Shown: positions 1 through 64,000 of the stretch, piece after piece | Layout: each line of letters opens with the position of its first letter | Position numbering within the stretch: the first letter of the stretch is position 1 | Source of the DNA: Acidobacteriota bacterium | GTDB lineage: Bacteria > Acidobacteriota > Terriglobia > Acidiferrales > UBA7541 | Direction: 5' to 3' | DNA: 64,000 nt | Assembly: GCA_013289585.1 (NCBI GenBank) | Contig: JABCZR010000006.1 | Span: forward strand, 124,001-188,000 | Notes under the pieces: model-generated | Told to the model about the DNA's origin: nothing | The model's database searches: none | The model's input: only the letters and a program-made list of their open reading frames with translations | Made by a program: the position numbers and the translations under genes

Positions 1-2
1 CC

Positions 3-107
3 TACGGCTTCGGCACCCACGACCGCGCCGCCCACCCCGCCGACATCTATCTCGACCGCCTCACCGATCTCGTTCCACTGCTTGGAGTTGGAGCTGGGCG
101 AAAATAA
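3..107 (+). CDS. C-terminal fragment of an unidentified protein (cut by window edge)
   Basis: An open frame enters from the left edge and stops with TAA at 105-107, seven bases before the end of the opposing peptidase gene, so the two genes would be convergent. The 34 visible residues (ending GVGAGRK) contain a plausible folded stretch, GTHDRAAHPADIYLDRL, and not a low-complexity shadow. I do not recognise the family. The case rests on the sensible gene boundary and residue composition only; the start and nearly all of the gene lie outside the window. Confidence 0.4.
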   Translation, partial: YGFGTHDRAAHPADIYLDRLTDLVPLLGVGAGRK

Positions 108-113
108 ATTGAA

Positions 114-2912
114 CTACTTTTTCGTGGATGCAACCATTCCCGTGGACCCACCGGCGACTTCGAGGATGAAAGAGGTCTGGTCATTCGTAAGCACAAAAAG
201 CCGCTTGCCGTCCTCGGAAAAAAGATCCGCGGAGACGCGGTCTGCAAACAGGAATTCGTTCGTCTGCTTGAGCGTGCGCAAGTCATACACGGCGAGTTTT
301 CCCCTCCCGTTCGCCAGACACAACCGGTCGCCATTGCGGGAGATCTGCGGCCGGTACCCGAACCATTTTGCTTTTTGCTCTCCCGTGGAAATCGAATAAA
401 GCAGCACGCGGTTCCAATTATCCGTTACCAGGAGCCAGTCCCCCGCGGCCTCCTGATGTTCGGGCCGAAAGGAAAACTTTCCGGTGCGCACCACGGCTCC
501 TCCCGCCACGGTTCCGTCGCGCGCATTCAGAACTTCGAGGAAGTAGTCGGTGTCCCCCGGATTTTCCTTGTTCCACAATGCTTGCAGCTTTGCGTCGCGG
601 GCCAGTTCATCGCGCAGGCCATCCGCCCTGGCGTTCCACACAAGGACCAGTTTTCCGTTCGACGCCGATCCCGAAACAGACGGGCCCTGCTTTGGAAAAC
701 TGCGGGACCACAGTGGTTTTGCCGTGGCCATGTCCAGCGCGTCCAAGTCGAAATTTCGGCGCCCGCTGTGGTTCTTGTCGTTGTGCTTCGTGCGCAGAAA
801 AACGTCCCCAAAAAAAGTAACGTCATCGTCCTTGTCGATCTGGCGATCCCGCAATTGTTTTGTCACCGGGCTCAGAACCACCATGGCGCGCGAATCTTTC
901 TCGAATTCTGGGAAATCCAGGAAGAAAACTTCATTCGGGGCGTAATACGCATTTTGAAAACCGCGAACGAGACCGACCCGCGCATTTGTGTCCAGGTCCC
1001 ACACTCCGCCGCGTGTGCTGCTGGACATCGCCAGCCATTTCAAGTCGGGCGAAGCCGTGTAGCTCCGGAGCGCCCCCAATTTTCCGAGCGGAAGTTGGAG
1101 TTTGTTGTTTGCTGTGAGGTCCCCGATTTTATAAAGGCCGATTTCGCCATTCAGGCGCTCGCTCACCCACACATCACCCCACACATCGGTGGCGGACATG
1201 CGATTTGCATAAACCAATTTCTTCTGGCTCAGATCGAATGCTCCGACGGGACTCTCTTTCAGAGGACGCATCAAGATGTACTTTGGATTCGACGCCGAAA
1301 ACAGGCTGCTGCCGCCGAGTGGCATGCGGTCGAGCACCTTGCCGGAAGGAAATTCGACCAGCGGAGATTTCTGAGGATCCAGGGAGTCGACGCCCAGAAT
1401 TCGATCGGGACCGGCAAAAGTGAAGGCGTATGCCATCGCAGTGTACAGCGCCCCCGAGATATTGATTTTCTTCCGGGTGGAGAGGTCGAGGATTACTTCT
1501 TCTTTGGTCCGGGAGGACGCGGCAAAGTAACGGCCGTCGGGCGAGAAGCGCAACGTGACCACTTCCTGATGTGTAAGAAAATAAAGCCATTTGAACAACC
1601 TGCCGTAACCGCTGAAGCCCGAATCAAAGTCAAAAAAATTCTCTTTTCTGAAAATGGCCTCACCGCTTGCCACGTCGTAGAGGGCGAGATCCGGCTTGTT
1701 GCCGAAGCAAGCGAGAAATTTTGCATCCGGAGAAAGTTCGGTCTGGCGGCAGCCGCCGATCGCGGGAACGTCGGAGACACCGGTTTGTTCCTGGCGATCG
1801 ATGTCCCAGGTTTCCACGCGCAGCCCGGAACTGAAAAATACAACCTGTTGCGAGTCCGGGGAGAACTGCGCGGTTTGCGCGTCCGCGGCGTCAATGCGAA
1901 ACACAAACTTCAGCGGCTCGCGCGTCATTACGTAAATGCCGCCTTCGTCCTGTGCGAGCAGGTATTTTCCGTCCTGGCTGAAACGAAAATGTTCGATATC
2001 CCCGCGCAAAGGATCATTCAATTGCTTGCGGGCAAGTACGCCCGTGAGGTGCTCCGGGTGTCCGATTCCGTGGTAACGCAGCACCGCCGCCTGCCATTGA
2101 TGGAAATCGTCGGGCTTCGCTGGCGTCTTCGCTTCCAGACAGGCAGCGGGCAGACTCGCAGCGTCCTTGAGCGCTTCGCGCAACCTCTTGGAATCCGGGC
2201 GCGTCGCTCCGAACATATCGGAGAGCCAGCTGCCGGTCTTTCCTTTGGTCTGCAGAAGCCGATCGAGAAAATCGGGTAGCGCCTGGGGCGAATAGCCGGC
2301 GCGCGCTACCGCCTGCACGCCCAGTTGATCGGCGATTTTCTGGCTCTTGTCTTCGTCGCCCTGCGGCTGCGTACTGAGCTTTTTCAGACGGGCACTTTCG
2401 ATGAACTGGTTATACCGCTCGTAAAGGTCCTCATCGGGAGCAAGGGTTTTAACTCCGAGCACCTCGCGGAAAATTCGCGACATGTTAAGCGCCTGTTGCC
2501 GGGCAGCGAGGTGGCCAAGCTCGTGACCGAGGAGCCCCGCCAACTCGTCTTCATTCCGGAGAAACGCAACTATTTTTCGCGAAACATAGATGCGTCCACC
2601 CGGCATGCCGAAGGCCTGAATTTCCGGCTGGTCGTACAACAAGAATTCATAGCGCAATCCCGTGTCCGGCAAGTTGGCCGCGACGCGCTCGCCAACGCGC
2701 TTCAAATAGGCGGTGACTTGATCTTCGTCGATGACGAGAAATTCGCTCTCGATCTGCTGGCGGATAATCTCGCCCAATTCCATTTCCTGCTGCGGAGAGA
2801 ACAGGAGTTTCGCGGGCTCAGGTGCGGGCGTTTGCAGCGGTGGGCAGCCTGACTGCGCGCGGACAGTGGCCGCAAAAAAAAAGAGGAGTGCAAGGAGAAG
2901 GGCGCGGCGCAT
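114..2912 (-). CDS. Secreted M48-family metallopeptidase with C-terminal WD40-like propeller
   Basis: The product is 932 aa. A signal peptide (about 1-19, ending TVRA-Q) sends it to the periplasm. An M48/BepA-like peptidase domain follows, with the zinc site HELGH at 130-134. From about residue 300 to the end there are repeated beta-strands of the SPDxK type, as in WD40/TolB-like propellers (SPDSQQV, SPDAKFL, SPDGRYF). The usual downstream ExxxD motif of M48 enzymes reads Q191-KIA-D195, so the third zinc ligand, normally Glu, appears to be Gln. It may therefore bind zinc weakly or not at all. The family's role is proteolysis and quality control of envelope proteins; the propeller may be a docking platform (inference). 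A good sigma-70-like promoter and an AGGACGG ribosome site lie just upstream of the ATG, which supports this start. Confidence 0.85.
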   Translation of the reverse strand: MRRALLLALLFFFAATVRAQSGCPPLQTPAPEPAKLLFSPQQEMELGEIIRQQIESEFLVIDEDQVTAYLKRVGERVAANLPDTGLRYEFLLYDQPEIQAFGMPGGRIYVSRKIVAFLRNEDELAGLLGHELGHLAARQQALNMSRIFREVLGVKTLAPDEDLYERYNQFIESARLKKLSTQPQGDEDKSQKIADQLGVQAVARAGYSPQALPDFLDRLLQTKGKTGSWLSDMFGATRPDSKRLREALKDAASLPAACLEAKTPAKPDDFHQWQAAVLRYHGIGHPEHLTGVLARKQLNDPLRGDIEHFRFSQDGKYLLAQDEGGIYVMTREPLKFVFRIDAADAQTAQFSPDSQQVVFFSSGLRVETWDIDRQEQTGVSDVPAIGGCRQTELSPDAKFLACFGNKPDLALYDVASGEAIFRKENFFDFDSGFSGYGRLFKWLYFLTHQEVVTLRFSPDGRYFAASSRTKEEVILDLSTRKKINISGALYTAMAYAFTFAGPDRILGVDSLDPQKSPLVEFPSGKVLDRMPLGGSSLFSASNPKYILMRPLKESPVGAFDLSQKKLVYANRMSATDVWGDVWVSERLNGEIGLYKIGDLTANNKLQLPLGKLGALRSYTASPDLKWLAMSSSTRGGVWDLDTNARVGLVRGFQNAYYAPNEVFFLDFPEFEKDSRAMVVLSPVTKQLRDRQIDKDDDVTFFGDVFLRTKHNDKNHSGRRNFDLDALDMATAKPLWSRSFPKQGPSVSGSASNGKLVLVWNARADGLRDELARDAKLQALWNKENPGDTDYFLEVLNARDGTVAGGAVVRTGKFSFRPEHQEAAGDWLLVTDNWNRVLLYSISTGEQKAKWFGYRPQISRNGDRLCLANGRGKLAVYDLRTLKQTNEFLFADRVSADLFSEDGKRLFVLTNDQTSFILEVAGGSTGMVASTKK

Positions 2913-3238
2913 GGGGTTCCGTCCTGGTTACCTTGCCGCAGATATTAACACTCGTTCAATGGTCCGGCAACAACCTATGCTCTGGCCCTCCCTCCGGAGG
3001 CAAGAGTACCGAGTTCCGGGGGTTAGCCGAGTTTATGCCACTGTTTATTGATTCTTGAGAAGATGCGTCCCACTGCGTGGAGAAACAGAAGAAGCTAGAA
3101 TCACAGCAGGAGCGATCGCAGAATACACGACGTATCTCTTTATGCACACTGAAACCATTGTAGCTATTGTTCGCTGGATACAATTTACGGTGGGATAGTA
3201 ACGTGACATCTACCACTCTCGAAATCAACAGGTGAAGT
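2913..3238. other. 326-bp divergent intergenic region
   Basis: It separates the M48 peptidase (minus) from the SH3-domain gene (plus). It holds the peptidase promoter at 2942-2970. For the plus-strand gene there is only a weak candidate: TTGTAG at 3158-3163 and TACAAT at 3179-3184, with a short 15-bp spacer. An AGGTGA ribosome site sits 3 nt before the ATG at 3239. I see no tRNA-like fold and no credible small gene. Confidence 0.6.
2942..2970 (-). promoter_or_regulatory. Sigma-70-like promoter of the M48 peptidase gene
   Basis: Reading the minus strand, TTGCCG (-35) is followed after 17 bp by TAATAT (-10). This places the transcript start near 2935, about 23 nt before the ATG at 2912. Spacing is optimal and each box differs from consensus at one or two positions. 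Confidence 0.55.
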
Positions 3239-4105
3239 ATGCGATCAAATGCCAAGTACATTGCCGTGGTCTTTTGCCTTTTGCTTCCAGCGCTGGCCAG
3301 AGCACAGAACACCGGCCGGGTGGAATGCCCGCGCCAGGACAATTACATCTATCTGTACAGCTCCATGACAACCATGGAAGTGCGCACGACTCTCCAATGC
3401 GGAGAGCAAGTGCAGATCACCGGGCGCTATGACAGTTACTTCGCGGTCCAAACTGCCAAAGGCGACACTGGATTCGTTCCCCTGAGCAGCCTCGTCTTGT
3501 TGAAAGACAAGCCTGGCCCCAAAGCGCCTCAGCCAAAGGCTGATCCACCGGGGAGACCACGGACTGCCTATGATGAGCCGGCGCCAAAAGTGGAACCTGC
3601 GCCGAAACCCGTGCCTTCTCCTTCGGAGCTACTTTTGCTGAATGGCACGCCGATTCATCTGAAATTAGGAAAAAGCATCTCCTCGGCAACCGCGCACGTC
3701 GGTGACATTGTGGAACTGACGGTTACAGAAGAAGTCGTCGTTGATGGGCTCTCCGTGATTCCTGGCGGGGCGACCGCGGTGGGGATCGTCTCCGAAGCCG
3801 AGCCCAAAAAACGCATGGGCCACAGCGGCAAGCTGGGCCTCAGTATCAATTTTGTGAAACGCATCAACAATGAAAAGGCAGCGGTACGCTCTTACCAGGA
3901 AGCCGGGGGCCCTGACAGCTCCACCGGCACGATGAATCCGCTGGCCTCGGGCAAGGACGTCGTGTTCGCGCAAGGAATGGAATTCACCGCCTACGTCGAC
4001 GGGGACATTCATCTCAAACGACAGAAATTCCAAGCCGCTAAAGACGAGGGCAACCCTGCCCCCGCCGCTACGGCTCAGAATCCACCTCAGCCACGCGAGC
4101 AATAA
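3239..4105 (+). CDS. Secreted SH3-like domain protein
   Basis: The product is 288 aa with a signal peptide of about 22 residues (cleavage near ARA-Q). Residues about 25-90 resemble a bacterial SH3 (SH3b) fold, ending in the typical DTGFVPLSSL stretch. Such domains usually bind peptidoglycan or act as protein adapters. A Pro/Lys-rich linker (about 90-128) leads to a second beta-rich domain (130-230) with the pattern VGDIVELTV...VIPGGATAVG, seen in many acidobacterial secreted proteins of unknown function. It is divergent from the M48 gene, so the two could share envelope stress control (inference). No catalytic motif was seen. The SH3 assignment is moderately sure; the second domain's role is unknown. 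Confidence 0.75.
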   Translation: MRSNAKYIAVVFCLLLPALARAQNTGRVECPRQDNYIYLYSSMTTMEVRTTLQCGEQVQITGRYDSYFAVQTAKGDTGFVPLSSLVLLKDKPGPKAPQPKADPPGRPRTAYDEPAPKVEPAPKPVPSPSELLLLNGTPIHLKLGKSISSATAHVGDIVELTVTEEVVVDGLSVIPGGATAVGIVSEAEPKKRMGHSGKLGLSINFVKRINNEKAAVRSYQEAGGPDSSTGTMNPLASGKDVVFAQGMEFTAYVDGDIHLKRQKFQAAKDEGNPAPAATAQNPPQPREQ

Positions 4106-4120
4106 GGCCTTTACCACTTC

Positions 4121-4138
4121 CGAATCGTTAACGATTCG
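4121..4138. repeat. Perfect 18-bp palindrome downstream of the SH3 gene
   Basis: CGAATCGTTAACGATTCG is identical to its own reverse complement. It lies 15 nt after the SH3-gene stop and 95 nt before the first glycosyltransferase. As RNA it would fold as a 7-bp stem with a TTAA loop, but no T-tract follows, so it is a poor intrinsic terminator. A dimeric regulator's operator for the glycan cluster is an alternative. Confidence 0.6.
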
Positions 4139-4233
4139 AATGGCCGTGCTCTAAAAAACCACTTCCAGGTTTTTCCTAACACGTCGTTACATCAGGGCTT
4201 GCCAAGAGGTGCGGCAGTTGGCAGACTCAGCGC

Positions 4234-5343
4234 GTGCTCATCGGTCTCTTTCCAGAGCTGGATGCGCCCGGCGGGGTGCAACGCGCGGGGCGCCACCTGG
4301 CGGCGGTGCTCACCGAGTTTGCGTCCAGCCGCGGCATGGAATGCCGCCTGCTCAGCCTGAATGATTCGCCGGAGTTACACCGCATGACGCTGGGGGGCCG
4401 GGAGTTCGTTTACACCGGGTGCGAGCGCGCCAAAGGGCGGTTCACGACAACGGCGATGCGCGCGGCGCGGCGAAGAGCAAAACTGGTTTTAGCCGCACAC
4501 CCTAATCTGGGACCCGTGGTCCAAGCAATGCGGCTGGTGGCGCCGCGAATGAAAAGCATTATTTGCACGCATGGCATCGAAGTATGGGAACCGCTGTCCG
4601 GGCTGCGGCGGCGCGCGCTGCGCCATGCCAATCTCGTGCTGGCGCCCAGCAGGGATACCGCGGATCAGGTAGCGTCGCAACAACAAGTGGCTCGGGAGAA
4701 AATCCGCGTTTTGCATTGGGCGCTGGACCCGCAATTCGAAGCGCTATTGGCTGCCGGAACGCAATCCCGGCCGGCTGAATTTCCGGCCGGGCGCGTAATC
4801 CTCACCGTCGGACGGTGGCTGGCCACCGAGCGCTACAAAGGCATGGACACGCTGATTACCGCGTTGCCGCGGCTGCTGCCGCGCTGGCCGGAGCTACAAC
4901 TGGCGCTGGTGGGGTCAGGCGATGACCGCGCATGGCTCGAGGAACTCACGGAAAAAAATGGCGTGCTTCGCCACGTACATTTCTTGAGTGGATTGAGTTC
5001 CGCGGAACTCGCGGCGTGCTACTCGGCATGCGAAATTTTCGCGCTGCCCAGCCAAGGCGAGGGGTTCGGGCTTGTCTATCTGGAGGCGATGGCGCGGGGG
5101 AAGCCGGTTATTGGGGGCGCGCACGGGGGCGCACCGGAAGTGATCGAAGACGGCGTCACCGGCTACCTGGTTCCACACGGTGATCCGATCCAGCTCGCGA
5201 CGTCGATCGAGGCGCTTTTAGCGGACCCGGCGAATGCGAAAGAGATGGGCGCGCGGGGACGGCAGCGCGTCGAACGCGAGTTTCGCTTCAATGTCTTCGC
5301 GAAATCCTTCAAAAAAATTCTCCGCGAACAATGCGAATCCTGA
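4234..5343 (+). CDS. GT4-family glycosyltransferase (first of the glycan cluster)
   Basis: The product is 369 aa with two Rossmann-like halves of the GT-B fold. The N-terminal half carries the acceptor-side loop PGGVQRAGRHLA. The C-terminal half carries GRWLATERYKGMDTLI and the E-x7-E signature EGFGLVYLE near residue 275, which binds the nucleotide sugar donor in retaining GT4 enzymes. No membrane segment is visible, so it is probably a cytosolic or peripheral enzyme adding one sugar to a lipid-linked oligosaccharide. The start is GTG at 4234. The next transferase begins 13 nt before this gene ends, pointing to translational coupling. Donor and acceptor cannot be read from sequence. Confidence 0.85.
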   Translation: MLIGLFPELDAPGGVQRAGRHLAAVLTEFASSRGMECRLLSLNDSPELHRMTLGGREFVYTGCERAKGRFTTTAMRAARRRAKLVLAAHPNLGPVVQAMRLVAPRMKSIICTHGIEVWEPLSGLRRRALRHANLVLAPSRDTADQVASQQQVAREKIRVLHWALDPQFEALLAAGTQSRPAEFPAGRVILTVGRWLATERYKGMDTLITALPRLLPRWPELQLALVGSGDDRAWLEELTEKNGVLRHVHFLSGLSSAELAACYSACEIFALPSQGEGFGLVYLEAMARGKPVIGGAHGGAPEVIEDGVTGYLVPHGDPIQLATSIEALLADPANAKEMGARGRQRVEREFRFNVFAKSFKKILREQCES

Positions 5344-6527
5344 ACGTCACAGAAACGTACGCCCCATTTCTGGAATTCGGCGGCCCTCCGGTCAAAGTCC
5401 GGGCACTTGCGGAAGGATTGGCGCGACGCGGCCATACGGTCGGAGTGCTAACGGCCGACTGGGGCTTCGAAAAACGCATGCAGTCGCAGGAAGAAAAAAT
5501 ATCCGCGGAACGATCTCCGTTCGGCTGGCGCGGCACGGAAAATGGCGTGCAAGCGATTTACTTGCCGACGTGGCTGCGCTTCCGGGCGGTCAGCTGGAAT
5601 CCGGCGGTGAAGCGTTACTGCCGTGCGCGGCTGCAAAATTTCGACATCGTGCACATTTTCGGCCTCTACGACTTGCTGGGGCCGGCGGTTGCGGAGGCAT
5701 GCCGCGTTCGAAAGATGCCGTATGTCCTCGAGCCGATCGGCATGTTCGTGCCGATTGTGCGGAATCTCCGGCTGAAGGGGTTCTATCATTTCGTTTGGGG
5801 CCGGCGGCTGTTGGAGGGAGCAAGCGCGGTAATTGCCACATCGAATCAGGAGGCTGAGGAGTTGATTTCCGGCGGCGTGCCGGGCGCAAAGATTACTCTG
5901 CGGCGGAATGGTGTGGAGGTTCCGGCGGCGTGGCCGGAGTCGGGAACGTTTCGAAAGACACACGGGATCCCGAGCGATACGAAAATGGTTCTGTTCCTGG
6001 GGCGGTTATCGTTGAAGAAAAGTCCTGACCTGCTGTTGCGGGCTTTTGCGGAACTCACGAGCCGTTCGAAGGGAATGCCGACCAGGCTTGTCTTTGCGGG
6101 TCCCGACGAAGGCGGAGTGACAGCACAACTGGAACAGATGGCAACCCAAGCCGGAATTCGAACGAACGTGCAATTTACGGGGCCAATATTCGGGGCGAGC
6201 AAATGGGCCGCCTACCGGGATGCCGATGTGTTTGTTCTTCCTTCGCAGAACGAGAATTTCGGGAACACGGCGGCGGAAGCGGTGGCCGCAGGCACTCCGG
6301 TGATCGTGACCGAACAGTGCGGGATCGCACCGCTCCTGAAGGACGAGGCTGGCCTGGTGGTGCGTCACGATTCCACTGCGCTTTCCGAAGCGCTGGAGCG
6401 GGTGCTGAATGACCCGGAAGAGCGGGCGAGGCTCGCTGCGGGAAGCAGAAAGACCGCCGCGCGGCTGGGATGGGATGAGCCGGTCCGGGAACTAGAAGCC
6501 CTGTACGCCAAGCTTGCTCCCGGTTAA
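5331..6527 (+). CDS. GT4-family glycosyltransferase
   Basis: The product is 398 aa with a GT-B fold. The N-terminus (MRILNVTETYAPFLEFGGPP) is the typical start of a GT4 enzyme. The donor half has FLGRLSLKKSPDLLLRAF and the E-x7-E motif ENFGNTAAE near residue 307. It overlaps the upstream transferase by 13 nt, so the two are expected to be made together and probably act successively on one glycan. The sugar specificity is not predictable. The family assignment is firm, and the ATG at 5331 gives the standard N-terminal strand. Confidence 0.87.
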   Translation: MRILNVTETYAPFLEFGGPPVKVRALAEGLARRGHTVGVLTADWGFEKRMQSQEEKISAERSPFGWRGTENGVQAIYLPTWLRFRAVSWNPAVKRYCRARLQNFDIVHIFGLYDLLGPAVAEACRVRKMPYVLEPIGMFVPIVRNLRLKGFYHFVWGRRLLEGASAVIATSNQEAEELISGGVPGAKITLRRNGVEVPAAWPESGTFRKTHGIPSDTKMVLFLGRLSLKKSPDLLLRAFAELTSRSKGMPTRLVFAGPDEGGVTAQLEQMATQAGIRTNVQFTGPIFGASKWAAYRDADVFVLPSQNENFGNTAAEAVAAGTPVIVTEQCGIAPLLKDEAGLVVRHDSTALSEALERVLNDPEERARLAAGSRKTAARLGWDEPVRELEALYAKLAPG

Positions 6528-6562
6528 CATAGCAGGCAGAATCTGAATCTGTGGGGTAGGAC

Positions 6563-7423
6563 TTGCCGACGCCTGGACATCGAATTTTTCGCGCCGCGTG
6601 GTGGAGCAGCAATCTGCTGCTGGCGCTTGCCTTCGTCGGACTGCTTTATTCCTGCGTGCGGGAGTACTCCGTGCGCCGGTATCTCGACGGCTTCTCGGAC
6701 GCAATTGTGCCGAACATTCTTCCCGAGGAACAAAAGCTGGACGCCATTCTGAACTGGATGCGCGCCGAGTCGTCGCGAGCAACCGCGACGAATGTGGATG
6801 AATTGCCGAGTCGCGATCCGGAGGCGACACTCACTTACCGCCAACTTTTGAACGTCTGCGGAACCGCGACGAATGCGTTCTTGAACCTCGCACGGAGCTC
6901 GGATCTGCGAGTGCGCCGGCTGCTGCTGCTGACGCCGGACCGAAATACGAAACACGTGGTAGCGGAAGTCCTGATTGGGGAACGGTGGATCATTGTCGAT
7001 CCAACGTATCGCGTGATCATGAAGGATGCGCGGGGCCGCTATTTGACGCGGCAAGAACTGCGGAATCCCGCGATTTATGCGGAAGCAATCAGTGCAATTC
7101 CGGATTATCCGCGGGAATATACTTACGATCAATTTGCCCATGTGCGGTTGGCACGGCTCCCGCTCGAGGGACTACATCTCCGGCCCCTGCTAGACTCGAT
7201 CGCCCCTGGCTGGGATGAAGCCGTCGATTGGAGCTTGCTCCTGGAACGCGAATCGTTTTTTTATCTGGTGTTGGCTGGAGCGGCGACGCTCTTTTTTCTC
7301 GTTCTCAGGGCGCTCCTCGCCTGGTATGCGGACAAAGGTTTGAGAATCCCTCGCTTCCATCTGCGCGAACATATGGCCCGAGCCGGCGCGGCGTTTATCT
7401 CTACGCCGGAGATCAAAGAATAG
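6563..7423 (+). CDS. Membrane-anchored transglutaminase-like protein in the glycan cluster
   Basis: The product is 286 aa. A transmembrane segment (about 16-31) is followed by a soluble core and a second transmembrane segment (about 230-254). The core shows the transglutaminase-like triad with normal order and spacing: C99 in LLNVCGTATNAF, H131 in NTKHVVAEV and D146 in RWIIVDPTY. Such enzymes cleave or form amide bonds, and many bacterial ones are proteases or peptide ligases. The start is TTG at 6563 with GGGGTAGG just upstream. The stop is one base from the AsnB start at 7425, so the pair is tightly coupled. Its place between glycosyltransferases and an amidotransferase suggests it acts on, or exports with, the amidated glycan (inference). 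The substrate is unknown. Confidence 0.7.
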   Translation: MPTPGHRIFRAAWWSSNLLLALAFVGLLYSCVREYSVRRYLDGFSDAIVPNILPEEQKLDAILNWMRAESSRATATNVDELPSRDPEATLTYRQLLNVCGTATNAFLNLARSSDLRVRRLLLLTPDRNTKHVVAEVLIGERWIIVDPTYRVIMKDARGRYLTRQELRNPAIYAEAISAIPDYPREYTYDQFAHVRLARLPLEGLHLRPLLDSIAPGWDEAVDWSLLLERESFFYLVLAGAATLFFLVLRALLAWYADKGLRIPRFHLREHMARAGAAFISTPEIKE

Positions 7424-7424
7424 C

Positions 7425-9383
7425 GTGTGCGGAATATGCGGCGTCGCGTTTGCCTCGCGCAACGCCGAAGCAGAAACGCGCGTGCGCGCGATGACCGCGG
7501 CGATGCGGCATCGCGGGCCCGATGAAGATGGGTTCCTAATCGGGGACACGCGGGCGCCAGGGCTGGCCCTGGGGATGCGGCGGCTGAGCATCATTGACAT
7601 CGCCGGGGGGCAGCAGCCGGTTTGGAATGAGACGCGTGACGTTGCGGTCATTTTCAACGGCGAACTCTACAATTATCGAGAATTGCGCGAGCGGCTGGCG
7701 CTGTGCGGGCACCGGTTTGCGACGCAATCCGACACTGAAATCCTGGTTCACGCGTGGGAAGAGTGGGGCGAAGATGCGCTGAATGAATTGCAGGGCATGT
7801 TTGCGTTCGCGCTGCTCGATCTACGAGGGCGCTATGCCACTGCGCCGATTCTATTTCTTGCGCGCGATCCGCTGGGGATCAAACCGCTCTACTACACGCA
7901 AACACCGGACGGATTTGCATTTGCTTCCGAGGTTCGCGCGCTGCTTGCGTCGGGCGCGGTGCCCAAACAGCTCTCTCAGGATGCGCTTACTTCTTATTTG
8001 CTCTTTGGCAGCGTGAGCGAGCCGGTGACGCTGCTGGAGGGCGTGTTTTCGCTGCCACCCGGACATCGAATGCTGCTGCATGTGCCGGAGCGCAGGCGTA
8101 CGCCGCGGGCACGGCCATGGTGGGACCGGGCACAGAGTCCCGCGGCTCGCGACACTCGCAAACCTCGTGATCTCAGTTCCGCGGCGCGACAGCTTCGAAC
8201 GCTGCTCGAGGCCGCGGTGCGGAAGCATCTCATCGCGGACGTACCGGTGGGACTGTTTCTTTCAAGCGGGCTGGATTCCGGGGCGATCGCGGCGCTTGCC
8301 GCGCAGAACAAGGCGGGAATTCAGAGTTTTACGCTTACGTTTCCCGGCACGCCGTTCGACGAAGCGGAGCTTGCGCGGACGGTCGCGAATCACTACAAGA
8401 CGAAACATACAGAAGTGCCTTTGACGGGCGATGCGATTCTGTCACGCATCGATGAGGCGGTGGCCGGCCTCGACCAGCCGACGATGGATGGGATAAACAG
8501 TTATTTTGTTTCCTGGGCGGCGAAAGAAGTCGGGCTGAAAGTTGCACTCTCGGGACTTGGCGGCGACGAACTTTTCGCGGGTTATCAGACTTTTGCAGAT
8601 ACGCCACGGCTTTCGAGATTGATTCGGTCCGCTTGGTTTGTACCGGGAGTGGTGCGGCGTCTGACGGCGCCGATGGTAGCCAGTTTGATCTGGCGACAAA
8701 AAACGCCGGACGCATCGAGAAAAGCCGCGTCAGCGTGGGCGCATCCGGACGCGCTGCCGCATCCTTATTTTTTTACGCGGGCGCTCTTCCCGCCGGGACA
8801 ACTGGAACGAATCATCGAGCCACGATTTCGACCAAGCACGATCAGCGCGGATGGCGTGACGCTGGAGCCCACGTGGCTTGGCTGGCTGGAACGGACTGCG
8901 GATGAGGCACGCAAGCTGGAGCCGGTTGCGGGAGTTTCCTGGCTGGAAATGCGGACGTATATGGCCAGCACGTTGCTGCGCGACACCGATTCCGTGAGCA
9001 TGGCGCAATCGCTGGAAGTTCGCGTGCCTTTGCTGGATACGTTGGTAGTTGAGTTTGCCGAATCGCTGCCGGACGCGGCGCGGTGGCGGCCAGGAACGCA
9101 GAAGGCGCTGCTGGTGGAAGCGCTTGGAGATCTACTGCCACGGGAAATTCTGGCGCAGCGCAAGCGGACGTTCACTCTGCCATGGGAAGAATGGCTTCGA
9201 GGGCCGCTACGCGCACGAGTCGAGGCAAGCTTCGCCAGCCCCGCGGCGGCGCTTGCTCCCTTGCTACGCCCGGGCGGATTGCATTCCGTATGGAGCGACT
9301 TTCTCGCCGGAAAAACTAGCTGGTCGCGGCCGTGGTCACTTTATGTGTTGAACGAATGGTGCCGTCGACACCTCGCCGCATAA
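7425..9383 (+). CDS. Asparagine-synthase-type glutamine amidotransferase (glycan amidation?)
   Basis: The product is 652 aa. After the GTG start comes Cys2 (MCGICGV), the N-terminal nucleophile of class II glutaminases, with the glutamine-site FNGELYNYRELR. The synthetase half has the ATP-binding loop FLSSGLDSG near 280 and LSGLGGDELFAGY. All catalytic parts look intact. Housekeeping AsnB makes asparagine, but paralogues in polysaccharide loci (for example WbpS of Pseudomonas O-antigen and the exosortase-associated amidotransferases) convert sugar carboxylates to amides. The setting among glycosyltransferases, with uronic-acid genes 18 kb downstream, favours a glycan role. Genuine asparagine synthesis cannot be excluded. 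Confidence 0.85.
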   Translation: MCGICGVAFASRNAEAETRVRAMTAAMRHRGPDEDGFLIGDTRAPGLALGMRRLSIIDIAGGQQPVWNETRDVAVIFNGELYNYRELRERLALCGHRFATQSDTEILVHAWEEWGEDALNELQGMFAFALLDLRGRYATAPILFLARDPLGIKPLYYTQTPDGFAFASEVRALLASGAVPKQLSQDALTSYLLFGSVSEPVTLLEGVFSLPPGHRMLLHVPERRRTPRARPWWDRAQSPAARDTRKPRDLSSAARQLRTLLEAAVRKHLIADVPVGLFLSSGLDSGAIAALAAQNKAGIQSFTLTFPGTPFDEAELARTVANHYKTKHTEVPLTGDAILSRIDEAVAGLDQPTMDGINSYFVSWAAKEVGLKVALSGLGGDELFAGYQTFADTPRLSRLIRSAWFVPGVVRRLTAPMVASLIWRQKTPDASRKAASAWAHPDALPHPYFFTRALFPPGQLERIIEPRFRPSTISADGVTLEPTWLGWLERTADEARKLEPVAGVSWLEMRTYMASTLLRDTDSVSMAQSLEVRVPLLDTLVVEFAESLPDAARWRPGTQKALLVEALGDLLPREILAQRKRTFTLPWEEWLRGPLRARVEASFASPAAALAPLLRPGGLHSVWSDFLAGKTSWSRPWSLYVLNEWCRRHLAA

Positions 9384-9417
9384 TGCGTTCGGCTGGGGTA
9401 CACTGACAAATCACGCA

Positions 9418-11166
9418 ATGAATATTCTTGGGATTAATGCGTACCACGGAAACGCTTCGGCGGCGATTGTCTGCGATGGACGGCTGATCGCGGCAGTTGA
9501 AGAGGAACGATTCAATCGCGTGAAGTATGCGGCTGGTTTTCCGGCGCAGGCGATCCGCTACTGCCTTAAAGAGGCGGGATTGACGCTTGCGGATATCGAT
9601 CACGTGGCGGTGCCGCGAAATCCGTACGCGCGGCTGGCGACTAAACTTTTTTACGCGATGCGAATGCCGTCGTTTGCGCGCGAACGGGCGAAAGTGCTTG
9701 CGAAATTCACAGGGATACCCGACGCGCTCGCAGCGGCTTTTGACAGCGATCCTAAAAAACTAGGCGCGAAATTCCACCGCGTAGAACATCATCAGGCGCA
9801 TCTGGCGAGCAGTTTTTTTGTTTCACCGTTCGAACGGGCGGCGCTGCTTTCCGCGGACGGGCTGGGAGATTTCGCCAGCACGATGTGGGGCACGGGCAGC
9901 GGGAACCGCATGCATATCGACGGGGCCATCGCTTTTCCGCACTCACTCGGGCTTTTCTACAGCGGCGTCACACAGTATCTGGGGTTTCCGAAATTCGGCG
10001 ACGAATACAAAGTAATGGGGCTGGCGGCATACGGCCAGCCGGAACAGATGGATGCCTTTCGGGATATTGTGCGTTTCGACGGGCGTTCGAATGGGAATGG
10101 TTTCCGGCTGTGTCTCGACTACTTCACACACCATCGGACAGGGCCGGAGATGAGCTGGGCGGAAGCGGACAAGACACCGACGCTCGGCAAAATGTTTTCG
10201 GAGGAAATGCCAAAACGGCTGGGGCCGACTCGTGGTCCAGATGAACCGCTTGAACGGCGTCATCGAAATCTGGCGGCATCGTTGCAGGCGCGGCTTGAGG
10301 AAGTTTATCTGGGAATGTTGAAAAAGCTGGCCGAGCGGACCGGGTTGAAGGCGATTTGCCTTTCGGGTGGCGTAGCTTTTAATTGCGTAGCGAATGGAAA
10401 AATATTCGAGGTCACGCCGTTTGAGCAGGTTTACGTGCATCCAGCCGCGGGGGACGCGGGGCTGGCGGTGGGCGCGGCGTATTACCTGTGGCACCAGAAA
10501 CTTGGGAAGCCGCGTTCGTTTGTGATGGAGCACGCTTATTGGGGGCCCGGCTACACGCGCGCAGAGATTCGGCGTGCGATCGATTCGAACGGGATTGCAC
10601 AGAAGGGCTTTCGCGTCAGCGAATTGGCAGAAGAAGAATTGGTGCGCGATACAGCAGCGATTATTGCGGATGGAAAAATTCTTGGGTGGTTTCAGGGCCG
10701 CGCCGAATGGGGCCCGCGGGCGCTCGGTAACCGCAGCATTGTGGCAGATCCGCGGCGTCCGGAGATGAAGGAGATCCTGAATCGCCGGATCAAGCACCGA
10801 GAAATCTTCCGGCCGTTTGCACCATCGATTCTTTCGGAAGCCACCGGCGAGTATTTCGAGAAGTCGCATCCTTCGCCGTTCATGACGCTGGCGTATTCCG
10901 TGCGCGCGGACAAGCGCGGGGCGATTCCCGCGCCCACGCACGTGGACGGGACCGGCCGTCTGCAAACTGTGACGCGCGAAGCGAACCCGCGCTATCACGC
11001 GTTGATCTCAGCGTTCCGCGACCTTACCGGCGTTCCCGTGGTTCTGAACACGTCGTTCAACGACAACGAGCCGATCGTCTGCCGTCCGGAAGAAGCGATC
11101 GATTGCTTCCTGCGTACCCAGATGGACGCGCTGGTCCTTGGTGATTTCTTGATCACAAAGTCGTGA
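9418..11166 (+). CDS. Carbamoyltransferase of the NodU/CmcH/TobZ family
   Basis: The product is 582 aa. The N-terminal Kae1-like ASKHA half starts MNILGINAYHGNASAAI and has the metal-binding HHQAH motif near residues 123-127. It continues with LSGGVAFNCVANG, a nucleotide-binding stretch. The C-terminal half has GRAEWGPRALGNRSIVADP and VLNTSFNDNEPIVC, characteristic of the family. These enzymes use carbamoyl phosphate and ATP, through carbamoyl-adenylate, to carbamoylate a hydroxyl on a sugar or other small molecule. It lies 34 nt after the amidotransferase gene and 25 nt before the next transferase, so it is probably one operon decorating the same glycan. The substrate is inferred from context only. 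Confidence 0.88.
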   Translation: MNILGINAYHGNASAAIVCDGRLIAAVEEERFNRVKYAAGFPAQAIRYCLKEAGLTLADIDHVAVPRNPYARLATKLFYAMRMPSFARERAKVLAKFTGIPDALAAAFDSDPKKLGAKFHRVEHHQAHLASSFFVSPFERAALLSADGLGDFASTMWGTGSGNRMHIDGAIAFPHSLGLFYSGVTQYLGFPKFGDEYKVMGLAAYGQPEQMDAFRDIVRFDGRSNGNGFRLCLDYFTHHRTGPEMSWAEADKTPTLGKMFSEEMPKRLGPTRGPDEPLERRHRNLAASLQARLEEVYLGMLKKLAERTGLKAICLSGGVAFNCVANGKIFEVTPFEQVYVHPAAGDAGLAVGAAYYLWHQKLGKPRSFVMEHAYWGPGYTRAEIRRAIDSNGIAQKGFRVSELAEEELVRDTAAIIADGKILGWFQGRAEWGPRALGNRSIVADPRRPEMKEILNRRIKHREIFRPFAPSILSEATGEYFEKSHPSPFMTLAYSVRADKRGAIPAPTHVDGTGRLQTVTREANPRYHALISAFRDLTGVPVVLNTSFNDNEPIVCRPEEAIDCFLRTQMDALVLGDFLITKS

Positions 11167-11191
11167 ACCGCATGACGCGCATTCCCAAGAC

Positions 11192-12400
11192 ATGAAGATC
11201 CTGCTGCTCAACCTCTACTATTCGCCGGACACGTCGGCGACGGCGAAGATGGCGCGCACTGTGGTGGAGGCACTTTCGACCAAACATGAAGTGACAGTGC
11301 TGTGCGGACGGCCATCCTACGACCCAACGGAGCGGCGCGCCTGGCGGTTGTTTCGAAGCGAGATGGACGGTCGAGCGCGCGTCATTCGAACGGGCTCGAC
11401 GGATTTTCCGCGGATAGAGATGAAAAAGCGCATGGTAAATTATTTAAGCTACACGATGCTGGCGATTCCGCGCGCGTTGTTTGTGGAGTGCGACGTGGTG
11501 CTGGCGATGACCGATCCGCCGTTCGAAGGAATTACCGGGGCGATCGTCGCGATGTTGAAGGGAAAGCCGTACGTTTATAACATTCGCGATATGTATCCGG
11601 ACATGGCTGTAGGCGGATCCATCGTCAAGCCCGGGATGCTCGCGCGCGTCTGGGAAAGACAGCATCGCTGGGCGCTGCGCCGCGCGACTCGAGTGATTGT
11701 TCTTGGCGACGATATGCGTGCGCGAATTGTTGACAAGGCAGTGGAGCCCTCGCGGGTGGTGATAGTGCGCGACGGTGCGGAAGTGGTGCGGAGCGATATA
11801 TCAGTCGCCGCTGCTGATGCGGAAGTTGTGCGCGCCATTCGCGGGGATTTTTCGTTTGTGCTGTTGCACGCGGGAAACCTGGGGTTTTACGGCGCGTGGG
11901 ACACGCTGATCAGCGCGGCGCGGACACTTGCGAGCGAGGGAGTCGGCCTGGTGTTCGTCGGCGACGGAGCGCAGCGCGCGCAGATCGAGGCAAGTGCCAC
12001 GGGGGCGGAAAACATCCGGTTTCTGGAGTTTTTTCCAGCCAGCAAGATTCCATCGGTACTGGCGGCGGCGGACGCACACGTTATCACGGTAAAACGGGGT
12101 CTCGAAGGCGTGGTGGTGCCCAGCAAAATGTACGGAATACTGGCGGCGGGGAAACCGATCGTGGCGGTTGCAGTGGAAGAGACGGATGCGGTGTCGATTG
12201 GGGTGCGGCGCGGGTTCGCAGTTAACGCCGATCCGGACAAACCAGAGGAATTGGTTTCCGTCGTTCGTGCTCTGGCCAGTGATTCAACAAAGACAAAGAG
12301 GATGGGCGAGGCGGCGCGAGCGGCTGCGCCTGACTATGATAGAGTCAAAGAATTACAAAAATTTGTTGAAGTTTTCGATAGCCTCGCGGCAGCGAAATAA
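11192..12400 (+). CDS. GT4-family glycosyltransferase, WbuB-like
   Basis: The product is 402 aa. MKILLLNLYYSPDTSATA at the N-terminus and YNIRDMYPDMAVGGS in the first half match the WbuB-like subgroup of GT4, which transfers amino-deoxy sugars such as L-FucNAc in O-antigen loci. The donor half includes LLHAGNLGFYGAWDTLI and VVVPSKMYGILAAGKPIVA; the conserved PSK replaces a classical E-x7-E first Glu, as is usual in this subgroup. A weakly hydrophobic patch near 85-100 may help membrane association. It follows the carbamoyltransferase by 25 nt and precedes the epimerase by 20 nt. The exact sugar is not predictable. Confidence 0.84.
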   Translation: MKILLLNLYYSPDTSATAKMARTVVEALSTKHEVTVLCGRPSYDPTERRAWRLFRSEMDGRARVIRTGSTDFPRIEMKKRMVNYLSYTMLAIPRALFVECDVVLAMTDPPFEGITGAIVAMLKGKPYVYNIRDMYPDMAVGGSIVKPGMLARVWERQHRWALRRATRVIVLGDDMRARIVDKAVEPSRVVIVRDGAEVVRSDISVAAADAEVVRAIRGDFSFVLLHAGNLGFYGAWDTLISAARTLASEGVGLVFVGDGAQRAQIEASATGAENIRFLEFFPASKIPSVLAAADAHVITVKRGLEGVVVPSKMYGILAAGKPIVAVAVEETDAVSIGVRRGFAVNADPDKPEELVSVVRALASDSTKTKRMGEAARAAAPDYDRVKELQKFVEVFDSLAAAK

Positions 12401-12420
12401 CTTCGAGAGGAAGAGCGCGC

Positions 12421-13455
12421 GTGACGCAAGCGGAAACGTTCTGGACGGGAAAAACGGTTTTTGTGACGGGAGGAGCTTCGTTCATCGGCTCGACACTTAC
12501 CGATCATCTGCTGGCGCGCGGCGCCGCGAGGGTGCGGATCGTCGACGATCTGAGCAGCGGCCACCTGGACAACATTCGCGGGCATCTGGGCACCGGCAAG
12601 GTTGATTTTTTGCAGGCGGATCTGCGCGAGCCAGGAGTGACGCGTGCTGCGATGCACGGCGTGGACACCGTATTTCATTTAGCGGCGGATCACGGTGGAC
12701 GCGGGTACGTCGATCTACACCAAGCCGGACCGGCCTCCAACTTTTTCCTGGACGGACTGGTTTTTGCAGAAGCGCTGAAAGCCAAAGTGAACAAAGTGGT
12801 ATTTGCTTCCTCCGGGTGCGTGTATCCGAATTTCATGCAATCGGATACGACAAAAGAACTTTATCTGACGGAAGACCTCACGAAGGGACCGAACGACGCG
12901 GACAACACCTACGGGTGGGCGAAATTGATGGGCGAATTCACACTGCAGGCTTATGCGAAGGAACACGGCATGGGCGCGGCTTCGTGCCGGTATTTCACGG
13001 TCTATGGCCCGCGCGGTGTGGAAAACCATGCGGTGATTGCGATGATCGCGCGTGCGTTTTTACAGCTGAACCCGTTTGAAGTCTGGGGCGACGGCACGCA
13101 GATTCGCAATTGGACTTACATTGACGATATTGTGGAAGGCACGATCCTGGCGGGAGAGAAAATCAACGACGGGACGGCCATCAACCTGGGGACGATGGAG
13201 CGAATTCAGGTAATCGATTGCGCGAAGATGGTTTGTGAGTTCACCGGGCACAAGGCGGAAATCAAGCTATTGAAGAACATGCCTACCGGTCCGCTGAATC
13301 GCGTAGCGGATAATGCGCTGGCGAAGAAACTCCTTGGGTGGGAGCCGAAAGTTAAGTTCCGCGAAGGCCTGAAACGAACGATTGATTGGTACTACGCCAC
13401 GCGGGATAAAGCGGAAGTAAAGCGAATCTTTACGCGAATGCTGACGGAGCGTTGA
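12421..13455 (+). CDS. NAD-dependent SDR epimerase/dehydratase
   Basis: The product is 344 aa, an extended short-chain dehydrogenase. The NAD-binding glycine motif TGGASFIGS lies near residues 17-25. The SxnYxxxK catalytic set shows SSGCVYPN and YGWAKLMGEF. The C-terminal substrate domain has GDGTQIRNWTYIDDIVEG. It resembles GDP-mannose 3,5-epimerase-like and 4,6-dehydratase-like SDRs; which reaction it does cannot be told from sequence alone. The start is GTG at 12421 with GAGAGGAAGAG upstream. It is the last gene of the tightly spaced 4234-13455 run; a 267-nt gap follows. Confidence 0.82.
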   Translation: MTQAETFWTGKTVFVTGGASFIGSTLTDHLLARGAARVRIVDDLSSGHLDNIRGHLGTGKVDFLQADLREPGVTRAAMHGVDTVFHLAADHGGRGYVDLHQAGPASNFFLDGLVFAEALKAKVNKVVFASSGCVYPNFMQSDTTKELYLTEDLTKGPNDADNTYGWAKLMGEFTLQAYAKEHGMGAASCRYFTVYGPRGVENHAVIAMIARAFLQLNPFEVWGDGTQIRNWTYIDDIVEGTILAGEKINDGTAINLGTMERIQVIDCAKMVCEFTGHKAEIKLLKNMPTGPLNRVADNALAKKLLGWEPKVKFREGLKRTIDWYYATRDKAEVKRIFTRMLTER

Positions 13456-13529
13456 GCCAGGATAAACTGCCTTGAAAGTCCTAAGCCTCGAGAAGTCAAT
13501 CCACTGTATTCAAATAATGTGGGCACTCG

Positions 13530-13542
13530 CAGGATTATCCTG
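13530..13542. promoter_or_regulatory. Short inverted repeat in the gap before the WecA-like gene
   Basis: CAGGAT-T-ATCCTG is a perfect 6+6 inverted repeat with a one-base centre, 74 nt after the epimerase stop and 181 nt before the WecA-like gene. A one-base loop cannot form a normal terminator, so an operator half-site pair is more likely than a terminator. Chance is possible at this length. Confidence 0.25.
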
Positions 13543-13722
13543 ATTGTTTCGCAACAAAAACCGCAGTATGGTGTTAAGGCTGCGTGGGGCAGCCAGTTGG
13601 CCGTTCATAGGTCAACCATCCAGCTGTAACTTGGGAGCCGGACCCCAAACCCGGCAAGAGTTGCGTGAGGCAGCGGCCAAACCGCCTGGGCCGAGAACGT
13701 CTCGCACACCAATCGAGGATGC

Positions 13723-14775
13723 ATGGCCGCAGGCCTGCTGGCATTTTTCATTGCGCTATTCGCGTCGCTGATGCTGGTAGTTCCAGTGCGCGCGCTGGCG
13801 TTGCGTGTTGGGATGGTCGACCTGCCCGGACCGCGGAAGGTGCACCTGCAGCCGATTCCGATGCTGGGCGGCCTGGCGATTTATGCGGCGGTGGTGATCG
13901 CCGTTCTCTTCGCATTTAATGGGCCCACGAGAGCTCAAATCGTGGGCATTCTGATCGGCGCGACGCTGGTGGCGGGCGTCGGGATTCTTGACGACCGCGG
14001 GCTGCTTCACCATCAGGTAAAACTGTTCATGGCTATGCCGCTAGCCGCGGTGATTTTGATGGTGAGCGGAATCCGCGCGCAAGTGTTTAGCGCGCTTATA
14101 GGCGGACGGAGCGGCGACTACCTGGATGTAGGGCTTACCGTTGTTTGGGTCGTCGGCATCACGGCTTCTTTCAGCATTTTGGATCATATGGATGGATTGT
14201 GCGCGGGCATCGCGGCAATGGCTTCGGTGTTTTTCGCTCTGCTGGCGTACTTACATGGGCAGATGCTGGTGACCGTGCTGGCTGCGGCAGTGCTTGGAGC
14301 TGCGACCGGTTTCCTGCGCTGGAATTTCAAGCCGGCAAAAATCTTCATGGGCGATGGCGGGGCGATGTTTCTCGGTTTCCTGATGGCTACGCTGGGGCTG
14401 AAACTAAGGCTGGACAATAGCAGTCATCTCTCTTCCTGGCTCGCACCCATTCTGATTCTGGGCGTCACGATTTTCGATACTACGCTGGTGACGATTTCAC
14501 GTTCGCGCCGGGGGCTGCTGCCTTTCGCGACTCCGGGGAAAGATCACGCGGCGCATCGCCTCTCCAATCTTGGACTCGGCCATCGCGGCGCGGTTCTAAC
14601 GCTTTATTTCCTCGGCGCCATTGGCGGCGGCACGGCCGTCCTGGTCAGTTATCTTTCAACGGCGGGAGCGTTTCTGGTTGGCGCCATAACTCTGGCGATC
14701 ATATTCAGCGGGGTCATGTTCCTTGAGCGCGCGCCGTACGAACGCCAGGCCAGCAAACCTTCGGCGACCTCCTAA
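13723..14775 (+). CDS. WecA/MraY-type polyprenyl-phosphate sugar-1-phosphate transferase
   Basis: The product is 350 aa with about 10-11 predicted membrane helices along its length. Family motifs in order: GPRKVHLQPIPMLGG near 38-50 (donor-side loop), LDDRGLLHH near 87, LDHMDGLCAG near 153-162 (Mg-binding Asp), FMGDGGAMFLGF near 206-217, and KDHAAHRLSN, which stands for the HxHHR region. These enzymes move HexNAc-1-P from the UDP sugar to undecaprenyl phosphate and so start glycan assembly at the inner membrane. It follows the glycosyltransferase cluster after a 267-nt gap, so it may have its own promoter. A role in starting the cluster's polymer is the natural reading; WecA-like work for LPS or teichoic-type glycans is the alternative. 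Confidence 0.87.
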   Translation: MAAGLLAFFIALFASLMLVVPVRALALRVGMVDLPGPRKVHLQPIPMLGGLAIYAAVVIAVLFAFNGPTRAQIVGILIGATLVAGVGILDDRGLLHHQVKLFMAMPLAAVILMVSGIRAQVFSALIGGRSGDYLDVGLTVVWVVGITASFSILDHMDGLCAGIAAMASVFFALLAYLHGQMLVTVLAAAVLGAATGFLRWNFKPAKIFMGDGGAMFLGFLMATLGLKLRLDNSSHLSSWLAPILILGVTIFDTTLVTISRSRRGLLPFATPGKDHAAHRLSNLGLGHRGAVLTLYFLGAIGGGTAVLVSYLSTAGAFLVGAITLAIIFSGVMFLERAPYERQASKPSATS

Positions 14776-14828
14776 GCCAATCAATCTGGCGGACCTTTCG
14801 TGAACTACTGAGCTGGCAGCGCAAGAGT

Positions 14829-14856
14829 TTGCCCTAGCTGTTGGATTCGCTATACT
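14829..14856 (+). promoter_or_regulatory. Candidate promoter for the flavoprotein gene
   Basis: TTGCCC (14829-14834) is followed after 16 bp by TATACT (14851-14856), a good -10. A start near 14863 would allow the TTG at 14882 or any later start of the downstream gene. Confidence 0.4.
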
Positions 14857-14881
14857 TACCGGGCACCCTCTCACCCATTTT

Positions 14882-16165
14882 TTGGGCAGGTCCTCACGGG
14901 TTGGGCGGGAAGTAGCCAAAATCTTGCGTGTGGCGTCCCTGGTAGAACGAATTTGCAGTGGACGGACGCCGTTGAGGCACACAGAAGCCTTGGGGAACAT
15001 TGAGAGACAGCCGCGGCCAAGCAGCCGGGTTGACCGGGAAGTTATCGTCGTCGGAGGCTCAGCAGCAGGATTGTTCACCGCTGCGAGCGTGGCCCGTGGC
15101 GGTCGCCGTGTCCGCGTACTGGAATCCAAACCGCAATTCGAACCCGCGCCGCGCACACTGATCGTCACCGATCAATTCCGAAGCCAGATGGGCGCCTCGG
15201 CCCGCGAAAGTATCGTCAACGAAATTCGCCGCTTCGAATTGTTTACGGATGGGCGCTCGGCGCAGGTGGCGCTAACAAAGCCCGACCTCATTATTGAGCG
15301 ATCACGGCTGATTCCCGCGCTGGCCCGCGAAGCGCAACAAGCGGGCGCCAACCTTTCGTTTGACACGCGCTTTTTGGGCATTGGCCCGAATGCGCGCGGA
15401 TTGCGACTGGAAGTGGAAACCGGAGGCCAGCGCGAGGAATTGCACGCGGACAGCGTTGTTGGAGCAGACGGCGCGGCGAGCCGCGTAGCGCGTGCTTCCG
15501 GCTGGCCGCCCATCGAGACTGTGCCGCTGGTCCAAGCGATCGTAAGGCTGCCGAAAGATTGCCCGCCAGATACTACGCGCGTGTGGTTCGTGCCGGACGA
15601 CACGCCCTATTTTTACTGGTTGATTCCAGAATCGGCGGAGCGCGGAGCCGTCGGCGTGATTGGCGAAAATGGCGGCGATACCAAGCGATGTTTCGAACGA
15701 TTTCTGGAAAAGAAGCATATGGAGCCGCTGGAGTGGCAAGGCGCGCGGATACCCGTCTACCGGGGCTGGGTGCCGGTGCGGCGGCAAATCGGGAATGGCG
15801 AAGTCTACCTGGTAGGTGACGCGGCGGCGCAAGTGAAAGTATCCACGGTGGGAGGAATCGTAACCGGATTTCGAGGCGCGCTGGGAGTGGCGCAAGCGCT
15901 CCTGCAAAATGGCAAAAGCCAGGAGCTGGGCGCGTTACGACGCGAGCTCGGCACACACTGGCTGATTCGCCGCGCGCTGCACCGGTTTCAACAGAAGGAT
16001 TATTCGGAGCTGGTTGATTTGCTGGATGCTTCGACGCGCCAATCGCTCGGCGAGATCAATCGCGATGAATCCACGCGGCTGCTCTGGAGCGTGGTCCGCC
16101 GGCAGCCGCGCCTCGTACTGCTTGGACTACGCGGGCTGCTGATGGGGAAAACAGAAAAGAACTAA
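14882..16165 (+). CDS. FAD-dependent oxidoreductase, geranylgeranyl-reductase-like
   Basis: Up to 427 aa. The FAD-binding Rossmann motif VVGGSAAGL begins only near residue 56, so the real start is probably later than the TTG at 14882. GTG 14930 and TTG 14990 are in frame; none has a strong ribosome site. Family marks are VVGADGAASRVAR, the aromatic YFYWLIPES and GDAAAQVKVSTVGGIVTG, which fit the geranylgeranyl-reductase group that saturates double bonds of polyprenyl chains using a reduced flavin. The C-terminal 70 residues are helical and basic. It sits 107 nt after the polyprenyl-phosphate transferase, suggesting it works on the lipid carrier (inference). Another flavin monooxygenase-type activity cannot be excluded. 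Confidence 0.75.
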   Translation: MGRSSRVGREVAKILRVASLVERICSGRTPLRHTEALGNIERQPRPSSRVDREVIVVGGSAAGLFTAASVARGGRRVRVLESKPQFEPAPRTLIVTDQFRSQMGASARESIVNEIRRFELFTDGRSAQVALTKPDLIIERSRLIPALAREAQQAGANLSFDTRFLGIGPNARGLRLEVETGGQREELHADSVVGADGAASRVARASGWPPIETVPLVQAIVRLPKDCPPDTTRVWFVPDDTPYFYWLIPESAERGAVGVIGENGGDTKRCFERFLEKKHMEPLEWQGARIPVYRGWVPVRRQIGNGEVYLVGDAAAQVKVSTVGGIVTGFRGALGVAQALLQNGKSQELGALRRELGTHWLIRRALHRFQQKDYSELVDLLDASTRQSLGEINRDESTRLLWSVVRRQPRLVLLGLRGLLMGKTEKN

Positions 16166-16187
16166 ACGCCGTTCCCTTCTCGCTGGC

Positions 16188-19100
16188 CTAAAAAAGATCG
16201 AACGAAAAAACGTGCCCGGTGGAATCCCCAACATAAAACTTCAGAGTATAGGTGTCGAAACTGGGGTCGCCAATGATTGCACCGGCATTGATCAGGCGAT
16301 TGGCGACGTTCGCGCCGCTAGTGGGATTGATCTTGTACAGGTGGCCGTCAGAAGAACCCACGTACATAAACTCGGCTTGCGGCGGAGAGGTGAAAATCAA
16401 GGACGAAGGACTGGCAATCGCGGGATTGACCCAGCCGCCTGGTGAGACGGAAAATGTTGGCGCAGCGCAAGCTCCTATAGTGTAGGCCACGTGAACTTTC
16501 GAAACACCCGTTGTGGTTGCGAAAAACACATCATCGTTCAGCGCCGCTGTTTCAATAGGAATGGGAAAGCCCACGGGAATGACGCCGGGAACCGTTACGC
16601 TTCGAGAGCAAGCGTTGATCTCCGTGCGCACCGCGTAGAGCAAACCAGCGTTAGTAGTGACATAAAGAATGTGGCTGTCAAAATTTTGCGTCGGTGACTG
16701 GTCTGTATCGCCCAAATTGAAGGACGTCGATAGGGTTCCATTGTTGGTGCTGATCTTCCAAAGGCTGGGCCGAGCTACTCCGCCATTGGAACGACTGGTG
16801 ACCCAGACCACATTGTTGACGTAATCGATGTAGGGAGTCGAGCTGACGATGTCCATGCTTCCAGGGCTGAAGGTCCAGACTGTCGCGCCAGTGTTTCCAT
16901 TCAATCCAAAAACCCTGTTGTTGGTTGTGCTGCCCACACCAATATTTCGCGTGGCAACGACGACGAGATCAAACGCATTGGTGTACCCCACGCCGCTGTA
17001 CGATTTTACCTGCACGGCCGGCGCAGCTTGGAAACCGCTTCCGGCCCCGGTGGTCAGTACGGCGGTTTGCCACAGCAAGCCTCCGGTATCCGCGCGGAAG
17101 GCATAGACGGTGCCGTCGCCGGCGGCAACATAGGTGATGTCGCAGACATTCTTGCAAGTGGGATTCGAAGTATCGGAAGCGGCGATCAATGGCGGACGCG
17201 TCTGAATCGTTCCGCCAGTAACGCCGGAAGTGCCACCCGGCTGATAGTTGCGCTGACCGGTGGCCGCGGACATGGCATGCACGGCATTATCGTTGCCGCC
17301 GGTAAGTACAATATTCCCGGGATCCAGAGCCGGCGCCGCGAGAGTCGTTGCGCCAGTCTTGTAGCTCCAGTCCTTATTAACGCCGCCGCCGATCGCGGTA
17401 GTAATCGTCTGCGTCGAGGTATTGCCAAAGGAATAGTGCGGCGGAATAGCGGAAGCCGCACCTGTAATCGTGGTGGCATCGTGAGTGTAGCCCTTATAGG
17501 CGTATTGCGTGCCCGGCAAGACGATACTGGTGTCGCCGTTTTCATCGAAAGCACTTACGGTTGCAAAGGATGCGGTGTTTGCTGCAATGAATTGCCCTGC
17601 GACGGGCTGGGCCCCGGTGACATAGACCGTACCATCGGCGGGGGCAAAGGTTGGCGCGACGCTGCCCGGCTGCTTGGCAAACAACACGCCATCATAGTTG
17701 GCGTTCGTCGAACCAGTGGGGAAGGCCCAGTTCAAAGTGATCTCGGAGATTCCGGGAAGCGCGGCGGCCATGGTGACATCCCGCAGATAATGCAGAACGA
17801 GTGTGGGCTGGTTTCCGGCGGAGTTTTCGCGGGAGCCATAAAGGGGCGACAAGGCATTGTTGGCCTCAGCGCCAACCGCCGCCGCGGGCTCCGGTTCGGT
17901 GTAGCGGCGGGCGAGGAAATTGTCGAAGTCGTAGTTCACCAGATTTCCGTTGTAAACGAAAAGGCCGACGGAGCCAGCGGTGGCGACGTTGGCATCGCCA
18001 ACAATCGAAGGGACCTGGAGCACACCGTTGACAAAGGTGCGCAATGTTGCGGGGCTGCCGAAAAAGGCTCCGCCAACGGTGTAGAACGTGCTGTCGTTCC
18101 AGACGTAAGCGGGTTCCTGCAAACTATTAAAAGCGCCGGCGTTCCAATAGGCGAGCTGCGACACTCGCTGGTCGGGATTTGCGCCGACGGTTATAAATTG
18201 CAGACAAGAACGGTAAGCGGCGAGATCAGAGCCGGTGGGGTTGACTCCGCTGACGCGGCCGATGGGACACCCGGTGCTTTCCAGGCCAGCGGCGGAAGTC
18301 ATGCGCACATCAGCCTGAACGAAAACATCGCGCTCGCTGGTGACGGAATTGAATTTGATGACATTCCGTTCGGTGACGGTGGTGTTGGATTCGCGGAGAA
18401 TGCGATTCGTCCCGACGTCGGCAACGACGTTCCACGGGCCGTTGGCCTGTACGGTCCATCCGGCGGGGGGTTGATTCAACGTGTCGGCATCAAAGTTGTC
18501 GTAGGCGAGATAGACGTTATTGAGATTGGCCGGAGGCGCAGGAGCGTTGGCGTTGCCATAAAACATGGAGTAGGTGGCGTCGGTGCCGTTCGCGGCGATG
18601 TCGGCCTGCAACTTGAACCAGATGGTGGTGCTGGCGGTATTGCAGTTGATGACCTGGCGGTCGAGCTGCGTCCAGGTGTTGGCGGCAAAACGAGCGATCC
18701 TGAGGTCATTGCAATCGGAGCGCATTTTCCCGGCGGTGATCAGCGCAGCAGTATTGAAGCCGCTGATTTGCGCGCTATAGCCGTTGTAGCCGTTGAACGG
18801 CGCATTGGCGCCGGCGGTGACGGTGATGGTCCGAGTAAAGGACCAGGTGGCGCCATCTTCGAGCGAGTCTTTTACCAGCAGCCCGAAGTTCGGAATCGTT
18901 CCGTTCACCCATCCTTGGGGAATATTTGCCGACGTCGAATCGCTGAGAACGTTGAAGGTGACCGTTGCCGCAGCCCCCGAGGACGTGCCCGAAGGTTGGG
19001 TATCCGTCGCGGTGGGATCGAAGTCACCTCCCGCCGTGACCCAGGCGAGCGCGCCATTGCGAGTATTCCATGTTACGCCGGCTTCGGTCCAATTGGTCGT

Positions 19101-19445
19101 GCCGGTGATGCGATGGGCCTCCTGCGTGCGACTGGTGAAGAGCGGAGTAATCGGGACCAGATTCAGTGCCGAAGTCTTTAATGCCGTGTTGGAATTCAGG
19201 CCCGTAGGGGCAAGATTGAATTGCACAAGCGAGCGTTGATTGGCGTTCAGGGCCGTGTGTGTGGAAAGAGTCATGCCCGTGCCATTGTTTGTCGTCGGAG
19301 CGGCCTGGTTGATCGTGGCGTCGCTGGAAGAGGTTACGGTGGTCTTTTCGTCCGAGCGGAGCGGCGCGGGACAGACCAGGAGCAGCGCTAGAAAGCACCT
19401 GAGCCCGGCGCCAAGGTAAGTACGCATTGCTTTCGAATTGTTCAT
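16188..19445 (-). CDS. Large secreted DNRLRE / DUF2341 / PQQ-propeller protein
   Basis: The product is 1085 aa. The signal peptide spans about 1-30. The first domain (about 33-170) matches the DNRLRE pattern of bacterial surface proteins (QRSLVQFNL, WTEAGVTWNTRNGA). A DUF2341-like, concanavalin-type region follows (about 195-290; GYNGYSAQISGF, YSMFYGNANA). A laminin-G/LamG-like stretch lies at about 300-470. The C-terminal 400 residues are a PQQ-like beta propeller (DGTVYAFRADTGGLLWQT, LYAVRTE, GHLYKINP). It shares a 4-bp ATGA overlap with the upstream small secreted protein, so the two are co-translated. Threonine- and asparagine-rich composition fits an exposed, possibly adhesive or glycan-binding surface protein. 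The function is unknown. Confidence 0.78.
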   Translation of the reverse strand: MNNSKAMRTYLGAGLRCFLALLLVCPAPLRSDEKTTVTSSSDATINQAAPTTNNGTGMTLSTHTALNANQRSLVQFNLAPTGLNSNTALKTSALNLVPITPLFTSRTQEAHRITGTTNWTEAGVTWNTRNGALAWVTAGGDFDPTATDTQPSGTSSGAAATVTFNVLSDSTSANIPQGWVNGTIPNFGLLVKDSLEDGATWSFTRTITVTAGANAPFNGYNGYSAQISGFNTAALITAGKMRSDCNDLRIARFAANTWTQLDRQVINCNTASTTIWFKLQADIAANGTDATYSMFYGNANAPAPPANLNNVYLAYDNFDADTLNQPPAGWTVQANGPWNVVADVGTNRILRESNTTVTERNVIKFNSVTSERDVFVQADVRMTSAAGLESTGCPIGRVSGVNPTGSDLAAYRSCLQFITVGANPDQRVSQLAYWNAGAFNSLQEPAYVWNDSTFYTVGGAFFGSPATLRTFVNGVLQVPSIVGDANVATAGSVGLFVYNGNLVNYDFDNFLARRYTEPEPAAAVGAEANNALSPLYGSRENSAGNQPTLVLHYLRDVTMAAALPGISEITLNWAFPTGSTNANYDGVLFAKQPGSVAPTFAPADGTVYVTGAQPVAGQFIAANTASFATVSAFDENGDTSIVLPGTQYAYKGYTHDATTITGAASAIPPHYSFGNTSTQTITTAIGGGVNKDWSYKTGATTLAAPALDPGNIVLTGGNDNAVHAMSAATGQRNYQPGGTSGVTGGTIQTRPPLIAASDTSNPTCKNVCDITYVAAGDGTVYAFRADTGGLLWQTAVLTTGAGSGFQAAPAVQVKSYSGVGYTNAFDLVVVATRNIGVGSTTNNRVFGLNGNTGATVWTFSPGSMDIVSSTPYIDYVNNVVWVTSRSNGGVARPSLWKISTNNGTLSTSFNLGDTDQSPTQNFDSHILYVTTNAGLLYAVRTEINACSRSVTVPGVIPVGFPIPIETAALNDDVFFATTTGVSKVHVAYTIGACAAPTFSVSPGGWVNPAIASPSSLIFTSPPQAEFMYVGSSDGHLYKINPTSGANVANRLINAGAIIGDPSFDTYTLKFYVGDSTGHVFSFDLF

Positions 19446-20131
19446 CGTCCTGATCCTGCTTCTTCCTGTGCTTTGGCGGGCGCGGGCAGAGGCGCCAGTG
19501 TGAATTCGGATTCCAGCGCGAGGCGGTCATCCAGAAATACGCGCACATGCCAGGTGCCACCGAGATTTCGCTGGGTAATATAGGTTCCACCGACAGGCAG
19601 GACGGTTAGAATGGCGGAATCGCCGCGGGTCTTCATCAGCAGTGAGGGAATCCCTTCGGCATGAATCTTGTTTGCGTCGGCCATCAAGTGGCGTGCCGGC
19701 GGAACGGGCGCAACCTGATTTTGAACGGCAGGCGCCACTGCGGAAAATGCCATCACTCCGCCGATAATGAACTGCGTTTTCTTGGAGGAATACAGACTGC
19801 CATCTGGCAAGCGGAATTCCACCGTTTGCACATGCTGGCCGGCAACTCCGGGCCAGGCGACGAAGACGTACAAATCCCGCAGTTCGGCTAGAGAAAAGAC
19901 GTCCTGAGTTGTGCGGCAGGTTGTCTCTGGCGTTTCACAGAAGAAAATTTCCGGACCGCGAAGTTTCGGCTGGGGGGGCCAGATGTGCAGGCTGGCGCTT
20001 GAACCTGGCGCGCTACTGTCCGGTGAGGGCGTAACCATAACACGCGGAGACTGGGCAGCTGCATCCTGGCAGATTCCCAGGAGCAGGCAAGAAAAAATGA
20101 AAGATAGAACGACGAGACGAATTCGTCCCAT
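19442..20131 (-). CDS. Small secreted protein, partner of the DNRLRE/PQQ protein
   Basis: The product is 229 aa with a clear signal peptide (about 1-26, ending DAAA-Q). The mature part is beta-rich with two Cys (CETPETTC) near 65-72 and a region GTWHVRVFLDDRLALESEF near the C-terminus. That region resembles the Ig-like accessory domains seen in acidobacterial secreted proteins. The stop overlaps the start of the large downstream protein by 4 nt, so they form a two-gene operon and probably a complex or assembly pair (inference). I recognise no family with an established function. Confidence 0.7.
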   Translation of the reverse strand: MGRIRLVVLSFIFSCLLLGICQDAAAQSPRVMVTPSPDSSAPGSSASLHIWPPQPKLRGPEIFFCETPETTCRTTQDVFSLAELRDLYVFVAWPGVAGQHVQTVEFRLPDGSLYSSKKTQFIIGGVMAFSAVAPAVQNQVAPVPPARHLMADANKIHAEGIPSLLMKTRGDSAILTVLPVGGTYITQRNLGGTWHVRVFLDDRLALESEFTLAPLPAPAKAQEEAGSGR

Positions 20132-20315
20132 AGCTGCCTCCGCAGAGCGGTCTTGGAGAGAATGACCCTGAATTTAAGCTAGCTAGGCCCCGGGGGGACT
20201 GTCTATAGACCTGAGGTTTAGAGTTCCTAAGACGCAAGGGTACGATGTGGGATCGGTTTCCTGCCGGTGCATGGCGTTCTGGCCGATGTTCGGCGGCGAT
20301 GGCCCATGAAGCGCT

Positions 20316-20343
20316 TTGCACGTCTGGGGGATTCGGTCACAAT
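20316..20343 (+). promoter_or_regulatory. Candidate promoter for UDP-glucose dehydrogenase
   Basis: TTGCAC (20316-20321) and CACAAT (20338-20343) are separated by 16 bp. The leader to the TTG start at 20411 would be about 60 nt and ends with the ribosome site AGGGAGAG. Confidence 0.4.
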
Positions 20344-20410
20344 AGAGAGTTGGTAGTCTGCCGCGGACAGCGCCACTGTCCTGCGAAACGAGTCTCAGGG
20401 AGAGTTTGAC

Positions 20411-21760
20411 TTGCGTCTTTCCGTCATCGGATGTGGATACGTGGGTTTGGTCACGGGAGCCTGCCTCGCCGAAGCGGGGCACGAGGTGGTTTGTACGGAC
20501 ATTGACAGAGACCGTATTGCCAAGCTCAATGCCGGCGGCGTTCCGATCTACGAGGAGCACCTGGACGAAATCCTCGCGTCCGCCCGGAAAGCGGGACGAA
20601 TCTCTTACACTGCGGATGCCGGTGAAGCCATCCGCAGTGGAGACGCCATATTCATCTGCGTGGGAACGCCGCCGAAGGATTCCGGTGAGGCGGACCTTTC
20701 CGCCATCGACAATGTGGCACGGCAAATCGCGGCCGAGGCGCGGTCTCCCAAGCTGGTGGTCGAAAAGAGCACCGTCCCGGCGCGCACGGGGCTGGAGCTC
20801 AGCCGCGCACTCTCAGCCTACTCGCGCAACAGCAACATGAAATTCCGCGTGGCTTCCAACCCGGAATTTCTGCGCGAAGGCACGGCTGTTGGGGATTTTT
20901 TTCATCCGGACCGGATCGTCGTCGGCGTCGAGGATTCTTCATCCGCAGCGGAATTGAAGGAAATCTACCGGCCCATTCTCGAAAAGACGTTTCGGTGCCC
21001 GGTGCATAACGGGACTTGCCCGCCAGGTCACAAAGCCGAGTTTCTGGTCACCACGATCAACAGCGCTGAATTGATCAAGCATGCTTCGAACTCCTTTCTC
21101 GCGCTGAAAATCAGTTATGCCAATGTGATTGCCGATCTGTGCGAGAAGATTGGCGCCAACGTCGATGAAGTGACTCACGCCATGGGTCTCGACGAGCGCA
21201 TCGGCGGACAATTTCTGAAGGCTGGGCTGGGGTACGGTGGGTTCTGCTTTCCGAAGGACGTGCAGGCTTTTGTTCACTTGTCGGCGTCGGTTGGCGTGGA
21301 CTTTGAGATGCTGAAAGCCACCGAACGAGTGAATAAGCAGCGCATCGACCGCTTCTTCGAAAAGGTCCGGCAGGCGTTGTGGGTGGTGAAAGGCAAGCAT
21401 GTGGCGGTGCTCGGGCTGGCGTTCAAGGCCAACACGGACGATATCCGGTTTGCCCCGGCGCTCGAGGTCGTCAAGCGGCTGCTCGAGGAAGGCGCGGTGG
21501 TCCATGCCACCGATCCCCAGGCGATTTCACGCACCAAGGCGCTCTTTCCGCAGGTGCACTATCACGAAGATCCTTACGAGATTTTGCGGGACGCGGACGC
21601 GGCACTGGTCTGCACGGAGTGGGATGTCTTTCGAAAGCTCGATTGGGACCGCGCGGGAAAAACCATGGCGCGCAAGTTGGTGATCGACGGCAGGAATCTC
21701 TATTCGCCGCGGGGAATGCGAGAGAAGGGCTTCGAGTATTTCTCGTTCGGGAGAGAGTAG
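20411..21760 (+). CDS. ugd: UDP-glucose 6-dehydrogenase
   Basis: The product is 449 aa. It makes UDP-glucuronate from UDP-glucose with two NAD+. The N-terminal Rossmann motif GCGYVGLVTGACLAEAGH starts at residue 6. The catalytic Cys is in GYGGFCFPKD near 278. The C-terminal half contains VLGLAFKANTDDIRFAPAL and ends with the UDP-binding domain. Length and motifs match the bacterial UGD class. The start is TTG with AGGGAGAG seven nt upstream; nothing in frame further upstream is plausible. The convergent gene downstream is a UDP-glucuronate decarboxylase-type SDR, so together they can supply UDP-GlcA and UDP-xylose for surface glycans. Confidence 0.93.
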   Translation: MRLSVIGCGYVGLVTGACLAEAGHEVVCTDIDRDRIAKLNAGGVPIYEEHLDEILASARKAGRISYTADAGEAIRSGDAIFICVGTPPKDSGEADLSAIDNVARQIAAEARSPKLVVEKSTVPARTGLELSRALSAYSRNSNMKFRVASNPEFLREGTAVGDFFHPDRIVVGVEDSSSAAELKEIYRPILEKTFRCPVHNGTCPPGHKAEFLVTTINSAELIKHASNSFLALKISYANVIADLCEKIGANVDEVTHAMGLDERIGGQFLKAGLGYGGFCFPKDVQAFVHLSASVGVDFEMLKATERVNKQRIDRFFEKVRQALWVVKGKHVAVLGLAFKANTDDIRFAPALEVVKRLLEEGAVVHATDPQAISRTKALFPQVHYHEDPYEILRDADAALVCTEWDVFRKLDWDRAGKTMARKLVIDGRNLYSPRGMREKGFEYFSFGRE

Positions 21761-21855
21761 CGAACGGAGATCCGTGGTCGAAAACAAGGAAACAGAGATC
21801 GGTGACCAGAGAAGAAAGAATTTCTAAAACACGGCAGAGCCGGGACGGCTGTTCC

Positions 21856-21905
21856 TTGATTCCTGATCTCTCATACCTGATATCTGATTTCTGAATGCTG
21901 GATGC
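21856..21905. repeat. Degenerate CTGAT-type simple sequence
   Basis: The strip between ugd and the UXS-like gene is built from imperfect repeats of TGATTC/TGATCT/TGATAT/TGATTT, ending TGAATGCTGGATGC. The rest of the 145-nt gap has no T-rich terminator. It looks like decayed simple sequence with no visible coding or terminator role. Confidence 0.4.
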
Positions 21906-22844
21906 CTACCTCTTGCTAAACACTTGTTTGAAATACGCCAGGGTCAGATTCAAACCCTCTTCCAAGCCAACTTTGGGCTCCCATTTCAAGATGCGCTTGG
22001 CCTTGGTGATATCCGGGCAACGGCGCTTCGGATCGTCCTGCGGCAGCGGCTCGAAGACGAGCGGCGGCGCATTCTCGAAATGTTTGCGGATACGTTCGGC
22101 GAACTCAAGGATGGTGATTTCCTGCGGATTGCCGATGTTCACCGGCAAATGTTCATCGGACATCATCAATCGGTAGATCCCTTCGATCAGGTCGGAGACG
22201 TAGCAGAAGCTGCGGGTCTGCTGTCCGTCTCCATAAATGGTCAGCGGCTTTCCGCTGAGAGCCTGGAACACAAAATTGGGGAGCGCACGGCCGTCATTCA
22301 GGCGCATACGCGGGCCGTAGGTATTGAAGATGCGGACGATGCGCGTGTCTACCCCGTGGAAGCGATGATAGGCCATGGTCATTGCTTCCGCGTAACGTTT
22401 GGCTTCGTCGTAGACACCACGCGGGCCGACAGGATTCACGTGGCCCCAGTATTCCTCATGCTGCGGGGAAATCTCCGGATCGCCGTAACACTCGCTCGTG
22501 GAAGCCAGGAAAAACTTGGCGTTTTTTGCCAGCGCCAAGCCAAGCGCGTTGTGAGTGCCGAGTGCACCAACCTTCAGCGTAGGAATGGGAAGCTTCAGAT
22601 AGTCGACCGGGCTGGCCGGTGAGGCAAAGTGGAGCACGTACTCCACCGGGCCCGCGACGTCGATGTAATTCGAAACGTCGGCACGCGCGATGCGGAATTT
22701 CGGATGCTTCATCAAATGTTCGATGTTCGAATCCACGCCGGTAACAAGGTTATCGAGAGCCAGGACGTCCCATCCTTCCGCAAGCAGCCGCTCGCAAAGA
22801 TGAGAACCGAGAAATCCCGCGCCACCAGTAACTACCGCCCTCAT
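21906..22844 (-). CDS. UDP-glucuronate decarboxylase / UDP-xylose synthase-like SDR
   Basis: The product is 312 aa, an extended SDR. The NAD motif TGGAGFLGS is at residues 6-14. The catalytic set is [10 protein letters not shown] and the YxxxK pair in [11 protein letters not shown]. The substrate-domain stretches [16 protein letters not shown] and [20 protein letters not shown] are the standard UXS fingerprint. It would convert UDP-GlcA to UDP-xylose, matching the convergent UDP-glucose dehydrogenase. A GGAGGAG ribosome site precedes the ATG by 5 nt. UDP-4-keto-pentose formation or another dehydratase activity is a less likely alternative. Confidence 0.9.
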
Positions 22845-22894
22845 GCAAGCTCCTCCGAGAAATCAGTTTGTCAGTGTAGCGTGAGAGTCGCTGA

Positions 22895-22923
22895 TTGACC
22901 ACTTGTGCGGCACGGGATAGCAT
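22895..22923 (+). promoter_or_regulatory. Promoter of the YdcF-like gene
   Basis: TTGACC (22895-22900), 17 bp, then TAGCAT (22918-22923). Transcription would start near 22930, only about 7 nt before the ATG at 22937, so the message would be almost leaderless. This argues against a TTG start at 22895, which lies inside the -35 box. Confidence 0.45.
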
Positions 22924-22936
22924 TCGCCCATCCCTC

Positions 22937-23611
22937 ATGTCAGACGGTTCAAGCTCTGACGTTGCCATCTTGCCGCGCGAGCGGGGGCGCCGGGGCCTTC
23001 TTGCGGTTTGCCTGGGCGCCTCCCTGATTGCGGTCGTTTGTTTTTTCGGCGTGGGGCGATGGCTGGTCGTGGAAGATCCGCTTGTGAAGGCTCGTGCGAT
23101 TGCAGTGCTCAGCGGCAACATGCCAGTACGGGCGATGGAAGCGGCGAAACTCTATCGCGAGGGTTATGCACCGGAAATCTGGCTGACGCACTCCGCGGAG
23201 CCGGGCGAGACACTCGCGGAGATGGGAATCCCGTATGCCGGCGAAGACTATTACAACATGCAGGTGTTGATTCACGGGGGGGTTCCGCAGGGAGCGATTC
23301 GCGTACTGGAACCTCCCATTGTAAATACCGGCGATGAAATGAATGTGATTGCCACTGCCCTGGCAGGCGAAAGTGAGCGCTCGGTGATTATCGTGACGAC
23401 AAAAGCGCACACTCGTCGAGTGCGATTGTTGTGGCGAAGGGTCGCGGCAGGCCGGGGCATGGCGATCGTGCGGGCCGCTTCCGATGATCCCTACAATCCT
23501 GGAAGATGGTGGCGGAATACCGGTGATGCGCTCGATGTAGTGCGGGAAGTCCTTGGCCTCGCTAACGCCTGGGCCGGGCAGCCATTGAGGCCGGCTCATC
23601 CAGCCAAGTGA
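22937..23611 (+). CDS. YdcF/SanA-like DUF218 membrane protein
   Basis: The product is 224 aa from the ATG at 22937. A basic N-terminus and one transmembrane helix (about 18-38) are followed by a periplasmic DUF218 domain. Its typical pieces are AIAVLSGNMPVRAMEAAKLYREG, read as the conserved G-x2-x2-R-A-x-A-L segment, then a middle nucleotide-like pocket, then VTTKAHTRRVRLLWRR. Members such as SanA and ElyC affect envelope integrity and undecaprenyl carrier use. No catalytic mechanism is established. It is divergent from the UXS-like gene and convergent with the CpsB-like gene, within the sugar-nucleotide block, which fits an envelope-glycan role. Confidence 0.75.
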   Translation: MSDGSSSDVAILPRERGRRGLLAVCLGASLIAVVCFFGVGRWLVVEDPLVKARAIAVLSGNMPVRAMEAAKLYREGYAPEIWLTHSAEPGETLAEMGIPYAGEDYYNMQVLIHGGVPQGAIRVLEPPIVNTGDEMNVIATALAGESERSVIIVTTKAHTRRVRLLWRRVAAGRGMAIVRAASDDPYNPGRWWRNTGDALDVVREVLGLANAWAGQPLRPAHPAK

Positions 23612-23638
23612 TCTTCTTCAGAGCAGGGGCTCAGACTT

Positions 23639-24409
23639 TCAAAAAAAGAAAAAGCGTTTTCGCCGCGGCGGTGGCGATTCCTCTTCGATCTCCGGCACAT
23701 GTGGCAGCTCTCGACCCTCGAATGCCGCCAGCGGATTGTCGAGAAACAGTGCGCTGGCTTTCTCCATGCCAAGCTGGTCGACGACCACGTCATAGGCAGG
23801 TTGCAGACGCAGCGGGCGCTTCCGCGTATTGTGGGCGTCACTCGCGACAAAATGAACGAACCCCTCGCGGATCCACTGCAGCGCATCTTTCTGCGGCACA
23901 GCGCCGAAGTCTCCCGTGAGGGCGCCGCCGGTAACTTGCACGAAGCAGCCCTGTCGCACCCACTTCTTCAGGCGCTCCGGATGGGCCTGCAGGATGCGGT
24001 TGCGCTCCGGATGAGTGATGATGGGCCGCACGCCGCTGAGTTGAATTTCGTGCAGTGTTTGGTCCATGCCCGGAGGGATGGAAATTTCGTTGAACTCCAC
24101 GAGAAGGTAGTCCCGCTGATTGAGGCAAAAAGGAGAGGGATCTTTGCGCAAGGATTTCAGGTTTTCCGGGTTGAGGTGAAAATCGCAGCCGGTGGCGAGT
24201 TGCAGCCTGTCACCAATGCGGGATTGCAAGTCATCCCGAAGCCGGCGCACTCGTGCAAAATCGAAGTAATACTCGCTGCTGGAATGAGGCGTCGCGATGA
24301 CGTGCGTGATCCCATCCTCGATTGCCGACTCCGCCATAGCCAGCGAATCTTCCATGGTGGAGGCGCCGTCATCGATTCCCGGCAAGATGTGGCAGTGCAG
24401 ATCGACCAT
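23639..24409 (-). CDS. CpsB/CapC-type PHP protein-tyrosine phosphatase
   Basis: The product is 256 aa from the ATG at 24407-24409. A longer frame to 24547 would run into the neighbouring permease gene and adds residues with no domain match. Metal-binding PHP motifs are MVDLHCHILPGIDDG at the start, ATPHSSSEYYF, THPERN and ASDAHNTRKRP. These manganese-dependent phosphatases remove phosphate from tyrosine kinases that control capsule export and chain length. No Wzc-like kinase lies in the window, so its partner must be elsewhere. The C-terminus ends in the odd basic-aromatic tail RRKRFFFF. It is the third gene of an operon with the two half permeases, 16 nt downstream. Confidence 0.85.
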   Translation of the reverse strand: MVDLHCHILPGIDDGASTMEDSLAMAESAIEDGITHVIATPHSSSEYYFDFARVRRLRDDLQSRIGDRLQLATGCDFHLNPENLKSLRKDPSPFCLNQRDYLLVEFNEISIPPGMDQTLHEIQLSGVRPIITHPERNRILQAHPERLKKWVRQGCFVQVTGGALTGDFGAVPQKDALQWIREGFVHFVASDAHNTRKRPLRLQPAYDVVVDQLGMEKASALFLDNPLAAFEGRELPHVPEIEEESPPPRRKRFFFF

Positions 24410-24425
24410 CTCGACTATCTTCTCC

Positions 24426-24815
24426 TCACTGCCGCCAGGCTGCAAATACCTGCCAGGCACCGAGGGCAAACAATATTCCAGCGAAGATTTGCCGCATCCG
24501 AAGAGGCTCGATTCGCTTAACCAGTTTCCCTCCCAGAATGCCGCCAAGAAACATTCCAGGGATCAGCAGCAATCCCGTCTTCCAGGAGACGAATCCGCCT
24601 CTGGCGTAGGCCAGCAGCGCCAGGATGCCGGTGGGAGGGATCAGAGCGATTAAACTCGTTCCCTGAGCGAGATGCTGCCCAAAAGCAAACAGCAAGCCAA
24701 GAAGGGGCACAAGAAGAACTCCGCCACCGATGCCAAACATTCCCGAGGCAATCCCGCAGGCGCAGGCGGTCGCAAGGATCCCCAGATTTCGTGTCATCCC
24801 ATCAGGCACGGGCAT
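24426..24815 (-). CDS. Half-size TauE/SafE (TSUP) permease, second of a pair
   Basis: The product is 129 aa with four predicted membrane helices. It carries the GMFGIGGGVLLVPLLG repeat signature near the N-terminus and QGTSLIALIPPTG. Full TSUP transporters are about 250 aa with two such repeats; this protein has one. The start at 24815 overlaps the upstream half by 14 nt; an internal ATG at 24797 would remove the overlap. The pair most likely assembles as a heterodimer moving an anion such as a sulfur oxyanion (family role). The substrate here is unknown. Confidence 0.75.
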   Translation of the reverse strand: MPVPDGMTRNLGILATACACGIASGMFGIGGGVLLVPLLGLLFAFGQHLAQGTSLIALIPPTGILALLAYARGGFVSWKTGLLLIPGMFLGGILGGKLVKRIEPLRMRQIFAGILFALGAWQVFAAWRQ

Positions 24816-25206
24816 TCTCCACGAGCTGATGGTCTCCCTTGCCTTCCAGAATTGTTTTTCTCCAAAGCAACAGTGCTGAGAGCATCAGGAAGCAGCCAAA
24901 CAACCCTTTCAGGTGCCGGGAAGCCATGGGGAGCGCGATCAAACTACCCGCGTAAGCACCCACCAGCATCCCCAGCGCGCATAATAGGCCGGCTCGTAAA
25001 TCCACCTGGCCCTGCTTCCAGTATTCGCGCACTGCGCCCAACCCGATTGGGGGCAGCAGGATGAAGAGCGATGTGCCCTGCGCCATATGCTGGTCCATGT
25101 GAAGCAGGTAGACCATAGCGGGCACCAGGGCAACGCCGCCGCCAATGCCGAGCAGCCCGACCAGCACTCCACAAATTAGTCCCAGCAGAAGGGTGAGAAC
25201 TGTCAC
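24802..25206 (-). CDS. Half-size TauE/SafE (TSUP) permease, first of a pair
   Basis: The product is 134 aa with four predicted membrane helices. GLLGIGGGVALVPAMVY and MAQGTSLFILLPPIG repeat the same signature as the downstream partner. The two proteins are clearly related but not identical, as expected for the two halves of a TSUP transporter encoded separately. This gene ends in TGA at 24802-24804, out of frame with the next gene, and each half is complete, so I read it as a true split and not a recent frameshift. The basic stretch WRKTILEGKGDHQ forms the C-terminal tail. Confidence 0.75.
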   Translation of the reverse strand: MTVLTLLLGLICGVLVGLLGIGGGVALVPAMVYLLHMDQHMAQGTSLFILLPPIGLGAVREYWKQGQVDLRAGLLCALGMLVGAYAGSLIALPMASRHLKGLFGCFLMLSALLLWRKTILEGKGDHQLVENARA

Positions 25207-25351
25207 GGCAAATTGTCCTGCTTCGCCTGAAGGTCGCGATCCGGCGCAAAATCCATCCTATCTTCCCCCGTCCTGCACTCCGCGGCAAGAACCTCCCGTA
25301 AACAAGCTGTAACACTGCCAAACGGGCTTATTTTTTTGTTTCCGCGGAACC

Positions 25352-25360
25352 TGTTATATT
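25352..25360 (+). promoter_or_regulatory. Extended -10 promoter element for the UDP-HexNAc dehydrogenase
   Basis: TGT-TATATT is a good extended -10 (TGn plus 5/6 of TATAAT). No convincing -35 lies at the right distance; a T-rich run is upstream. Transcription from about 25367 would give a 157-nt leader. Confidence 0.4.
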
Positions 25361-25475
25361 TGCTTGTCTCTGTCACGTCCGTTCTGTGACCTGCTGGCTG
25401 TTGAATAGACCGCATCGGGGTAAGGATGTACAGGGTCACGGACGACGGTGGATCCCCGAAAACGCGAAGGAACTG

Positions 25476-25494
25476 ACCTCGACAGAGTCGAGGT
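25476..25494 (+). promoter_or_regulatory. Stable leader hairpin before the UDP-HexNAc dehydrogenase
   Basis: ACCTCGAC-AGA-GTCGAGGT is a perfect 8-bp stem with a 3-nt loop, ending 29 nt before the ATG at 25524. No T-tract follows, so it is not a terminator. It could protect the message or modulate ribosome access. Confidence 0.45.
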
Positions 25495-25523
25495 TAAAGA
25501 CGACGAGGAGTGCGACGCTAGTC

Positions 25524-26879
25524 ATGCCAACCGATCGGAAACCCGAATTCTTTAAAGGCGCCCAACTTAAGGTCGCCATCATCGGCTGCGGTTATGTGGG
25601 TTTGCCGCTGGCGCTGCGTTTTGCCGAAGCGGGGCACAAAGTCACCGGTTTTGACACCGACCCCGGCAAAGTAAGCATGCTGAATGCGGGCAAGTCCTAC
25701 ATCGAGCACATACCTCAGAACAAGATCCAGCAGTTCGTCAACAGCAGGCACTTCAATGCCACCACGGATTTCGCAAAGCTGAAAGAAGCCGACGCCATAC
25801 TGATTTGCGTGCCCACCCCGCTCGATGAACGCCGAGAGCCGGACTTGAGTTATGTCGAGCAGACGGCGCTTTCCATTTATCCTCATCTCCAGAAGGGCCA
25901 GCTGGTCGTGCTGGAATCGACGACCTATCCGGGAACGACCGAAGAACTCGTCCTTCCGATTCTGGAAAAGAGTGGGTTGCGTTGTGCGATCACCTCGGGT
26001 CCCGACAGTGAAAACCTTCCGTGCGATTTTTTCCTGGCGTTTTCTCCGGAGCGCGAGGATCCAGGGAACAAACAGTTCGGCCTGGCCCAGATTCCCAAGG
26101 TTGTCGGCGGGCTGAATCCGCCAAGCGGCCGTGCCGCCGTTTCGCTCTACGCGCAAGTGGTTGCGCGAGTTGTGCCCGTCAGTTCCACGCGCGCCGCGGA
26201 AATGGCCAAGCTGCTGGAAAATATCTTCCGCTGTGTAAACATCGCGCTCGTCAATGAGCTGAAACAGCTCAGCCTGCGCATGAACATTGACATCTGGGAA
26301 GTGATCGACGCTGCGGCCACCAAGCCCTTTGGTTACATGCCGTTTTATCCCGGCCCGGGACTCGGCGGCCACTGCATACCGGTGGACCCGTACTACCTTT
26401 CCTGGAAAGCGCGCGAATATGATTTTTCTACGCGGTTCATTGAGCTGGCTGGCGAAGTCAACACCGCCATGCCGTACCACATCGTCGATGCCGTAGCCAA
26501 TTCGCTGAACGAACACAAGAAGAGTATGAAGGGCTCAAAGGTCCTGATTCTGGGAGTAGCGTACAAAAAAGATGTGGATGACCTGCGCGAGTCTCCCACG
26601 CTGAAGATCATGCAGCTCCTGCAGCAGCGCGGGGCAGTGCTGGATTACAACGACCCCTACTTCCCACAGCTCCACAAGATGCGCCATTACAATTACGAAA
26701 ACATGAAGTCCGTGCCGTTGAATCCCCAGACGATCGGGAGCTATGACGCCGTGATCATCGCAACGGATCATACGAGCTACGACTATGCGGCCATCGTGGA
26801 TGCCGCCAAGCTGGTCATTGATACGCGCAATGCCACGCGGCGCGTAATGCGCCATCGCGAAAAAATCGTTCTTTGCTAG
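25524..26879 (+). CDS. UDP-N-acetylglucosamine 6-dehydrogenase-type nucleotide-sugar dehydrogenase
   Basis: The product is 451 aa from the ATG at 25524, which places the Rossmann motif IIGCGYVGLPLALRFAEAGH near residue 16. The catalytic Cys lies in GLGGHCIPVDPYYL near 280. VCVPTPLDERREPDLSYV and SPEREDPGN are the marks of the WbpA/TviB group, which oxidises UDP-HexNAc (UDP-GlcNAc or UDP-GalNAc) to the uronic acid. The plain UDP-glucose class, like the enzyme at 20411, differs in these segments. GmhA starts 6 nt after the stop. With the 4-epimerase at 28631, this could make UDP-GalNAcA (inference). Confidence 0.87.
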   Translation: MPTDRKPEFFKGAQLKVAIIGCGYVGLPLALRFAEAGHKVTGFDTDPGKVSMLNAGKSYIEHIPQNKIQQFVNSRHFNATTDFAKLKEADAILICVPTPLDERREPDLSYVEQTALSIYPHLQKGQLVVLESTTYPGTTEELVLPILEKSGLRCAITSGPDSENLPCDFFLAFSPEREDPGNKQFGLAQIPKVVGGLNPPSGRAAVSLYAQVVARVVPVSSTRAAEMAKLLENIFRCVNIALVNELKQLSLRMNIDIWEVIDAAATKPFGYMPFYPGPGLGGHCIPVDPYYLSWKAREYDFSTRFIELAGEVNTAMPYHIVDAVANSLNEHKKSMKGSKVLILGVAYKKDVDDLRESPTLKIMQLLQQRGAVLDYNDPYFPQLHKMRHYNYENMKSVPLNPQTIGSYDAVIIATDHTSYDYAAIVDAAKLVIDTRNATRRVMRHREKIVLC

Positions 26880-26885
26880 GATTCC

Positions 26886-27464
26886 ATGGCGTCACACGCC
26901 GAAGAGATTCGCCGACAGCTCGAGGAAAGCGCTCGCGTCAAGCAGGGCTTTTCGAACGAACTCGTCGGACGCATCGCTCAGTTTGCGGAGAAATCCGCGA
27001 CAGCCTTGCGGGCCGGCGGAAAGATCGTATTTTTCGGGAATGGCGGCAGCGCCGCGGATGCGCTGCATCTTGCCGCTGAACTGGTTGTCCGGCTGCGTAC
27101 GGAACGCAAAGGCCTGGCCGCGCTCGCACTCACTACGAATCCTTCCATTCTCACTGCGGCAGGAAATGACTATGGATTCGAGCAGATTTATTCGCGCCAG
27201 ATCGAGTCGCTGGTCGCGCCTCAGGATGTTCTGGTCGCTCTCTCAACCAGCGGGAACAGTCCAAATATTCTGCGCGGCCTCGAAGCAGGACGCGCTCGAG
27301 GCGCTTACCTCGTGGGATTTTCAGGCGAAACCGGCGGCGCACTGGCAATCAAGGTGGATTTGCTGCTCAACGTTCCTTCGCGCGACCCGCAACGTATCCA
27401 GGAATCGCACATCACCATCGGTCACATCGCTTGCTCTCTGATTGAGCAGCTTGCTTGCAATTAA
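26886..27464 (+). CDS. gmhA: Phosphoheptose isomerase (SIS domain)
   Basis: The product is 192 aa. It converts sedoheptulose-7-phosphate to D-glycero-D-manno-heptose-7-phosphate, the first step to LPS or capsule heptose. The whole protein is one SIS domain, with FGNGGSAADALHLAAELVVR near 50, the phosphate-binding loop LSTSGNSPNIL near 120 and the metal/active-site helix ESHITIGHIACSLIEQ near the end. Length is normal for GmhA. It is 6 nt downstream of the nucleotide-sugar dehydrogenase and convergent with the DUF3108-like gene. No other heptose gene is in the window. Confidence 0.9.
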   Translation: MASHAEEIRRQLEESARVKQGFSNELVGRIAQFAEKSATALRAGGKIVFFGNGGSAADALHLAAELVVRLRTERKGLAALALTTNPSILTAAGNDYGFEQIYSRQIESLVAPQDVLVALSTSGNSPNILRGLEAGRARGAYLVGFSGETGGALAIKVDLLLNVPSRDPQRIQESHITIGHIACSLIEQLACN

Positions 27465-27509
27465 ACGCTTCAATGCCTCAGGCGCCTCGGGAGAATGGGC
27501 TGAAGCCTC

Positions 27510-28400
27510 TTACTTCACTTTCACCAGCTCCACGCGCGCCGTCGCAAACGGCAGAATAGCTTCGAGCAATACCGGCGTTCGGCCCGCATTGTTGGCGAGA
27601 TAGAGCGTGAAACTCGCGTCCTTCATCTCCACGCCGTTCTCCAGCACCCGAATATTGATCCTGGAAGCGGTGTAGCTCCCGGCCGGAACAGCTATCCCGG
27701 CCGAGGTGCCCACCAGTTTGGCGCGCACGTCGTACAATTTGTGCCCGTCATAGACCGGGCTGCGCACTTCCGGCGTTTTCGCCCAGTCCACATTGCGCAG
27801 GAATTGCATCATGCCAAGAGGATCGCGCGTTCCCGGCAAAACCCGCGCAGCCGTTGCGTCTTGAGGAGCAGGCTCGTTTCCTGTGGACGTCATGCGCTGC
27901 ACGGACTCGACTTTCTGGCCGCGTTCGCTCAAGTGCATCTCATATTGTATGCTTGTCAATGCGCCGGCATCGCTATAAGAGTCGAACTGGTCATCCAGCT
28001 CAAAAACCATGCGAAGTGGATTTTCCGTATGAGCGAACGCCTGGAGATGCCAGGTGTTCTTTCCCAGAAAGTTGCCACGCCCGGCAACCTGCAACTTAAG
28101 CGTCGCCACGTTGTCCAGCTTGGATACGTTCGCGGAGTATTCCAGCACTTCGCCCGTCCTTACCTGTGGCTCCGATTCTGCGGGAGATGGGGGTTTCCTG
28201 GTCTCGCTGGACGCGGGCGATTTTTCCGGCGGGAGGTATCCAGATTTTTCGGGTGCAGGCGCGGCATGGAAGCCCGGCGGTTCCGGGATCGGCACGTCAG
28301 GAAGAGGTTGATTGTTTCTGGCGTGCAGCCAGTAAAAAGCTCCCCCAGCGCAGCCGAGCGCGGCAATTGCTATGATCCCCAGCGTTGTCCGGCGGCTCAT
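27510..28400 (-). CDS. DUF3108-like secreted or membrane-anchored protein
   Basis: The product is 296 aa from the ATG at 28398-28400. An earlier start at 28505 would add 35 very basic residues before the signal-anchor and is less likely. Residues about 5-25 form a transmembrane or signal-anchor segment, followed by a Pro-rich linker (about 30-75). The beta-rich domain starts near VLEYSANVSKLDNVATLKLQV and includes GTRDPLGMMQFLRNVDW and VRAKLVGTSAG, which fit the DUF3108 pattern. The function of that family is unknown; it is common in the envelope of diderms. It is divergent from the WbpP-like epimerase. Confidence 0.7.
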   Translation of the reverse strand: MSRRTTLGIIAIAALGCAGGAFYWLHARNNQPLPDVPIPEPPGFHAAPAPEKSGYLPPEKSPASSETRKPPSPAESEPQVRTGEVLEYSANVSKLDNVATLKLQVAGRGNFLGKNTWHLQAFAHTENPLRMVFELDDQFDSYSDAGALTSIQYEMHLSERGQKVESVQRMTSTGNEPAPQDATAARVLPGTRDPLGMMQFLRNVDWAKTPEVRSPVYDGHKLYDVRAKLVGTSAGIAVPAGSYTASRINIRVLENGVEMKDASFTLYLANNAGRTPVLLEAILPFATARVELVKVK

Positions 28401-28432
28401 GCTTTTTGTGTGACGCTCCCTCGAATCAAATC

Positions 28433-28460
28433 TTGGTGTGTTCCGCTTCCGTCGTACAAT
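28433..28460 (+). promoter_or_regulatory. Candidate promoter for the WbpP-like epimerase
   Basis: TTGGTG (28433-28438), 16 bp, TACAAT (28455-28460). It gives a leader of about 165 nt to the ATG at 28631, which has an AGGAGG ribosome site at 28616-28621. Confidence 0.35.
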
Positions 28461-28630
28461 ATCTTTTCGTTCGCGGAAATCATCCGGCCTCGTTGGCCGG
28501 CTCACCGCGAACTATCAGCGTACCAAAACGCGGGCCGCGCGTCTTTCCGGGCTCGCGGCGGCGGCAGTCAGCCGTTTGCGAAGTGGATCGTTGGCCGCCC
28601 CGCGGCCGCAGACCTAGGAGGATTCTCCGA

Positions 28631-29614
28631 ATGCGCTACGTCGTGACGGGCGGCGCCGGCTTTATCGGTTCGAACACGGTGGACGAACTTGTCCGCCGCG
28701 GCCACAGTGTGGTCGTTCTCGACGACCTTTCTTCCGGGAAGGAAGAAAACCTCAACGAAATCCGAAACAAGATTACTTTGATTAAGGGTAGCATCACGGA
28801 CATCGAAATCGTGCGGAAGGCCATGCATGAAGCCGAATACGTGCTGCATCTTGCGGCCCGAACCTCCGTGCCGCGCTCGGTGAAGGACCCCATCGAAACC
28901 AATAAGATCAATATCGACGGCACGCTGAATGTTCTGGTGGCGGCAAAGGAAATGAAAGTAAAGCGCGTGGTCTTCGCCGCATCGTCCTCGGCTTATGGCG
29001 AGACGCCCACGCTTCCCAAGGTCGAGACCATGCAGCCACAGCCCATTTCACCTTACGGCGTCACCAAGTACGTGGGCGAGCTCTACGGACAAACTTTTGG
29101 ACGGTGTTACGGCTTGGAGAATGTCGCGCTCCGCTACTTCAATATCTTTGGCCCGCGGCAGGATCCCGGTTCGCCGTATTCCGGTGTGCTTGCCAAATTC
29201 TGTACTGCCTTTCTGGAGGAAACCCAGCCGGTGGTATTCGGGGACGGCGAGCAGACCCGCGATTTCACCTATGTCGAAAACGCAGTGCAGGCCAACCTTC
29301 TTGCTTGCGAGGCGCCGAGTGTCTCGGGAAAAGTCTTCAACGTCGGCACGGGGGGACGCACTTCCTTGAACGAAGTCTTGCGCGCACTCGGGAAGATTAC
29401 TGGCAAGCCTGTGGAAGCGAAGTACGAACCCGCTCGCGATGGCGACATTAAAGATTCTCAGGCGGATATCTCACAAGCGCGGGAATTCCTGGGCTACGAT
29501 CCTCAAGTCGCATTTGAAGAGGGATTGGGCCGCACGTTCGAGTGGTACCGCTCAACGCAAACAAAAGCTCCGGTAAAACAAGAACCCGCCAATTCAGGCA
29601 CCCCAAAATCGTAG
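28631..29614 (+). CDS. UDP-N-acetylhexosamine 4-epimerase, WbpP/TviC-like
   Basis: The product is 327 aa. The start at 28631 is fixed by a perfect AGGAGG 9 nt upstream and by the immediate NAD motif TGGAGFIGS. SDR catalysis: SSSAYGE and YGVTKYVGE (YxxxK). LRYFNIFGPRQDPGSPYSGV is the characteristic segment of the WbpP/TviC group, which interconverts UDP-GlcNAc(A) and UDP-GalNAc(A); GalE proper lacks this exact pattern. The last 15 residues (TKAPVKQEPANSGT) are a non-conserved tail. It pairs logically with the dehydrogenase at 25524. Confidence 0.87.
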   Translation: MRYVVTGGAGFIGSNTVDELVRRGHSVVVLDDLSSGKEENLNEIRNKITLIKGSITDIEIVRKAMHEAEYVLHLAARTSVPRSVKDPIETNKINIDGTLNVLVAAKEMKVKRVVFAASSSAYGETPTLPKVETMQPQPISPYGVTKYVGELYGQTFGRCYGLENVALRYFNIFGPRQDPGSPYSGVLAKFCTAFLEETQPVVFGDGEQTRDFTYVENAVQANLLACEAPSVSGKVFNVGTGGRTSLNEVLRALGKITGKPVEAKYEPARDGDIKDSQADISQAREFLGYDPQVAFEEGLGRTFEWYRSTQTKAPVKQEPANSGTPKS

Positions 29615-29667
29615 AGGGCGCCCGCCGCAGCGAGCGCCCCCTGAAGTTCGCTCGATCACCTCGTGAA

Positions 29668-32600
29668 TTACGGTTGTGTCGTATTCCCGTAGCTCAGTGG
29701 ATCTCCGGCCTTCGGAACATCGTAATTGTTCCAGAACCACAGCGGCTCGAGCTTTTTCTGCTCCGGCCACACCTGGTTCAGAGTGTCTCCTTCGAATAAT
29801 TCACCGTTTTTCATCACCCAATGAATGGTGTTCGAATTGTGGATGTCGTCCAGTGGGCTCTTATCGAAAATCACCAGGTCCGCAAGCTTCCCTGGCTCGA
29901 GCGAGCCCAGGTCGTCCGGTCTCCCGACAATCTTCGCCCCGTTCGCCGTGGCGCATCTCAATACTTCGAGCGGCGTCATCCCGCCGCTGGCCAGCATCCA
30001 CAACTCCCAGTGATAGCCGATCCCCTGCATCTCGCCGTGGCTACCCACTCCGACCAAGCCGCCCACACGCACCAGCTTGGTCATCTGTGCCGCCAGCTTG
30101 GGAAACTCATACTCATCCTTGCGGAACCATCCCTGGCGGCGCTTGGTTCGCTGATCGATGATCCGGTGCGGCATGAAATGATTCAGTTTGGGGTTGTCGT
30201 GGACTTCGCTGTTCTGGAACCAGTATTCCTCGCCAAACGGCCCGCCGTAGTTCACGATCAGCGTCGGCGTCTCTGCGATTCCCGACTTCGCGAACATCTG
30301 CAGCACGTCGTTGTAGAGGGGCGTTATCGGCAGGGTGTGTTCGTTTCCGTGGAAGCCGTCGATCACGTGCGTCAGGTTTAGCTTCAGGTCCAGCGCGCCT
30401 TCCGTTGTCGGCATCATTTCCAGTTCTTTGGCGGCTTGCACCATATACTGGCGCTGCTTGCGATTCCCAACGACGTAGCTCTTGATGTTGTGGGTCCCGT
30501 AATACTTCCTGTACTTCGTGAGCACGCCCTTCACCTCATCCGAGGACTGGAAGTTGTTGTCGGAGAAAACGCCGGGTCCCGTCGAGAACGCGCGCAGTCC
30601 GATGATGTCGCCGCTGTCCACCAGGTCCTGATATGCAAACATATCGTTAGACCCGGTCTGCACGTCGAGTCCCGAGGTGACGCCGTACGCCAAGTTAGCG
30701 AGGAACGACCAATTCTGCGTATCCAGAATGCCGCGCCGGATTTCTGTCCAGTGCGCATGAGTGTCAACGAAGCCCGGTACAATCGTCTTGCCGGTCACGT
30801 CGAACACTTTCGCCCCCGCGGGTGCACTGCCTTTCGCGCCGACACTCTTGATGCGGTTGTTCTCGACGACGATGTCCGCGTTCTTCAGCACTTCATCGCC
30901 CTTCATCGTCACCACCGTCGCGCCGCGTAGCACAATTGTGCCCTTCGGGGTTTTCCGCGGAACTTCGAGATGAACCGCTATCTCCTGGACGTCTTTTTCC
31001 TCTTCCTTCAGCTTCTTTGGTTCTTTTTTCTCTTCTTTCTTTTCATCCTTCTTGGCATCCGTCGATGGGGTGGTGGCGTCCTTTTTATCCGCATCTTTTT
31101 TGCCCGCGTCTTTGGCGTCCGCATCCTTCTTGTCGCCTTCCTTCTTTTCATCTTTCGGCGGTTCGAAAGAGATAGCGCTCAGAGGCTCGCGAAACAGGCT
31201 CGCGCCCACAGCCCAGGTGATCGTCTTCCCTTGATCGGCCCACGCAAAATAGTCGGCGCCGATATCCGTCAGCCGCTTCGCCGGCACGGCGGGCGTCGAA
31301 ACGTTTACGGTTGGCGGTTCGCCGCCGACTACCGGCATGGCGATGAGGTAGAGCTGATTCATCACATGCGCAAGTACCCACTGGCCATCGGGGCTTGGTT
31401 GAATGTCGTCCGCTGGGATGGGCTCCTCGAAAAAGTAAAGTCCCTGACCCTTCACAACGATGTGGGTGCGCCGGTCCGTTCCGTCGTAGCGCAAGGACAC
31501 GAGACCCTGCGGCGTGTACACGTAGATGCGATCCTTCTCATTCGTGAAGTGTGGCCCACCCGCTCCGCGCGCCGGTAAAATCAAGTTCGCCTCGCCGCCG
31601 CTGGAAGGAATCCACACCAGGTCGGCATTTGCTGTCTGTCCGCCATCAAAGGTGCTGTTTTCGCGGTCATAGGCATTGCCGCGCAGCAACACGATCTTCG
31701 TACCGTCGGGCGACCACGCCGGATTGCTGTAAACCGCCAGCGATTTCGACAATTGCACCGGTGTTCCGCCCGCCGCCGGCACTTTCCAGAGCTGCCCTCC
31801 CGCGCTCGACCACGTCACGTAGGCGATGGACTGTCCATCCGCCGACCAGGCCGGCTGGAATTCGGGCAGGTTTCCATTCGTCAGCCGCTGCGGTTTCCCA
31901 TTGGGCAAGTCCATGGTGTACACGTGCGTCATCGCGGAAAACGCGAGCCTCTTCCCATCGGGAGATTCCACCGGCTCCATAATCAAGCGCACCTTCACCG
32001 GGCCTTGCTCCACCTTCTGGGGAAAATCCAGCTTGGGCCCCAGTTCCTGCGAAACCTGCGCGGTGAACGGAATTGTTTTCTCATTCCCGGTGGCGAGATC
32101 CAGCCGCTTGATTTTCCCATCCTGGTTGTAAATGATTTCTTTCCCGTCGGGCAGAAAAGCGTATCCGGGGAAAACATCGCGCGTGAAAAGTGATTCCTGG
32201 TCGTCGCGTGTCACGGGATATTTCACCCAGCGGTCTTCGCCGGACTCCAGATTGCGTAAACGAAAGCCTGTTTCGGTTTCATAGCGCGTCACGTAGAGAA
32301 GCTGCTTGCCGTCCGGCGAGAGCTCCGGGCGAAACGCGCTTTTAATCTGCGTGATGATAACGTCTTCGTCCCCCGTCTTGCGGTCGCGTCGCGCAATATG
32401 CCACGTCGGAAACTGCTGGTTGTAGGCAAGCGAACCCAGCTTCGTAGCGTAGTACAGGTATTTGCCATCGCGCGAAGCCACCACACCCATGGCGTTCGGG
32501 CGCAGGTTCCGCGGCGTCGTTGGCGTGGGCTTGGATTTGGTGATCTGCACGCCCGTGCCGCCGTCCACGTGATACATCCAGATTTCGCTTGATCCGATTC

Positions 32601-33162
32601 CGAACGCCGCTTTCGAAACGAAGACATATTTTCCGTCCGGACTCCAGCTCGGCGACGTGAAATCGCTGTTCGGGTCCTTGGAAACCTGCTTCGCGCCCGT
32701 GCCATCCGGATGCATGATCCAGATGTTTTCGCTGCCCTCGCGGTCGGAAATGAACGTGATCCATTGCCCATCCGGCGAAAACTTCGGCTGGCTGTCAAAC
32801 ATCATTCCGCCGGAGATCAGTTTCGCTTGCCCGCCTTCGATCGGAAGCGTATAGATGTCGCCGATCAGCTCGAACACAATCGTCTTGCCATCCGGCGAAA
32901 CATCCAGCGAGAGCCAGGTGCCTTCGTCCGTGGTGAACTCGATCTTGCGGTCGGGCTTCAAGGGCAGACCTTTTTTTTCGTCCTTCTTCTCGGGCTTCTT
33001 TTCGTCCTTCTTTTCTTCTTGCTTGCCTTTCTCCTGGTCAGCGGCATCCTGCCGTCTGGTCCCCGCGCTCCTCGTGCTCGCTCCACCGAAAAAGACTCCT
33101 GCCAACATCGCCAACACAAGAAGCCACGTCGCTACGCGCAGACTGGGCTGCTTCGCACTCAT
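29668..33162 (-). CDS. Secreted TolB-like propeller fused to an amidohydrolase
   Basis: The product is 1164 aa. The signal peptide spans about 1-33. A Lys/Glu/Asp-rich spacer (about 40-68) leads into a long beta propeller of PD40/TolB-type repeats (SPDGKTIVFE, SPDGQWITFI, SPDGKRLAFS, SADGQSIAYV) to about 660. A second Lys/Asp-rich spacer of about 60 residues follows. The amidohydrolase domain (about 740-1110) begins VRGATVVTMKG-like and has the metal motif HAHW in PGFVDTHAHW, plus VGSHGEMQG and PGKLADLVIFDKSPL. Such fusions are common in acidobacteria and Bacteroidetes; substrates are unproved, with cyclic imides or dipeptides proposed for relatives. It likely acts in the periplasm. It lies 205 nt downstream of the VPS10-type gene on the same strand. 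Confidence 0.85.
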   Translation of the reverse strand: MSAKQPSLRVATWLLVLAMLAGVFFGGASTRSAGTRRQDAADQEKGKQEEKKDEKKPEKKDEKKGLPLKPDRKIEFTTDEGTWLSLDVSPDGKTIVFELIGDIYTLPIEGGQAKLISGGMMFDSQPKFSPDGQWITFISDREGSENIWIMHPDGTGAKQVSKDPNSDFTSPSWSPDGKYVFVSKAAFGIGSSEIWMYHVDGGTGVQITKSKPTPTTPRNLRPNAMGVVASRDGKYLYYATKLGSLAYNQQFPTWHIARRDRKTGDEDVIITQIKSAFRPELSPDGKQLLYVTRYETETGFRLRNLESGEDRWVKYPVTRDDQESLFTRDVFPGYAFLPDGKEIIYNQDGKIKRLDLATGNEKTIPFTAQVSQELGPKLDFPQKVEQGPVKVRLIMEPVESPDGKRLAFSAMTHVYTMDLPNGKPQRLTNGNLPEFQPAWSADGQSIAYVTWSSAGGQLWKVPAAGGTPVQLSKSLAVYSNPAWSPDGTKIVLLRGNAYDRENSTFDGGQTANADLVWIPSSGGEANLILPARGAGGPHFTNEKDRIYVYTPQGLVSLRYDGTDRRTHIVVKGQGLYFFEEPIPADDIQPSPDGQWVLAHVMNQLYLIAMPVVGGEPPTVNVSTPAVPAKRLTDIGADYFAWADQGKTITWAVGASLFREPLSAISFEPPKDEKKEGDKKDADAKDAGKKDADKKDATTPSTDAKKDEKKEEKKEPKKLKEEEKDVQEIAVHLEVPRKTPKGTIVLRGATVVTMKGDEVLKNADIVVENNRIKSVGAKGSAPAGAKVFDVTGKTIVPGFVDTHAHWTEIRRGILDTQNWSFLANLAYGVTSGLDVQTGSNDMFAYQDLVDSGDIIGLRAFSTGPGVFSDNNFQSSDEVKGVLTKYRKYYGTHNIKSYVVGNRKQRQYMVQAAKELEMMPTTEGALDLKLNLTHVIDGFHGNEHTLPITPLYNDVLQMFAKSGIAETPTLIVNYGGPFGEEYWFQNSEVHDNPKLNHFMPHRIIDQRTKRRQGWFRKDEYEFPKLAAQMTKLVRVGGLVGVGSHGEMQGIGYHWELWMLASGGMTPLEVLRCATANGAKIVGRPDDLGSLEPGKLADLVIFDKSPLDDIHNSNTIHWVMKNGELFEGDTLNQVWPEQKKLEPLWFWNNYDVPKAGDPLSYGNTTQP

Positions 33163-33367
33163 GCCGTTTCCTCCGTTACATTGTCAAACCTTGAATCTGG
33201 AATCCATGGATCGGCAACGCCGCGGGCAATCGGCCTGCCGGATGACGCACCCTTTTCCGCCCCTTGGACGCACACCACCCAAAACCGTCTCGGTCACGCG
33301 TTCCTTGCCCGACGCCATTCTCCCACGGGAACACGAACCGAGCTTCTAGCTAACTCTCCAGCTACCC

Positions 33368-36300
33368 TTACTCCTCTTCTTCCCCGCCTCTGGTCCCTCG
33401 CCCCTGCGGCGGCGCTGGCACGATATGTGGGATTCCCGCGGCATTCATCTTCTTGTTCAGTGCAGGCAGATCTTCCTCCGCGACTGCTTTGACCTGCGCC
33501 GACGCCTCACTGGCCAGGGGCGTCAATTCCGCCATCTTTTCCTTCTGTTGTCCACTCGGCGCGGCGACATATCCATCCAAATCCGCAAGCAGGTCCTGAA
33601 CCTGGTTTGGCAGCGGGTCGGGCTTCCATTCGAATGGAGGTCCAGCGTTCCCCAACCCCTGGCGTTCGCGAACATACTTCTCCGCCACCGTATCCACTTT
33701 TTTCTGCAGCTCATCGGCGGACTTTACGATGTCGTCTGGAATCTTCGTCGTATTCGGTTTCCCGGCGTCCTTCTTCCATTGCTCGCGCGCCGTTTTCAGC
33801 GCAGTCTGAATGCCCTCGATGGTTCTGCGGTCCTTGTCCGTAGCTTTTGCCATCGCGTAGAGCTGATTGATGGCTTCCCGCCGTACCGTTCGGTCCGCCG
33901 CGGAAATCACCACACGGGTATCTTCTTCAACCGTCACTTTTTGCGATGCTTCCTTCTCGCCCGCCTTAATGGTGATCGTATACTCTCCCGGCTCGACAAA
34001 AGGCCCAAGCGGCCCGAATCCGAACCCTGCGGCAATCGCTTCCTGTTGTTCGGGGGTCGGCTCCGCCGGTGAATTCCAGCGCAGATCCCAGTTCGTGCGG
34101 TTCACTCCGGCGGCAGCGGGCCCGTCGAACTCCCGTATCACCTTTCCATCCTTGTCGGCCACGCTGATTTTTACTTTGCCTTCTTTCTTCGCGGCCGCAT
34201 CATCTTTTGGCTTCTCCGCGGCCGCATCCTTACTATCCTTATCGTCTTTCTCTTTCTTCGGGGCTTCCGGCGGCACGGCTTCCTTCAGGTAGTAATTCAG
34301 AATCGTCCCGTAAGGTGGGTTCTTGGCCAGGAACGTTTTCTGACCTGAACTCCACCGGCGGTTGTGCACACGCCAGGAAGTCCCCGCTCGCGGGGGAAAG
34401 AAATTGAGCGGCGAGACCGCCACACTCGCATCCATCTTTTCGATGGGCGTCAAATCATCAAAAATCCAGATGGACCTCCCGTGCGTCGCCAGCACCAGGT
34501 CGTTTTCGCGCGCCTGAATCTCGATGTCATCCACCGGCACGGTCGGAAAATTATTCCTCAAAGCCGTCCAACTCGCCCCGCGATCCCAGGACACCCACAA
34601 CCCAAATTCCGTGCCCGCGAACAACAGGTTGGTATTCCGCGGATGCTCGCGCACCACGTGAGCGCTTCCGGCTGTGTCTGGAATCCCAGTGCGGATAGCC
34701 TTCCAGCTCTCGCCGTAGTCGTTTGTCGCAAAAATATAAATGTTGTAGTCGTCCCCGCGATGCCCATCGAACGTCACGAACGCTGCACCTTCACCCGTCT
34801 TTGACGCCACCACGCGGCTCACATACGTTCCCTTCGGCACTCCGGGAACTCTTGCCGCCACGTTCTTCCATGTTTTCCCGCCATCACGCGTCACCTGCAC
34901 GTTGCCGTCATCCGTTCCCACCCACAGCACATTCGGCGTCAGCGGCGATTCGCTGAGCGTCGTAATCGTCGGATATTCCTGGACGCCGTCGTGCCGCGAC
35001 AACGTGTTCTTGTCCGGGGTCTTCCCGAAAACTTGCAGTTTGTTACGGTCCACACCGGTCGTCAGGTCTCCACCCAGCCGCGTCCAATTGTCTCCGCGGT
35101 CCGTGGATTTGAAAAGATAGTTGCCTCCGTAATAGACGGTGTTATGATCGTGCGCGGAAATCGCCACCGGCGAATTCCATTGGAAGCGGTAGTGTGGCTC
35201 TCCCGCTTTTGCCTCCGGTTTGATCGAGCGTTGCTGCTCCGTGCGCAAGTCGCGCCGGTCGATGTAGCCATCCTGCGATTCCGTGTAAACAATCCACGGC
35301 TCCACGTTGTCGATCGCGGCATAAAATCCATCGCCGCCGTGAATCACCCGCCAGTCCTCATTGGCAATGCCGTCGCGCTCCAGCGTCTGGCTCGGCCCGC
35401 ACCAGCTCCCGTTGTCCTGCAAGCCCCCGCAAATGCGATACGGCTTTTCGTTATCGAGGCTGACCTCATAAAACTGCCCGATCGCAATGGTATTGATAAA
35501 ATCCCAGGTCTTCCCCGCGTCATAGCTCCAGTGAATCCCGCCATCCGATCCCGTCAGCATGTGATTCGAATCCGCCGGGTCGATCCACATGGCGTGAAAA
35601 TCGCCGTGGATCTTCTGAACTCGCTGTGTCGAAAAAGTTTTTCCGCCATCTTCGGAATAAAACATTGCCGCGCCCAGCGCCCAGATCCGCAAGTCATTGT
35701 TGGGATCGATTCGAACCTGGCTGTAATACGAAGGCCGCGGATTTGTGTCGCTCATTTTCTTCCACGTTTCGCCTTTGTCTTCGCTGCGGTAGATTCCGCC
35801 TTTCTCGTGCTGCACCAGGGCGTAAACAATGTTCGAATCCTTGCGGTAAATATCCAGCCCGATGCGCCCGGTCTCCCCGCCATTTTCGTAGGGCAGTCCT
35901 TTCGTCAATTTCTTCCAGTTCACGCCGCCGTCGATCGTTTTATAGATCGCGCTGTCAGGTCCGCCACCGTTGTAGCCATAAGGCGTCCGCCTGCGCTCGT
36001 ACGCCGCGGCATAGAGCGTGTCCGGGCTTTCCGGGTCCATGGCAATGTCGCTCACACCCGTGTCGTCATTGATCTTCAAGACTTGCGCCCACGTTTTGCC
36101 GCCATCCGTCGTTTTGTAAACGCCACGCTCCGGATTTGGTCCCCACAAATGCCCCAGCGCCGCCACATAAGCCACTTCGGGATTCTTTGGATGCACCACG
36201 ATCCGCCCGATGTGCCGCGTGGCCTCAAGCCCCATATGCTTCCAGGTCTTCCCGCCATCAAACGACTTGTAAACGCCATCGCCCCAGGACGAACTTTGCC

Positions 36301-36667
36301 GGTTGTTCGGCTCTCCCGTCCCGACCCACACAATGGACGGATCCGACGGTGCAATCGCGATATCGCCAATCGTGGATACGGCCTCCTTGTCGAACACTGG
36401 CTCCCACGTCGTTCCGTTGTTTGTGGTTTTCCAGACGCCGCCGGAGGCTGCGCCCACATACACAATGTTGGGATTGCTCTCTACCACTGCGAAATCGTCG
36501 ATACGTCCGCCCATCGTCGCGGGCCCGATCTCGCGAAACTCCAGGTTCTTGAGTTTATCGGTGGGTTTCGGCTGGTCGGCGGAGTTCGCCGGCCCGGCTT
36601 CCAAGCGCGGGGCAACCCAGATCGCGCCCGCTAGAATCATTACGAGAGCAGTTGAAATCTGCTTCAT
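33368..36667 (-). CDS. Secreted VPS10/BNR-repeat (sortilin-like) glycosyl-hydrolase-family protein
   Basis: The product is 1099 aa from the ATG at 36667, followed directly by a signal peptide (about 1-25). The first 700 residues are BNR/Asp-box repeats of the form DGGKTW (KSFDGGKTWKH, TTDGGKTWAQ, SEDGGKTFS, RDGGKTWKN), as in VPS10/sortilin and sialidase propellers. A Lys/Asp-rich spacer (about 800-840) leads to an Ig-like region with EPGEYTITIKAG and a C-terminal helical part (VRREAINQLYAM). It is usually annotated as a glycosyl hydrolase, but no catalytic residue can be assigned, and binding of protein or glycan may be the real role. It is followed on the same strand by the propeller-amidohydrolase. 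Confidence 0.82.
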   Translation of the reverse strand: MKQISTALVMILAGAIWVAPRLEAGPANSADQPKPTDKLKNLEFREIGPATMGGRIDDFAVVESNPNIVYVGAASGGVWKTTNNGTTWEPVFDKEAVSTIGDIAIAPSDPSIVWVGTGEPNNRQSSSWGDGVYKSFDGGKTWKHMGLEATRHIGRIVVHPKNPEVAYVAALGHLWGPNPERGVYKTTDGGKTWAQVLKINDDTGVSDIAMDPESPDTLYAAAYERRRTPYGYNGGGPDSAIYKTIDGGVNWKKLTKGLPYENGGETGRIGLDIYRKDSNIVYALVQHEKGGIYRSEDKGETWKKMSDTNPRPSYYSQVRIDPNNDLRIWALGAAMFYSEDGGKTFSTQRVQKIHGDFHAMWIDPADSNHMLTGSDGGIHWSYDAGKTWDFINTIAIGQFYEVSLDNEKPYRICGGLQDNGSWCGPSQTLERDGIANEDWRVIHGGDGFYAAIDNVEPWIVYTESQDGYIDRRDLRTEQQRSIKPEAKAGEPHYRFQWNSPVAISAHDHNTVYYGGNYLFKSTDRGDNWTRLGGDLTTGVDRNKLQVFGKTPDKNTLSRHDGVQEYPTITTLSESPLTPNVLWVGTDDGNVQVTRDGGKTWKNVAARVPGVPKGTYVSRVVASKTGEGAAFVTFDGHRGDDYNIYIFATNDYGESWKAIRTGIPDTAGSAHVVREHPRNTNLLFAGTEFGLWVSWDRGASWTALRNNFPTVPVDDIEIQARENDLVLATHGRSIWIFDDLTPIEKMDASVAVSPLNFFPPRAGTSWRVHNRRWSSGQKTFLAKNPPYGTILNYYLKEAVPPEAPKKEKDDKDSKDAAAEKPKDDAAAKKEGKVKISVADKDGKVIREFDGPAAAGVNRTNWDLRWNSPAEPTPEQQEAIAAGFGFGPLGPFVEPGEYTITIKAGEKEASQKVTVEEDTRVVISAADRTVRREAINQLYAMAKATDKDRRTIEGIQTALKTAREQWKKDAGKPNTTKIPDDIVKSADELQKKVDTVAEKYVRERQGLGNAGPPFEWKPDPLPNQVQDLLADLDGYVAAPSGQQKEKMAELTPLASEASAQVKAVAEEDLPALNKKMNAAGIPHIVPAPPQGRGTRGGEEEE

Positions 36668-36904
36668 TCTTATTCTCCTGTAGACAAGGCCCGGCATGTT
36701 ACTCCTCCTGGCCCGCATCACGCATCATATGTTTCTGGAAAGCAAACGAACCCTGTGCAAACTCAGACGCACCGCCCGGTCGCCGCGTTTCACGCATCCT
36801 TGAATTCAGCTCGCTATTCTTCCCTGAATCTTGACCAGGTTCCAGCCTCGCCTTCAATTCCCTCCAGCCCCGTGCTAGGCTATCCAACTGTTTTCATTGA
36901 CTGC

Positions 36905-39313
36905 ATGCTGCTCTTGAATCTTCATCCTCGTGCACGGACTCTCTCCGCGCCGCGCACTCTTCTGGTCCTGACTGCGCTTCTCTTCTTTCTTGCCGGTCCC
37001 CGGGTTCCGCTGGCAGACGCCCAGCAAGTTCATCTCCCTCCATCCAAGAGTGGCGTCGCTGACCTCGAATCGAAGACGCAAAGCCGCCACGGCGACATTA
37101 CCAACGCCGACGGGGACGTGGACATTCACTATGGCGACACCCGTCTTCGCGCCGACCACGTCGAATACAATTCCAAGACCTTCGAAGCCATCGCCACCGG
37201 CCATGTTCAGCTCGACTACAACAACGAGCATCTCGACGCTGATAAGGCCCATTACAATGTCAGCACCGGCCACGGCGTCTTCCAGAATGTCCGAGGCACC
37301 ATCAAAATCGAACGCCGCCCCAACCCGGCTATTCTGATCTCCGACAATCCTCTTTATTTCCAGGCCAGCGACGTTGAGCGCTTTGCCGGCGACGTCTACC
37401 TGGTCCACAGTGCCTGGATCACCATCTGCGATCCCTCGCACCCCACGTGGCAGTTCTACGCTCCCAATGCGCGCATTCGCCTCAACAAAACCGTCGCGCT
37501 TGTGAACGCCAACTTCCGCCTTTTCCGCGTCCCGCTCATCTGGCTTCCTTATGCCACTGCGCCCGCTGGACGCAATGTCCGCGAGACCGGGTTCCTCATA
37601 CCGGCCATTGGCCAGAGTTCTACCAAGGGCTTCATTCTGGGTGATGCACTGTACATGGCGCCTACGGAGTGGCTGGATGCCACTCTCGGGCTCACGTTCA
37701 TGAGCCGCCGGGGCCTTGCGGAACGCGGCGAAATCCGTGCCAAGCCTTTCGAAGATACTTCGATTCAGTACAACTATTATGGTGTAGACGACCGCGGCCT
37801 GGTCAATCCCACTCCCCCTCCCACCCGCAATCCGCAGGGCGGCGAGCAGCAACGCTTGGAAATCCAGTCCTTGCTTCCCAAAGGCTGGCGGTTCGTCACC
37901 GATTTCAATCAACTCTCATCGCTTACCTTCCGCCTGGCTTTTTCCGACACCTACGGTGAAGCCATCACCTCCGATATCCGCAGCGCTATTTTCCTTACCA
38001 ACAACTACCGCGGCTTCAGCTTCAATTTCGCCGGCCTCAACGACAAGAGTTTCCTTACTCTTCCAACCACCACGACCTCATCCACCGGGGTCGTCACTAC
38101 CGTGCCTGCCACAACCGTCACTCTTCGCAATCTGCCCGAAGTTCGTATTGGCTCCGTCGAGCAGGCCCCGTGGAGCAAGGCTCCCATCTATTTCAGCTTC
38201 GACGCCTTTGCTGGCGTCGTGAACCGCGACGATCCAGATATCCAGACTCCCAGTTTCGTCGATCGCTATGAACTTGCGCCTCGCGTTACTGTTCCACTGC
38301 ATTTCGGCCCCTGGCTCGGCGTCACCAGTTCTGCTGTTTTCCGCACCACCCGCTACGGCGATTCTCTCAATTCCGCCGGTCAGCTCAGCGGCTTGGCGAT
38401 CAACCGCAACACCGGCGAGTTCACCGTCGAGATCCGCCCCCCGACTCTCGAGCGCTTTTTCGACCGTACTTCGCTGAAGAAGGACAAATCTCATCGGCGG
38501 TACAAGCACACCATCGAGCCGGCCTTCACCTACCATTACGTCACCGGTGTCAATAATTTCGCGGACTTCATCCGCTTCGATGCCGACGCCACCCTGACCG
38601 ACACCAATGAGATCGAGTATGGCGTCACTCAACGGCTGTTCCTGAAGGAAGGCGACAACCAGCCGCAGGAGCTTATTTCCTGGAGCATTTTTCAGAAGCA
38701 CTACTTCAATCCGACCTTTGGCGGCGCCATCTTGGATGCCGAGCGCAACGTCTTCCAGGCGCTGGACTCCATTTCGCCTTTCGCGTTTGCCTTCGGGCCA
38801 CGCAACTGGTCGCCGATCGTCAGCGACATCAAGATCACCCCTGGCGGTCCGTACGATTTGGAACAAATTCTCCAGTACGATACTCAGATCCAAAGACTCG
38901 TCACCATCGGCACACTCCTGAAGGTGAAACCGTTCAGCGAATACTTTGCCACCCTCGCCTACTTCCGTCTGAATGACAATCCGGTGCAGAGTGATTTTCC
39001 CGTTCCCCAGCCACCCGGATTCGTCCCTTTCGAGCAGCCACTCTCGAACCAGATTCGCGCGCTTGTCGGCTACGGCAGCGAAACGAGAAAAGGCTTCAAT
39101 TTCCTTACCGGCCTTAGCTACGATTTCACCAACAAGATTCTGCAAAACCAGGTCGTCCAGGTCAGCTACAACGGTGGCTGCTGTGGACTCGCCGTTTCCT
39201 ACCACCGCATCAATCTTGGCCAGGTGCGTACGGAGAATCAGTTCCGCGTGGCGTTGACCATCGCAAACATCGGCACCTTCGGAAACCTCCGGCGCCAGGA
39301 AAAGATTTTCTGA
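36905..39313 (+). CDS. lptD: LPS-assembly outer-membrane protein LptD
   Basis: The product is 802 aa from the ATG at 36905; a GTG at 36755 would add a stretch without a signal. The signal peptide is about 1-40. The N-terminal OstA-like beta-taco (SRHGDITNADGDVDIHYGD, DADKAHYNVSTG) receives LPS from the periplasmic bridge, and the rest forms the large beta-barrel. Cys175 and the adjacent pair Cys759-Cys760 are visible. E. coli LptD has two early cysteines plus the CC pair; here only one early partner exists, so a single native disulfide is expected. Its presence shows a diderm that makes LPS. The amidase gene starts 2 nt after the stop. Confidence 0.9.
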   Translation: MLLLNLHPRARTLSAPRTLLVLTALLFFLAGPRVPLADAQQVHLPPSKSGVADLESKTQSRHGDITNADGDVDIHYGDTRLRADHVEYNSKTFEAIATGHVQLDYNNEHLDADKAHYNVSTGHGVFQNVRGTIKIERRPNPAILISDNPLYFQASDVERFAGDVYLVHSAWITICDPSHPTWQFYAPNARIRLNKTVALVNANFRLFRVPLIWLPYATAPAGRNVRETGFLIPAIGQSSTKGFILGDALYMAPTEWLDATLGLTFMSRRGLAERGEIRAKPFEDTSIQYNYYGVDDRGLVNPTPPPTRNPQGGEQQRLEIQSLLPKGWRFVTDFNQLSSLTFRLAFSDTYGEAITSDIRSAIFLTNNYRGFSFNFAGLNDKSFLTLPTTTTSSTGVVTTVPATTVTLRNLPEVRIGSVEQAPWSKAPIYFSFDAFAGVVNRDDPDIQTPSFVDRYELAPRVTVPLHFGPWLGVTSSAVFRTTRYGDSLNSAGQLSGLAINRNTGEFTVEIRPPTLERFFDRTSLKKDKSHRRYKHTIEPAFTYHYVTGVNNFADFIRFDADATLTDTNEIEYGVTQRLFLKEGDNQPQELISWSIFQKHYFNPTFGGAILDAERNVFQALDSISPFAFAFGPRNWSPIVSDIKITPGGPYDLEQILQYDTQIQRLVTIGTLLKVKPFSEYFATLAYFRLNDNPVQSDFPVPQPPGFVPFEQPLSNQIRALVGYGSETRKGFNFLTGLSYDFTNKILQNQVVQVSYNGGCCGLAVSYHRINLGQVRTENQFRVALTIANIGTFGNLRRQEKIF

Positions 39314-39315
39314 GT

Positions 39316-40737
39316 ATGAGCGATTCCGGCCTGGCTTTCGCTTCCATCACGGAGATTGGAAAACTCTTCCGCAAGCGCAAGCTGTCTCCCGTTGAGCTCA
39401 CCAAGTTCATGCTCGCCCGCGTCGAGCAACTGAATCCCAAACTGAACGCTTACATCACCGTCACCGAAGATCTCGCTATCGCACAAGCCAAAAAAGCCGA
39501 AGCCGAACTCTTTGCCCCGCGCGGCAGCAAAGCCCGTCGCGACCGCGGCCCTCTCCACGGCATTCCTATTTCTTTGAAGGACAATATCCATACCAAAGGT
39601 GTTCGCTCGACAGCGGGATCCAAACTTTTGTCCGCGTTTGTTCCGGAGCATGATGCAGTGGTGGTTGAGAGACTGAGAGAAGCCGGCGCCATTTTCCTCG
39701 GCAAGACCAATCTGCATGAATTCGCCTATGGCGTAACATCCAATAATCCCCACTACGGCCCCGTCCATAATCCGTGGAACCTCGCGCGCATCCCCGGCGG
39801 CTCGAGCGGCGGTTCCGCAGCGGCGGTCGCGGCCGGTCTCTGCTGCGGCAGCATCGGTACGGACACTGGCGGCTCCATCCGCATTCCAGCTTCTCTCTGC
39901 GGCGTCGTCGGTCTCAAACCCACGATCGGCCGAGTCAATACGGATGGCACGGTCCCGCTTTCCCCGCACCTCGATTGTGTTGGACCATTGGCTCGCACGG
40001 CGGCAGACGCGGCGCTCCTTCTGGACCCCATACTCGTACGCGGAAAACGTGAACCGCTTTTGAGTTCCGCCTGCAAGTCCTCTCCACCCATGAAAAAATT
40101 CAGGCTCGGCGTGCCAAGCGAGTTTTTCCTGGATGTAATCTCCGGAGACGTTAAGAATGTCTTCGAGGCTGCGCTCCGTTCTTTAAACAAACTCGGTGCA
40201 GCGATCAAAGAAATCTCGATCCCTCTTCTGCAGGAGACCGAACACGCCGGAAACGAAATCGCCTGGTCCGAAGCGACCCACTATCACCAGCAAGCAGGCT
40301 GGTTCCCCGCCCGCGCCGCGGACTACGGCGAAGACGTTCGTTCGCGCCTTGAAATCGGAACTAGAGTTTCCGCTACGGTTTATCTGCAGGCTCTCGAATT
40401 GCGCGACACGTTCATCCAGCAGCTCCATCTGGCGATGGCCGATGCCGGCGTCGACGCCCTGGTCGTCCCAACCACCCCGATTACCGCCCCGCTCATCGGT
40501 GAAGAAACTTCGCGCCTCAATGAAAAGGACTACCCCACGCGCGCCCTGCTGCTTCGGAATAACCGCCCCGCCAACCTAGCCGGCGTCCCCGCCATCTCCA
40601 TCCCCTGTGGTTTCACTCCTGCAGGTCTACCGGTTGGGCTCCAGCTTATCGGCGCGGTAACCGATGAATTTCTCCTGATGCGCATCGCTCACGCATTCGA
40701 AAGCGCAAATCCTCAAACGATTCGTCCGCCCCTGTAG
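39316..40737 (+). CDS. Amidase-signature enzyme (GatA-like)
   Basis: The product is 473 aa with the Ser-cisSer-Lys triad intact: K88 in ISLKDNIHTKG, S164 in GGSSGGSAAA and S187 in GTDTGGSIRIP. It hydrolyses or transfers amides. Length and motifs are close to GatA of the Glu-tRNA amidotransferase, but no gatB or gatC is nearby, so a free amidase is equally possible. The start is 2 nt after the lptD stop, so translation is probably coupled. A functional link to the outer membrane is not obvious from the protein, which has no signal peptide. Confidence 0.85.
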   Translation: MSDSGLAFASITEIGKLFRKRKLSPVELTKFMLARVEQLNPKLNAYITVTEDLAIAQAKKAEAELFAPRGSKARRDRGPLHGIPISLKDNIHTKGVRSTAGSKLLSAFVPEHDAVVVERLREAGAIFLGKTNLHEFAYGVTSNNPHYGPVHNPWNLARIPGGSSGGSAAAVAAGLCCGSIGTDTGGSIRIPASLCGVVGLKPTIGRVNTDGTVPLSPHLDCVGPLARTAADAALLLDPILVRGKREPLLSSACKSSPPMKKFRLGVPSEFFLDVISGDVKNVFEAALRSLNKLGAAIKEISIPLLQETEHAGNEIAWSEATHYHQQAGWFPARAADYGEDVRSRLEIGTRVSATVYLQALELRDTFIQQLHLAMADAGVDALVVPTTPITAPLIGEETSRLNEKDYPTRALLLRNNRPANLAGVPAISIPCGFTPAGLPVGLQLIGAVTDEFLLMRIAHAFESANPQTIRPPL

Positions 40738-40790
40738 GTGCGGGAATTCAGCCCTGCGCACATTCTCATTTTGCTCGGCAACCAATCACT

Positions 40791-41822
40791 TCACATCTCT
40801 TCCGAAACTGCGCCGCGAGTCTTCATAATCCAGCCGCCGATGAGGTACCCCAGCGTCCCCGTCACCATCCCCGCGAAAACATCCACCACGTAGTGGTACC
40901 GCCCCCACACCGTCGAAAGGCACATGCACAACACCAGCGGCGCCATCACCCAGAACAACCAGCGCCGGTGCCGCCACGCTCCCCAAAGCGCCGCCACCGA
41001 CCCCGCCACGTGCTCCGAAGGAAACGCCGCGCCGCGCACGCGGCCGAAGTGTTCAATAAAATTGATCGTAGCCGTCACCGGCCCGCCTTGCAACGGCCCG
41101 TGCCAAGCTCCCGCCATTGAAAACCACGGGCTTTCAATCGGAAATAAAATCGCAATCACATAGCCGATCGCGTAGCCCACCGCCGAATACGTCATCACCG
41201 ACCAGTACCCGCGCCAGTCCCGTCGGTAGTACAAAACGCCGCCTACCAATAGCAGATAAGCAAAATAAGTGAGATAGGCGAACTGGATGAATTCATTCCG
41301 CGCCGGTGTTACAAACTGCTCCAGCCACACCGCTGGATGCACGCCCGTCAGCCAGTAATCCGCGGCGATCAATTTCGCGTCCTGCCAGGCAGGCGAAACC
41401 AGATGCACTAGTTCTCCCAACTCTTCAAAGCAAAAAAGAAAGAACAGGTGCGGATACCAGTGCCGCCAGAAATGCCAAGACCTCTGAGCAAAAGTAGGAC
41501 AGACATTCCTGTTTGTCCCGCTTCGTGCTTCCGCCCGGCACAGACACAAAATCACCGCCGCTACAAATACCTGAACTCCAGCCAATCGCACCGGGTGCGC
41601 CAGATTTTCCGCGAACAGCACAATCAACGAACTCGACACCGCTAGATACCCCAGCGCCACCCATTCGAACGCTCCACACGCCTCCCACGTCCCCGCCGCC
41701 TCCCGGGCAATCCAGCGCGCGATTCCATGTCCATCCCCTTCGAAGCTATCTGGAGCTGCCTTCGCGCGCCAGGCGATGATCGCTTCGTTCCCTTCGCCGT
41801 TCTGTCGGTGCACGTCACTCAT
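40791..41822 (-). CDS. PAP2-superfamily membrane phosphatase or phosphotransferase
   Basis: The product is 343 aa from the ATG at 41822, which has GGAG nine nt upstream; an upstream TTG at 41876 is unlikely. About six membrane helices lie in residues 55-335. PAP2 active-site motifs are FPSEH (267-271) and GRYHYVVD with His310 and Asp314. The first motif (KxxxxxxRP) is not obvious, as in the PAP2_3 branch that includes inositol-phosphorylceramide synthases. It is the last gene of a three-gene operon after the phosphatidyltransferase and HAD phosphatase, suggesting a lipid head-group or carrier-lipid step at the membrane (inference). Confidence 0.8.
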   Translation of the reverse strand: MSDVHRQNGEGNEAIIAWRAKAAPDSFEGDGHGIARWIAREAAGTWEACGAFEWVALGYLAVSSSLIVLFAENLAHPVRLAGVQVFVAAVILCLCRAEARSGTNRNVCPTFAQRSWHFWRHWYPHLFFLFCFEELGELVHLVSPAWQDAKLIAADYWLTGVHPAVWLEQFVTPARNEFIQFAYLTYFAYLLLVGGVLYYRRDWRGYWSVMTYSAVGYAIGYVIAILFPIESPWFSMAGAWHGPLQGGPVTATINFIEHFGRVRGAAFPSEHVAGSVAALWGAWRHRRWLFWVMAPLVLCMCLSTVWGRYHYVVDVFAGMVTGTLGYLIGGWIMKTRGAVSEEM

Positions 41823-41889
41823 TCCGCGTTCTCCACTCTCCCCAACTCCATCAGACGCACTCACCGAAGTCCGCAAAAAGTGTGCGGCC

Positions 41890-42693
41890 TTATGCGATCA
41901 TCCTGGGCAGCGCTTTCTTATCTTCAATTTCCCTGCGCACTCTGCTTCTCTGCGTTGAATTTTCTTTTCCGGCCCAACTTAGGGAAGGCCAGCCAAGCAT
42001 TCGCGCGAGCCGCCCAAGCTCCGCCGCGGGATTCACCGCGAAAGGTCGTCCCACCGCCGCCAGGAGCCATCGGTCATCCGCGCTGTCGCCGTAAGCATAG
42101 GAATGAGCCAAGTCCAGATTCATTTCCAAAGCGATTTCTTTCACCGCGCGCCCCTTCGCTTCTCCAATCATCGCTTCGCGCAATATCTTTCCGGTCCACC
42201 GGCCGTCGGCTACTTCCAAGCACGTCGCACATATGCGAATGCAGGAAATAATTCCCCTGCTGGCAAGTCCCGATTCGATGGCTCGTGCTGCAGCCTGCGC
42301 CAGCGGCTCCAGTGTCCCGCTGAGCAGCACAATCCGATGCTCCTTTCCCGCATGCCACGCGATTCGTTCGAGCCCTTCTCCGAAAAACTTGGGAGCCGGA
42401 TTTAGCCCGGCTGTGCTCCACGGGTTCACTGCGATTCCGCGCAAATACCTCTTGTTCGTTTGCAACATCTTGCCGACCCCGCGCGGCGCCAGCCGCACCG
42501 CTTCCCTCAACCACAGCAAATAGTTTTTCGCCGGAATCGCTCTCCGGTAGCGCAGCATTCCGAAAAATCTCCGCTCCAGCGACGGCGGCGCCACCAATGT
42601 TCCATCCAAATCAAAGAACGCCGCGACTCCTCCACTCTTCTCCTTTACCTCCCTCACCTCCTCTACTTCCTCTGCCTTCACGCGCGCTCTCAC
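41890..42693 (-). CDS. HAD-superfamily phosphatase (subfamily IB-like)
   Basis: The product is 267 aa from a GTG at 42691-42693 whose GTGA overlaps the stop of the phosphatidyltransferase by 4 nt. A longer frame to 43305 is only the shadow of that gene. HAD motif I is FFDLDGTLV with Asp28 and Asp30; motif II is VLLSGT; the end motif is YAYGDSADDRWLL. This set fits SerB/HAD-IB phosphatases that act on small phosphomonoesters. The first 20 residues (EEVEEVREVKEK) are encoded by a 9-nt minisatellite and are probably not part of the fold. In context it may dephosphorylate a phospholipid head group. Confidence 0.82.
   Translation of the reverse strand: MRARVKAEEVEEVREVKEKSGGVAAFFDLDGTLVAPPSLERRFFGMLRYRRAIPAKNYLLWLREAVRLAPRGVGKMLQTNKRYLRGIAVNPWSTAGLNPAPKFFGEGLERIAWHAGKEHRIVLLSGTLEPLAQAAARAIESGLASRGIISCIRICATCLEVADGRWTGKILREAMIGEAKGRAVKEIALEMNLDLAHSYAYGDSADDRWLLAAVGRPFAVNPAAELGRLARMLGWPSLSWAGKENSTQRSRVRREIEDKKALPRMIA
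42640..42672 (-). repeat. 9-nt minisatellite inside the HAD-gene start
   Basis: On the minus strand the units are GAAGTAGAG, GAGGTGAGG and GAGGTAAAG, i.e. GARGTRRRG, encoding EVE-EVR-EVK. The same unit type occurs after the Rid-family gene at 58779-58826. It supplies the N-terminal charged tail of the HAD protein. Confidence 0.55.
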
Positions 42694-43364
42694 ATCGCCC
42701 CCTGAGCCGCTCGCTTCACTCTGCGCGCCGGACCTACGCTTCCCGTGATGTACTTCCATCCTTCCATCAGCACCGGCAACCCGCGCACCAGGCAAAACGC
42801 CGCCGTCATCCACGTCAACGCATGCGCGCCCGCGCGAATCATCCTGTGCGCGTCCGCCGCAAGCTCCCCCACCAGTGCCACCGGTCCGCGCGTTAACGCC
42901 AGCTCCAGCCCCAGGTAGCAGAAGCATAGGCATTTCATTGCCGCATACAACCCGCGGCTCCAGCGCGACGTCACCAGCGCTCGTCCCCACCACGTCCGCA
43001 GCATCGCGTTCGCGCCCCAACCGGAATGTCCCGCTTTCATCGCCAGCCCGCGCAGAAAATCTGTTGCCGCTCCCCGTGCAAAGAACAAAATGGGCAGCCA
43101 CAATGAGACCATCCCCACCACTGCAAAATAGGTAAAGTACACGTTCTCGATCATCCGGTCGCCCAGGATGTCCAGTTGCGCCCCCATCGGTGTCGCCATC
43201 TTCTTTTTCCGCGCGATGTGCCCGTCCAGCGCATCCAGCGCGATCGCTGCGACCGTCAATCCCACGGCCGCCAGGTTTGCCCACGGCCCACGCCCAAAGA
43301 GGCACACCGCTGCGAACCCCACGATTACCCGCAGCATAGTCACCTTATTGGGCGTCCAATGCAT
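42690..43364 (-). CDS. CDP-alcohol phosphatidyltransferase
   Basis: The product is 224 aa from the ATG at 43364, giving the usual N-terminus MHWTPNKVTMLRVIVGF; an in-frame ATG at 43421 adds 19 residues and cannot be excluded. The family signature D-x2-D-G-x2-A-R-x8-G-x3-D-x3-D is complete (DALDGHIAR ... GAQLDILGD). About six membrane helices are visible. Such enzymes condense CDP-diacylglycerol with an alcohol such as glycerol-3-P, inositol-P or serine. The HAD phosphatase that overlaps it by 4 nt could remove a leftover phosphate, as PgpA-type enzymes do after PgsA (inference). Confidence 0.87.
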   Translation of the reverse strand: MHWTPNKVTMLRVIVGFAAVCLFGRGPWANLAAVGLTVAAIALDALDGHIARKKKMATPMGAQLDILGDRMIENVYFTYFAVVGMVSLWLPILFFARGAATDFLRGLAMKAGHSGWGANAMLRTWWGRALVTSRWSRGLYAAMKCLCFCYLGLELALTRGPVALVGELAADAHRMIRAGAHALTWMTAAFCLVRGLPVLMEGWKYITGSVGPARRVKRAAQGAM

Positions 43365-43642
43365 ACTCACCTGCTGAGCGACTCCCGACTGCACCACTGG
43401 CAATGGCAACTGTCTCGCCATTCACCGCATCCACAAACCGCTTACAATGAGCCACTTGCAGTCGCACGAGCTCCAGCTCCCGCGCCTCGCGCAAGCCATT
43501 TCCTTCACTTGGCGCCTATTGGCTTGACGTTCGCCTGTGTCTCTTTTTTCTTCCGTGCCGCGTCTAAGGAATGGTCCGCAGCCTGCCGAGGGAATAGTTC
43601 TGGCAATTCTGGGATTCTAGTGATTAGAGGTATGATTCGACT

Positions 43643-45196
43643 ATGACCGATGTTTCTCTAGCAGCCGCCTTTCTCGCCGGGCTGGTTTCGTTTCTCTCGC
43701 CCTGCGTACTGCCTCTCGTTCCCGGCTACATTTCAATGCTCTCCGGCATCGGCATGGAGCAGCTCCGCAAAGGCGAAGTCCCCAGTTCCAGCTTGTTGGG
43801 CTCTTCGCTCTCCTTCATCGCCGGATTTTCGATCGTCTTCATCTCTTTTGGAGCATCCGCAAGTGCCGTAGGCGTTTTCCTAAAACAGAATCGCAATACG
43901 CTCACTCCCATCGCCGGTGCGCTCATCCTTCTCTTCGGTCTCCATCTCCTTGGCCTGCTGATCAAGCTCAACCCCCGCGCCGGCATTATTTTCGGTGTCA
44001 TTCTCGTCGCCTTCGGCATTGCTTCCTGGGCTCGCCATGCCCCTCTGTTCGCGGGATTTGGCCCGCTCCACTTCTTCTCGCTATCCATTATTGGCTTTTT
44101 CGGTCCCGCTCTTGCCCGCTGGCTTAACCGCGACGTCCACCTCCAGAGTTCGGTCACACAGCCCAGCGCCTGGAGCGCCTTCATGCTGGGCTTTGCCTTC
44201 GCTTTCGGCTGGACTCCCTGCATCGGCCCCATTCTCACTACCGTGCTCACCATCGCCGCTGCGAGCGACAAGATTCAGCGCGGCGTTCTTCTCCTCGCCG
44301 TTTACTCCACCGGATTGGCCATCCCATTTCTCCTCACCGCTCTTGGCATCGGCAAGTTCATGACGTTTTACAAAAATTTCAGAAAATATCTTCACGCCGT
44401 AGAACTCTTCAGCGGCGCTCTTTTGCTTTTCGTCGGCGCCTTGGTCTTCGTCAACAAACTGACCTGGCTCACCGCAAAACTGAGTTTCTTGAACGTTCTT
44501 GTTTTGTGGCTTGAGCGCATCCTGACGAGCGGAACGGGGAGCACGGCGTTCTGGCTGGCAGTCGGGGTGGCTGTCCTGGCGGTTGTGGTTTTCGCCGTAG
44601 TACGGCGTTGGGAAAAGATTGCTTCCTTTCAAGGAAGCAAGACCGTTTTGGCCGTGATTACCGTCATTGTGCTCATTATCGGCACCTACTACGCCGATAA
44701 GGCCACGCGCGTCAAAGCCACTGCGAAGAACGACGGCCCGGTTGCTGACAAGATCCTCGACCAGCCCGCTCCCGATGTGACCTTCAAGGACCTCGACGGT
44801 AAAGACGGAACTCTTGCGCAATACCAGGGCAGAGTCGTTCTCGTCAATTTCTGGGCCACCTGGTGCGATCCCTGCTACGTCGAAATCCCCTGGCTCATCG
44901 AGATGCAGCAGAAGTACGAACCAAAAGGCTTCACCGTTCTCGGTATCTCCATGGATGAAGAAGGCAAGAGCGCTGTCGCTCCCTTCCTCGCCAAGGAGCG
45001 TTTCAACGTCAACGGCCAGAAACTTCCCATGAACTACCCCATCGTCATCGGCAACGACGCCGTTGCCGACAAATTTGGCGGCCTTCTCGGCTATCCCACC
45101 AGCTTCCTCATCTCTCGCGACGGCAAAATCATCAAGAAGATTCAAGGCCTCGTCAGCTACGAAGAAATCACCAAGGCCATTGAATCCCAGTTGTGA
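43643..45196 (+). CDS. CcdA-type thiol-electron transporter fused to a TlpA-like thioredoxin
   Basis: The product is 517 aa. Residues about 1-340 form the CcdA/DsbD-beta core of six to eight helices with its two reactive Cys: C21 in SFLSPCVLPLVPGY and C193 in GWTPCIGPIL. A final helix (about 332-350) leads to a periplasmic thioredoxin fold with the redox pair C408 and C411 in FWATWCDPC, plus the cis-Pro region GYPTSFLI. It should carry electrons from cytosolic thioredoxin to periplasmic thiols, for cytochrome c maturation or disulfide repair. A -10-like TATGAT lies at 43631-43636, 7 nt before the ATG, so the transcript may be nearly leaderless. Confidence 0.88.
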   Translation: MTDVSLAAAFLAGLVSFLSPCVLPLVPGYISMLSGIGMEQLRKGEVPSSSLLGSSLSFIAGFSIVFISFGASASAVGVFLKQNRNTLTPIAGALILLFGLHLLGLLIKLNPRAGIIFGVILVAFGIASWARHAPLFAGFGPLHFFSLSIIGFFGPALARWLNRDVHLQSSVTQPSAWSAFMLGFAFAFGWTPCIGPILTTVLTIAAASDKIQRGVLLLAVYSTGLAIPFLLTALGIGKFMTFYKNFRKYLHAVELFSGALLLFVGALVFVNKLTWLTAKLSFLNVLVLWLERILTSGTGSTAFWLAVGVAVLAVVVFAVVRRWEKIASFQGSKTVLAVITVIVLIIGTYYADKATRVKATAKNDGPVADKILDQPAPDVTFKDLDGKDGTLAQYQGRVVLVNFWATWCDPCYVEIPWLIEMQQKYEPKGFTVLGISMDEEGKSAVAPFLAKERFNVNGQKLPMNYPIVIGNDAVADKFGGLLGYPTSFLISRDGKIIKKIQGLVSYEEITKAIESQL

Positions 45197-45264
45197 TTCT
45201 CTCTAGTTGGGCCGCCCGAGCCCTGTTCCCCAGCCTTGCTTCTCTTGCCCCCAAAAATTCACTC

Positions 45265-45612
45265 ATGTACCCTGAACTCATGCTTGATGAAAAGGACTTT
45301 CAGCGGAAAGCGGATGCTGCGTTCGAAGATCTCAAGAAACGTCTGCTCGTCCTTGGCGATGAGCATGGCTTCGACGTCGAAGGTGAGAGCGGAAAACTCG
45401 AGGTTATTTTCGAAGAGCCCGAGGAAGCCAAGTTCGTGATTTCGCCAAACACGCCCGTTCGCGAAATCTGGATCTCCGCGCTCTCCACCAGCTTCAAGCT
45501 TGGTTGGAACGACGGAAAGCAGGCCTTTGTGCATGAAAAATCCGGCGAAGATTTGCACGCCGTCATGAACCGCGTTGTCTCCCAGCAACTCGGCACCCAG
45601 GTGAAACTGTGA
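45265..45612 (+). CDS. cyaY: Frataxin/CyaY-like iron-binding protein
   Basis: The product is 115 aa from the ATG at 45265; ATG 45280 is an equally likely start, while 45193 is too long. It is a single frataxin fold: an N-terminal acidic helix (DFQRKADAAFEDLKKRL), then strands GKLEVIFEEP and the diagnostic ISPNTPVREIWISALS, then FKLGW. Frataxins bind iron and tune Fe-S cluster assembly at IscS. Its place between a thiol-electron transporter and a DsbD-alpha domain is odd for a cytosolic Fe-S protein, but the genes overlap in an operon (GTGA at 45609). Confidence 0.8.
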   Translation: MYPELMLDEKDFQRKADAAFEDLKKRLLVLGDEHGFDVEGESGKLEVIFEEPEEAKFVISPNTPVREIWISALSTSFKLGWNDGKQAFVHEKSGEDLHAVMNRVVSQQLGTQVKL

Positions 45613-46148
45613 AATCCGCAGCGAAAATATTCCTTTCCGCCGCCCTCGTGATCTGTTTTGCGATCTCGCCGGCCGTGCTTTCGCAGGTTCCCTCCGGCCG
45701 CGACGTCGTCAAGCCGGAAATTTACGTCTCGCTGGATCCCGCCGCGCGTGGCAGCTCCTTCCAGGTCGCCGTGGTCATGAAAATTCGCCCAGGCTTCCAC
45801 GTCAACGCCCGCGAAAAATCCGAAGACTACCTTATCGCCACCGATCTCAAGTCCGAACTCCCCGCCGGCTTCCAGGGCGGCGAAGTTTCCTATCCCAAAG
45901 GCAAACTCGAAAAATTCACCTTCACCAAAATTCCGCTCAATGTCTATCAGGACACCGTCACTCTCAAACTGCCGGTCACTGCCCTCGCGAATGCCCCTCT
46001 CGGCGAGCAGCACATCGCGCTGAAGCTCCGCTACCAGGCCTGCAGCAGCGAAATCTGCCTGCCGCCGACGACGCTACCGCTCGACGCCACCATCAATATC
46101 GCCGCCTCTTCAAAGCCCGCTCACCCGGAAATTTTTTCAAAACCATAG
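45609..46148 (+). CDS. Secreted DsbD-alpha (N-terminal DsbD) domain protein
   Basis: The product is 179 aa. It starts at a GTG that overlaps the frataxin gene by 4 nt. The signal peptide is about 1-27 (ending VLS-Q). The rest matches the immunoglobulin-like alpha domain of DsbD: FHVNAREKSEDYLIATDL, then the redox Cys pair in YQACSSEICLPP. In E. coli DsbD this domain hands electrons from the Trx-like gamma domain to DsbC, CcmG and others. Here it is a free protein beside a CcdA-TlpA fusion that would be its beta and gamma parts, so the two probably work together in the periplasm. Confidence 0.82.
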   Translation: MKSAAKIFLSAALVICFAISPAVLSQVPSGRDVVKPEIYVSLDPAARGSSFQVAVVMKIRPGFHVNAREKSEDYLIATDLKSELPAGFQGGEVSYPKGKLEKFTFTKIPLNVYQDTVTLKLPVTALANAPLGEQHIALKLRYQACSSEICLPPTTLPLDATINIAASSKPAHPEIFSKP

Positions 46149-46220
46149 GCCCACCCGGGTCAATTCTTGGAATTGACCTGGAACACCAGCCACGAAACTG
46201 CAATTTTCCTTGAATTTGCT

Positions 46221-47729
46221 TCAGGATTTGCCGAAGCCGGCAACCGCTTCTCGCAACCGCCCGACAACGCGCTGTTGTCCGAGAACAACCATCGTATCGA
46301 ATAGCGGCGGAGCTACGGCTTGTCCGACGATCGCCACGCGCGTCGCGTTGATGAGCAAACCTGCTTTTACTCCGCCCGCTTCGGCAACCGCTCGAGAAAC
46401 GTGATCGCACGCATCGTGATTCCATTCCGGGATCGCTGCCAGCGCGTCGGCCAGCTTCGCGAGCAGCTCCGGAACTTTTGCATCTTTCCAGAATTTTTCC
46501 TTAGCCGCGGGATCACGCTGGAAATCGTCGGTGAAAAATGCCAGCGACCACGAAGAAAAATCCGGCAACAGCCGGATGCGCGGCCGCAGTAGATCCACTG
46601 TCTTCGCCAGCCACGCATGATCCCGGCCGTCGGAGCCCGGCGCGGCGCCGGCCGCCCACTCCGGCTTCCATAAGCCGCTGCGCTTCAGTTCATTTTCGAC
46701 TTCGGGAAGCAGCTCCTCGATCGGGAGTTTTTGCAGGTACTGCGTGTTGAACCATTCCAGTTTCGGGCGGTCAAAAACCGCGTTCGTGCGGCTCACTCCC
46801 TCAAGCGAAAACTTTTGCAGCAAATCCTTTGTGCGCAAAAATTCTTCATCGCCGCCCGGCGACCAGCCCAGCAGCGCCAGGAAATTCCGGAACGCTTCCG
46901 GCAAAAATCCTTCCGCGCGGTACATGTTCACATCCGTGGCGCCATGCCGTTTCGAAAGCCGCCTTTTGTCCGCGCCCAGGATCAGCGGCACATGCGCAAA
47001 CACCGGGGGTTCCGCGCCCAGCGCCCGGTACAACAATACTTGCTTTGGCGTATTCGAAATGTGATCCGCGCCGCGAATCACGTGCGTGATCCGCATGTCG
47101 ATGTCATCCACCACCACGCCCAGCTGGTACATGGACTGCCCGAACTCCTCGTCGCCTTTCGCCGATCGCAGCAGGACGAAATCCTCGATTTCGTCGTTCG
47201 AAAACTCGCTCTCTCCGAACACCGCATCGAAAAATTTCGTCGTGCCACGCAGCGGCACTTTGAAGCGCACAGCCGGCTTCACACCCGGCGTCGATGGTAT
47301 TCCATCGCGGCAGGTACAACGTGTCACGCGCCGCGGCCCGCCGGCTTTCGGCTCCTCGTCCTGCGCCGGTTCGGCATGGTCCCCGCCCGCGTATTTTTCC
47401 GCCGGGCAATAACACAGAAATGCGCTGCCGTTCGAAAGACACTTCTTGGCCGCCGCGCGATACAATTCCGTTCTCTGCGACTGGTAAAAAGGGCCTTCGT
47501 CCCAATCCACCCCGAGCCACTGCAACCCGTCCAGGATTCCCTGCACTAGCTCCGGCTTGTTGCGCTCCGCGTCGGTATCCTCGATGCGCAGCACCATCGT
47601 GCCGCTCTGGCGGCGCGCAAACAGCCAATTGAACAGCGCCGTGCGCGCCCCTCCGACATGCAAATATCCTGTTGGGGAGGGCGCAAATCGCACTCGCACT
47701 CCCGGCGTCTTGTTCACTGTTTCGCTCAT
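46221..47729 (-). CDS. gltX: Glutamyl-tRNA synthetase
   Basis: The product is 502 aa from the ATG at 47729, which gives the normal N-terminus VRVRFAPSPTGYLHVGGAR. Class I motifs are present: the HIGH equivalent YLHVGG at 22-27 and the KMSKS equivalent RRLSKRH near 270. It charges tRNA-Glu with glutamate in the cytosol. A C-terminal anticodon-binding region follows (about 330-500). The length matches the bacterial discriminating or non-discriminating forms; which one cannot be told. The amidase at 39316 would matter if Gln-tRNA is made by transamidation. It is divergent from the GGDEF/HD-GYP gene. Confidence 0.93.
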   Translation of the reverse strand: MSETVNKTPGVRVRFAPSPTGYLHVGGARTALFNWLFARRQSGTMVLRIEDTDAERNKPELVQGILDGLQWLGVDWDEGPFYQSQRTELYRAAAKKCLSNGSAFLCYCPAEKYAGGDHAEPAQDEEPKAGGPRRVTRCTCRDGIPSTPGVKPAVRFKVPLRGTTKFFDAVFGESEFSNDEIEDFVLLRSAKGDEEFGQSMYQLGVVVDDIDMRITHVIRGADHISNTPKQVLLYRALGAEPPVFAHVPLILGADKRRLSKRHGATDVNMYRAEGFLPEAFRNFLALLGWSPGGDEEFLRTKDLLQKFSLEGVSRTNAVFDRPKLEWFNTQYLQKLPIEELLPEVENELKRSGLWKPEWAAGAAPGSDGRDHAWLAKTVDLLRPRIRLLPDFSSWSLAFFTDDFQRDPAAKEKFWKDAKVPELLAKLADALAAIPEWNHDACDHVSRAVAEAGGVKAGLLINATRVAIVGQAVAPPLFDTMVVLGQQRVVGRLREAVAGFGKS

Positions 47730-48095
47730 CACCTGTGGTGTGTTTCCATCCTGATGGGAACCCTCAGTGTAGCGAAATGGAAACTCTCCGTCCAACCCGT
47801 GAAGGTTTGGCGAAAGGACCAAGCCCTATACTCCATCTTGTAGTGAATCCGTTACCCCCTGCGCTGCTGTCTTTTTGGCTACCAGTACCCCGGTACACTT
47901 GCATCCTGAAAATTCCATAATCCATAATCACAGGTACTTTGTTTTGGGCGTAGACCCGGCCTTCCACTTGCCCGCACGATTGTCCCCGCGCGGCGCCGGA
48001 TTGCCGGTACGCACCGAACTGGAAGTGTCTTGTGTGCCTTCGTGTTCGGCGAAGGCAGCGTCCGCCCGTTGGACGGGGAATCGGTTGCGACCTTA
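47730..48095. other. 366-bp divergent intergenic region between gltX and the GGDEF/HD-GYP gene
   Basis: A plus-strand promoter candidate is given at 47899-47928. For gltX, minus-strand TTGGAC and TACACT with an 18-bp spacer lie about 45 bp before the ATG but are weak. No tRNA fold, no riboswitch pattern and no convincing small gene was seen. In-frame codons upstream of 48096 (from 48030) do not add a signal or domain. Confidence 0.5.
47899..47928 (+). promoter_or_regulatory. Candidate promoter for the GGDEF/HD-GYP gene
   Basis: TTGCAT (47899-47904), 18 bp, CATAAT (47923-47928). The -10 has five of six consensus bases. The leader to ATG 48096 would be about 160 nt. Confidence 0.4.
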
Positions 48096-51000
48096 ATGCA
48101 TCAGAGCTTTATTTCACTGGCGTTGTTGATCGCCACCACATTGGTGGCCGGGTTCTTCGCCTACATTTACAGCATCAAACGGCAAACCTACCTCCTTCTC
48201 TGGACTGCCGCCTGGACCGTTTTCGGGCTTCATTACTTGGGCCAGGCACTCTCTCAGGGGGCGCCTTCTGGCGCGTTCGAAAGCGGTCTCAATCTTTGGC
48301 TCTACACGCTCTCGGGATTGCTCTTTTTTCTCGGCGCGCAAATCTACTCTCAGCGAAAGCCGTGGACGATTCCCGCCCTCATGCTGGCCGTCATTTTGGG
48401 CTTATGGGCTGCCGCCAATGCCATCAACGTCATCCGCATCTCCGAAGTAATTCCTGCCTCCATGTTGTACGTCGCCGTAGCCGTCGTCTTCTGGCAGGAA
48501 AGCCGTCGCCAGGAAACCCTCGCCGATCGCCTGCTGGGGATCTCTTTCGCCTCTTGGGGAGTTCTCTGGGTCTCGCTGCATTTCCTCAATACCGCGCCGG
48601 GGCTGCAGGGCGCGAACATTAACGTCGTCGCGGCCGCTCCATGCGCGTTCGTAGCCATGTTGATGGTCATGGCGATTTATGAAGAAGAAAAGCGGCGGAT
48701 TGAGCGCAACATGCTTGCGCTTTCAAATCTCAATCTGGCCACCTCCAGTTTTGTCGGCGGCGAAATTCAGCGCATGCTCTCGCAAGCTCTGGACCGCGTC
48801 CTCGGAGTTGTCCGCCTCCCCGCCGGTGCGCTTTTTCTGCATCACGGTGACCCGCAGGGGCCTACATCCGTCGTTGCCGTAGGCTTGAGTGACGATTTTT
48901 GCCGTGCCGCACAGGACGAGGGTCTCGACGATTATCTGGTCAGCCTGGTATCGCGCCTCGGCGGACTTCTGGGTTTCCGCGACCTGCGCGACGACTCCCT
49001 TTCCGCTCTTGAAAAAGAACAATCTATCCGCCGTTTCCGCGACCTGGCTCTGACCCAGGGACTCCGGAGCGTCGTAGCCATCAGCCTTCAGGCGAAAGAG
49101 CAAGCGTTCGGTGTCCTGCTGCTCGGCACTCCAGACAGCCGCCGCTTCACTCCCGCGGAACTCCGCCTGCTCCTCGCGCTGGGACATCAGATCGGCATGG
49201 CCGTCGAGAACAGCTACTTGATTCAGCAGACTTCGCGCCGCTCCGAAGAACTCCACGTCCTCAACGAAATTGGCCGCGCCCTAAGTTCCACCCTCAACAA
49301 AGAAGACTTGATGCGCAAAGTGTGGGAAGAGCTCCGGCGTTTATTCGACGTGGAGAATTTCTACATCGCCGAGCTTGACCCGCTCCGGGACGAAATGCAT
49401 TTCGACCTCGAAATGATCGACGGTGCGCGTATGCCAAAGCGGACCCGGCCCGCGGGAAATTTCATCACCGAGTACATCATTCGAACGCGCCAGCCCGTCC
49501 TGATCCGCGACAATTATGTCGCCGAGGCGAAGAAACTCGGAGTGGAACCGCTGCGCACGAAAGGCTGTTTCTGCGGTGTCCCCTTGGTCGCGTACGATCA
49601 CGCGATCGGAGCCATGGCCGTTTATTCCGACAATGAGCGCAGCTTCGACGAAGGACACCTGGAACTTCTCCGTGTGCTGGCCAGCGAAGCCAGCATCGCC
49701 ATCGAAAACGCGCGCCTCTTCCACGAGGAACGCACGAAAGCCCGCCACTTGACCCTGCTCAATACCATTTCGCGCAACGCCATCGCCACTCTGAATCCGG
49801 ATGAAATGCTGGCGAAAATCACCGAGCAACTGGAAGAGGGCCTGACCTACGATCACATCGGAATCGGCCAGCTCGATTATGCTACGCGCGAGATTGTCAT
49901 CCAGGCTGAAGCCGGCAAGCGCCGCGGAACAGCCGGCCGCCGCATTCCACTGGGCACGGGACTCATCGGCCATGTAGCGCGCAATGGACATATGGCCGCT
50001 TACCGCGCCACGTCTCTTTCCGACAACGCCCTCAAGCCACTCCTGCCCGATACCGTGTCCGCGATCGCACTGCCGGTTTTCTACGCGGACCAGTTGCACG
50101 GCATTTTGTCCATCGAATCCTCCGTTGTCGCCGATTTCTCCGAGGAAGAAATCCTTCTGCTTCGTACACTCGCGGACTTGATCGCCGGCGCGCTGCACAA
50201 CGCGCTGTCTTTCCAGAAAGCCCAGGAACAGGCCATCACGGATGGACTGACCGGCGTGAAGACCCACCGGTTTTTCATGGAAGCACTTTCCGCCGAATGG
50301 AAGCGCTCGACGCGCGCGGGCCGCGCCTTCGCCCTGGTGCTCATGGACCTCGACCGCTTCAAATTCGTCAACGACTTTTACGGCCACCTGGAAGGCGACC
50401 TGGTCTTGCAGCGCGTGGGCCACATCCTCGAAACGAATTGCCGGCGCTCCGACGTCGTGGCCCGCTACGGCGGCGACGAATTCGTCATTCTGATGCCTGA
50501 AACCAACATGGAACACGCGCGCCAACTGGCGAGCAAACTTCGCGGATGGGTCTCCGCGGATCCGTTGCTGCGCGAGAAAAATATCAGCGCGAGCTTCGGT
50601 ATCGCCTGCTACCCTCTGCACGGTTCTTCGCCGCAGGAGTTGATCCAGGTTGCCGACGCTTCGATGTACCTTTCGAAGCATCAGGGCGGCAACGCGGTTT
50701 CCACCGCGGATCACTTCGATCCCAACGAAGCCAAGAAGTGGAAGCGCGACGTTCTCGAGGCCTATCTGGGTGTGACACTCAAGAGGCTTTTCGCCACCGG
50801 GCCTGAGGCTTTCGAGGAGATCTACCAGAGGCTCACACAATTCACCGAGTCTCTCGCCTCCACGGAGACCGTGAACCACAAGACGGCCACGGCGCCCGCG
50901 CAAGGCCCGCAAGCTCTTCCGCAAGCGGTGCTTGACACGGTAACGTCGCTGGCTTTCGCCATCGACGCGAAGGATCACTACACGCAAGGGCATTCACAGA

Positions 51001-51527
51001 AGGTTTCCGCCTATGCCGCGCTGATCGCCGAAGCCATGGCCATGTCCGAAGCGGAAGTCGAGGAAATTCGCCTCGGCGGCGTGCTGCACGACATCGGAAA
51101 GGTCGGTATCCCGGAAAACATTTTGAATAAGAGCGGCCCGCTCAATCCCGACGAGTGGGAAACCATGAAGTCTCACGTCAGGTTTGGCGCCAAGATTCTT
51201 GATCCGCTCACTCCGCTCGCTCGGATTCGCGAGATGGTGCTGCATCATCACGAATACTACGACGGTTCCGGTTACCCCGATGCGCTCGGCGGCGAGAAAA
51301 TCCCGCTGGGAGCGCGTATTATCGCCATTGCGGATGCCTACGACACCATCACCAGCGACCGCACCTATAAGAAAGCACGTAGGGCCGCCGACGCCCTGAC
51401 GGAACTCGAACGTTGCGCGAACGCCCAGTTTGACGGCGCCATCGTGGAAGTATTCGTTCGAACGATGCGTGCCCTGCCGAATCCGGTCATCGAAGTCGCC
51501 GCCACGACCGGCCCCCGCAACACCTGA
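48096..51527 (+). CDS. Membrane GAF-GAF-GAF-GGDEF-HD-GYP cyclic-di-GMP signalling protein
   Basis: The product is 1143 aa from the ATG at 48096. Residues about 1-200 hold six or seven membrane helices, probably a sensory module. Three GAF domains follow (about 225-375, 395-545, 560-710). The GGDEF domain (about 715-870) has an intact active site, ARYGGDEFVIL, and an RxxD product-inhibition site five residues before it (RRSD). The HD-GYP domain (about 935-1120) has LHDIGKVGIP, HHHEYYDGSGYP and ADAYDTITSDRTY, all intact. So it carries apparently active cyclase and phosphodiesterase modules and should both make and break c-di-GMP under sensory control. The net direction cannot be read from sequence. 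Confidence 0.9.
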   Translation: MHQSFISLALLIATTLVAGFFAYIYSIKRQTYLLLWTAAWTVFGLHYLGQALSQGAPSGAFESGLNLWLYTLSGLLFFLGAQIYSQRKPWTIPALMLAVILGLWAAANAINVIRISEVIPASMLYVAVAVVFWQESRRQETLADRLLGISFASWGVLWVSLHFLNTAPGLQGANINVVAAAPCAFVAMLMVMAIYEEEKRRIERNMLALSNLNLATSSFVGGEIQRMLSQALDRVLGVVRLPAGALFLHHGDPQGPTSVVAVGLSDDFCRAAQDEGLDDYLVSLVSRLGGLLGFRDLRDDSLSALEKEQSIRRFRDLALTQGLRSVVAISLQAKEQAFGVLLLGTPDSRRFTPAELRLLLALGHQIGMAVENSYLIQQTSRRSEELHVLNEIGRALSSTLNKEDLMRKVWEELRRLFDVENFYIAELDPLRDEMHFDLEMIDGARMPKRTRPAGNFITEYIIRTRQPVLIRDNYVAEAKKLGVEPLRTKGCFCGVPLVAYDHAIGAMAVYSDNERSFDEGHLELLRVLASEASIAIENARLFHEERTKARHLTLLNTISRNAIATLNPDEMLAKITEQLEEGLTYDHIGIGQLDYATREIVIQAEAGKRRGTAGRRIPLGTGLIGHVARNGHMAAYRATSLSDNALKPLLPDTVSAIALPVFYADQLHGILSIESSVVADFSEEEILLLRTLADLIAGALHNALSFQKAQEQAITDGLTGVKTHRFFMEALSAEWKRSTRAGRAFALVLMDLDRFKFVNDFYGHLEGDLVLQRVGHILETNCRRSDVVARYGGDEFVILMPETNMEHARQLASKLRGWVSADPLLREKNISASFGIACYPLHGSSPQELIQVADASMYLSKHQGGNAVSTADHFDPNEAKKWKRDVLEAYLGVTLKRLFATGPEAFEEIYQRLTQFTESLASTETVNHKTATAPAQGPQALPQAVLDTVTSLAFAIDAKDHYTQGHSQKVSAYAALIAEAMAMSEAEVEEIRLGGVLHDIGKVGIPENILNKSGPLNPDEWETMKSHVRFGAKILDPLTPLARIREMVLHHHEYYDGSGYPDALGGEKIPLGARIIAIADAYDTITSDRTYKKARRAADALTELERCANAQFDGAIVEVFVRTMRALPNPVIEVAATTGPRNT

Positions 51528-51549
51528 TCCGCAGATTCCAGCGAAGCGG

Positions 51550-52035
51550 CTACTTTCCGTCTAAATCCACATCCTTGATCGGAATGTCGTAGTGCGAGTC
51601 CAGGATTTCGAAGCGCCGCTGTTCTTCTTTCTTGTAGGTCTCCTGATCGGGATAAAGCTGCTTGATCAGCGCGCCGCTGTCAAAATTATCGTTGGCAATC
51701 GCGGCATTCTTGAAAACGATGGTTACCCGGAAATCCCAGCGCCCATCTTCCGTGGCATGATACCGCGGCGTTGCCATGCTCACTTTCAGCATGCGCCCCA
51801 ATTCCATCTCTTTTTTCAGCACGGGATAGTGGTTTTTCTTGAACAGCGTTAGGAACTCATCCGCATGGCCCCATTTCGCCTTGTAGTAATACTCGATGAC
51901 ATAGGGCTGATCTTTCGTTTCCGCGGCCATCACGTTTTGCCTGGCGCTCAACACTTCGTGCCCAGCGAATAGAGTGATTATCAGCGCAAAGACCGCCGCG
52001 CCGGTCCATCTCATCCATCCCGATTGCATCAGCAT
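51550..52035 (-). CDS. Secreted protein of unknown function
   Basis: The product is 161 aa. A signal peptide (about 1-38, ending VMA-A) is followed by a compact alpha/beta domain with many aromatic and charged residues (YVIEYYYKAKWGHADEFL, KNHYPVLKKEMELG, DGRWDFRVTIVFKN). The pattern recalls ferredoxin-like dimeric alpha-beta barrel folds, but no family is recognised with confidence. It is convergent with the GGDEF/HD-GYP gene (22 nt between stops) and divergent from the OsmC gene. A real gene is likely because of the good signal peptide and codon use. Confidence 0.65.
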   Translation of the reverse strand: MLMQSGWMRWTGAAVFALIITLFAGHEVLSARQNVMAAETKDQPYVIEYYYKAKWGHADEFLTLFKKNHYPVLKKEMELGRMLKVSMATPRYHATEDGRWDFRVTIVFKNAAIANDNFDSGALIKQLYPDQETYKKEEQRRFEILDSHYDIPIKDVDLDGK

Positions 52036-52179
52036 CGTTGCCCTCCGTGGAACTGTTGAATTCGCTCCAAATCATACGCTCAATTCAGCTTGCGGTTCGT
52101 GACATTGCCGTTTGCGGCGCCGGTTCGATCGTTTCGTTCCTCGTGGCAGCTCCTGTTATTCTTTTCTGGAGAGGGCGTT

Positions 52180-52614
52180 ATGCAAACCGCATCCGTGAAG
52201 TGGATTGGCGAACAGAAATTCGTGGCGACTAGCCCGTCTGGGCACGCGATAGCCGTCGATTCCGATCGCGATTCGAATCAGGCTCCCGGACCGATGGAAC
52301 TCGTGCTCATGGCTCTGGGCGCATGCACCGCCACCGACATCGTGATTATTCTCAAAAAAAAGCGCCAAAAACTGGAATCGCTGGAAGTAATTTGCTCCGG
52401 GGAGCGCGCCGCGGCGCCTCCCACGGTCTGGACAAAACTGGAAATTCTCTATCGGCTCCGCGGGCATTTGGATGACGCAGCCGTAAAGCATGCGATAAAA
52501 CTCAGCGAGGAAAAATATTGTTCCGTCTCCGCAATGCTCCAGAAAACGGCCACCATCTCCTGGCGCTACGAAATCCTTCCATCCTCCTCAATTCTGGGAC
52601 ACACGCGCATTTGA
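52180..52614 (+). CDS. OsmC-family peroxiredoxin-like protein
   Basis: The product is 144 aa from the ATG at 52180, preceded by GGAGAGGG. The two catalytic cysteines of OsmC/Ohr proteins are present: C49 in [11 protein letters not shown] and C114 in [11 protein letters not shown]. The fold signature [13 protein letters not shown] is clear. OsmC enzymes reduce organic hydroperoxides in the cytosol, drawing electrons from lipoyl proteins or thiols. The protein ends with a short non-conserved tail ([10 protein letters not shown]). No regulator of the OhrR kind is adjacent. Confidence 0.85.
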
Positions 52615-52759
52615 ATGCATTTCACAAGCCTGTCATTTTCAGGACCCCCGATTCACCCTGTCCAGCAACGAGGTGAGCAGGAGTTCGCCTTGTATCGCTA
52701 CCGCGCTATCGCATAAAATTCAGGTTCTTTTATTCCGGGGGCCATTTGCAAGGAGAGTC

Positions 52760-53755
52760 ATGTCCCACCGCATCGCGGCAAAAATTACGGGTGTAGCCGG
52801 GTACGTTCCGCCCAAGGTGATGACCAACGCGGACCTGGAGAAAATCGTCGAGACCAACGACGAATGGATCCGCACGCGCACCGGCATCCGGGAACGCCAC
52901 ATCGTGGAGAAGGGGACGGCGAGCTCGCACCTAGCAACAGAAGCAGCCAAGTCTCTGCTGACGCAAACAAAAACGGATCCTCTGGAAATCGATCTGATTG
53001 TGCTCGCCAGCGTCACGCCGGATATGTTTTTTCCCGCGACCGCCTGCCTGGTGCAGAATCGCATCGGAGCGAAAAAAGCGTGGGGCTTTGACCTGTCTGC
53101 CGCGTGCTCCGGTTTTGCATACGCGCTGACCGTGGGCGCGCAATTTGTCGGCGCGGGGACGCACAAAAAAGTCATGGTGATCGGAAGCGACACCATGACT
53201 TCCATCCTGGATTACAAGGATCGTGCGACATGCGTGCTGTTTGGAGACGGCGCGGGCGCGGCTTTGATTGAAGCCGCCGGTTCGAATGAGGGAATTCTGG
53301 ATTTCGAACACGATGTGGACGGATCCGGCGGCGCGTTTTTGTATATGCCGGGAGGGGGTTCGCTGAATCCCTCCAGCGCCGAAACCATCGAGCAAAGAAT
53401 GCACTTCGTGCATCAGGAAGGCTCGCAAGTGTTTAAGTATGCCGTGCGAAGAATGGCGGAGATGGCCACGCACCTCCTCGAAAGAAACGGCTTTACGAAA
53501 GACGATCTGGCGCTACTCGTGCCGCACCAGGCCAACCTGCGGATTATCAGAGCCACCCAGGAGCGGCTGGGAATCGAGGATTCCAAGGTGATGGTGAATA
53601 TCGATCGCTACGGGAATACCACCGCAGGAACGATTCCCCTGGGGCTGCGGGACGCTGTGGAGCAAGGCCGGTTGCGCAAAGGGGATTTGGTGCTGATTGT
53701 AACCGTGGGAGCCGGTTATACGACTGGAGGGATGCTGCTGCGCTGGGCCTATTGA
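52760..53755 (+). CDS. fabH: 3-oxoacyl-ACP synthase III
   Basis: The product is 331 aa from the ATG at 52760, with AGGAGAG 3 nt upstream. It is a thiolase fold with the full catalytic triad: C116 in [10 protein letters not shown]256 in VPHQANLRI and N286 in GNTTAGTIP. It condenses acetyl-CoA, or another acyl-CoA, with malonyl-ACP to start fatty-acid synthesis. Length and the GxGxGA segment [11 protein letters not shown] are standard. It stands alone, without fabD or fabG beside it; a dedicated use in a lipid or polyketide-like product cannot be excluded but is not suggested by neighbours. Confidence 0.92.
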
Positions 53756-53777
53756 CTCCCCGCTAGAGGATTCAGGC

Positions 53778-54182
53778 TTAGCAGGAGCGCAGAGAGGCCG
53801 CGAGCTGCAGGTTGGCCTGCAGGCGGCGGTCGACCTGGACGGCAGCGTAGCGGGCGCAGATAACGCGCTCGCGCAGGCTCCAGGCGGCCACTGCGGGGAT
53901 ACGCGCGCCGGCGAAGGCGTCAAGGCTTTGTATGACTCGGTAGTAAAGGCGGACGAAACCGAGCCCCCCGCGATTGGGAAAGAGATCGGGGGTCAGATCG
54001 TGGAGCCCGGCAAGGGTCTCGAAGTGTTCCGGAGCGACGCGGCCATTTTCAACGCGGGCAGCGGACAGCACGCGGTCGGAAACCGGCTGGGCGGCTACTC
54101 CCGCCAGGACGGCGCGCCAGTAGTACAGGCCAAACTGGGCCAGGGCAACGATGGAGATCGCAAATAGCATAGTGGCGAACAT
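53778..54182 (-). CDS. Small membrane-anchored protein of unknown function
   Basis: The product is 134 aa. One N-terminal membrane helix (about 5-24, AISIVALAQFGLYYW) is followed by a soluble part rich in Arg and Ala that could form helices (FVRLYYRVIQSLDAF, CARYAAVQVDRRLQAN). It ends in LRSC. I recognise no family. The gene is convergent with fabH, with 22 nt between. The hydrophobic-to-charged change and codon use make a real gene more likely than a shadow, though certainty is limited. Confidence 0.55.
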   Translation of the reverse strand: MFATMLFAISIVALAQFGLYYWRAVLAGVAAQPVSDRVLSAARVENGRVAPEHFETLAGLHDLTPDLFPNRGGLGFVRLYYRVIQSLDAFAGARIPAVAAWSLRERVICARYAAVQVDRRLQANLQLAASLRSC

Positions 54183-54384
54183 CCCTCAGCCTCTAAAGGG
54201 ATTGTGCCAGCGAGAAAAATACCTACCAATAGCCTTGAAGTACCAGTGGACTGGAACTATCGGTGTAAGCTATTGAAAATAAATGACCTAAGATGATGAG
54301 CGGATTGAAAAAACAGCGATTTGTATTGTTTATGTAACTCGCCGATTCTGGCACTGGGCAATTTTAAGCAAAGGGAGTGTGAAT

Positions 54385-54870
54385 ATGCGGTCGAGTTTTC
54401 GCATGGCTTTGCTGGCGGGCGGGCTCGCACTTTTTTTGGGATTTCTTTTACAGAATTCTTCGCTCGGGATACCCAGCGACGGACGTGAAGCCGATCAGAA
54501 GGCCATCAAGGCGGTGCTGGAGGCGCAGCAAGCGGCGTGGAACCGCGGCGATGTTGACGCCTTTCTGGTGGGATACTGGCATTCGAGTGAGCTGACATTT
54601 TCCGGAAGCAGCGGCGTGGCTCGTGGCTGGGACGGAGTGCTGGCACGGTACAAGAAAAACTATCCGGATCGCGCTGCAATGGGGCAGCTTGATTTTTCGG
54701 ATCTGGAATTCCGGTTCTTGGGGCCGGATGCCGCTATGGTCTTGGGGCGATGGCATTTGAAGCGAGAGAAAGATGAACTCGGAGGAGTTTTCACGCTGGT
54801 TTGGCAGCGCTTTCCGGATGGGTGGAAAATCATTCACGATCACACTAGCTCAGTTGCTCCTGCAACGTGA
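54385..54870 (+). CDS. Secreted NTF2-like/SnoaL (DUF4440-type) protein
   Basis: The product is 161 aa from the ATG at 54385, or 163 from GTG 54379; both sit behind AAAGGGAG. The signal peptide spans about 1-30. The mature domain is the NTF2-like cone: IKAVLEAQQAAWNRGDVDAFL at the start, the strand ending GRWHLKREKD, and VWQRFPDGWKIIHDHTS at the end. This matches the YybH/DUF4440 group of calcium-calmodulin-kinase-II-association-like proteins, which bind small molecules or are isomerases. The actual role is unknown. The 200-nt leader region is AT-richer than its surroundings. Confidence 0.78.
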   Translation: MRSSFRMALLAGGLALFLGFLLQNSSLGIPSDGREADQKAIKAVLEAQQAAWNRGDVDAFLVGYWHSSELTFSGSSGVARGWDGVLARYKKNYPDRAAMGQLDFSDLEFRFLGPDAAMVLGRWHLKREKDELGGVFTLVWQRFPDGWKIIHDHTSSVAPAT

Positions 54871-54945
54871 GACACCTGGGATGGATTGGACCAGTAGTCG
54901 GCCAAGAATCGTCGAATGAGGATTGTGGTTCGGTCTCTACAAGAA

Positions 54946-54970
54946 TCAAAAACACCAGTCTAAAGACCGG
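54946..54970 (-). terminator. Intrinsic terminator of the HMT/MTHFR gene
   Basis: Just after the TAG at 54974-54976, the minus strand reads CCGGTC-TTTA-GACTGG (6-bp stem with one G-U pair) and then TGTTTTTG. The stem plus T-tract directly behind the stop is a credible rho-independent terminator. Confidence 0.6.
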
Positions 54971-54973
54971 CCC

Positions 54974-56803
54974 CTACAGAATCTCTAGGATTTCTTCGTA
55001 GCGCTTGAAGGGCGGGATCAGGTACGCCCCGGCGAGTTCCGTGCGTGCCCATGCGAGCATTTCGCGGGCGACTTCGAAGCCGCGGTCGCGCGCGGCGGCT
55101 CCGGCGGATTCCATTGACTTCAATAGCGGTTGGGGGATGACGATGCCGGGGACTTCGTTGTTCAGACGCAGCGCCTGCTTGTAGCTGTTCAGCGGCCACA
55201 CGCCGATCAAGACGGGAATAGCAGGCTTGCCGCCGAGTTTTTTCAAAAAAGCGTGCCAGTGCGCGGGATCGAAGAGCGGCTGGGTCATGGCGTAGTGCGC
55301 CCCGGCTTCGATTTTGGCGTAGAAACGTTCGATTTCGTTGTCGAGATCGTCGGCCACGGGATTCACCGCGACGCCGATGGCGAAATTTGTTGCGCCTCCC
55401 AGAGTTTTTCCGGCCCAGTCGGTTCCCTGATTCAAGCGGTTAAGGACTTTGACGAGGCCGACGGAATCGACTTCGTAAACGCCGCTGGTTTCCGGATAGT
55501 CGCCGACCGATGGAGGATCCCCCGTGATGGCGAGAATGTTGCGAACGCCGCCGACTGTCCACGCACCTAGCAACGCGGCTTGCAGGCCGATGATGTTCTG
55601 ATCGCGCGTGGTGAGGTGCGGAACGGTTTCAACGCCGCGCGCTTCGAGGGCGCCGGCGACGACCAGCGCGTCCATGCCGACGCGCGCCATTGCCCCGCTG
55701 TTGATGTCAATGGCATCCACTTTTTTCGAGGCCATAACTTTGTCGACCTGCTCGTAGATGCGATCGAGTGAGAGGCCTTTGGGCGGATCGATTTCCACGC
55801 AGACGGCGAACTCTTTTTTCTGGAGTTTTTTCCAGAATTTGCTTTCCGGATCGCGGTGCGCAACCGGAACCGGCTTGGCCATCACTTCGACGGAATGTGC
55901 GGCGGCATGTGTCGTGACGGGCTTGAGTGACTTGACAGCTTCGGCCATCGCGCGAATGTGCGCGGGAGTGGTGCCGCAGCAGCCGCCGAGGATGCGCACG
56001 CCGAGCGCAGCAGCTTCGCGCGCAAAAAGCGCGAAATATTCGGGGGACGACTTCGGATAAACGATACGGTCGCCTTCGCGCTTGGGAAAACCCGCGTTAG
56101 GCATGCCGCTGACGCGCACATCATCGACAGCGGCAAGCTCTTGCAGTATCGGCAACAGCGCCTGCGGGCCAAGCGTGCAATTTGCGCCGATGACCTGGAC
56201 ATTCTTGTTTTTCAATTGCGCCGCAGCACCCGTCGGGCGGAGGTCGCCGTAGGTTGTGCCTTCTTCGGAATAGGTGAGCTGGGCCACGATGGGCAGGCCG
56301 GAGAACGAGCGAATTGCGTCAATGGCGAAGAGCAATTCTTCAATGTAGGTGAATGTTTCAAGGATATAGAAATCGACACCACGCTCTTCGAGCGCGAGCG
56401 CCTGCTCGTGAAAGATGTCCTGTATTTCTTGCGGAGCGGGGTGGCGCGACTGCACGCCAAGACCAAGCGGGCCGATGGAACCGGCGATGAGCACTTCGCG
56501 CGCGGCGGATTCGCGGGCTTCGCGCGCGATTTTCACGCCGCGGCTGTTGAGCCGCTGCACTTCGTCGCCAAGGCCCAGCGCCGCGAGTTTGAAGCGATTC
56601 GCGCCGAAGGTATTGGTCTCGATGATGTGCGTGCCGGCTTCGATGTAGGCCTGGTGCACGCGAAAGACGGCTTCTGGCTCCGTGGCGTTCAACTCGTCGA
56701 AACAGCGTTGCGCGCCCACGGCTTCGTGCAGCATCGAGCCCATCGCGCCGTCGGCGATGAGGATGGAGTCTTTCAGCCGTAAATTGAAATCGTGAATTTT
56801 CAC
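54974..56803 (-). CDS. Bifunctional homocysteine S-methyltransferase / methylenetetrahydrofolate reductase
   Basis: The product is 609 aa. The first half (about 1-300) is a Pfam S-methyl_trans barrel with its zinc Cys set: C209 in IGANCTLGP and the CC pair C275-C276 in LGGCCGTTP. It would methylate homocysteine to methionine. The second half (about 330-600) is the FAD-dependent MTHFR barrel with VEIDPPKG and ILAITGDPPSVGDYP. The product of the second half, methyl-THF, can feed the first if the methyl donor is folate; relatives often use S-methylmethionine, so the donor is open. It follows cystathionine beta-synthase by 45 nt, which competes for homocysteine. Confidence 0.88.
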   Translation of the reverse strand: MKIHDFNLRLKDSILIADGAMGSMLHEAVGAQRCFDELNATEPEAVFRVHQAYIEAGTHIIETNTFGANRFKLAALGLGDEVQRLNSRGVKIAREARESAAREVLIAGSIGPLGLGVQSRHPAPQEIQDIFHEQALALEERGVDFYILETFTYIEELLFAIDAIRSFSGLPIVAQLTYSEEGTTYGDLRPTGAAAQLKNKNVQVIGANCTLGPQALLPILQELAAVDDVRVSGMPNAGFPKREGDRIVYPKSSPEYFALFAREAAALGVRILGGCCGTTPAHIRAMAEAVKSLKPVTTHAAAHSVEVMAKPVPVAHRDPESKFWKKLQKKEFAVCVEIDPPKGLSLDRIYEQVDKVMASKKVDAIDINSGAMARVGMDALVVAGALEARGVETVPHLTTRDQNIIGLQAALLGAWTVGGVRNILAITGDPPSVGDYPETSGVYEVDSVGLVKVLNRLNQGTDWAGKTLGGATNFAIGVAVNPVADDLDNEIERFYAKIEAGAHYAMTQPLFDPAHWHAFLKKLGGKPAIPVLIGVWPLNSYKQALRLNNEVPGIVIPQPLLKSMESAGAAARDRGFEVAREMLAWARTELAGAYLIPPFKRYEEILEIL

Positions 56804-56848
56804 AGTTCCATTATCCCATGTGCAGAAAATACGCCACGGCGAGCGGGC

Positions 56849-58237
56849 TCAGCGTTTTTGTTCCATGAGGCTGGCGACGGTGCTCATGAGATCGTACTTG
56901 GTGAGTATCTCGAAGCGGGTGTCGCCCATTTCGACAAAGACCGCGGGGTTCTCGTGGCTGAGGATGTGCGTGACGCGCTCGACGGGCGCGGTGCGCGGAA
57001 CCTGCGGGAGCGGTTTGCTCATCACTTCCCGGACGACGAGTTTGCGAAGATCCTTGCCTTGCAAGGCGAGATTCAGGATTTGGTCTTCGTAAATCGTGCC
57101 GATGGGAAGATTTTCCTCGAAAACGGGAATCTGCGAAATGTCCTGTTCCTGCATGGTTTTCAGCGCGTGGAAAACGGTCTGATACGGGCGCGCGACGATG
57201 AGCTCGCGTACTTTGCCGAGAGCGTGCTTGGCGTGCACGACTTCACCGGCGGTGATGGCCGTGGCCGCGTCCACGTAACCGCGCTCGCGCATCCACTCTT
57301 CGTTGTAGACCTTGCTGAGGTAGCGCATGCCGGTGTCCGGCAGCAGCGCGACGACGAAATCATGAGGTCCCAGATCTTTTGCGAGACGTAAAGCGCCCGA
57401 AATGCAGCCGCCACCGGAGCCCCCGGTGAAAAGACCTTCCATCTTCGCCAGACGGCGCGCGACGACGAAACATTCTTCATCATTGACTTGAAGAATGTCG
57501 TCGAGGATTTTCAGGTTCATCGTCGTGGGGAAGAAATCCTCACCGATGCCTTCGACCACGTAGGTCTTGGCCTTGACGGTTTGTCCGGTCTTGACGAAAT
57601 CGTAGTAAAGGGAGCCATAAGGATCTACGGCGATAATTTTTACGTCGGGATTTTTTTCCTTCAGATATTTTCCGACGCCGCTGATGGTGCCGCCAGTGCC
57701 CACGCCGCAGACGAAGTGCGTGATTTTGCCTTCGCTGTCTTCCCAGATTTCCGGGCCGGTGGTGAGGTAATGAGCTTCCGGGTTCATGGGATTGTCGTAC
57801 TGATTCGGGTAGTAGGAATTCGGAATTTCGCGCGCCAGTTTTTTCGCGACGGAATAGTAGCTGCGCGGATCTTCCGGCTCGACAGCGGTGGGGCAAACGA
57901 TGACTTCGGCGCCGAGAGCTTTGAGGAGGTCGACCTTTTCCTTGGATTGCTTATCGGTGGTGGTGAACACGCATTTGTAACCGCGTACGGCGGCGACCAG
58001 CGCCAGCCCCATGCCGGTATTTCCGGAAGTGCCTTCGATGATGGTGCCGCCGGGCTTGAGCACGCCTTTTTTTTCGGCGTCGTCGATCATGGCGATGCCG
58101 ATGCGGTCTTTTACCGAGCCACCGGGATTGGTGAATTCGGCTTTGACGTAAATTTGCGGCTTGAGGCCGTGATTGATGCGGTTCAGGCGGATTAATGGCG
58201 TGTGTCCGACCGCTTCCAGAATGTTGTTACACTTCAT
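56849..58237 (-). CDS. Cystathionine beta-synthase with C-terminal CBS pair
   Basis: The product is 462 aa from the ATG at 58237. The PLP lysine is K43 in TNPGGSVKDRIG; the phosphate-binding loop is EGTSGNTGMGLA and the C-terminal catalytic piece GLFTGGSGGGCISGA. The last 120 residues carry two CBS motifs (RPYQTVFHALKTMQEQDISQIPVF and a second copy), which in this family bind S-adenosylmethionine or adenine nucleotides and adjust activity. It makes cystathionine from serine and homocysteine. The operon with the methionine-forming HMT/MTHFR at 54974 forms a homocysteine branch point. Cysteine synthase is the main alternative. Confidence 0.87.
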   Translation of the reverse strand: MKCNNILEAVGHTPLIRLNRINHGLKPQIYVKAEFTNPGGSVKDRIGIAMIDDAEKKGVLKPGGTIIEGTSGNTGMGLALVAAVRGYKCVFTTTDKQSKEKVDLLKALGAEVIVCPTAVEPEDPRSYYSVAKKLAREIPNSYYPNQYDNPMNPEAHYLTTGPEIWEDSEGKITHFVCGVGTGGTISGVGKYLKEKNPDVKIIAVDPYGSLYYDFVKTGQTVKAKTYVVEGIGEDFFPTTMNLKILDDILQVNDEECFVVARRLAKMEGLFTGGSGGGCISGALRLAKDLGPHDFVVALLPDTGMRYLSKVYNEEWMRERGYVDAATAITAGEVVHAKHALGKVRELIVARPYQTVFHALKTMQEQDISQIPVFEENLPIGTIYEDQILNLALQGKDLRKLVVREVMSKPLPQVPRTAPVERVTHILSHENPAVFVEMGDTRFEILTKYDLMSTVASLMEQKR

Positions 58238-58384
58238 CCGTTTCCCGATTTCTCCGCTGAATTTCATTCAGTTTAGCATCTTACCGGCGCGTTCCGATAC
58301 GTAGCCGCGTCCGTGATTTTCCTACGTCCAAACAAGTAGAGAGTAGATTATGCTTTCTATGATTCCGAAGAAGGAGAGCAGAAC

Positions 58385-58771
58385 ATGACGCGGCAGAATA
58401 TTTCGAGCGGGGCGCCGTGGGAACCGATTGTGGGGTACTCGCGCGCGGTGCGGATCGGCAATACGATTTCGGTGTCGGGAACGACAGCGACAGGGCCGGA
58501 CGGCAAAATTGTTGGTGTGGGGGATCTGCACGCGCAGACGGTGCAGACGATCAAGAATATCGAGTCGGCGCTGATCAAAGCAGGCGCGGGACTGAAGGAC
58601 GTGGTGCGCACGCGCATCTTCGTGACCAACATCGCGGAATGGGAAAAAGTAGGGCGCGCGCATGGGGAATTTTTCGGGACGATCCGGCCGGCAACGAGCA
58701 TGGTGGAAGTGAGCAAGCTGATTTCGCCGGAGATGCTGGTGGAGATTGAGGCGGATGCGGTGGTGGAATGA
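58385..58771 (+). CDS. Rid-family (RidA/YjgF-like) protein lacking the catalytic Arg
   Basis: The product is 128 aa. The start is ATG 58385 behind GGAGAGCAG. The fold signature is clear: [27 protein letters not shown] and [13 protein letters not shown]. In true RidA enamine deaminases the substrate carboxylate is held by Arg105 (PARSCVEV in E. coli); here the equivalent stretch is RPATSMVEV, with Thr in that place. It therefore probably belongs to a Rid subgroup without deaminase activity. It is divergent from cystathionine beta-synthase, whose enamine by-products RidA normally clears, so a related but altered role is possible. Confidence 0.85.
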
Positions 58772-58778
58772 AGCAAAG

Positions 58779-58826
58779 GAAGTTAATGAAGTAAAGGAAG
58801 TTAATGAGGTAAAGGATGTAAAGGAG
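58779..58826. repeat. 9-nt minisatellite after the Rid-family gene
   Basis: Five head-to-tail 9-nt units follow the stop by 8 nt: GAAGTTAAT, GAAGTAAAG, GAAGTTAAT, GAGGTAAAG, GATGTAAAG, then GAGG. Read in the +1 frame relative to the Rid gene they would encode EVN-EVK-EVN-EVK-DVK. The same unit type is found in the HAD gene at 42640-42672. No gene uses it here. Confidence 0.65.
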
Positions 58827-58883
58827 GCCGGGGAGCCACGGCCCGATTTCCATCGAAGTTTCGCAGCTGGTTGAGGGATTTTC

Positions 58884-59666
58884 ATGACATCGGCGCTTTA
58901 CGATTCGTTTATTGCGGATTATTACGACGAGTCGCCGCTGGTTCAACGGCGGCTGCAGGACGTGGCGTTCTATCGGGAGGCGGCGCGCGAATACGGCGAT
59001 CCGGTGCTGGAACTGGGATGCGGCACGGGTCGCGTCACCATGGCGCTGGCGGAAGCGGGAAAACGGGTGACGGGGCTGGATCTTTCCGAACGCATGCTCG
59101 AGCGCGCAGTGCAGAAGCGCGCGGCGCTTCGCGTGGAGTCGCGCGAACGCGTACACCTGATGCAGGGGGACATGACGCGGTTCGACCTGGGCGAAAAATT
59201 CCGCCTGATAATTATTCCTTTCCGGGCGTTTCATCACCTGCTGGAAGTGCGGCAGCAGATGGATTGCCTGGAGTGCGCGCGAAAGCATCTCACGCCGGGC
59301 GGGCGGCTGGTGCTGGATGTATTCCAGACCGATGCGGAGCGAATGCACGATCCCGTGCACCAAAGAGAGAGTCTCGTCGCAGAGTACAAAACGCAGGACG
59401 GCCGCGAAGTGCGGATCAGCGAGCGCGTCAAGGCGTTTCATCGAGCAGAGCAACGCAACGATGTGGAGATGATTTTTACCGTCGTGCATCCGGGCGGTCG
59501 CAAGGAACGGCTGGTCTTCGCATGGACGCTGCGGTATTTTTTCCGCTATGAGATCGAGCACCTGCTAGCGCGATGCGGATTCCACGTGGCGGCGCTGTAC
59601 GGGAATTTTGACTGGACGCCGTTGCGAGATGAGTCGCCAGAGATGATTTTTGTAGCGGAAGGCTAG
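58884..59666 (+). CDS. SAM-dependent methyltransferase (class I)
   Basis: The product is 260 aa. Motif I of class I methyltransferases is ELGCGTGRVTMALAEAG near 37-52, and the acidic binding residue is in GLDLSERML. Post-motifs are HLMQGDMTRFDLG and IIIPFRAFHHLL; the conserved aromatic-rich C-terminus is typical of the Methyltransf_25/11 groups. The acceptor (small molecule, ubiquinone-like or other) is not predictable. It is convergent with the DUF4139 gene; the shared terminator lies at 59864-59890. Its start at ATG 58884 lies 9 nt after a short TGA-ended frame that includes the minisatellite. Confidence 0.82.
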   Translation: MTSALYDSFIADYYDESPLVQRRLQDVAFYREAAREYGDPVLELGCGTGRVTMALAEAGKRVTGLDLSERMLERAVQKRAALRVESRERVHLMQGDMTRFDLGEKFRLIIIPFRAFHHLLEVRQQMDCLECARKHLTPGGRLVLDVFQTDAERMHDPVHQRESLVAEYKTQDGREVRISERVKAFHRAEQRNDVEMIFTVVHPGGRKERLVFAWTLRYFFRYEIEHLLARCGFHVAALYGNFDWTPLRDESPEMIFVAEG

Positions 59667-59696
59667 TGGAACGGTCGGCCCCGCCCCCCTTTTCTT

Positions 59697-59818
59697 GTAA
59701 GTGTTGATTCTAAATAATTTAGCGTTCCTGTAAGTGCTTTAGAATGAATACTTGCGGAGATGCGCGTAAGTGCTGCATTTAAACGAGTTAGGTTTGCAAA
59801 TTCTTGATTCTAAAAGTC
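59697..59818. repeat. Four-unit array of imperfect palindromic ~33-nt repeats
   Basis: Units begin at 59697, 59730, 59766 and 59796 with GTAAGTG, GTAAGTG, GTAAGTG and GCAAATT. Three carry the core TTGATTCTAAA: forward in units 1 and 4, and inverted, as TTTAGAATGAA, in unit 2. Unit 3 is degenerate (TGCATTTAAA). Each unit is itself a weak palindrome with GYAAGT/ACTTRC-like arms. The array is AT-rich and lies between a convergent gene pair. It is not a CRISPR, because orientation alternates and there are no unique spacers. Confidence 0.65.
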
Positions 59819-59863
59819 GTGCCTGTATGCGTCCGAGCGGCGCGGCGAATACGTTAAGAAGCG

Positions 59864-59890
59864 AAAAGCGGCAGACAAGCTGCCGCTTTT
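59864..59890. terminator. Bidirectional intrinsic terminator
   Basis: AAAAGCGGCAG-ACAAG-CTGCCGCTTTT is an 11-bp perfect stem with a 5-nt loop, with T-runs on both strands. It can stop the methyltransferase gene from the left and the DUF4139 operon from the right. Confidence 0.85.
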
Positions 59891-59963
59891 TATTAACCAC
59901 AATATGATCTATTAAGATGGTACCAGACGGGCCGCCGTATGTCCAGAAGAATTTTCTGGGCCG

Positions 59964-61487
59964 CTAGCTGACCCGGACACGGTACTTGAGCACGGCGGTG
60001 CCATCCTTGGCGACGGGAACGTTGAACTGCGCTGCGAACGCCGCCGTTTTTGTGAATTTGTAGGTGGAGGAGAGCATTTCCCAGGAGCCGCCGATGGGCT
60101 CATTGACCTGAACGGTGATGGGGCCATCCTTGTGGTTGCGGATGGTGATTTCATACTCCATTTCCCACGTGTGGGTGTCTATGCGCTTGTAGTCGGTCTG
60201 TTTGCGCTCGGCAACGACGTCGAAGGCGTTGCCGATGTGGATGGAGACGTCTTCGTCTTTGGGAGTGTGGTCGATGCGGTCTTCACCGGCGAAAAGAATG
60301 CCGCCGCGTGAGTCCTTCTGGTAGACGCGGACGTTGCCAGCGGGCACGGGCATACCGAGGCCGGCTTTTTCTTCATTCCTGAACTTGTAATAGACCATGA
60401 CCGGATCCTTGATGGGGGCGCCGGGAGCCTGGGCGTTCCGGAAGTAGTAGTTCTGGCCGTTGACGACGAAGAGCTTGGTGACGGGGACGCCGGTGCCTTC
60501 GAGCAGACTGATTTGCTTGGACTCCTTGTCTTCCACGGAAGTTTTGCGTCCGAGGGTGTAGAGATGATACTCGGAGAAATTTTCCTGCTGGAATTGGGGG
60601 GCAGCTTTTGCGGCCATCGGCACATTCATTTCCATCCTGCCATTCATTGGAAGATCACGGACGCGATTCAGATCGCCGGCGACCAGCTGGAGCTTGGCAT
60701 TGTGAAAAGCGGTGCCGCTGTTGTTGACGAGGGTGACCCAGCCATCGAGATCGGCGTTCTTTTCGTCGCGCGTGACGGTGAGGACGTAGTCGGCGTTCCA
60801 GGAGAGATTGTTCGCGAGATAGGACGCTTCAATCTGCTGTTTTCTGGGACCGGAATTTTCGAGGGACATCAGCAGCGTGGGCCGGTCGTAAAGATTCGGA
60901 GGGACTTCGGGGAAGCGATAGCTCTCGGCAAACATCCCGGTCACGATATCGTTGCCGATCTTCCAGACAGGACCGTTGTTATCGGAAAGCAAGGTGGCCT
61001 TAATCTCTTCGCGCTTGGTGGTGCCGTTATCCTGATAGGCGCGAACGAGAGTGACTTCGCGGCCGACGTACTTGTGAAGGAGTTTGGCGGGCTCGAGGAG
61101 ATCGTATTCGTAGTTCTGCTCGATGACGCCGAGCTTATCGGGGTCGGTGAGCGAGCGGAAATGAACCGTGGCGGGATTGACGGTGGCGGCGATGTCCATG
61201 AATTTCAAGCGGAAGGCGCCGCCGGGGAGGGAAAGCTGGCGGACGTCGCGGATCAGGGCGATGTTCGAATTGTAGACGGTGACGTTCAGGTCGGTCTGAT
61301 CGTTCAGGCTGGTGGATTGATCGCCGGCGGCGGTGCGGGCGGCGTCCTTTTCTTGCGCCGCGTAGACTCTGTTATCGCGGGTTGCAGCAAGCAGGAGTGT
61401 TGCAGCGCCAGCGAAAACCGTGGCAGCCGCTGCCGTCCAGAACCATCGCGTGACTAGTTTCTTCCGTGGGACTCTCATCACTTTCAC
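59964..61487 (-). CDS. DUF4139-type secreted protein
   Basis: The product is 507 aa. The N-terminus is basic and then hydrophobic (about 12-34, ending VYA-A), a signal or anchor. The body matches the DUF4139 domain: VTVYNSNIALIRDVRQL at the start of the first beta-sandwich, LVNNSGTAFHNAKLQLVAGDLN in the middle and YKRIDTHTWEMEYEITIRNHK near the end. It has an all-beta character. Its function is unknown; many homologues are periplasmic or mucoidy-related. It is the last of a three-gene set after a sigma factor and an anti-sigma factor, 83 nt from the latter, so it may be a member of that regulon. Confidence 0.8.
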   Translation of the reverse strand: MKVMRVPRKKLVTRWFWTAAAATVFAGAATLLLAATRDNRVYAAQEKDAARTAAGDQSTSLNDQTDLNVTVYNSNIALIRDVRQLSLPGGAFRLKFMDIAATVNPATVHFRSLTDPDKLGVIEQNYEYDLLEPAKLLHKYVGREVTLVRAYQDNGTTKREEIKATLLSDNNGPVWKIGNDIVTGMFAESYRFPEVPPNLYDRPTLLMSLENSGPRKQQIEASYLANNLSWNADYVLTVTRDEKNADLDGWVTLVNNSGTAFHNAKLQLVAGDLNRVRDLPMNGRMEMNVPMAAKAAPQFQQENFSEYHLYTLGRKTSVEDKESKQISLLEGTGVPVTKLFVVNGQNYYFRNAQAPGAPIKDPVMVYYKFRNEEKAGLGMPVPAGNVRVYQKDSRGGILFAGEDRIDHTPKDEDVSIHIGNAFDVVAERKQTDYKRIDTHTWEMEYEITIRNHKDGPITVQVNEPIGGSWEMLSSTYKFTKTAAFAAQFNVPVAKDGTAVLKYRVRVS

Positions 61488-61570
61488 CTCAATTGAAATT
61501 TGCCTTCTCCCTTAGAACGGCACGGCGGGAATTTCTTGCAACGGTGGACTGTCACGCTGGCCGTGAAGTT

Positions 61571-62950
61571 TCATGGCTTGGGTGAGCGCTCCCAGGTGAG
61601 GCCGCCGTCGCTGGTTGTATAAACTTTCGTGCCGCGAGCATTCCAAACGGTTGCGTGGAATTCATCCGTGGCTTGTATTCCGCCAAGATCTTCCTTTAGC
61701 GGCGAAGAGATCAATTTCCAATGCGCGCCGCCGTCGGTGGTGAGAAGAATGGCGCCAACGCGGCCAACGATCCAGCAGACTTTGTCCGACGGGGCGGTGC
61801 CAGCAAGCAAATCCACGAGCGCGCCGCTCGACTGTCGCGACCAGGAATGTCCGCCGTCCGGAGAGAACTCAATGAGGCCCGCGTGTCCGGCGCGCCAGAG
61901 AGAATTGGAGCCCGGTGCGGCGATCAAATTTGGATCGGAAGCAACGACCACCATCTGCGTTGCGACTCCAAGGGAAGGACTTCCTCCCAACCCTGCCGGG
62001 GGAACAGGGGGCGGAGCAGACGCGGATTTCAGTTTTTTTGCTGCTTCCATCTGGCCGAGTGGAGCGGGACCGGGTGTTTTAGGGGAGTAGGCGTTGGATT
62101 GATTCTGGACTTGAGCATTCGCCGCCTGGGATTGTAGTTCGGCGCGTTGCTGCATGGCGCCGGCCGAGTTCTTGGCGTCCAGAGTTGACTGATTTTCGCT
62201 AACGATTAAATCCGCAGCAGAATCTCGCTCAGCGTCTTTCTGGAGCTTGCTTTCTTCTTTCGCAGAAGGCTTTGGCGAAACCACTTTCGCCGAGTAGTTC
62301 TGGAGTTGACGCCCGTTCAATGGTTCCTTATCGGCCCTGCTTCTTGCCGAGGCAATCTGATCGTTCAGGGAAGGTGGCGTTGGCGCAACGAGTTGCGGGT
62401 GTGCCTCAGAGGCCGGAGCCCCCGATTCCAAAGAAGGGGTTGGGGCAGGCGGCGCCTGGTTTTTTGCCATCTCGGTTTCATTCGAACGCGGAAGAACTGG
62501 ACGCGGATTTTCATGGATCGCAATCCAAACAAGCAAACCCGCGGCAATCGCACCGGCGGGGACGAGCCAACGCAAGGGCGATACGATGGAGAGGCGCCGG
62601 GCCTGTGCGCGAGCCGGTTGAGAGGTGGCCGCGTGTTGGCCCGCCGCAGCCGTCAGCGGAGTTTCGAGTTTCTCGGCGGCGGCGTGGAGAGGGATATTGT
62701 CAGTGGCTTCGAAGTGCGCGAGGATTTCCTGGCAATGGGCGCAACCAACAATGTGTTCCTTCCAGGAATTCATTTCCGCGGGGAGCAGGGATCGCTCGTG
62801 ATAGGCGGCAAGCGTTTCGGCGTCGGCGCACGAATCGCGGCGCGAGACGGAGCCGGCGGCGCTGCTCGCGGCATCAGCGGAGCCCGCCACAGAACGCAAG
62901 TGGCGCGCAATCGCTTTGTCAAAATTTCGATCGCGCTCGTCAGACGACAT
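61571..62950 (-). CDS. Membrane anti-sigma factor with C-terminal YCF48-like propeller
   Basis: The product is 459 aa from the ATG at 62950, which has GGAGAGG just upstream; ATG 62962 is also in frame. The cytosolic zinc-finger region has H-x3-C-x2-C in KEHIVGCAHCQEIL near 64-77, the mark of zf-HC2 anti-sigma factors. One transmembrane helix (about 140-165, WLVPAGAIAAGLLVWIAI) separates it from an outer part of low complexity (Gln/Ala/Ser). The final 110 residues contain three BNR/YCF48-like repeats (DGGHSWS, DGGAHWKL, DGGLTWER). The propeller may sense a signal outside. It lies 51 nt after the sigma gene and should restrain that factor. Confidence 0.78.
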   Translation of the reverse strand: MSSDERDRNFDKAIARHLRSVAGSADAASSAAGSVSRRDSCADAETLAAYHERSLLPAEMNSWKEHIVGCAHCQEILAHFEATDNIPLHAAAEKLETPLTAAAGQHAATSQPARAQARRLSIVSPLRWLVPAGAIAAGLLVWIAIHENPRPVLPRSNETEMAKNQAPPAPTPSLESGAPASEAHPQLVAPTPPSLNDQIASARSRADKEPLNGRQLQNYSAKVVSPKPSAKEESKLQKDAERDSAADLIVSENQSTLDAKNSAGAMQQRAELQSQAANAQVQNQSNAYSPKTPGPAPLGQMEAAKKLKSASAPPPVPPAGLGGSPSLGVATQMVVVASDPNLIAAPGSNSLWRAGHAGLIEFSPDGGHSWSRQSSGALVDLLAGTAPSDKVCWIVGRVGAILLTTDGGAHWKLISSPLKEDLGGIQATDEFHATVWNARGTKVYTTSDGGLTWERSPKP

Positions 62951-63001
62951 GGGCCTCTCCATCCTTTGAACGGAACTGGGCTGCTTTCTTGCACGGAGCG
63001 A

Positions 63002-63997
63002 TCATGACGGCCGCTTTCCGGCACCCGGGCCTGGTGATTTGGAACGCGGGAGCAATTTCTCCAAATCGATGGGAGAGTCCTCCGCGCAGTATTCGAAACA
63101 GAGGGCGATTTCCGCATCGCTCAGACCAGGTTGCGCAGCCGAGCCATTGGCGGCTGCCGATCCCTGGCGAAGCAGGTGCTCCACTTTATCGCGGAGTTTG
63201 CGGCGGGTGCGGTCCAGGTGGCGGGAGACGCTGGATTCATGCTCACCGAGCAAACGGCCAATCTCGGCGAGCGTTTTCTCCTCGGCGTAGTAGAGGCGAA
63301 GAGTCTCATTTTCCTGCGGCTCGAGCTGTTCGAATGCAGCCGCAAGAGCGCGGGTAAAGAGTGTGAGGTAACGCTGGCGATGCGGATCGGCGAGCGGGAG
63401 CTGCGGAGTTGCCAGCGTCGTCTGCCGCGCGTCCTGCGCGTCGTCTTCGGGAAGTTCCTCGAAGCGGCGGTTCGCGCGAATGGAATCGATGTGCCGTTGG
63501 GCAAGGATGGCGCGGAGCCAGGTCTTCAGAGAGCTGCGCCCGTGAAAATAACGAAACAGAGAACGCTCGCCGCCTTTGCCGCCAGCAAGGCCGTACAACT
63601 CCGCGAAGAGGGAATCCGCAAGCTCACACGCTTCCGCTGATGCCGAATCGCGGCGAAGAATCGCAGCAGCAGCGGCGCGCAGGTAATTCCGGTAGGCAGC
63701 GTAGAAATGTTCCCAGGCCTCTTGGGATCCTTCGATGCAGGCGCTTGCCAGGGCCAGATCTTCGAGGTGCAGCGCGCCGAGATACTCCTCGAGATTTGCG
63801 GGAGTGAGCGCTCCGGTGGCCAAGCGCTTGCCTACACTGCGTTCCAGCGCGAGCCCAAAACGCTCTCGGGAAAGTCCCCAGCGTGCGGCATTCGACCGCG
63901 CGTGGAGCCACTCGACCAGGGTAGCGCGGTCCTGGAGCGCGGGGGATGAATCCGCGGGTTTCGCGGCTACCTGGCGGTTTCTCGGGTCTTTATCCAT
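63002..63997 (-). CDS. ECF-like sigma-70-family RNA polymerase sigma factor
   Basis: The product is 331 aa from the ATG at 63997, three bases from the window edge, so an earlier start outside cannot be excluded. Sigma region 2 lies at about 92-190 (FYAAYRNYLRAA, then SSLKTWLRAILAQRHID, then SIRANRR). Region 4 is about 215-285 with the helix-turn-helix LEPQENETLRLYYAEEKTL and EIGRLLGEHESSVSRHLDRT. An extra N-terminal 90 residues and a C-terminal tail of 45 (LSDAEIALCFEYCAED) exceed the usual 180-200 aa ECF length and may bind the anti-sigma factor. Its gene is followed by the anti-sigma factor on the same strand. Confidence 0.83.
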   Translation of the reverse strand: MDKDPRNRQVAAKPADSSPALQDRATLVEWLHARSNAARWGLSRERFGLALERSVGKRLATGALTPANLEEYLGALHLEDLALASACIEGSQEAWEHFYAAYRNYLRAAAAAILRRDSASAEACELADSLFAELYGLAGGKGGERSLFRYFHGRSSLKTWLRAILAQRHIDSIRANRRFEELPEDDAQDARQTTLATPQLPLADPHRQRYLTLFTRALAAAFEQLEPQENETLRLYYAEEKTLAEIGRLLGEHESSVSRHLDRTRRKLRDKVEHLLRQGSAAANGSAAQPGLSDAEIALCFEYCAEDSPIDLEKLLPRSKSPGPGAGKRPS

Positions 63998-64000
63998 CCG

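Follow-up and report, generated by a model that had tools for sequence, protein, structure and literature searches.

The window, a 64,000-nucleotide stretch of a contig from a soil bacterium of the Acidobacteriota, contains nine open reading frames (ORFs) between positions 4234 and 16165, all on the + strand. A first-pass annotation made from the DNA alone had described nine co-directional genes here, and both the ORF coordinates and our Pfam and NCBIfam assignments, which reproduce the families, agree with that description. Genes 1-7 are tightly packed: the first two share 13 bases, a single base separates the stop codon of the third from the start of the fourth, and the other gaps are 20-35 bases. 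Larger gaps precede the genes for the WecA-type protein (267 bases) and the GGR-like protein (106 bases). Scanning gave 6 promoter-like sites (3.8 expected) and 26 terminator-like sites (15.7 expected), from which we drew no conclusions.

Proteins encoded at the locus

Three of the genes code for family 4 glycosyltransferases: GT4a (4234..5343; GTG start; PF00534, 137.7 bits), which is syntenic in relatives, GT4b (5331..6527), whose best NCBIfam match is the hormogonium polysaccharide protein HpsP, and the WcaI-like GT4c (11192..12400; NF007640, 163.5 bits, below the cut-off of 276). The WecA-type polyprenyl-phosphate sugar-1-phosphate transferase (13723..14775; PF00953, 103.3 bits) has 10 hydrophobic segments predicted from hydropathy. 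The nucleotide-sugar epimerase SDR (12421..13455) has two nearest solved relatives that are tied, GDP-mannose 3,5-epimerase (132.9 bits) and UDP-glucose 4-epimerase, and it matches MoeE5 (6kv9) with 94.8 bits. Of the GDP-mannose 3,5-epimerase catalytic pair, which we take to be Cys145 and Lys217, the cysteine is kept as Cys133 in 29 of 29 sequences and the lysine position is His203 in the same 29. Because of the tie and the missing lysine, GDP-mannose 3,5-epimerase is only a candidate identity for SDR.

The last of the nine genes (GGR-like, 14882..16165) had been called a geranylgeranyl-reductase-like flavoprotein. Its place in the FAD superfamily stands (PF01494, 61.8 bits) and the subfamily does not: the score against TIGR02032, the geranylgeranyl reductase subfamily, is 121.1 bits, under the cut-off of 158.8, so we use "GGR-like" as a superfamily label only. 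The match to digeranylgeranylglycerophospholipid reductase (PDB 3oz2) is 37.1 bits. The TTG start at 14882 is probably too far upstream, with the true start downstream, because the FAD motif begins at about residue 53 and many orthologous ORFs are about 390-400 amino acids long.

The AsnB-type glutamine-dependent amidotransferase (7425..9383; GTG start; PF00733 and PF13537) passes the asparagine synthase family TIGR01536 (430.7 bits, cut-off 267.1), and scores below the cut-offs of TIGR03108 (452.0 of 816.9 bits) and of the lasso cyclase family (199.7 of 525 bits). Only two reference sequences were aligned with it, the AsnB of E. coli and the TIGR03108 protein encoded elsewhere in the organism's genome. 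All the glutaminase residues (E. coli C2, R50, N75, G76 and D99, counting Met1) are kept in 47 of 47 AsnB sequences. At two positions that we take to be on the aspartate side of E. coli AsnB, R325 is replaced by Asn in all 47, and E349 by Leu in 45 sequences and by Ile in the remaining 2. The protein is therefore probably not an asparagine synthetase. As judged from sequence, amidation of a uronate is its likeliest reaction; a uronic acid acceptor is plausible because a UDP-glucose dehydrogenase gene belongs to the locus, and it is not proven, given the shortfall against TIGR03108 and acceptor-side motifs that differ in the alignment from those of the organism's own TIGR03108 protein. A search of plasmid sequences for AsnB returned 556 records, all below 60% identity, and the best 25 of the 556 were below 40% and had generic names.

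The carbamoyltransferase (Carb, 9418..11166) is of the TobZ/NodU type, with full-length Carb_trans_N (201.0 bits) and Carb_trans_C (242.8 bits) domains, both over the cut-off, and it matches TobZ (309 bits) and 7xb6 (340 bits). It is predicted to put a carbamoyl group on a sugar hydroxyl, which we consider probable.

TG (6563..7423) is a transglutaminase-fold protein that matches PF01841 (32.9 bits, cut-off 23) and no other family. Its Cys99, His131 and Asp146 are invariant in 36 of 36 aligned sequences (alignment A1). There is one hydrophobic helix at each end of the protein, and from the charge balance we infer that the catalytic loop may lie outside. A profile of A1 found no relative among PDB sequences at E-values up to 10. 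In comparisons with the AF2 model (pLDDT 77.6) the first 14 rows were mostly long-helix matches such as colicin, V-ATPase and flagellin, which we disregarded. From rank 15 onwards the fold overlaps weakly (Z 5.7-6.8) with TglA, arylamine N-acetyltransferases, factor XIII and the amide synthase GdmF. Since every fold match has Z < 8 and a Foldseek E > 0.001, these matches do not fix the reaction of TG, and with weak, mixed fold matches and no PDB sequence relative we did not assign it to any named solved family.

Conservation of the locus and the optional TG gene

The first-pass annotation had proposed comparing gene order in other acidobacterial genomes, and counted a lack of conservation in relatives as a refutation. 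We made the comparison with 40 stretches anchored on TG and 20 anchored on Carb, and found that the order is conserved in relatives, nearly all of them soil or peat metagenome-assembled genomes by their record titles, from an order that is probably Acidoferrales. It recurs at protein identities of about 41-93% (about 41% being the lowest value for TG), so chance is no explanation. AsnB is present in 35 of the 40 TG-anchored stretches and in 15 of the 20 Carb-anchored ones, which lack TG; Carb is present in 30 of the 40. There are exceptions–in L048, L051 and L052 TG and AsnB are kept together and Carb is absent from the stretch, and in L155 Carb adjoins GT4b with no AsnB between them. Some relatives' loci also have methyltransferases, a Wzy/WaaL-like protein or a second carbamoyltransferase (the last in 10 of the 60 stretches). 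Elsewhere in the phylum, AsnB lies near Carb homologs in 6 of 20 stretches from other families.

The conserved locus extends beyond the nine genes at 4234-16165, the extent given in the first-pass annotation. The UDP-glucose dehydrogenase gene (UGD, 20411..21760, + strand; PF03721/PF00984/PF03720), a source of UDP-glucuronate, is part of it and marks its end, because in many relatives UGD directly follows GGR; in others it comes after the second carbamoyltransferase. In the window GGR and UGD are separated by a pair of genes on the opposite strand (16188-20131). Beyond UGD is another conserved neighbor, an SDR gene (21906..22844, - strand; Pfam GDP_Man_Dehyd/Epimerase) that we label UDP-xylose-synthase-like by its kind, and Pfam also identifies a capsule-type CpsB/CapC protein (PF19567) among the genes that neighbor the locus.

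The gene for TG, inserted between GT4b and AsnB, is an optional part of the locus. It was found in 34 of the 36 genomes of the genus, and is missing from 22 of the 67 genomes of the order that have a Carb ortholog; in a sample of the phylum outside the order there was no strong match. Presence of TG and presence of Carb are associated across 95 genomes (Fisher test, P = 0.00024), a value that ignores kinship among these related genomes and on which we place no weight. In three stretches (L065, L066 and L067) TG sits away from AsnB. An obligate TG-AsnB pair is ruled out by the 22 Carb-bearing genomes without TG and by the 15 Carb-anchored stretches that have AsnB without it.

A proposed pathway and its alternatives

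The genes, their order, their conserved catalytic residues and their distribution are what we observed. From these we think it fairly likely that the locus builds an undecaprenyl-diphosphate-linked surface glycan bearing uronamide and O-carbamoyl groups, with TG as an add-on; the substrates, the sequence of reactions and the side of the membrane on which the TG domain lies are our inference. WecA would load the first sugar-phosphate onto the lipid carrier, and GT4a, b and c would lengthen the chain, one of them using UDP-glucuronate from UGD. AsnB, with glutamine and ATP, would convert the glucuronate carboxyl to a primary amide, Carb would add a carbamoyl ester to a sugar hydroxyl, and SDR would provide an epimerised nucleotide sugar. 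The product would then be flipped and, in relatives that keep the Wzy/WaaL-like protein, polymerised or transferred by it. Membrane-anchored TG would take no part in the core steps; its target, outside the cytoplasm, would be the completed glycan or a partner protein.

The first-pass suggestion of an amidated and carbamoylated surface glycan thus gains from the conserved order, the AsnB residues, the presence of UGD, the two-domain Carb, the second carbamoyltransferases and the AsnB genes near Carb homologs elsewhere in the phylum, while the glycan chemistry itself stays a prediction. Counting against it, export and polymerisation are unsupported in this organism: its genome has no match to PF01943 or PF04932 (Wzy_C), and of the Wzy/WaaL-like gene it retains just a C-terminal piece. 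The sole match to PF13440 is MurJ. The relatives' Wzy/WaaL-like protein has WaaL (7tpg) as its best Foldseek match (E-value 1.5e-4), followed by FtsW/RodA at 5e-3 and above.

It is unlikely, in our view, that AsnB is nothing more than an asparagine synthetase serving the organism from within a glycan operon, which would leave carbamoylation as the sole decoration. The TIGR01536 score fits such a role, as does the finding of only three strong AsnB-type matches in the genome, two of them in an XrtA-type locus; the aspartate-side residues, however, are replaced in all 47 sequences, AsnB keeps company with Carb in stretches without TG and in other families of the phylum, and many bacteria make asparagine by tRNA-dependent amidation. 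We are similarly doubtful that TG joins the glycan to a protein or peptide, with the amide as leaving or linking group. The intact Cys-His-Asp triad (36/36), the single base between TG and AsnB and the weak overlap of the model core with TglA, arylamine N-acetyltransferases, factor XIII and GdmF point that way, against which stand the low fold scores, the separation of the two genes in three stretches and the frequent absence of TG. The glycan-peptide conjugate offered in the first-pass annotation would depend solely on TG, an optional gene, and found no direct support.

The moenomycin (moe) cluster combines an amidotransferase, a carbamoyltransferase, glycosyltransferases and an epimerase, and places an amide and a carbamoyl group in one molecule. 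That the locus makes a secreted small glycolipid of this type instead of a surface polymer, its isoprenoid portion being the substrate of the GGR-like protein, seems very improbable: these enzyme kinds recur here, SDR matches MoeE5 (at a lower score than GDP-mannose 3,5-epimerase) and the organism's genome lacks a Wzy_C match, but the WecA-type starter, UGD, the CpsB/CapC neighbor and the relatives' Wzy/WaaL-like protein speak against it, and no MoeO5-type gene is among the Pfam matches of the genes scanned, which cover part of the window. Two readings independent of each other, graded jointly as quite unlikely, extend the surface-glycan pathway. The carboxamide made by AsnB, akin to a glutamine side chain, may serve TG as acyl donor for joining the glycan outside the cytoplasm to amines of a protein, a peptide or another glycan, so that amidation may be an activation for covalent cross-linking; and the GGR-like protein, encoded beside WecA, may saturate the polyprenyl carrier, so that this bacterium would have a lipid resembling dolichol.

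Searches within one collection of papers found no description of the locus. The individual families are known. The locus predicts concrete chemistry, a uronamide and a carbamoyl ester, and it brings to attention an AsnB subgroup with a conserved acceptor side distinct from the E. coli residues. It also brings out a membrane enzyme of the transglutaminase fold that is confined to one lineage and linked with glycan synthesis.

Comparison with known systems

The likeness to the moenomycin cluster is one of enzyme kinds, and the WecA-type start, UGD and the Wzy/WaaL-like gene of relatives set the locus apart from it. Cyanobacterial hormogonium polysaccharide loci share the best match of GT4b, HpsP, and a match of the relatives' membrane protein to HpsL, but the scores are low (HpsP 177.6 of 550 bits; HpsL 52.1 and 15.3 of 640 bits for two members) and the comparison is limited to these two proteins. 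A transglutaminase-fold protein adjoining an AsnB-like protein also recalls the B2/C pair of lasso peptides, a transglutaminase-like protease and an AsnB-like cyclase; this reading is ruled out by the scores (PF01841 only for TG; 199.7 of 525 bits for AsnB) and by the hydrophobic helices of TG. An XrtA/PEP-CTERM reading was rejected because the organism's own XrtA-type locus lies on another contig (C8), where TIGR03108 (862.7 bits), TIGR03087, TIGR03019 and TIGR03007 are over cut-off, whereas none of the XrtA families among the listed matches of the nine genes reaches its cut-off.

WbpS, placed with WbqG in TIGR03108, is described as turning a uronic acid into a uronamide (PMC7468200), and the account of Bordetella b-Cool describes a nine-gene locus that has a putative asparagine-synthase gene and yields a glycan which, from its mass, seemed to carry two uronate amides (PMC12407052). 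Our locus resembles b-Cool and the O-antigen, A-LPS and XrtA glycan loci of the WbpS/WbqG kind in having an AsnB-type gene with an intact glutaminase site among glycosyltransferase and uronate-forming genes. It differs in that AsnB scores well below the TIGR03108 type, and in the addition of TG and a carbamoyltransferase. The latter is like the O-carbamoyltransferases TobZ and NodU in both its domains, but unlike them it sits in a surface-glycan locus.

Gene order of the locus in relatives

The interval 4234-16165 holds nine plus-strand ORFs, encoding two family 4 glycosyltransferases (GT4a, 4234-5343; GT4b, 5331-6527), a transglutaminase-fold protein (TG, 6563-7423), an AsnB-type amidotransferase (AsnB, 7425-9383), a TobZ/NodU-type carbamoyltransferase (Carb, 9418-11166), a third family 4 glycosyltransferase (GT4c, 11192-12400), a nucleotide-sugar epimerase (SDR, 12421-13455), a WecA-type starter (WecA, 13723-14775) and a GGR-like FAD protein (GGR, 14882-16165). 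Pfam and NCBIfam recovered the same families that the first-pass annotation had assigned. The assembly is 4.73 Mb in 32 contigs and 97% complete, with the window on a 207-kb contig. Two opposite-strand genes at 16188-20131 part GGR from a UDP-glucose dehydrogenase gene (UGD, 20411-21760). The smaller encodes 229 aa and the larger 1085 aa, the latter with matches to CBM96 and PQQ-like repeats; the larger gene also occurs in four relatives (L032, L036, L037, L070) and is absent from the other relatives' stretches that reach UGD. Some 9 kb downstream, at 25386-29614, lie another dehydrogenase of the UGD family, a SIS-domain protein and a further SDR epimerase, probably additional nucleotide-sugar genes.

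By searching GTDB genomes for TG we found 51 loci, one labelled Betaproteobacteria and the others belonging to MAGs labelled Acidobacteria (many gp2), Candidatus Acidiferrum/Acidiferrales/Acidoferrales, Terriglobia or Acidobacteriaceae. These labels suggest that the order is Acidoferrales. Of the 51 other genomes with TG, 40 each supplied one TG-anchored stretch for comparison. The genes usually run GT4a-GT4b-TG-AsnB-Carb-GT4c-(SDR)-WecA-GGR, and UGD and a UXS-like gene on the opposite strand (21906-22844 in the window) often come next. With identity thresholds chosen after the hits had been seen, the 40 stretches contain GT4a in 35, GT4b in 37, AsnB in 35, Carb in 30, GT4c in 26, SDR in 19, WecA in 24, GGR in 19, UGD in 13 and the UXS-like gene in 12. 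Together with 20 Carb-anchored stretches, described below, they show the same order recurring in relatives, the comparison that the first-pass annotation had proposed.

AsnB is missing where the contig ends about 1.5 kb or less past TG (L062, L063) or where TG is located elsewhere (L065, L066, L067). Carb is missed in these same five, in L059, at a contig end, and in L071, where the 1.8 kb remaining past AsnB holds other ORFs. Three stretches keep TG-AsnB and lack Carb: UGD comes directly next in L048, and L051 and L052 have lost all genes past AsnB. L043 and L049 have Carb and no later locus gene within 20 kb, SDR is missing between retained flanking genes in L040, L042, L044, L050 and L068, and other genes separate TG from AsnB in L055, L057, L060, L061 and L064. 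One genus-mate carries an insertion between Carb and GT4c (L040:11604-14000), a 798-aa protein with no Pfam or NCBIfam family and no predicted membrane segments.

In the phylum sample of 396 genomes, 93, our genome included, have a Carb match at E <=1e-120. From 19 genomes we took 20 stretches around high-scoring Carb places, with a few such places passed over. AsnB is present in 6 (L190, L195, L199, L200, L203, L206), a GGR-like match in 3 (L190, L200, L203), WecA in 5 (L191, L201, L206, L207, L209) and TG in none. Gene orders are shuffled in these stretches: the exact order is specific to this bacterial order; the AsnB-Carb association is wider and far from universal.

The transglutaminase-fold protein

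TG is present in 52 of the 95 genomes of the order, including two short fragments (G035, G047), and in 34 of the 36 of the genus, our genome being counted in both. In the even phylum sample it matches 10 of 396 genomes, with a best score besides our genome of 27.5 bits. Carb at >=60% identity, fragments included, occurs in 67 of the 95: 45 genomes have both genes, 22 Carb without TG, 7 TG without Carb and 21 neither, and one of the seven (G018) has a Carb fragment under the search threshold at a contig end (L047). The Carb-anchored stretches represent 20 of these 67: 16 of the genomes lack TG, and 4 carry it on another contig (G022, G034, G047, G048). None of the stretches contains TG; 15 of the 20 contain AsnB and the order is otherwise unchanged. 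AsnB is absent at contig ends in L153 and L158, GT4b is followed directly by Carb in L155, and Carb is the sole locus gene in L156 and L157. G031 and G036, the two members of the genus that lack TG, keep the remaining locus (L150, L149). AsnB and Carb therefore do not depend on TG. In one genome TG sits apart from the glycan locus and adjoins a RimK-like ATP-grasp protein (PF08443; L065:9062-10950, minus strand).

Cys99, His131 and Asp146 of TG are invariant in 36 sequences. The predicted structure (pLDDT 77.6, pTM 0.66) combines a long N-terminal helix with a mixed alpha/beta core and, at residues 230-258, a second hydrophobic helix. The net charge, +2 ahead of the first helix, drops to -3 in the loop and rises to +3 past the last helix, a balance which suggests that the core lies outside the cytoplasm. 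A sequence search of the PDB gave no match, and the best Foldseek match is 3isr (E 5.2e-3, TM 0.26). VIA-align matches to the core include TglA 9crn (Z 6.8, rmsd 4.4, 111 aligned) and, at Z 5.7-6.5, arylamine N-acetyltransferases, GdmF and factor XIII; all of these Z scores are middling.

Proposed amidation and carbamoylation, and the candidate sugar substrate

We aligned 47 cluster AsnBs (the window's and 46 relatives with hit coverage >90%) to E. coli AsnB. All 47 keep the glutaminase residues C2, R50, N75, G76 and D99 (E. coli numbering, Met1 counted) and the ATP-loop S, G and D; E77 is kept in 46. At R325 and at E349 of the SGEGSDE motif, which in E. coli serve the aspartate side, the cluster proteins have N (47/47) and L (45/47) or I (2/47). 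The genome's own protein of TIGR03108, the family of WbpS/WbqG-type uronamide-forming enzymes, has P and D there. The acceptor of the cluster AsnB is therefore probably not the canonical one, and that of WbpS is a candidate. The window AsnB falls short of the TIGR03108 cut-off (452.0 against 816.9 bits) and passes that of TIGR01536 (430.7 against 267.1). UDP-GlcA would be supplied by the UGD of the same locus. The TIGR03108 protein belongs to a separate XrtA/PEP-CTERM-type glycan locus on contig C8 (L137:3171-17816) with two AsnB genes side by side; in one (L137:6680-8623) the AsnB-model match starts only at about residue 79, leaving the N-terminal glutaminase part unrecognised by these models.

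Both Carb domains exceed their Pfam cut-offs. The protein scores 340 bits to 7xb6, with which its HHxAH segment and C-terminal motifs align, and 309 bits to TobZ (3vex). Ten of the 60 stretches carry another carbamoyltransferase after GGR (L054, L056, L068, L140, L141, L145, L147, L152, L153, L155). The nearest structures to SDR are tied, GDP-mannose 3,5-epimerase 2c5e at 132.9 bits and UDP-glucose 4-epimerase 4zrm at 132.3. Two SDR residues are invariant (29/29): Cys133, aligned to the Cys in ACIYP of the plant GDP-mannose 3,5-epimerase, and His203, at the position of its Lys; this Cys and Lys form the catalytic pair of that enzyme.

Lipid carrier, polymerisation and the putative glycan

GGR accompanies WecA in 31 of 40 WecA-bearing stretches (19/24 TG-anchored, 12/16 Carb-anchored). 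Three of the remaining nine end at that point (L038, L057, L158); six have space for the gene and lack it (L053, L055, L060, L146, L151, L154). Its YFYWLIP motif is unchanged in 10 sequences (the window's and 9 of the 31 that passed a coverage filter), and GDAA...TTGGGI occurs in both readable sequences among three distant-family matches. According to PMC5088576, polyisoprenols of bacteria are fully unsaturated and archaeal GGRs reduce the carrier, so carrier saturation by GGR would be new, if true; the protein may equally act on a quinone or other lipid.

In sister genera, a multi-helix protein (u8) and a GT4 (u3) are encoded upstream of GT4a/GT4b. The u8 model (pLDDT 79.7, nine sequences) best matches WaaL 7tpg (E 1.5e-4), followed by FtsW/RodA; u8 has no Pfam family, and two members scored against HpsL gave 52.1 and 15.3 bits. 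We read u8 as a putative Wzy/WaaL-like protein. Counting weak and partial matches, 64 of the order's 95 genomes have it. All five genus-mates examined have u8 beside u3 at a different site from the main locus, about 12 kb away on the same contig in G030. In our genome the match is limited to about 105 C-terminal residues (contig C5, L215:9502-10062), inside a 228-kb contig with no N nearby (a full-length genus-mate gene is L216:9606-11192), and may reflect a real deletion or a misassembly. In this genome PF01943 and PF04932 gave no match, and PF13440 matched only MurJ. This strain would either use another export route or make a short unpolymerised glycan.

An amidated and carbamoylated surface glycan is the best reading of the locus and a reasonably probable one; this part of the first-pass interpretation stood, and its glycan-peptide conjugate gained no direct support. 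A glycan-peptide link made by TG is a less probable alternative. Literature searches on the gene mix, the organism, and uronamide, carbamoyl and polysaccharide together returned no description of the locus, which is weak evidence because most subscription papers fell outside their scope; PMC7326052 has the two genes only as unrelated entries in a proteomics table. Precedents for uronamide-type chemistry are WbpS of P. gingivalis and WbqG of E. coli (PMC7468200), b-Cool, a Bordetella glycan locus with a putative asparagine-synthase gene (PMC12407052), and the wbpS-like genes of a biofilm locus (PMC3684757). The locus is a genuine, lineage-specific and strongly conserved variant among Gram-negative surface-glycan loci.
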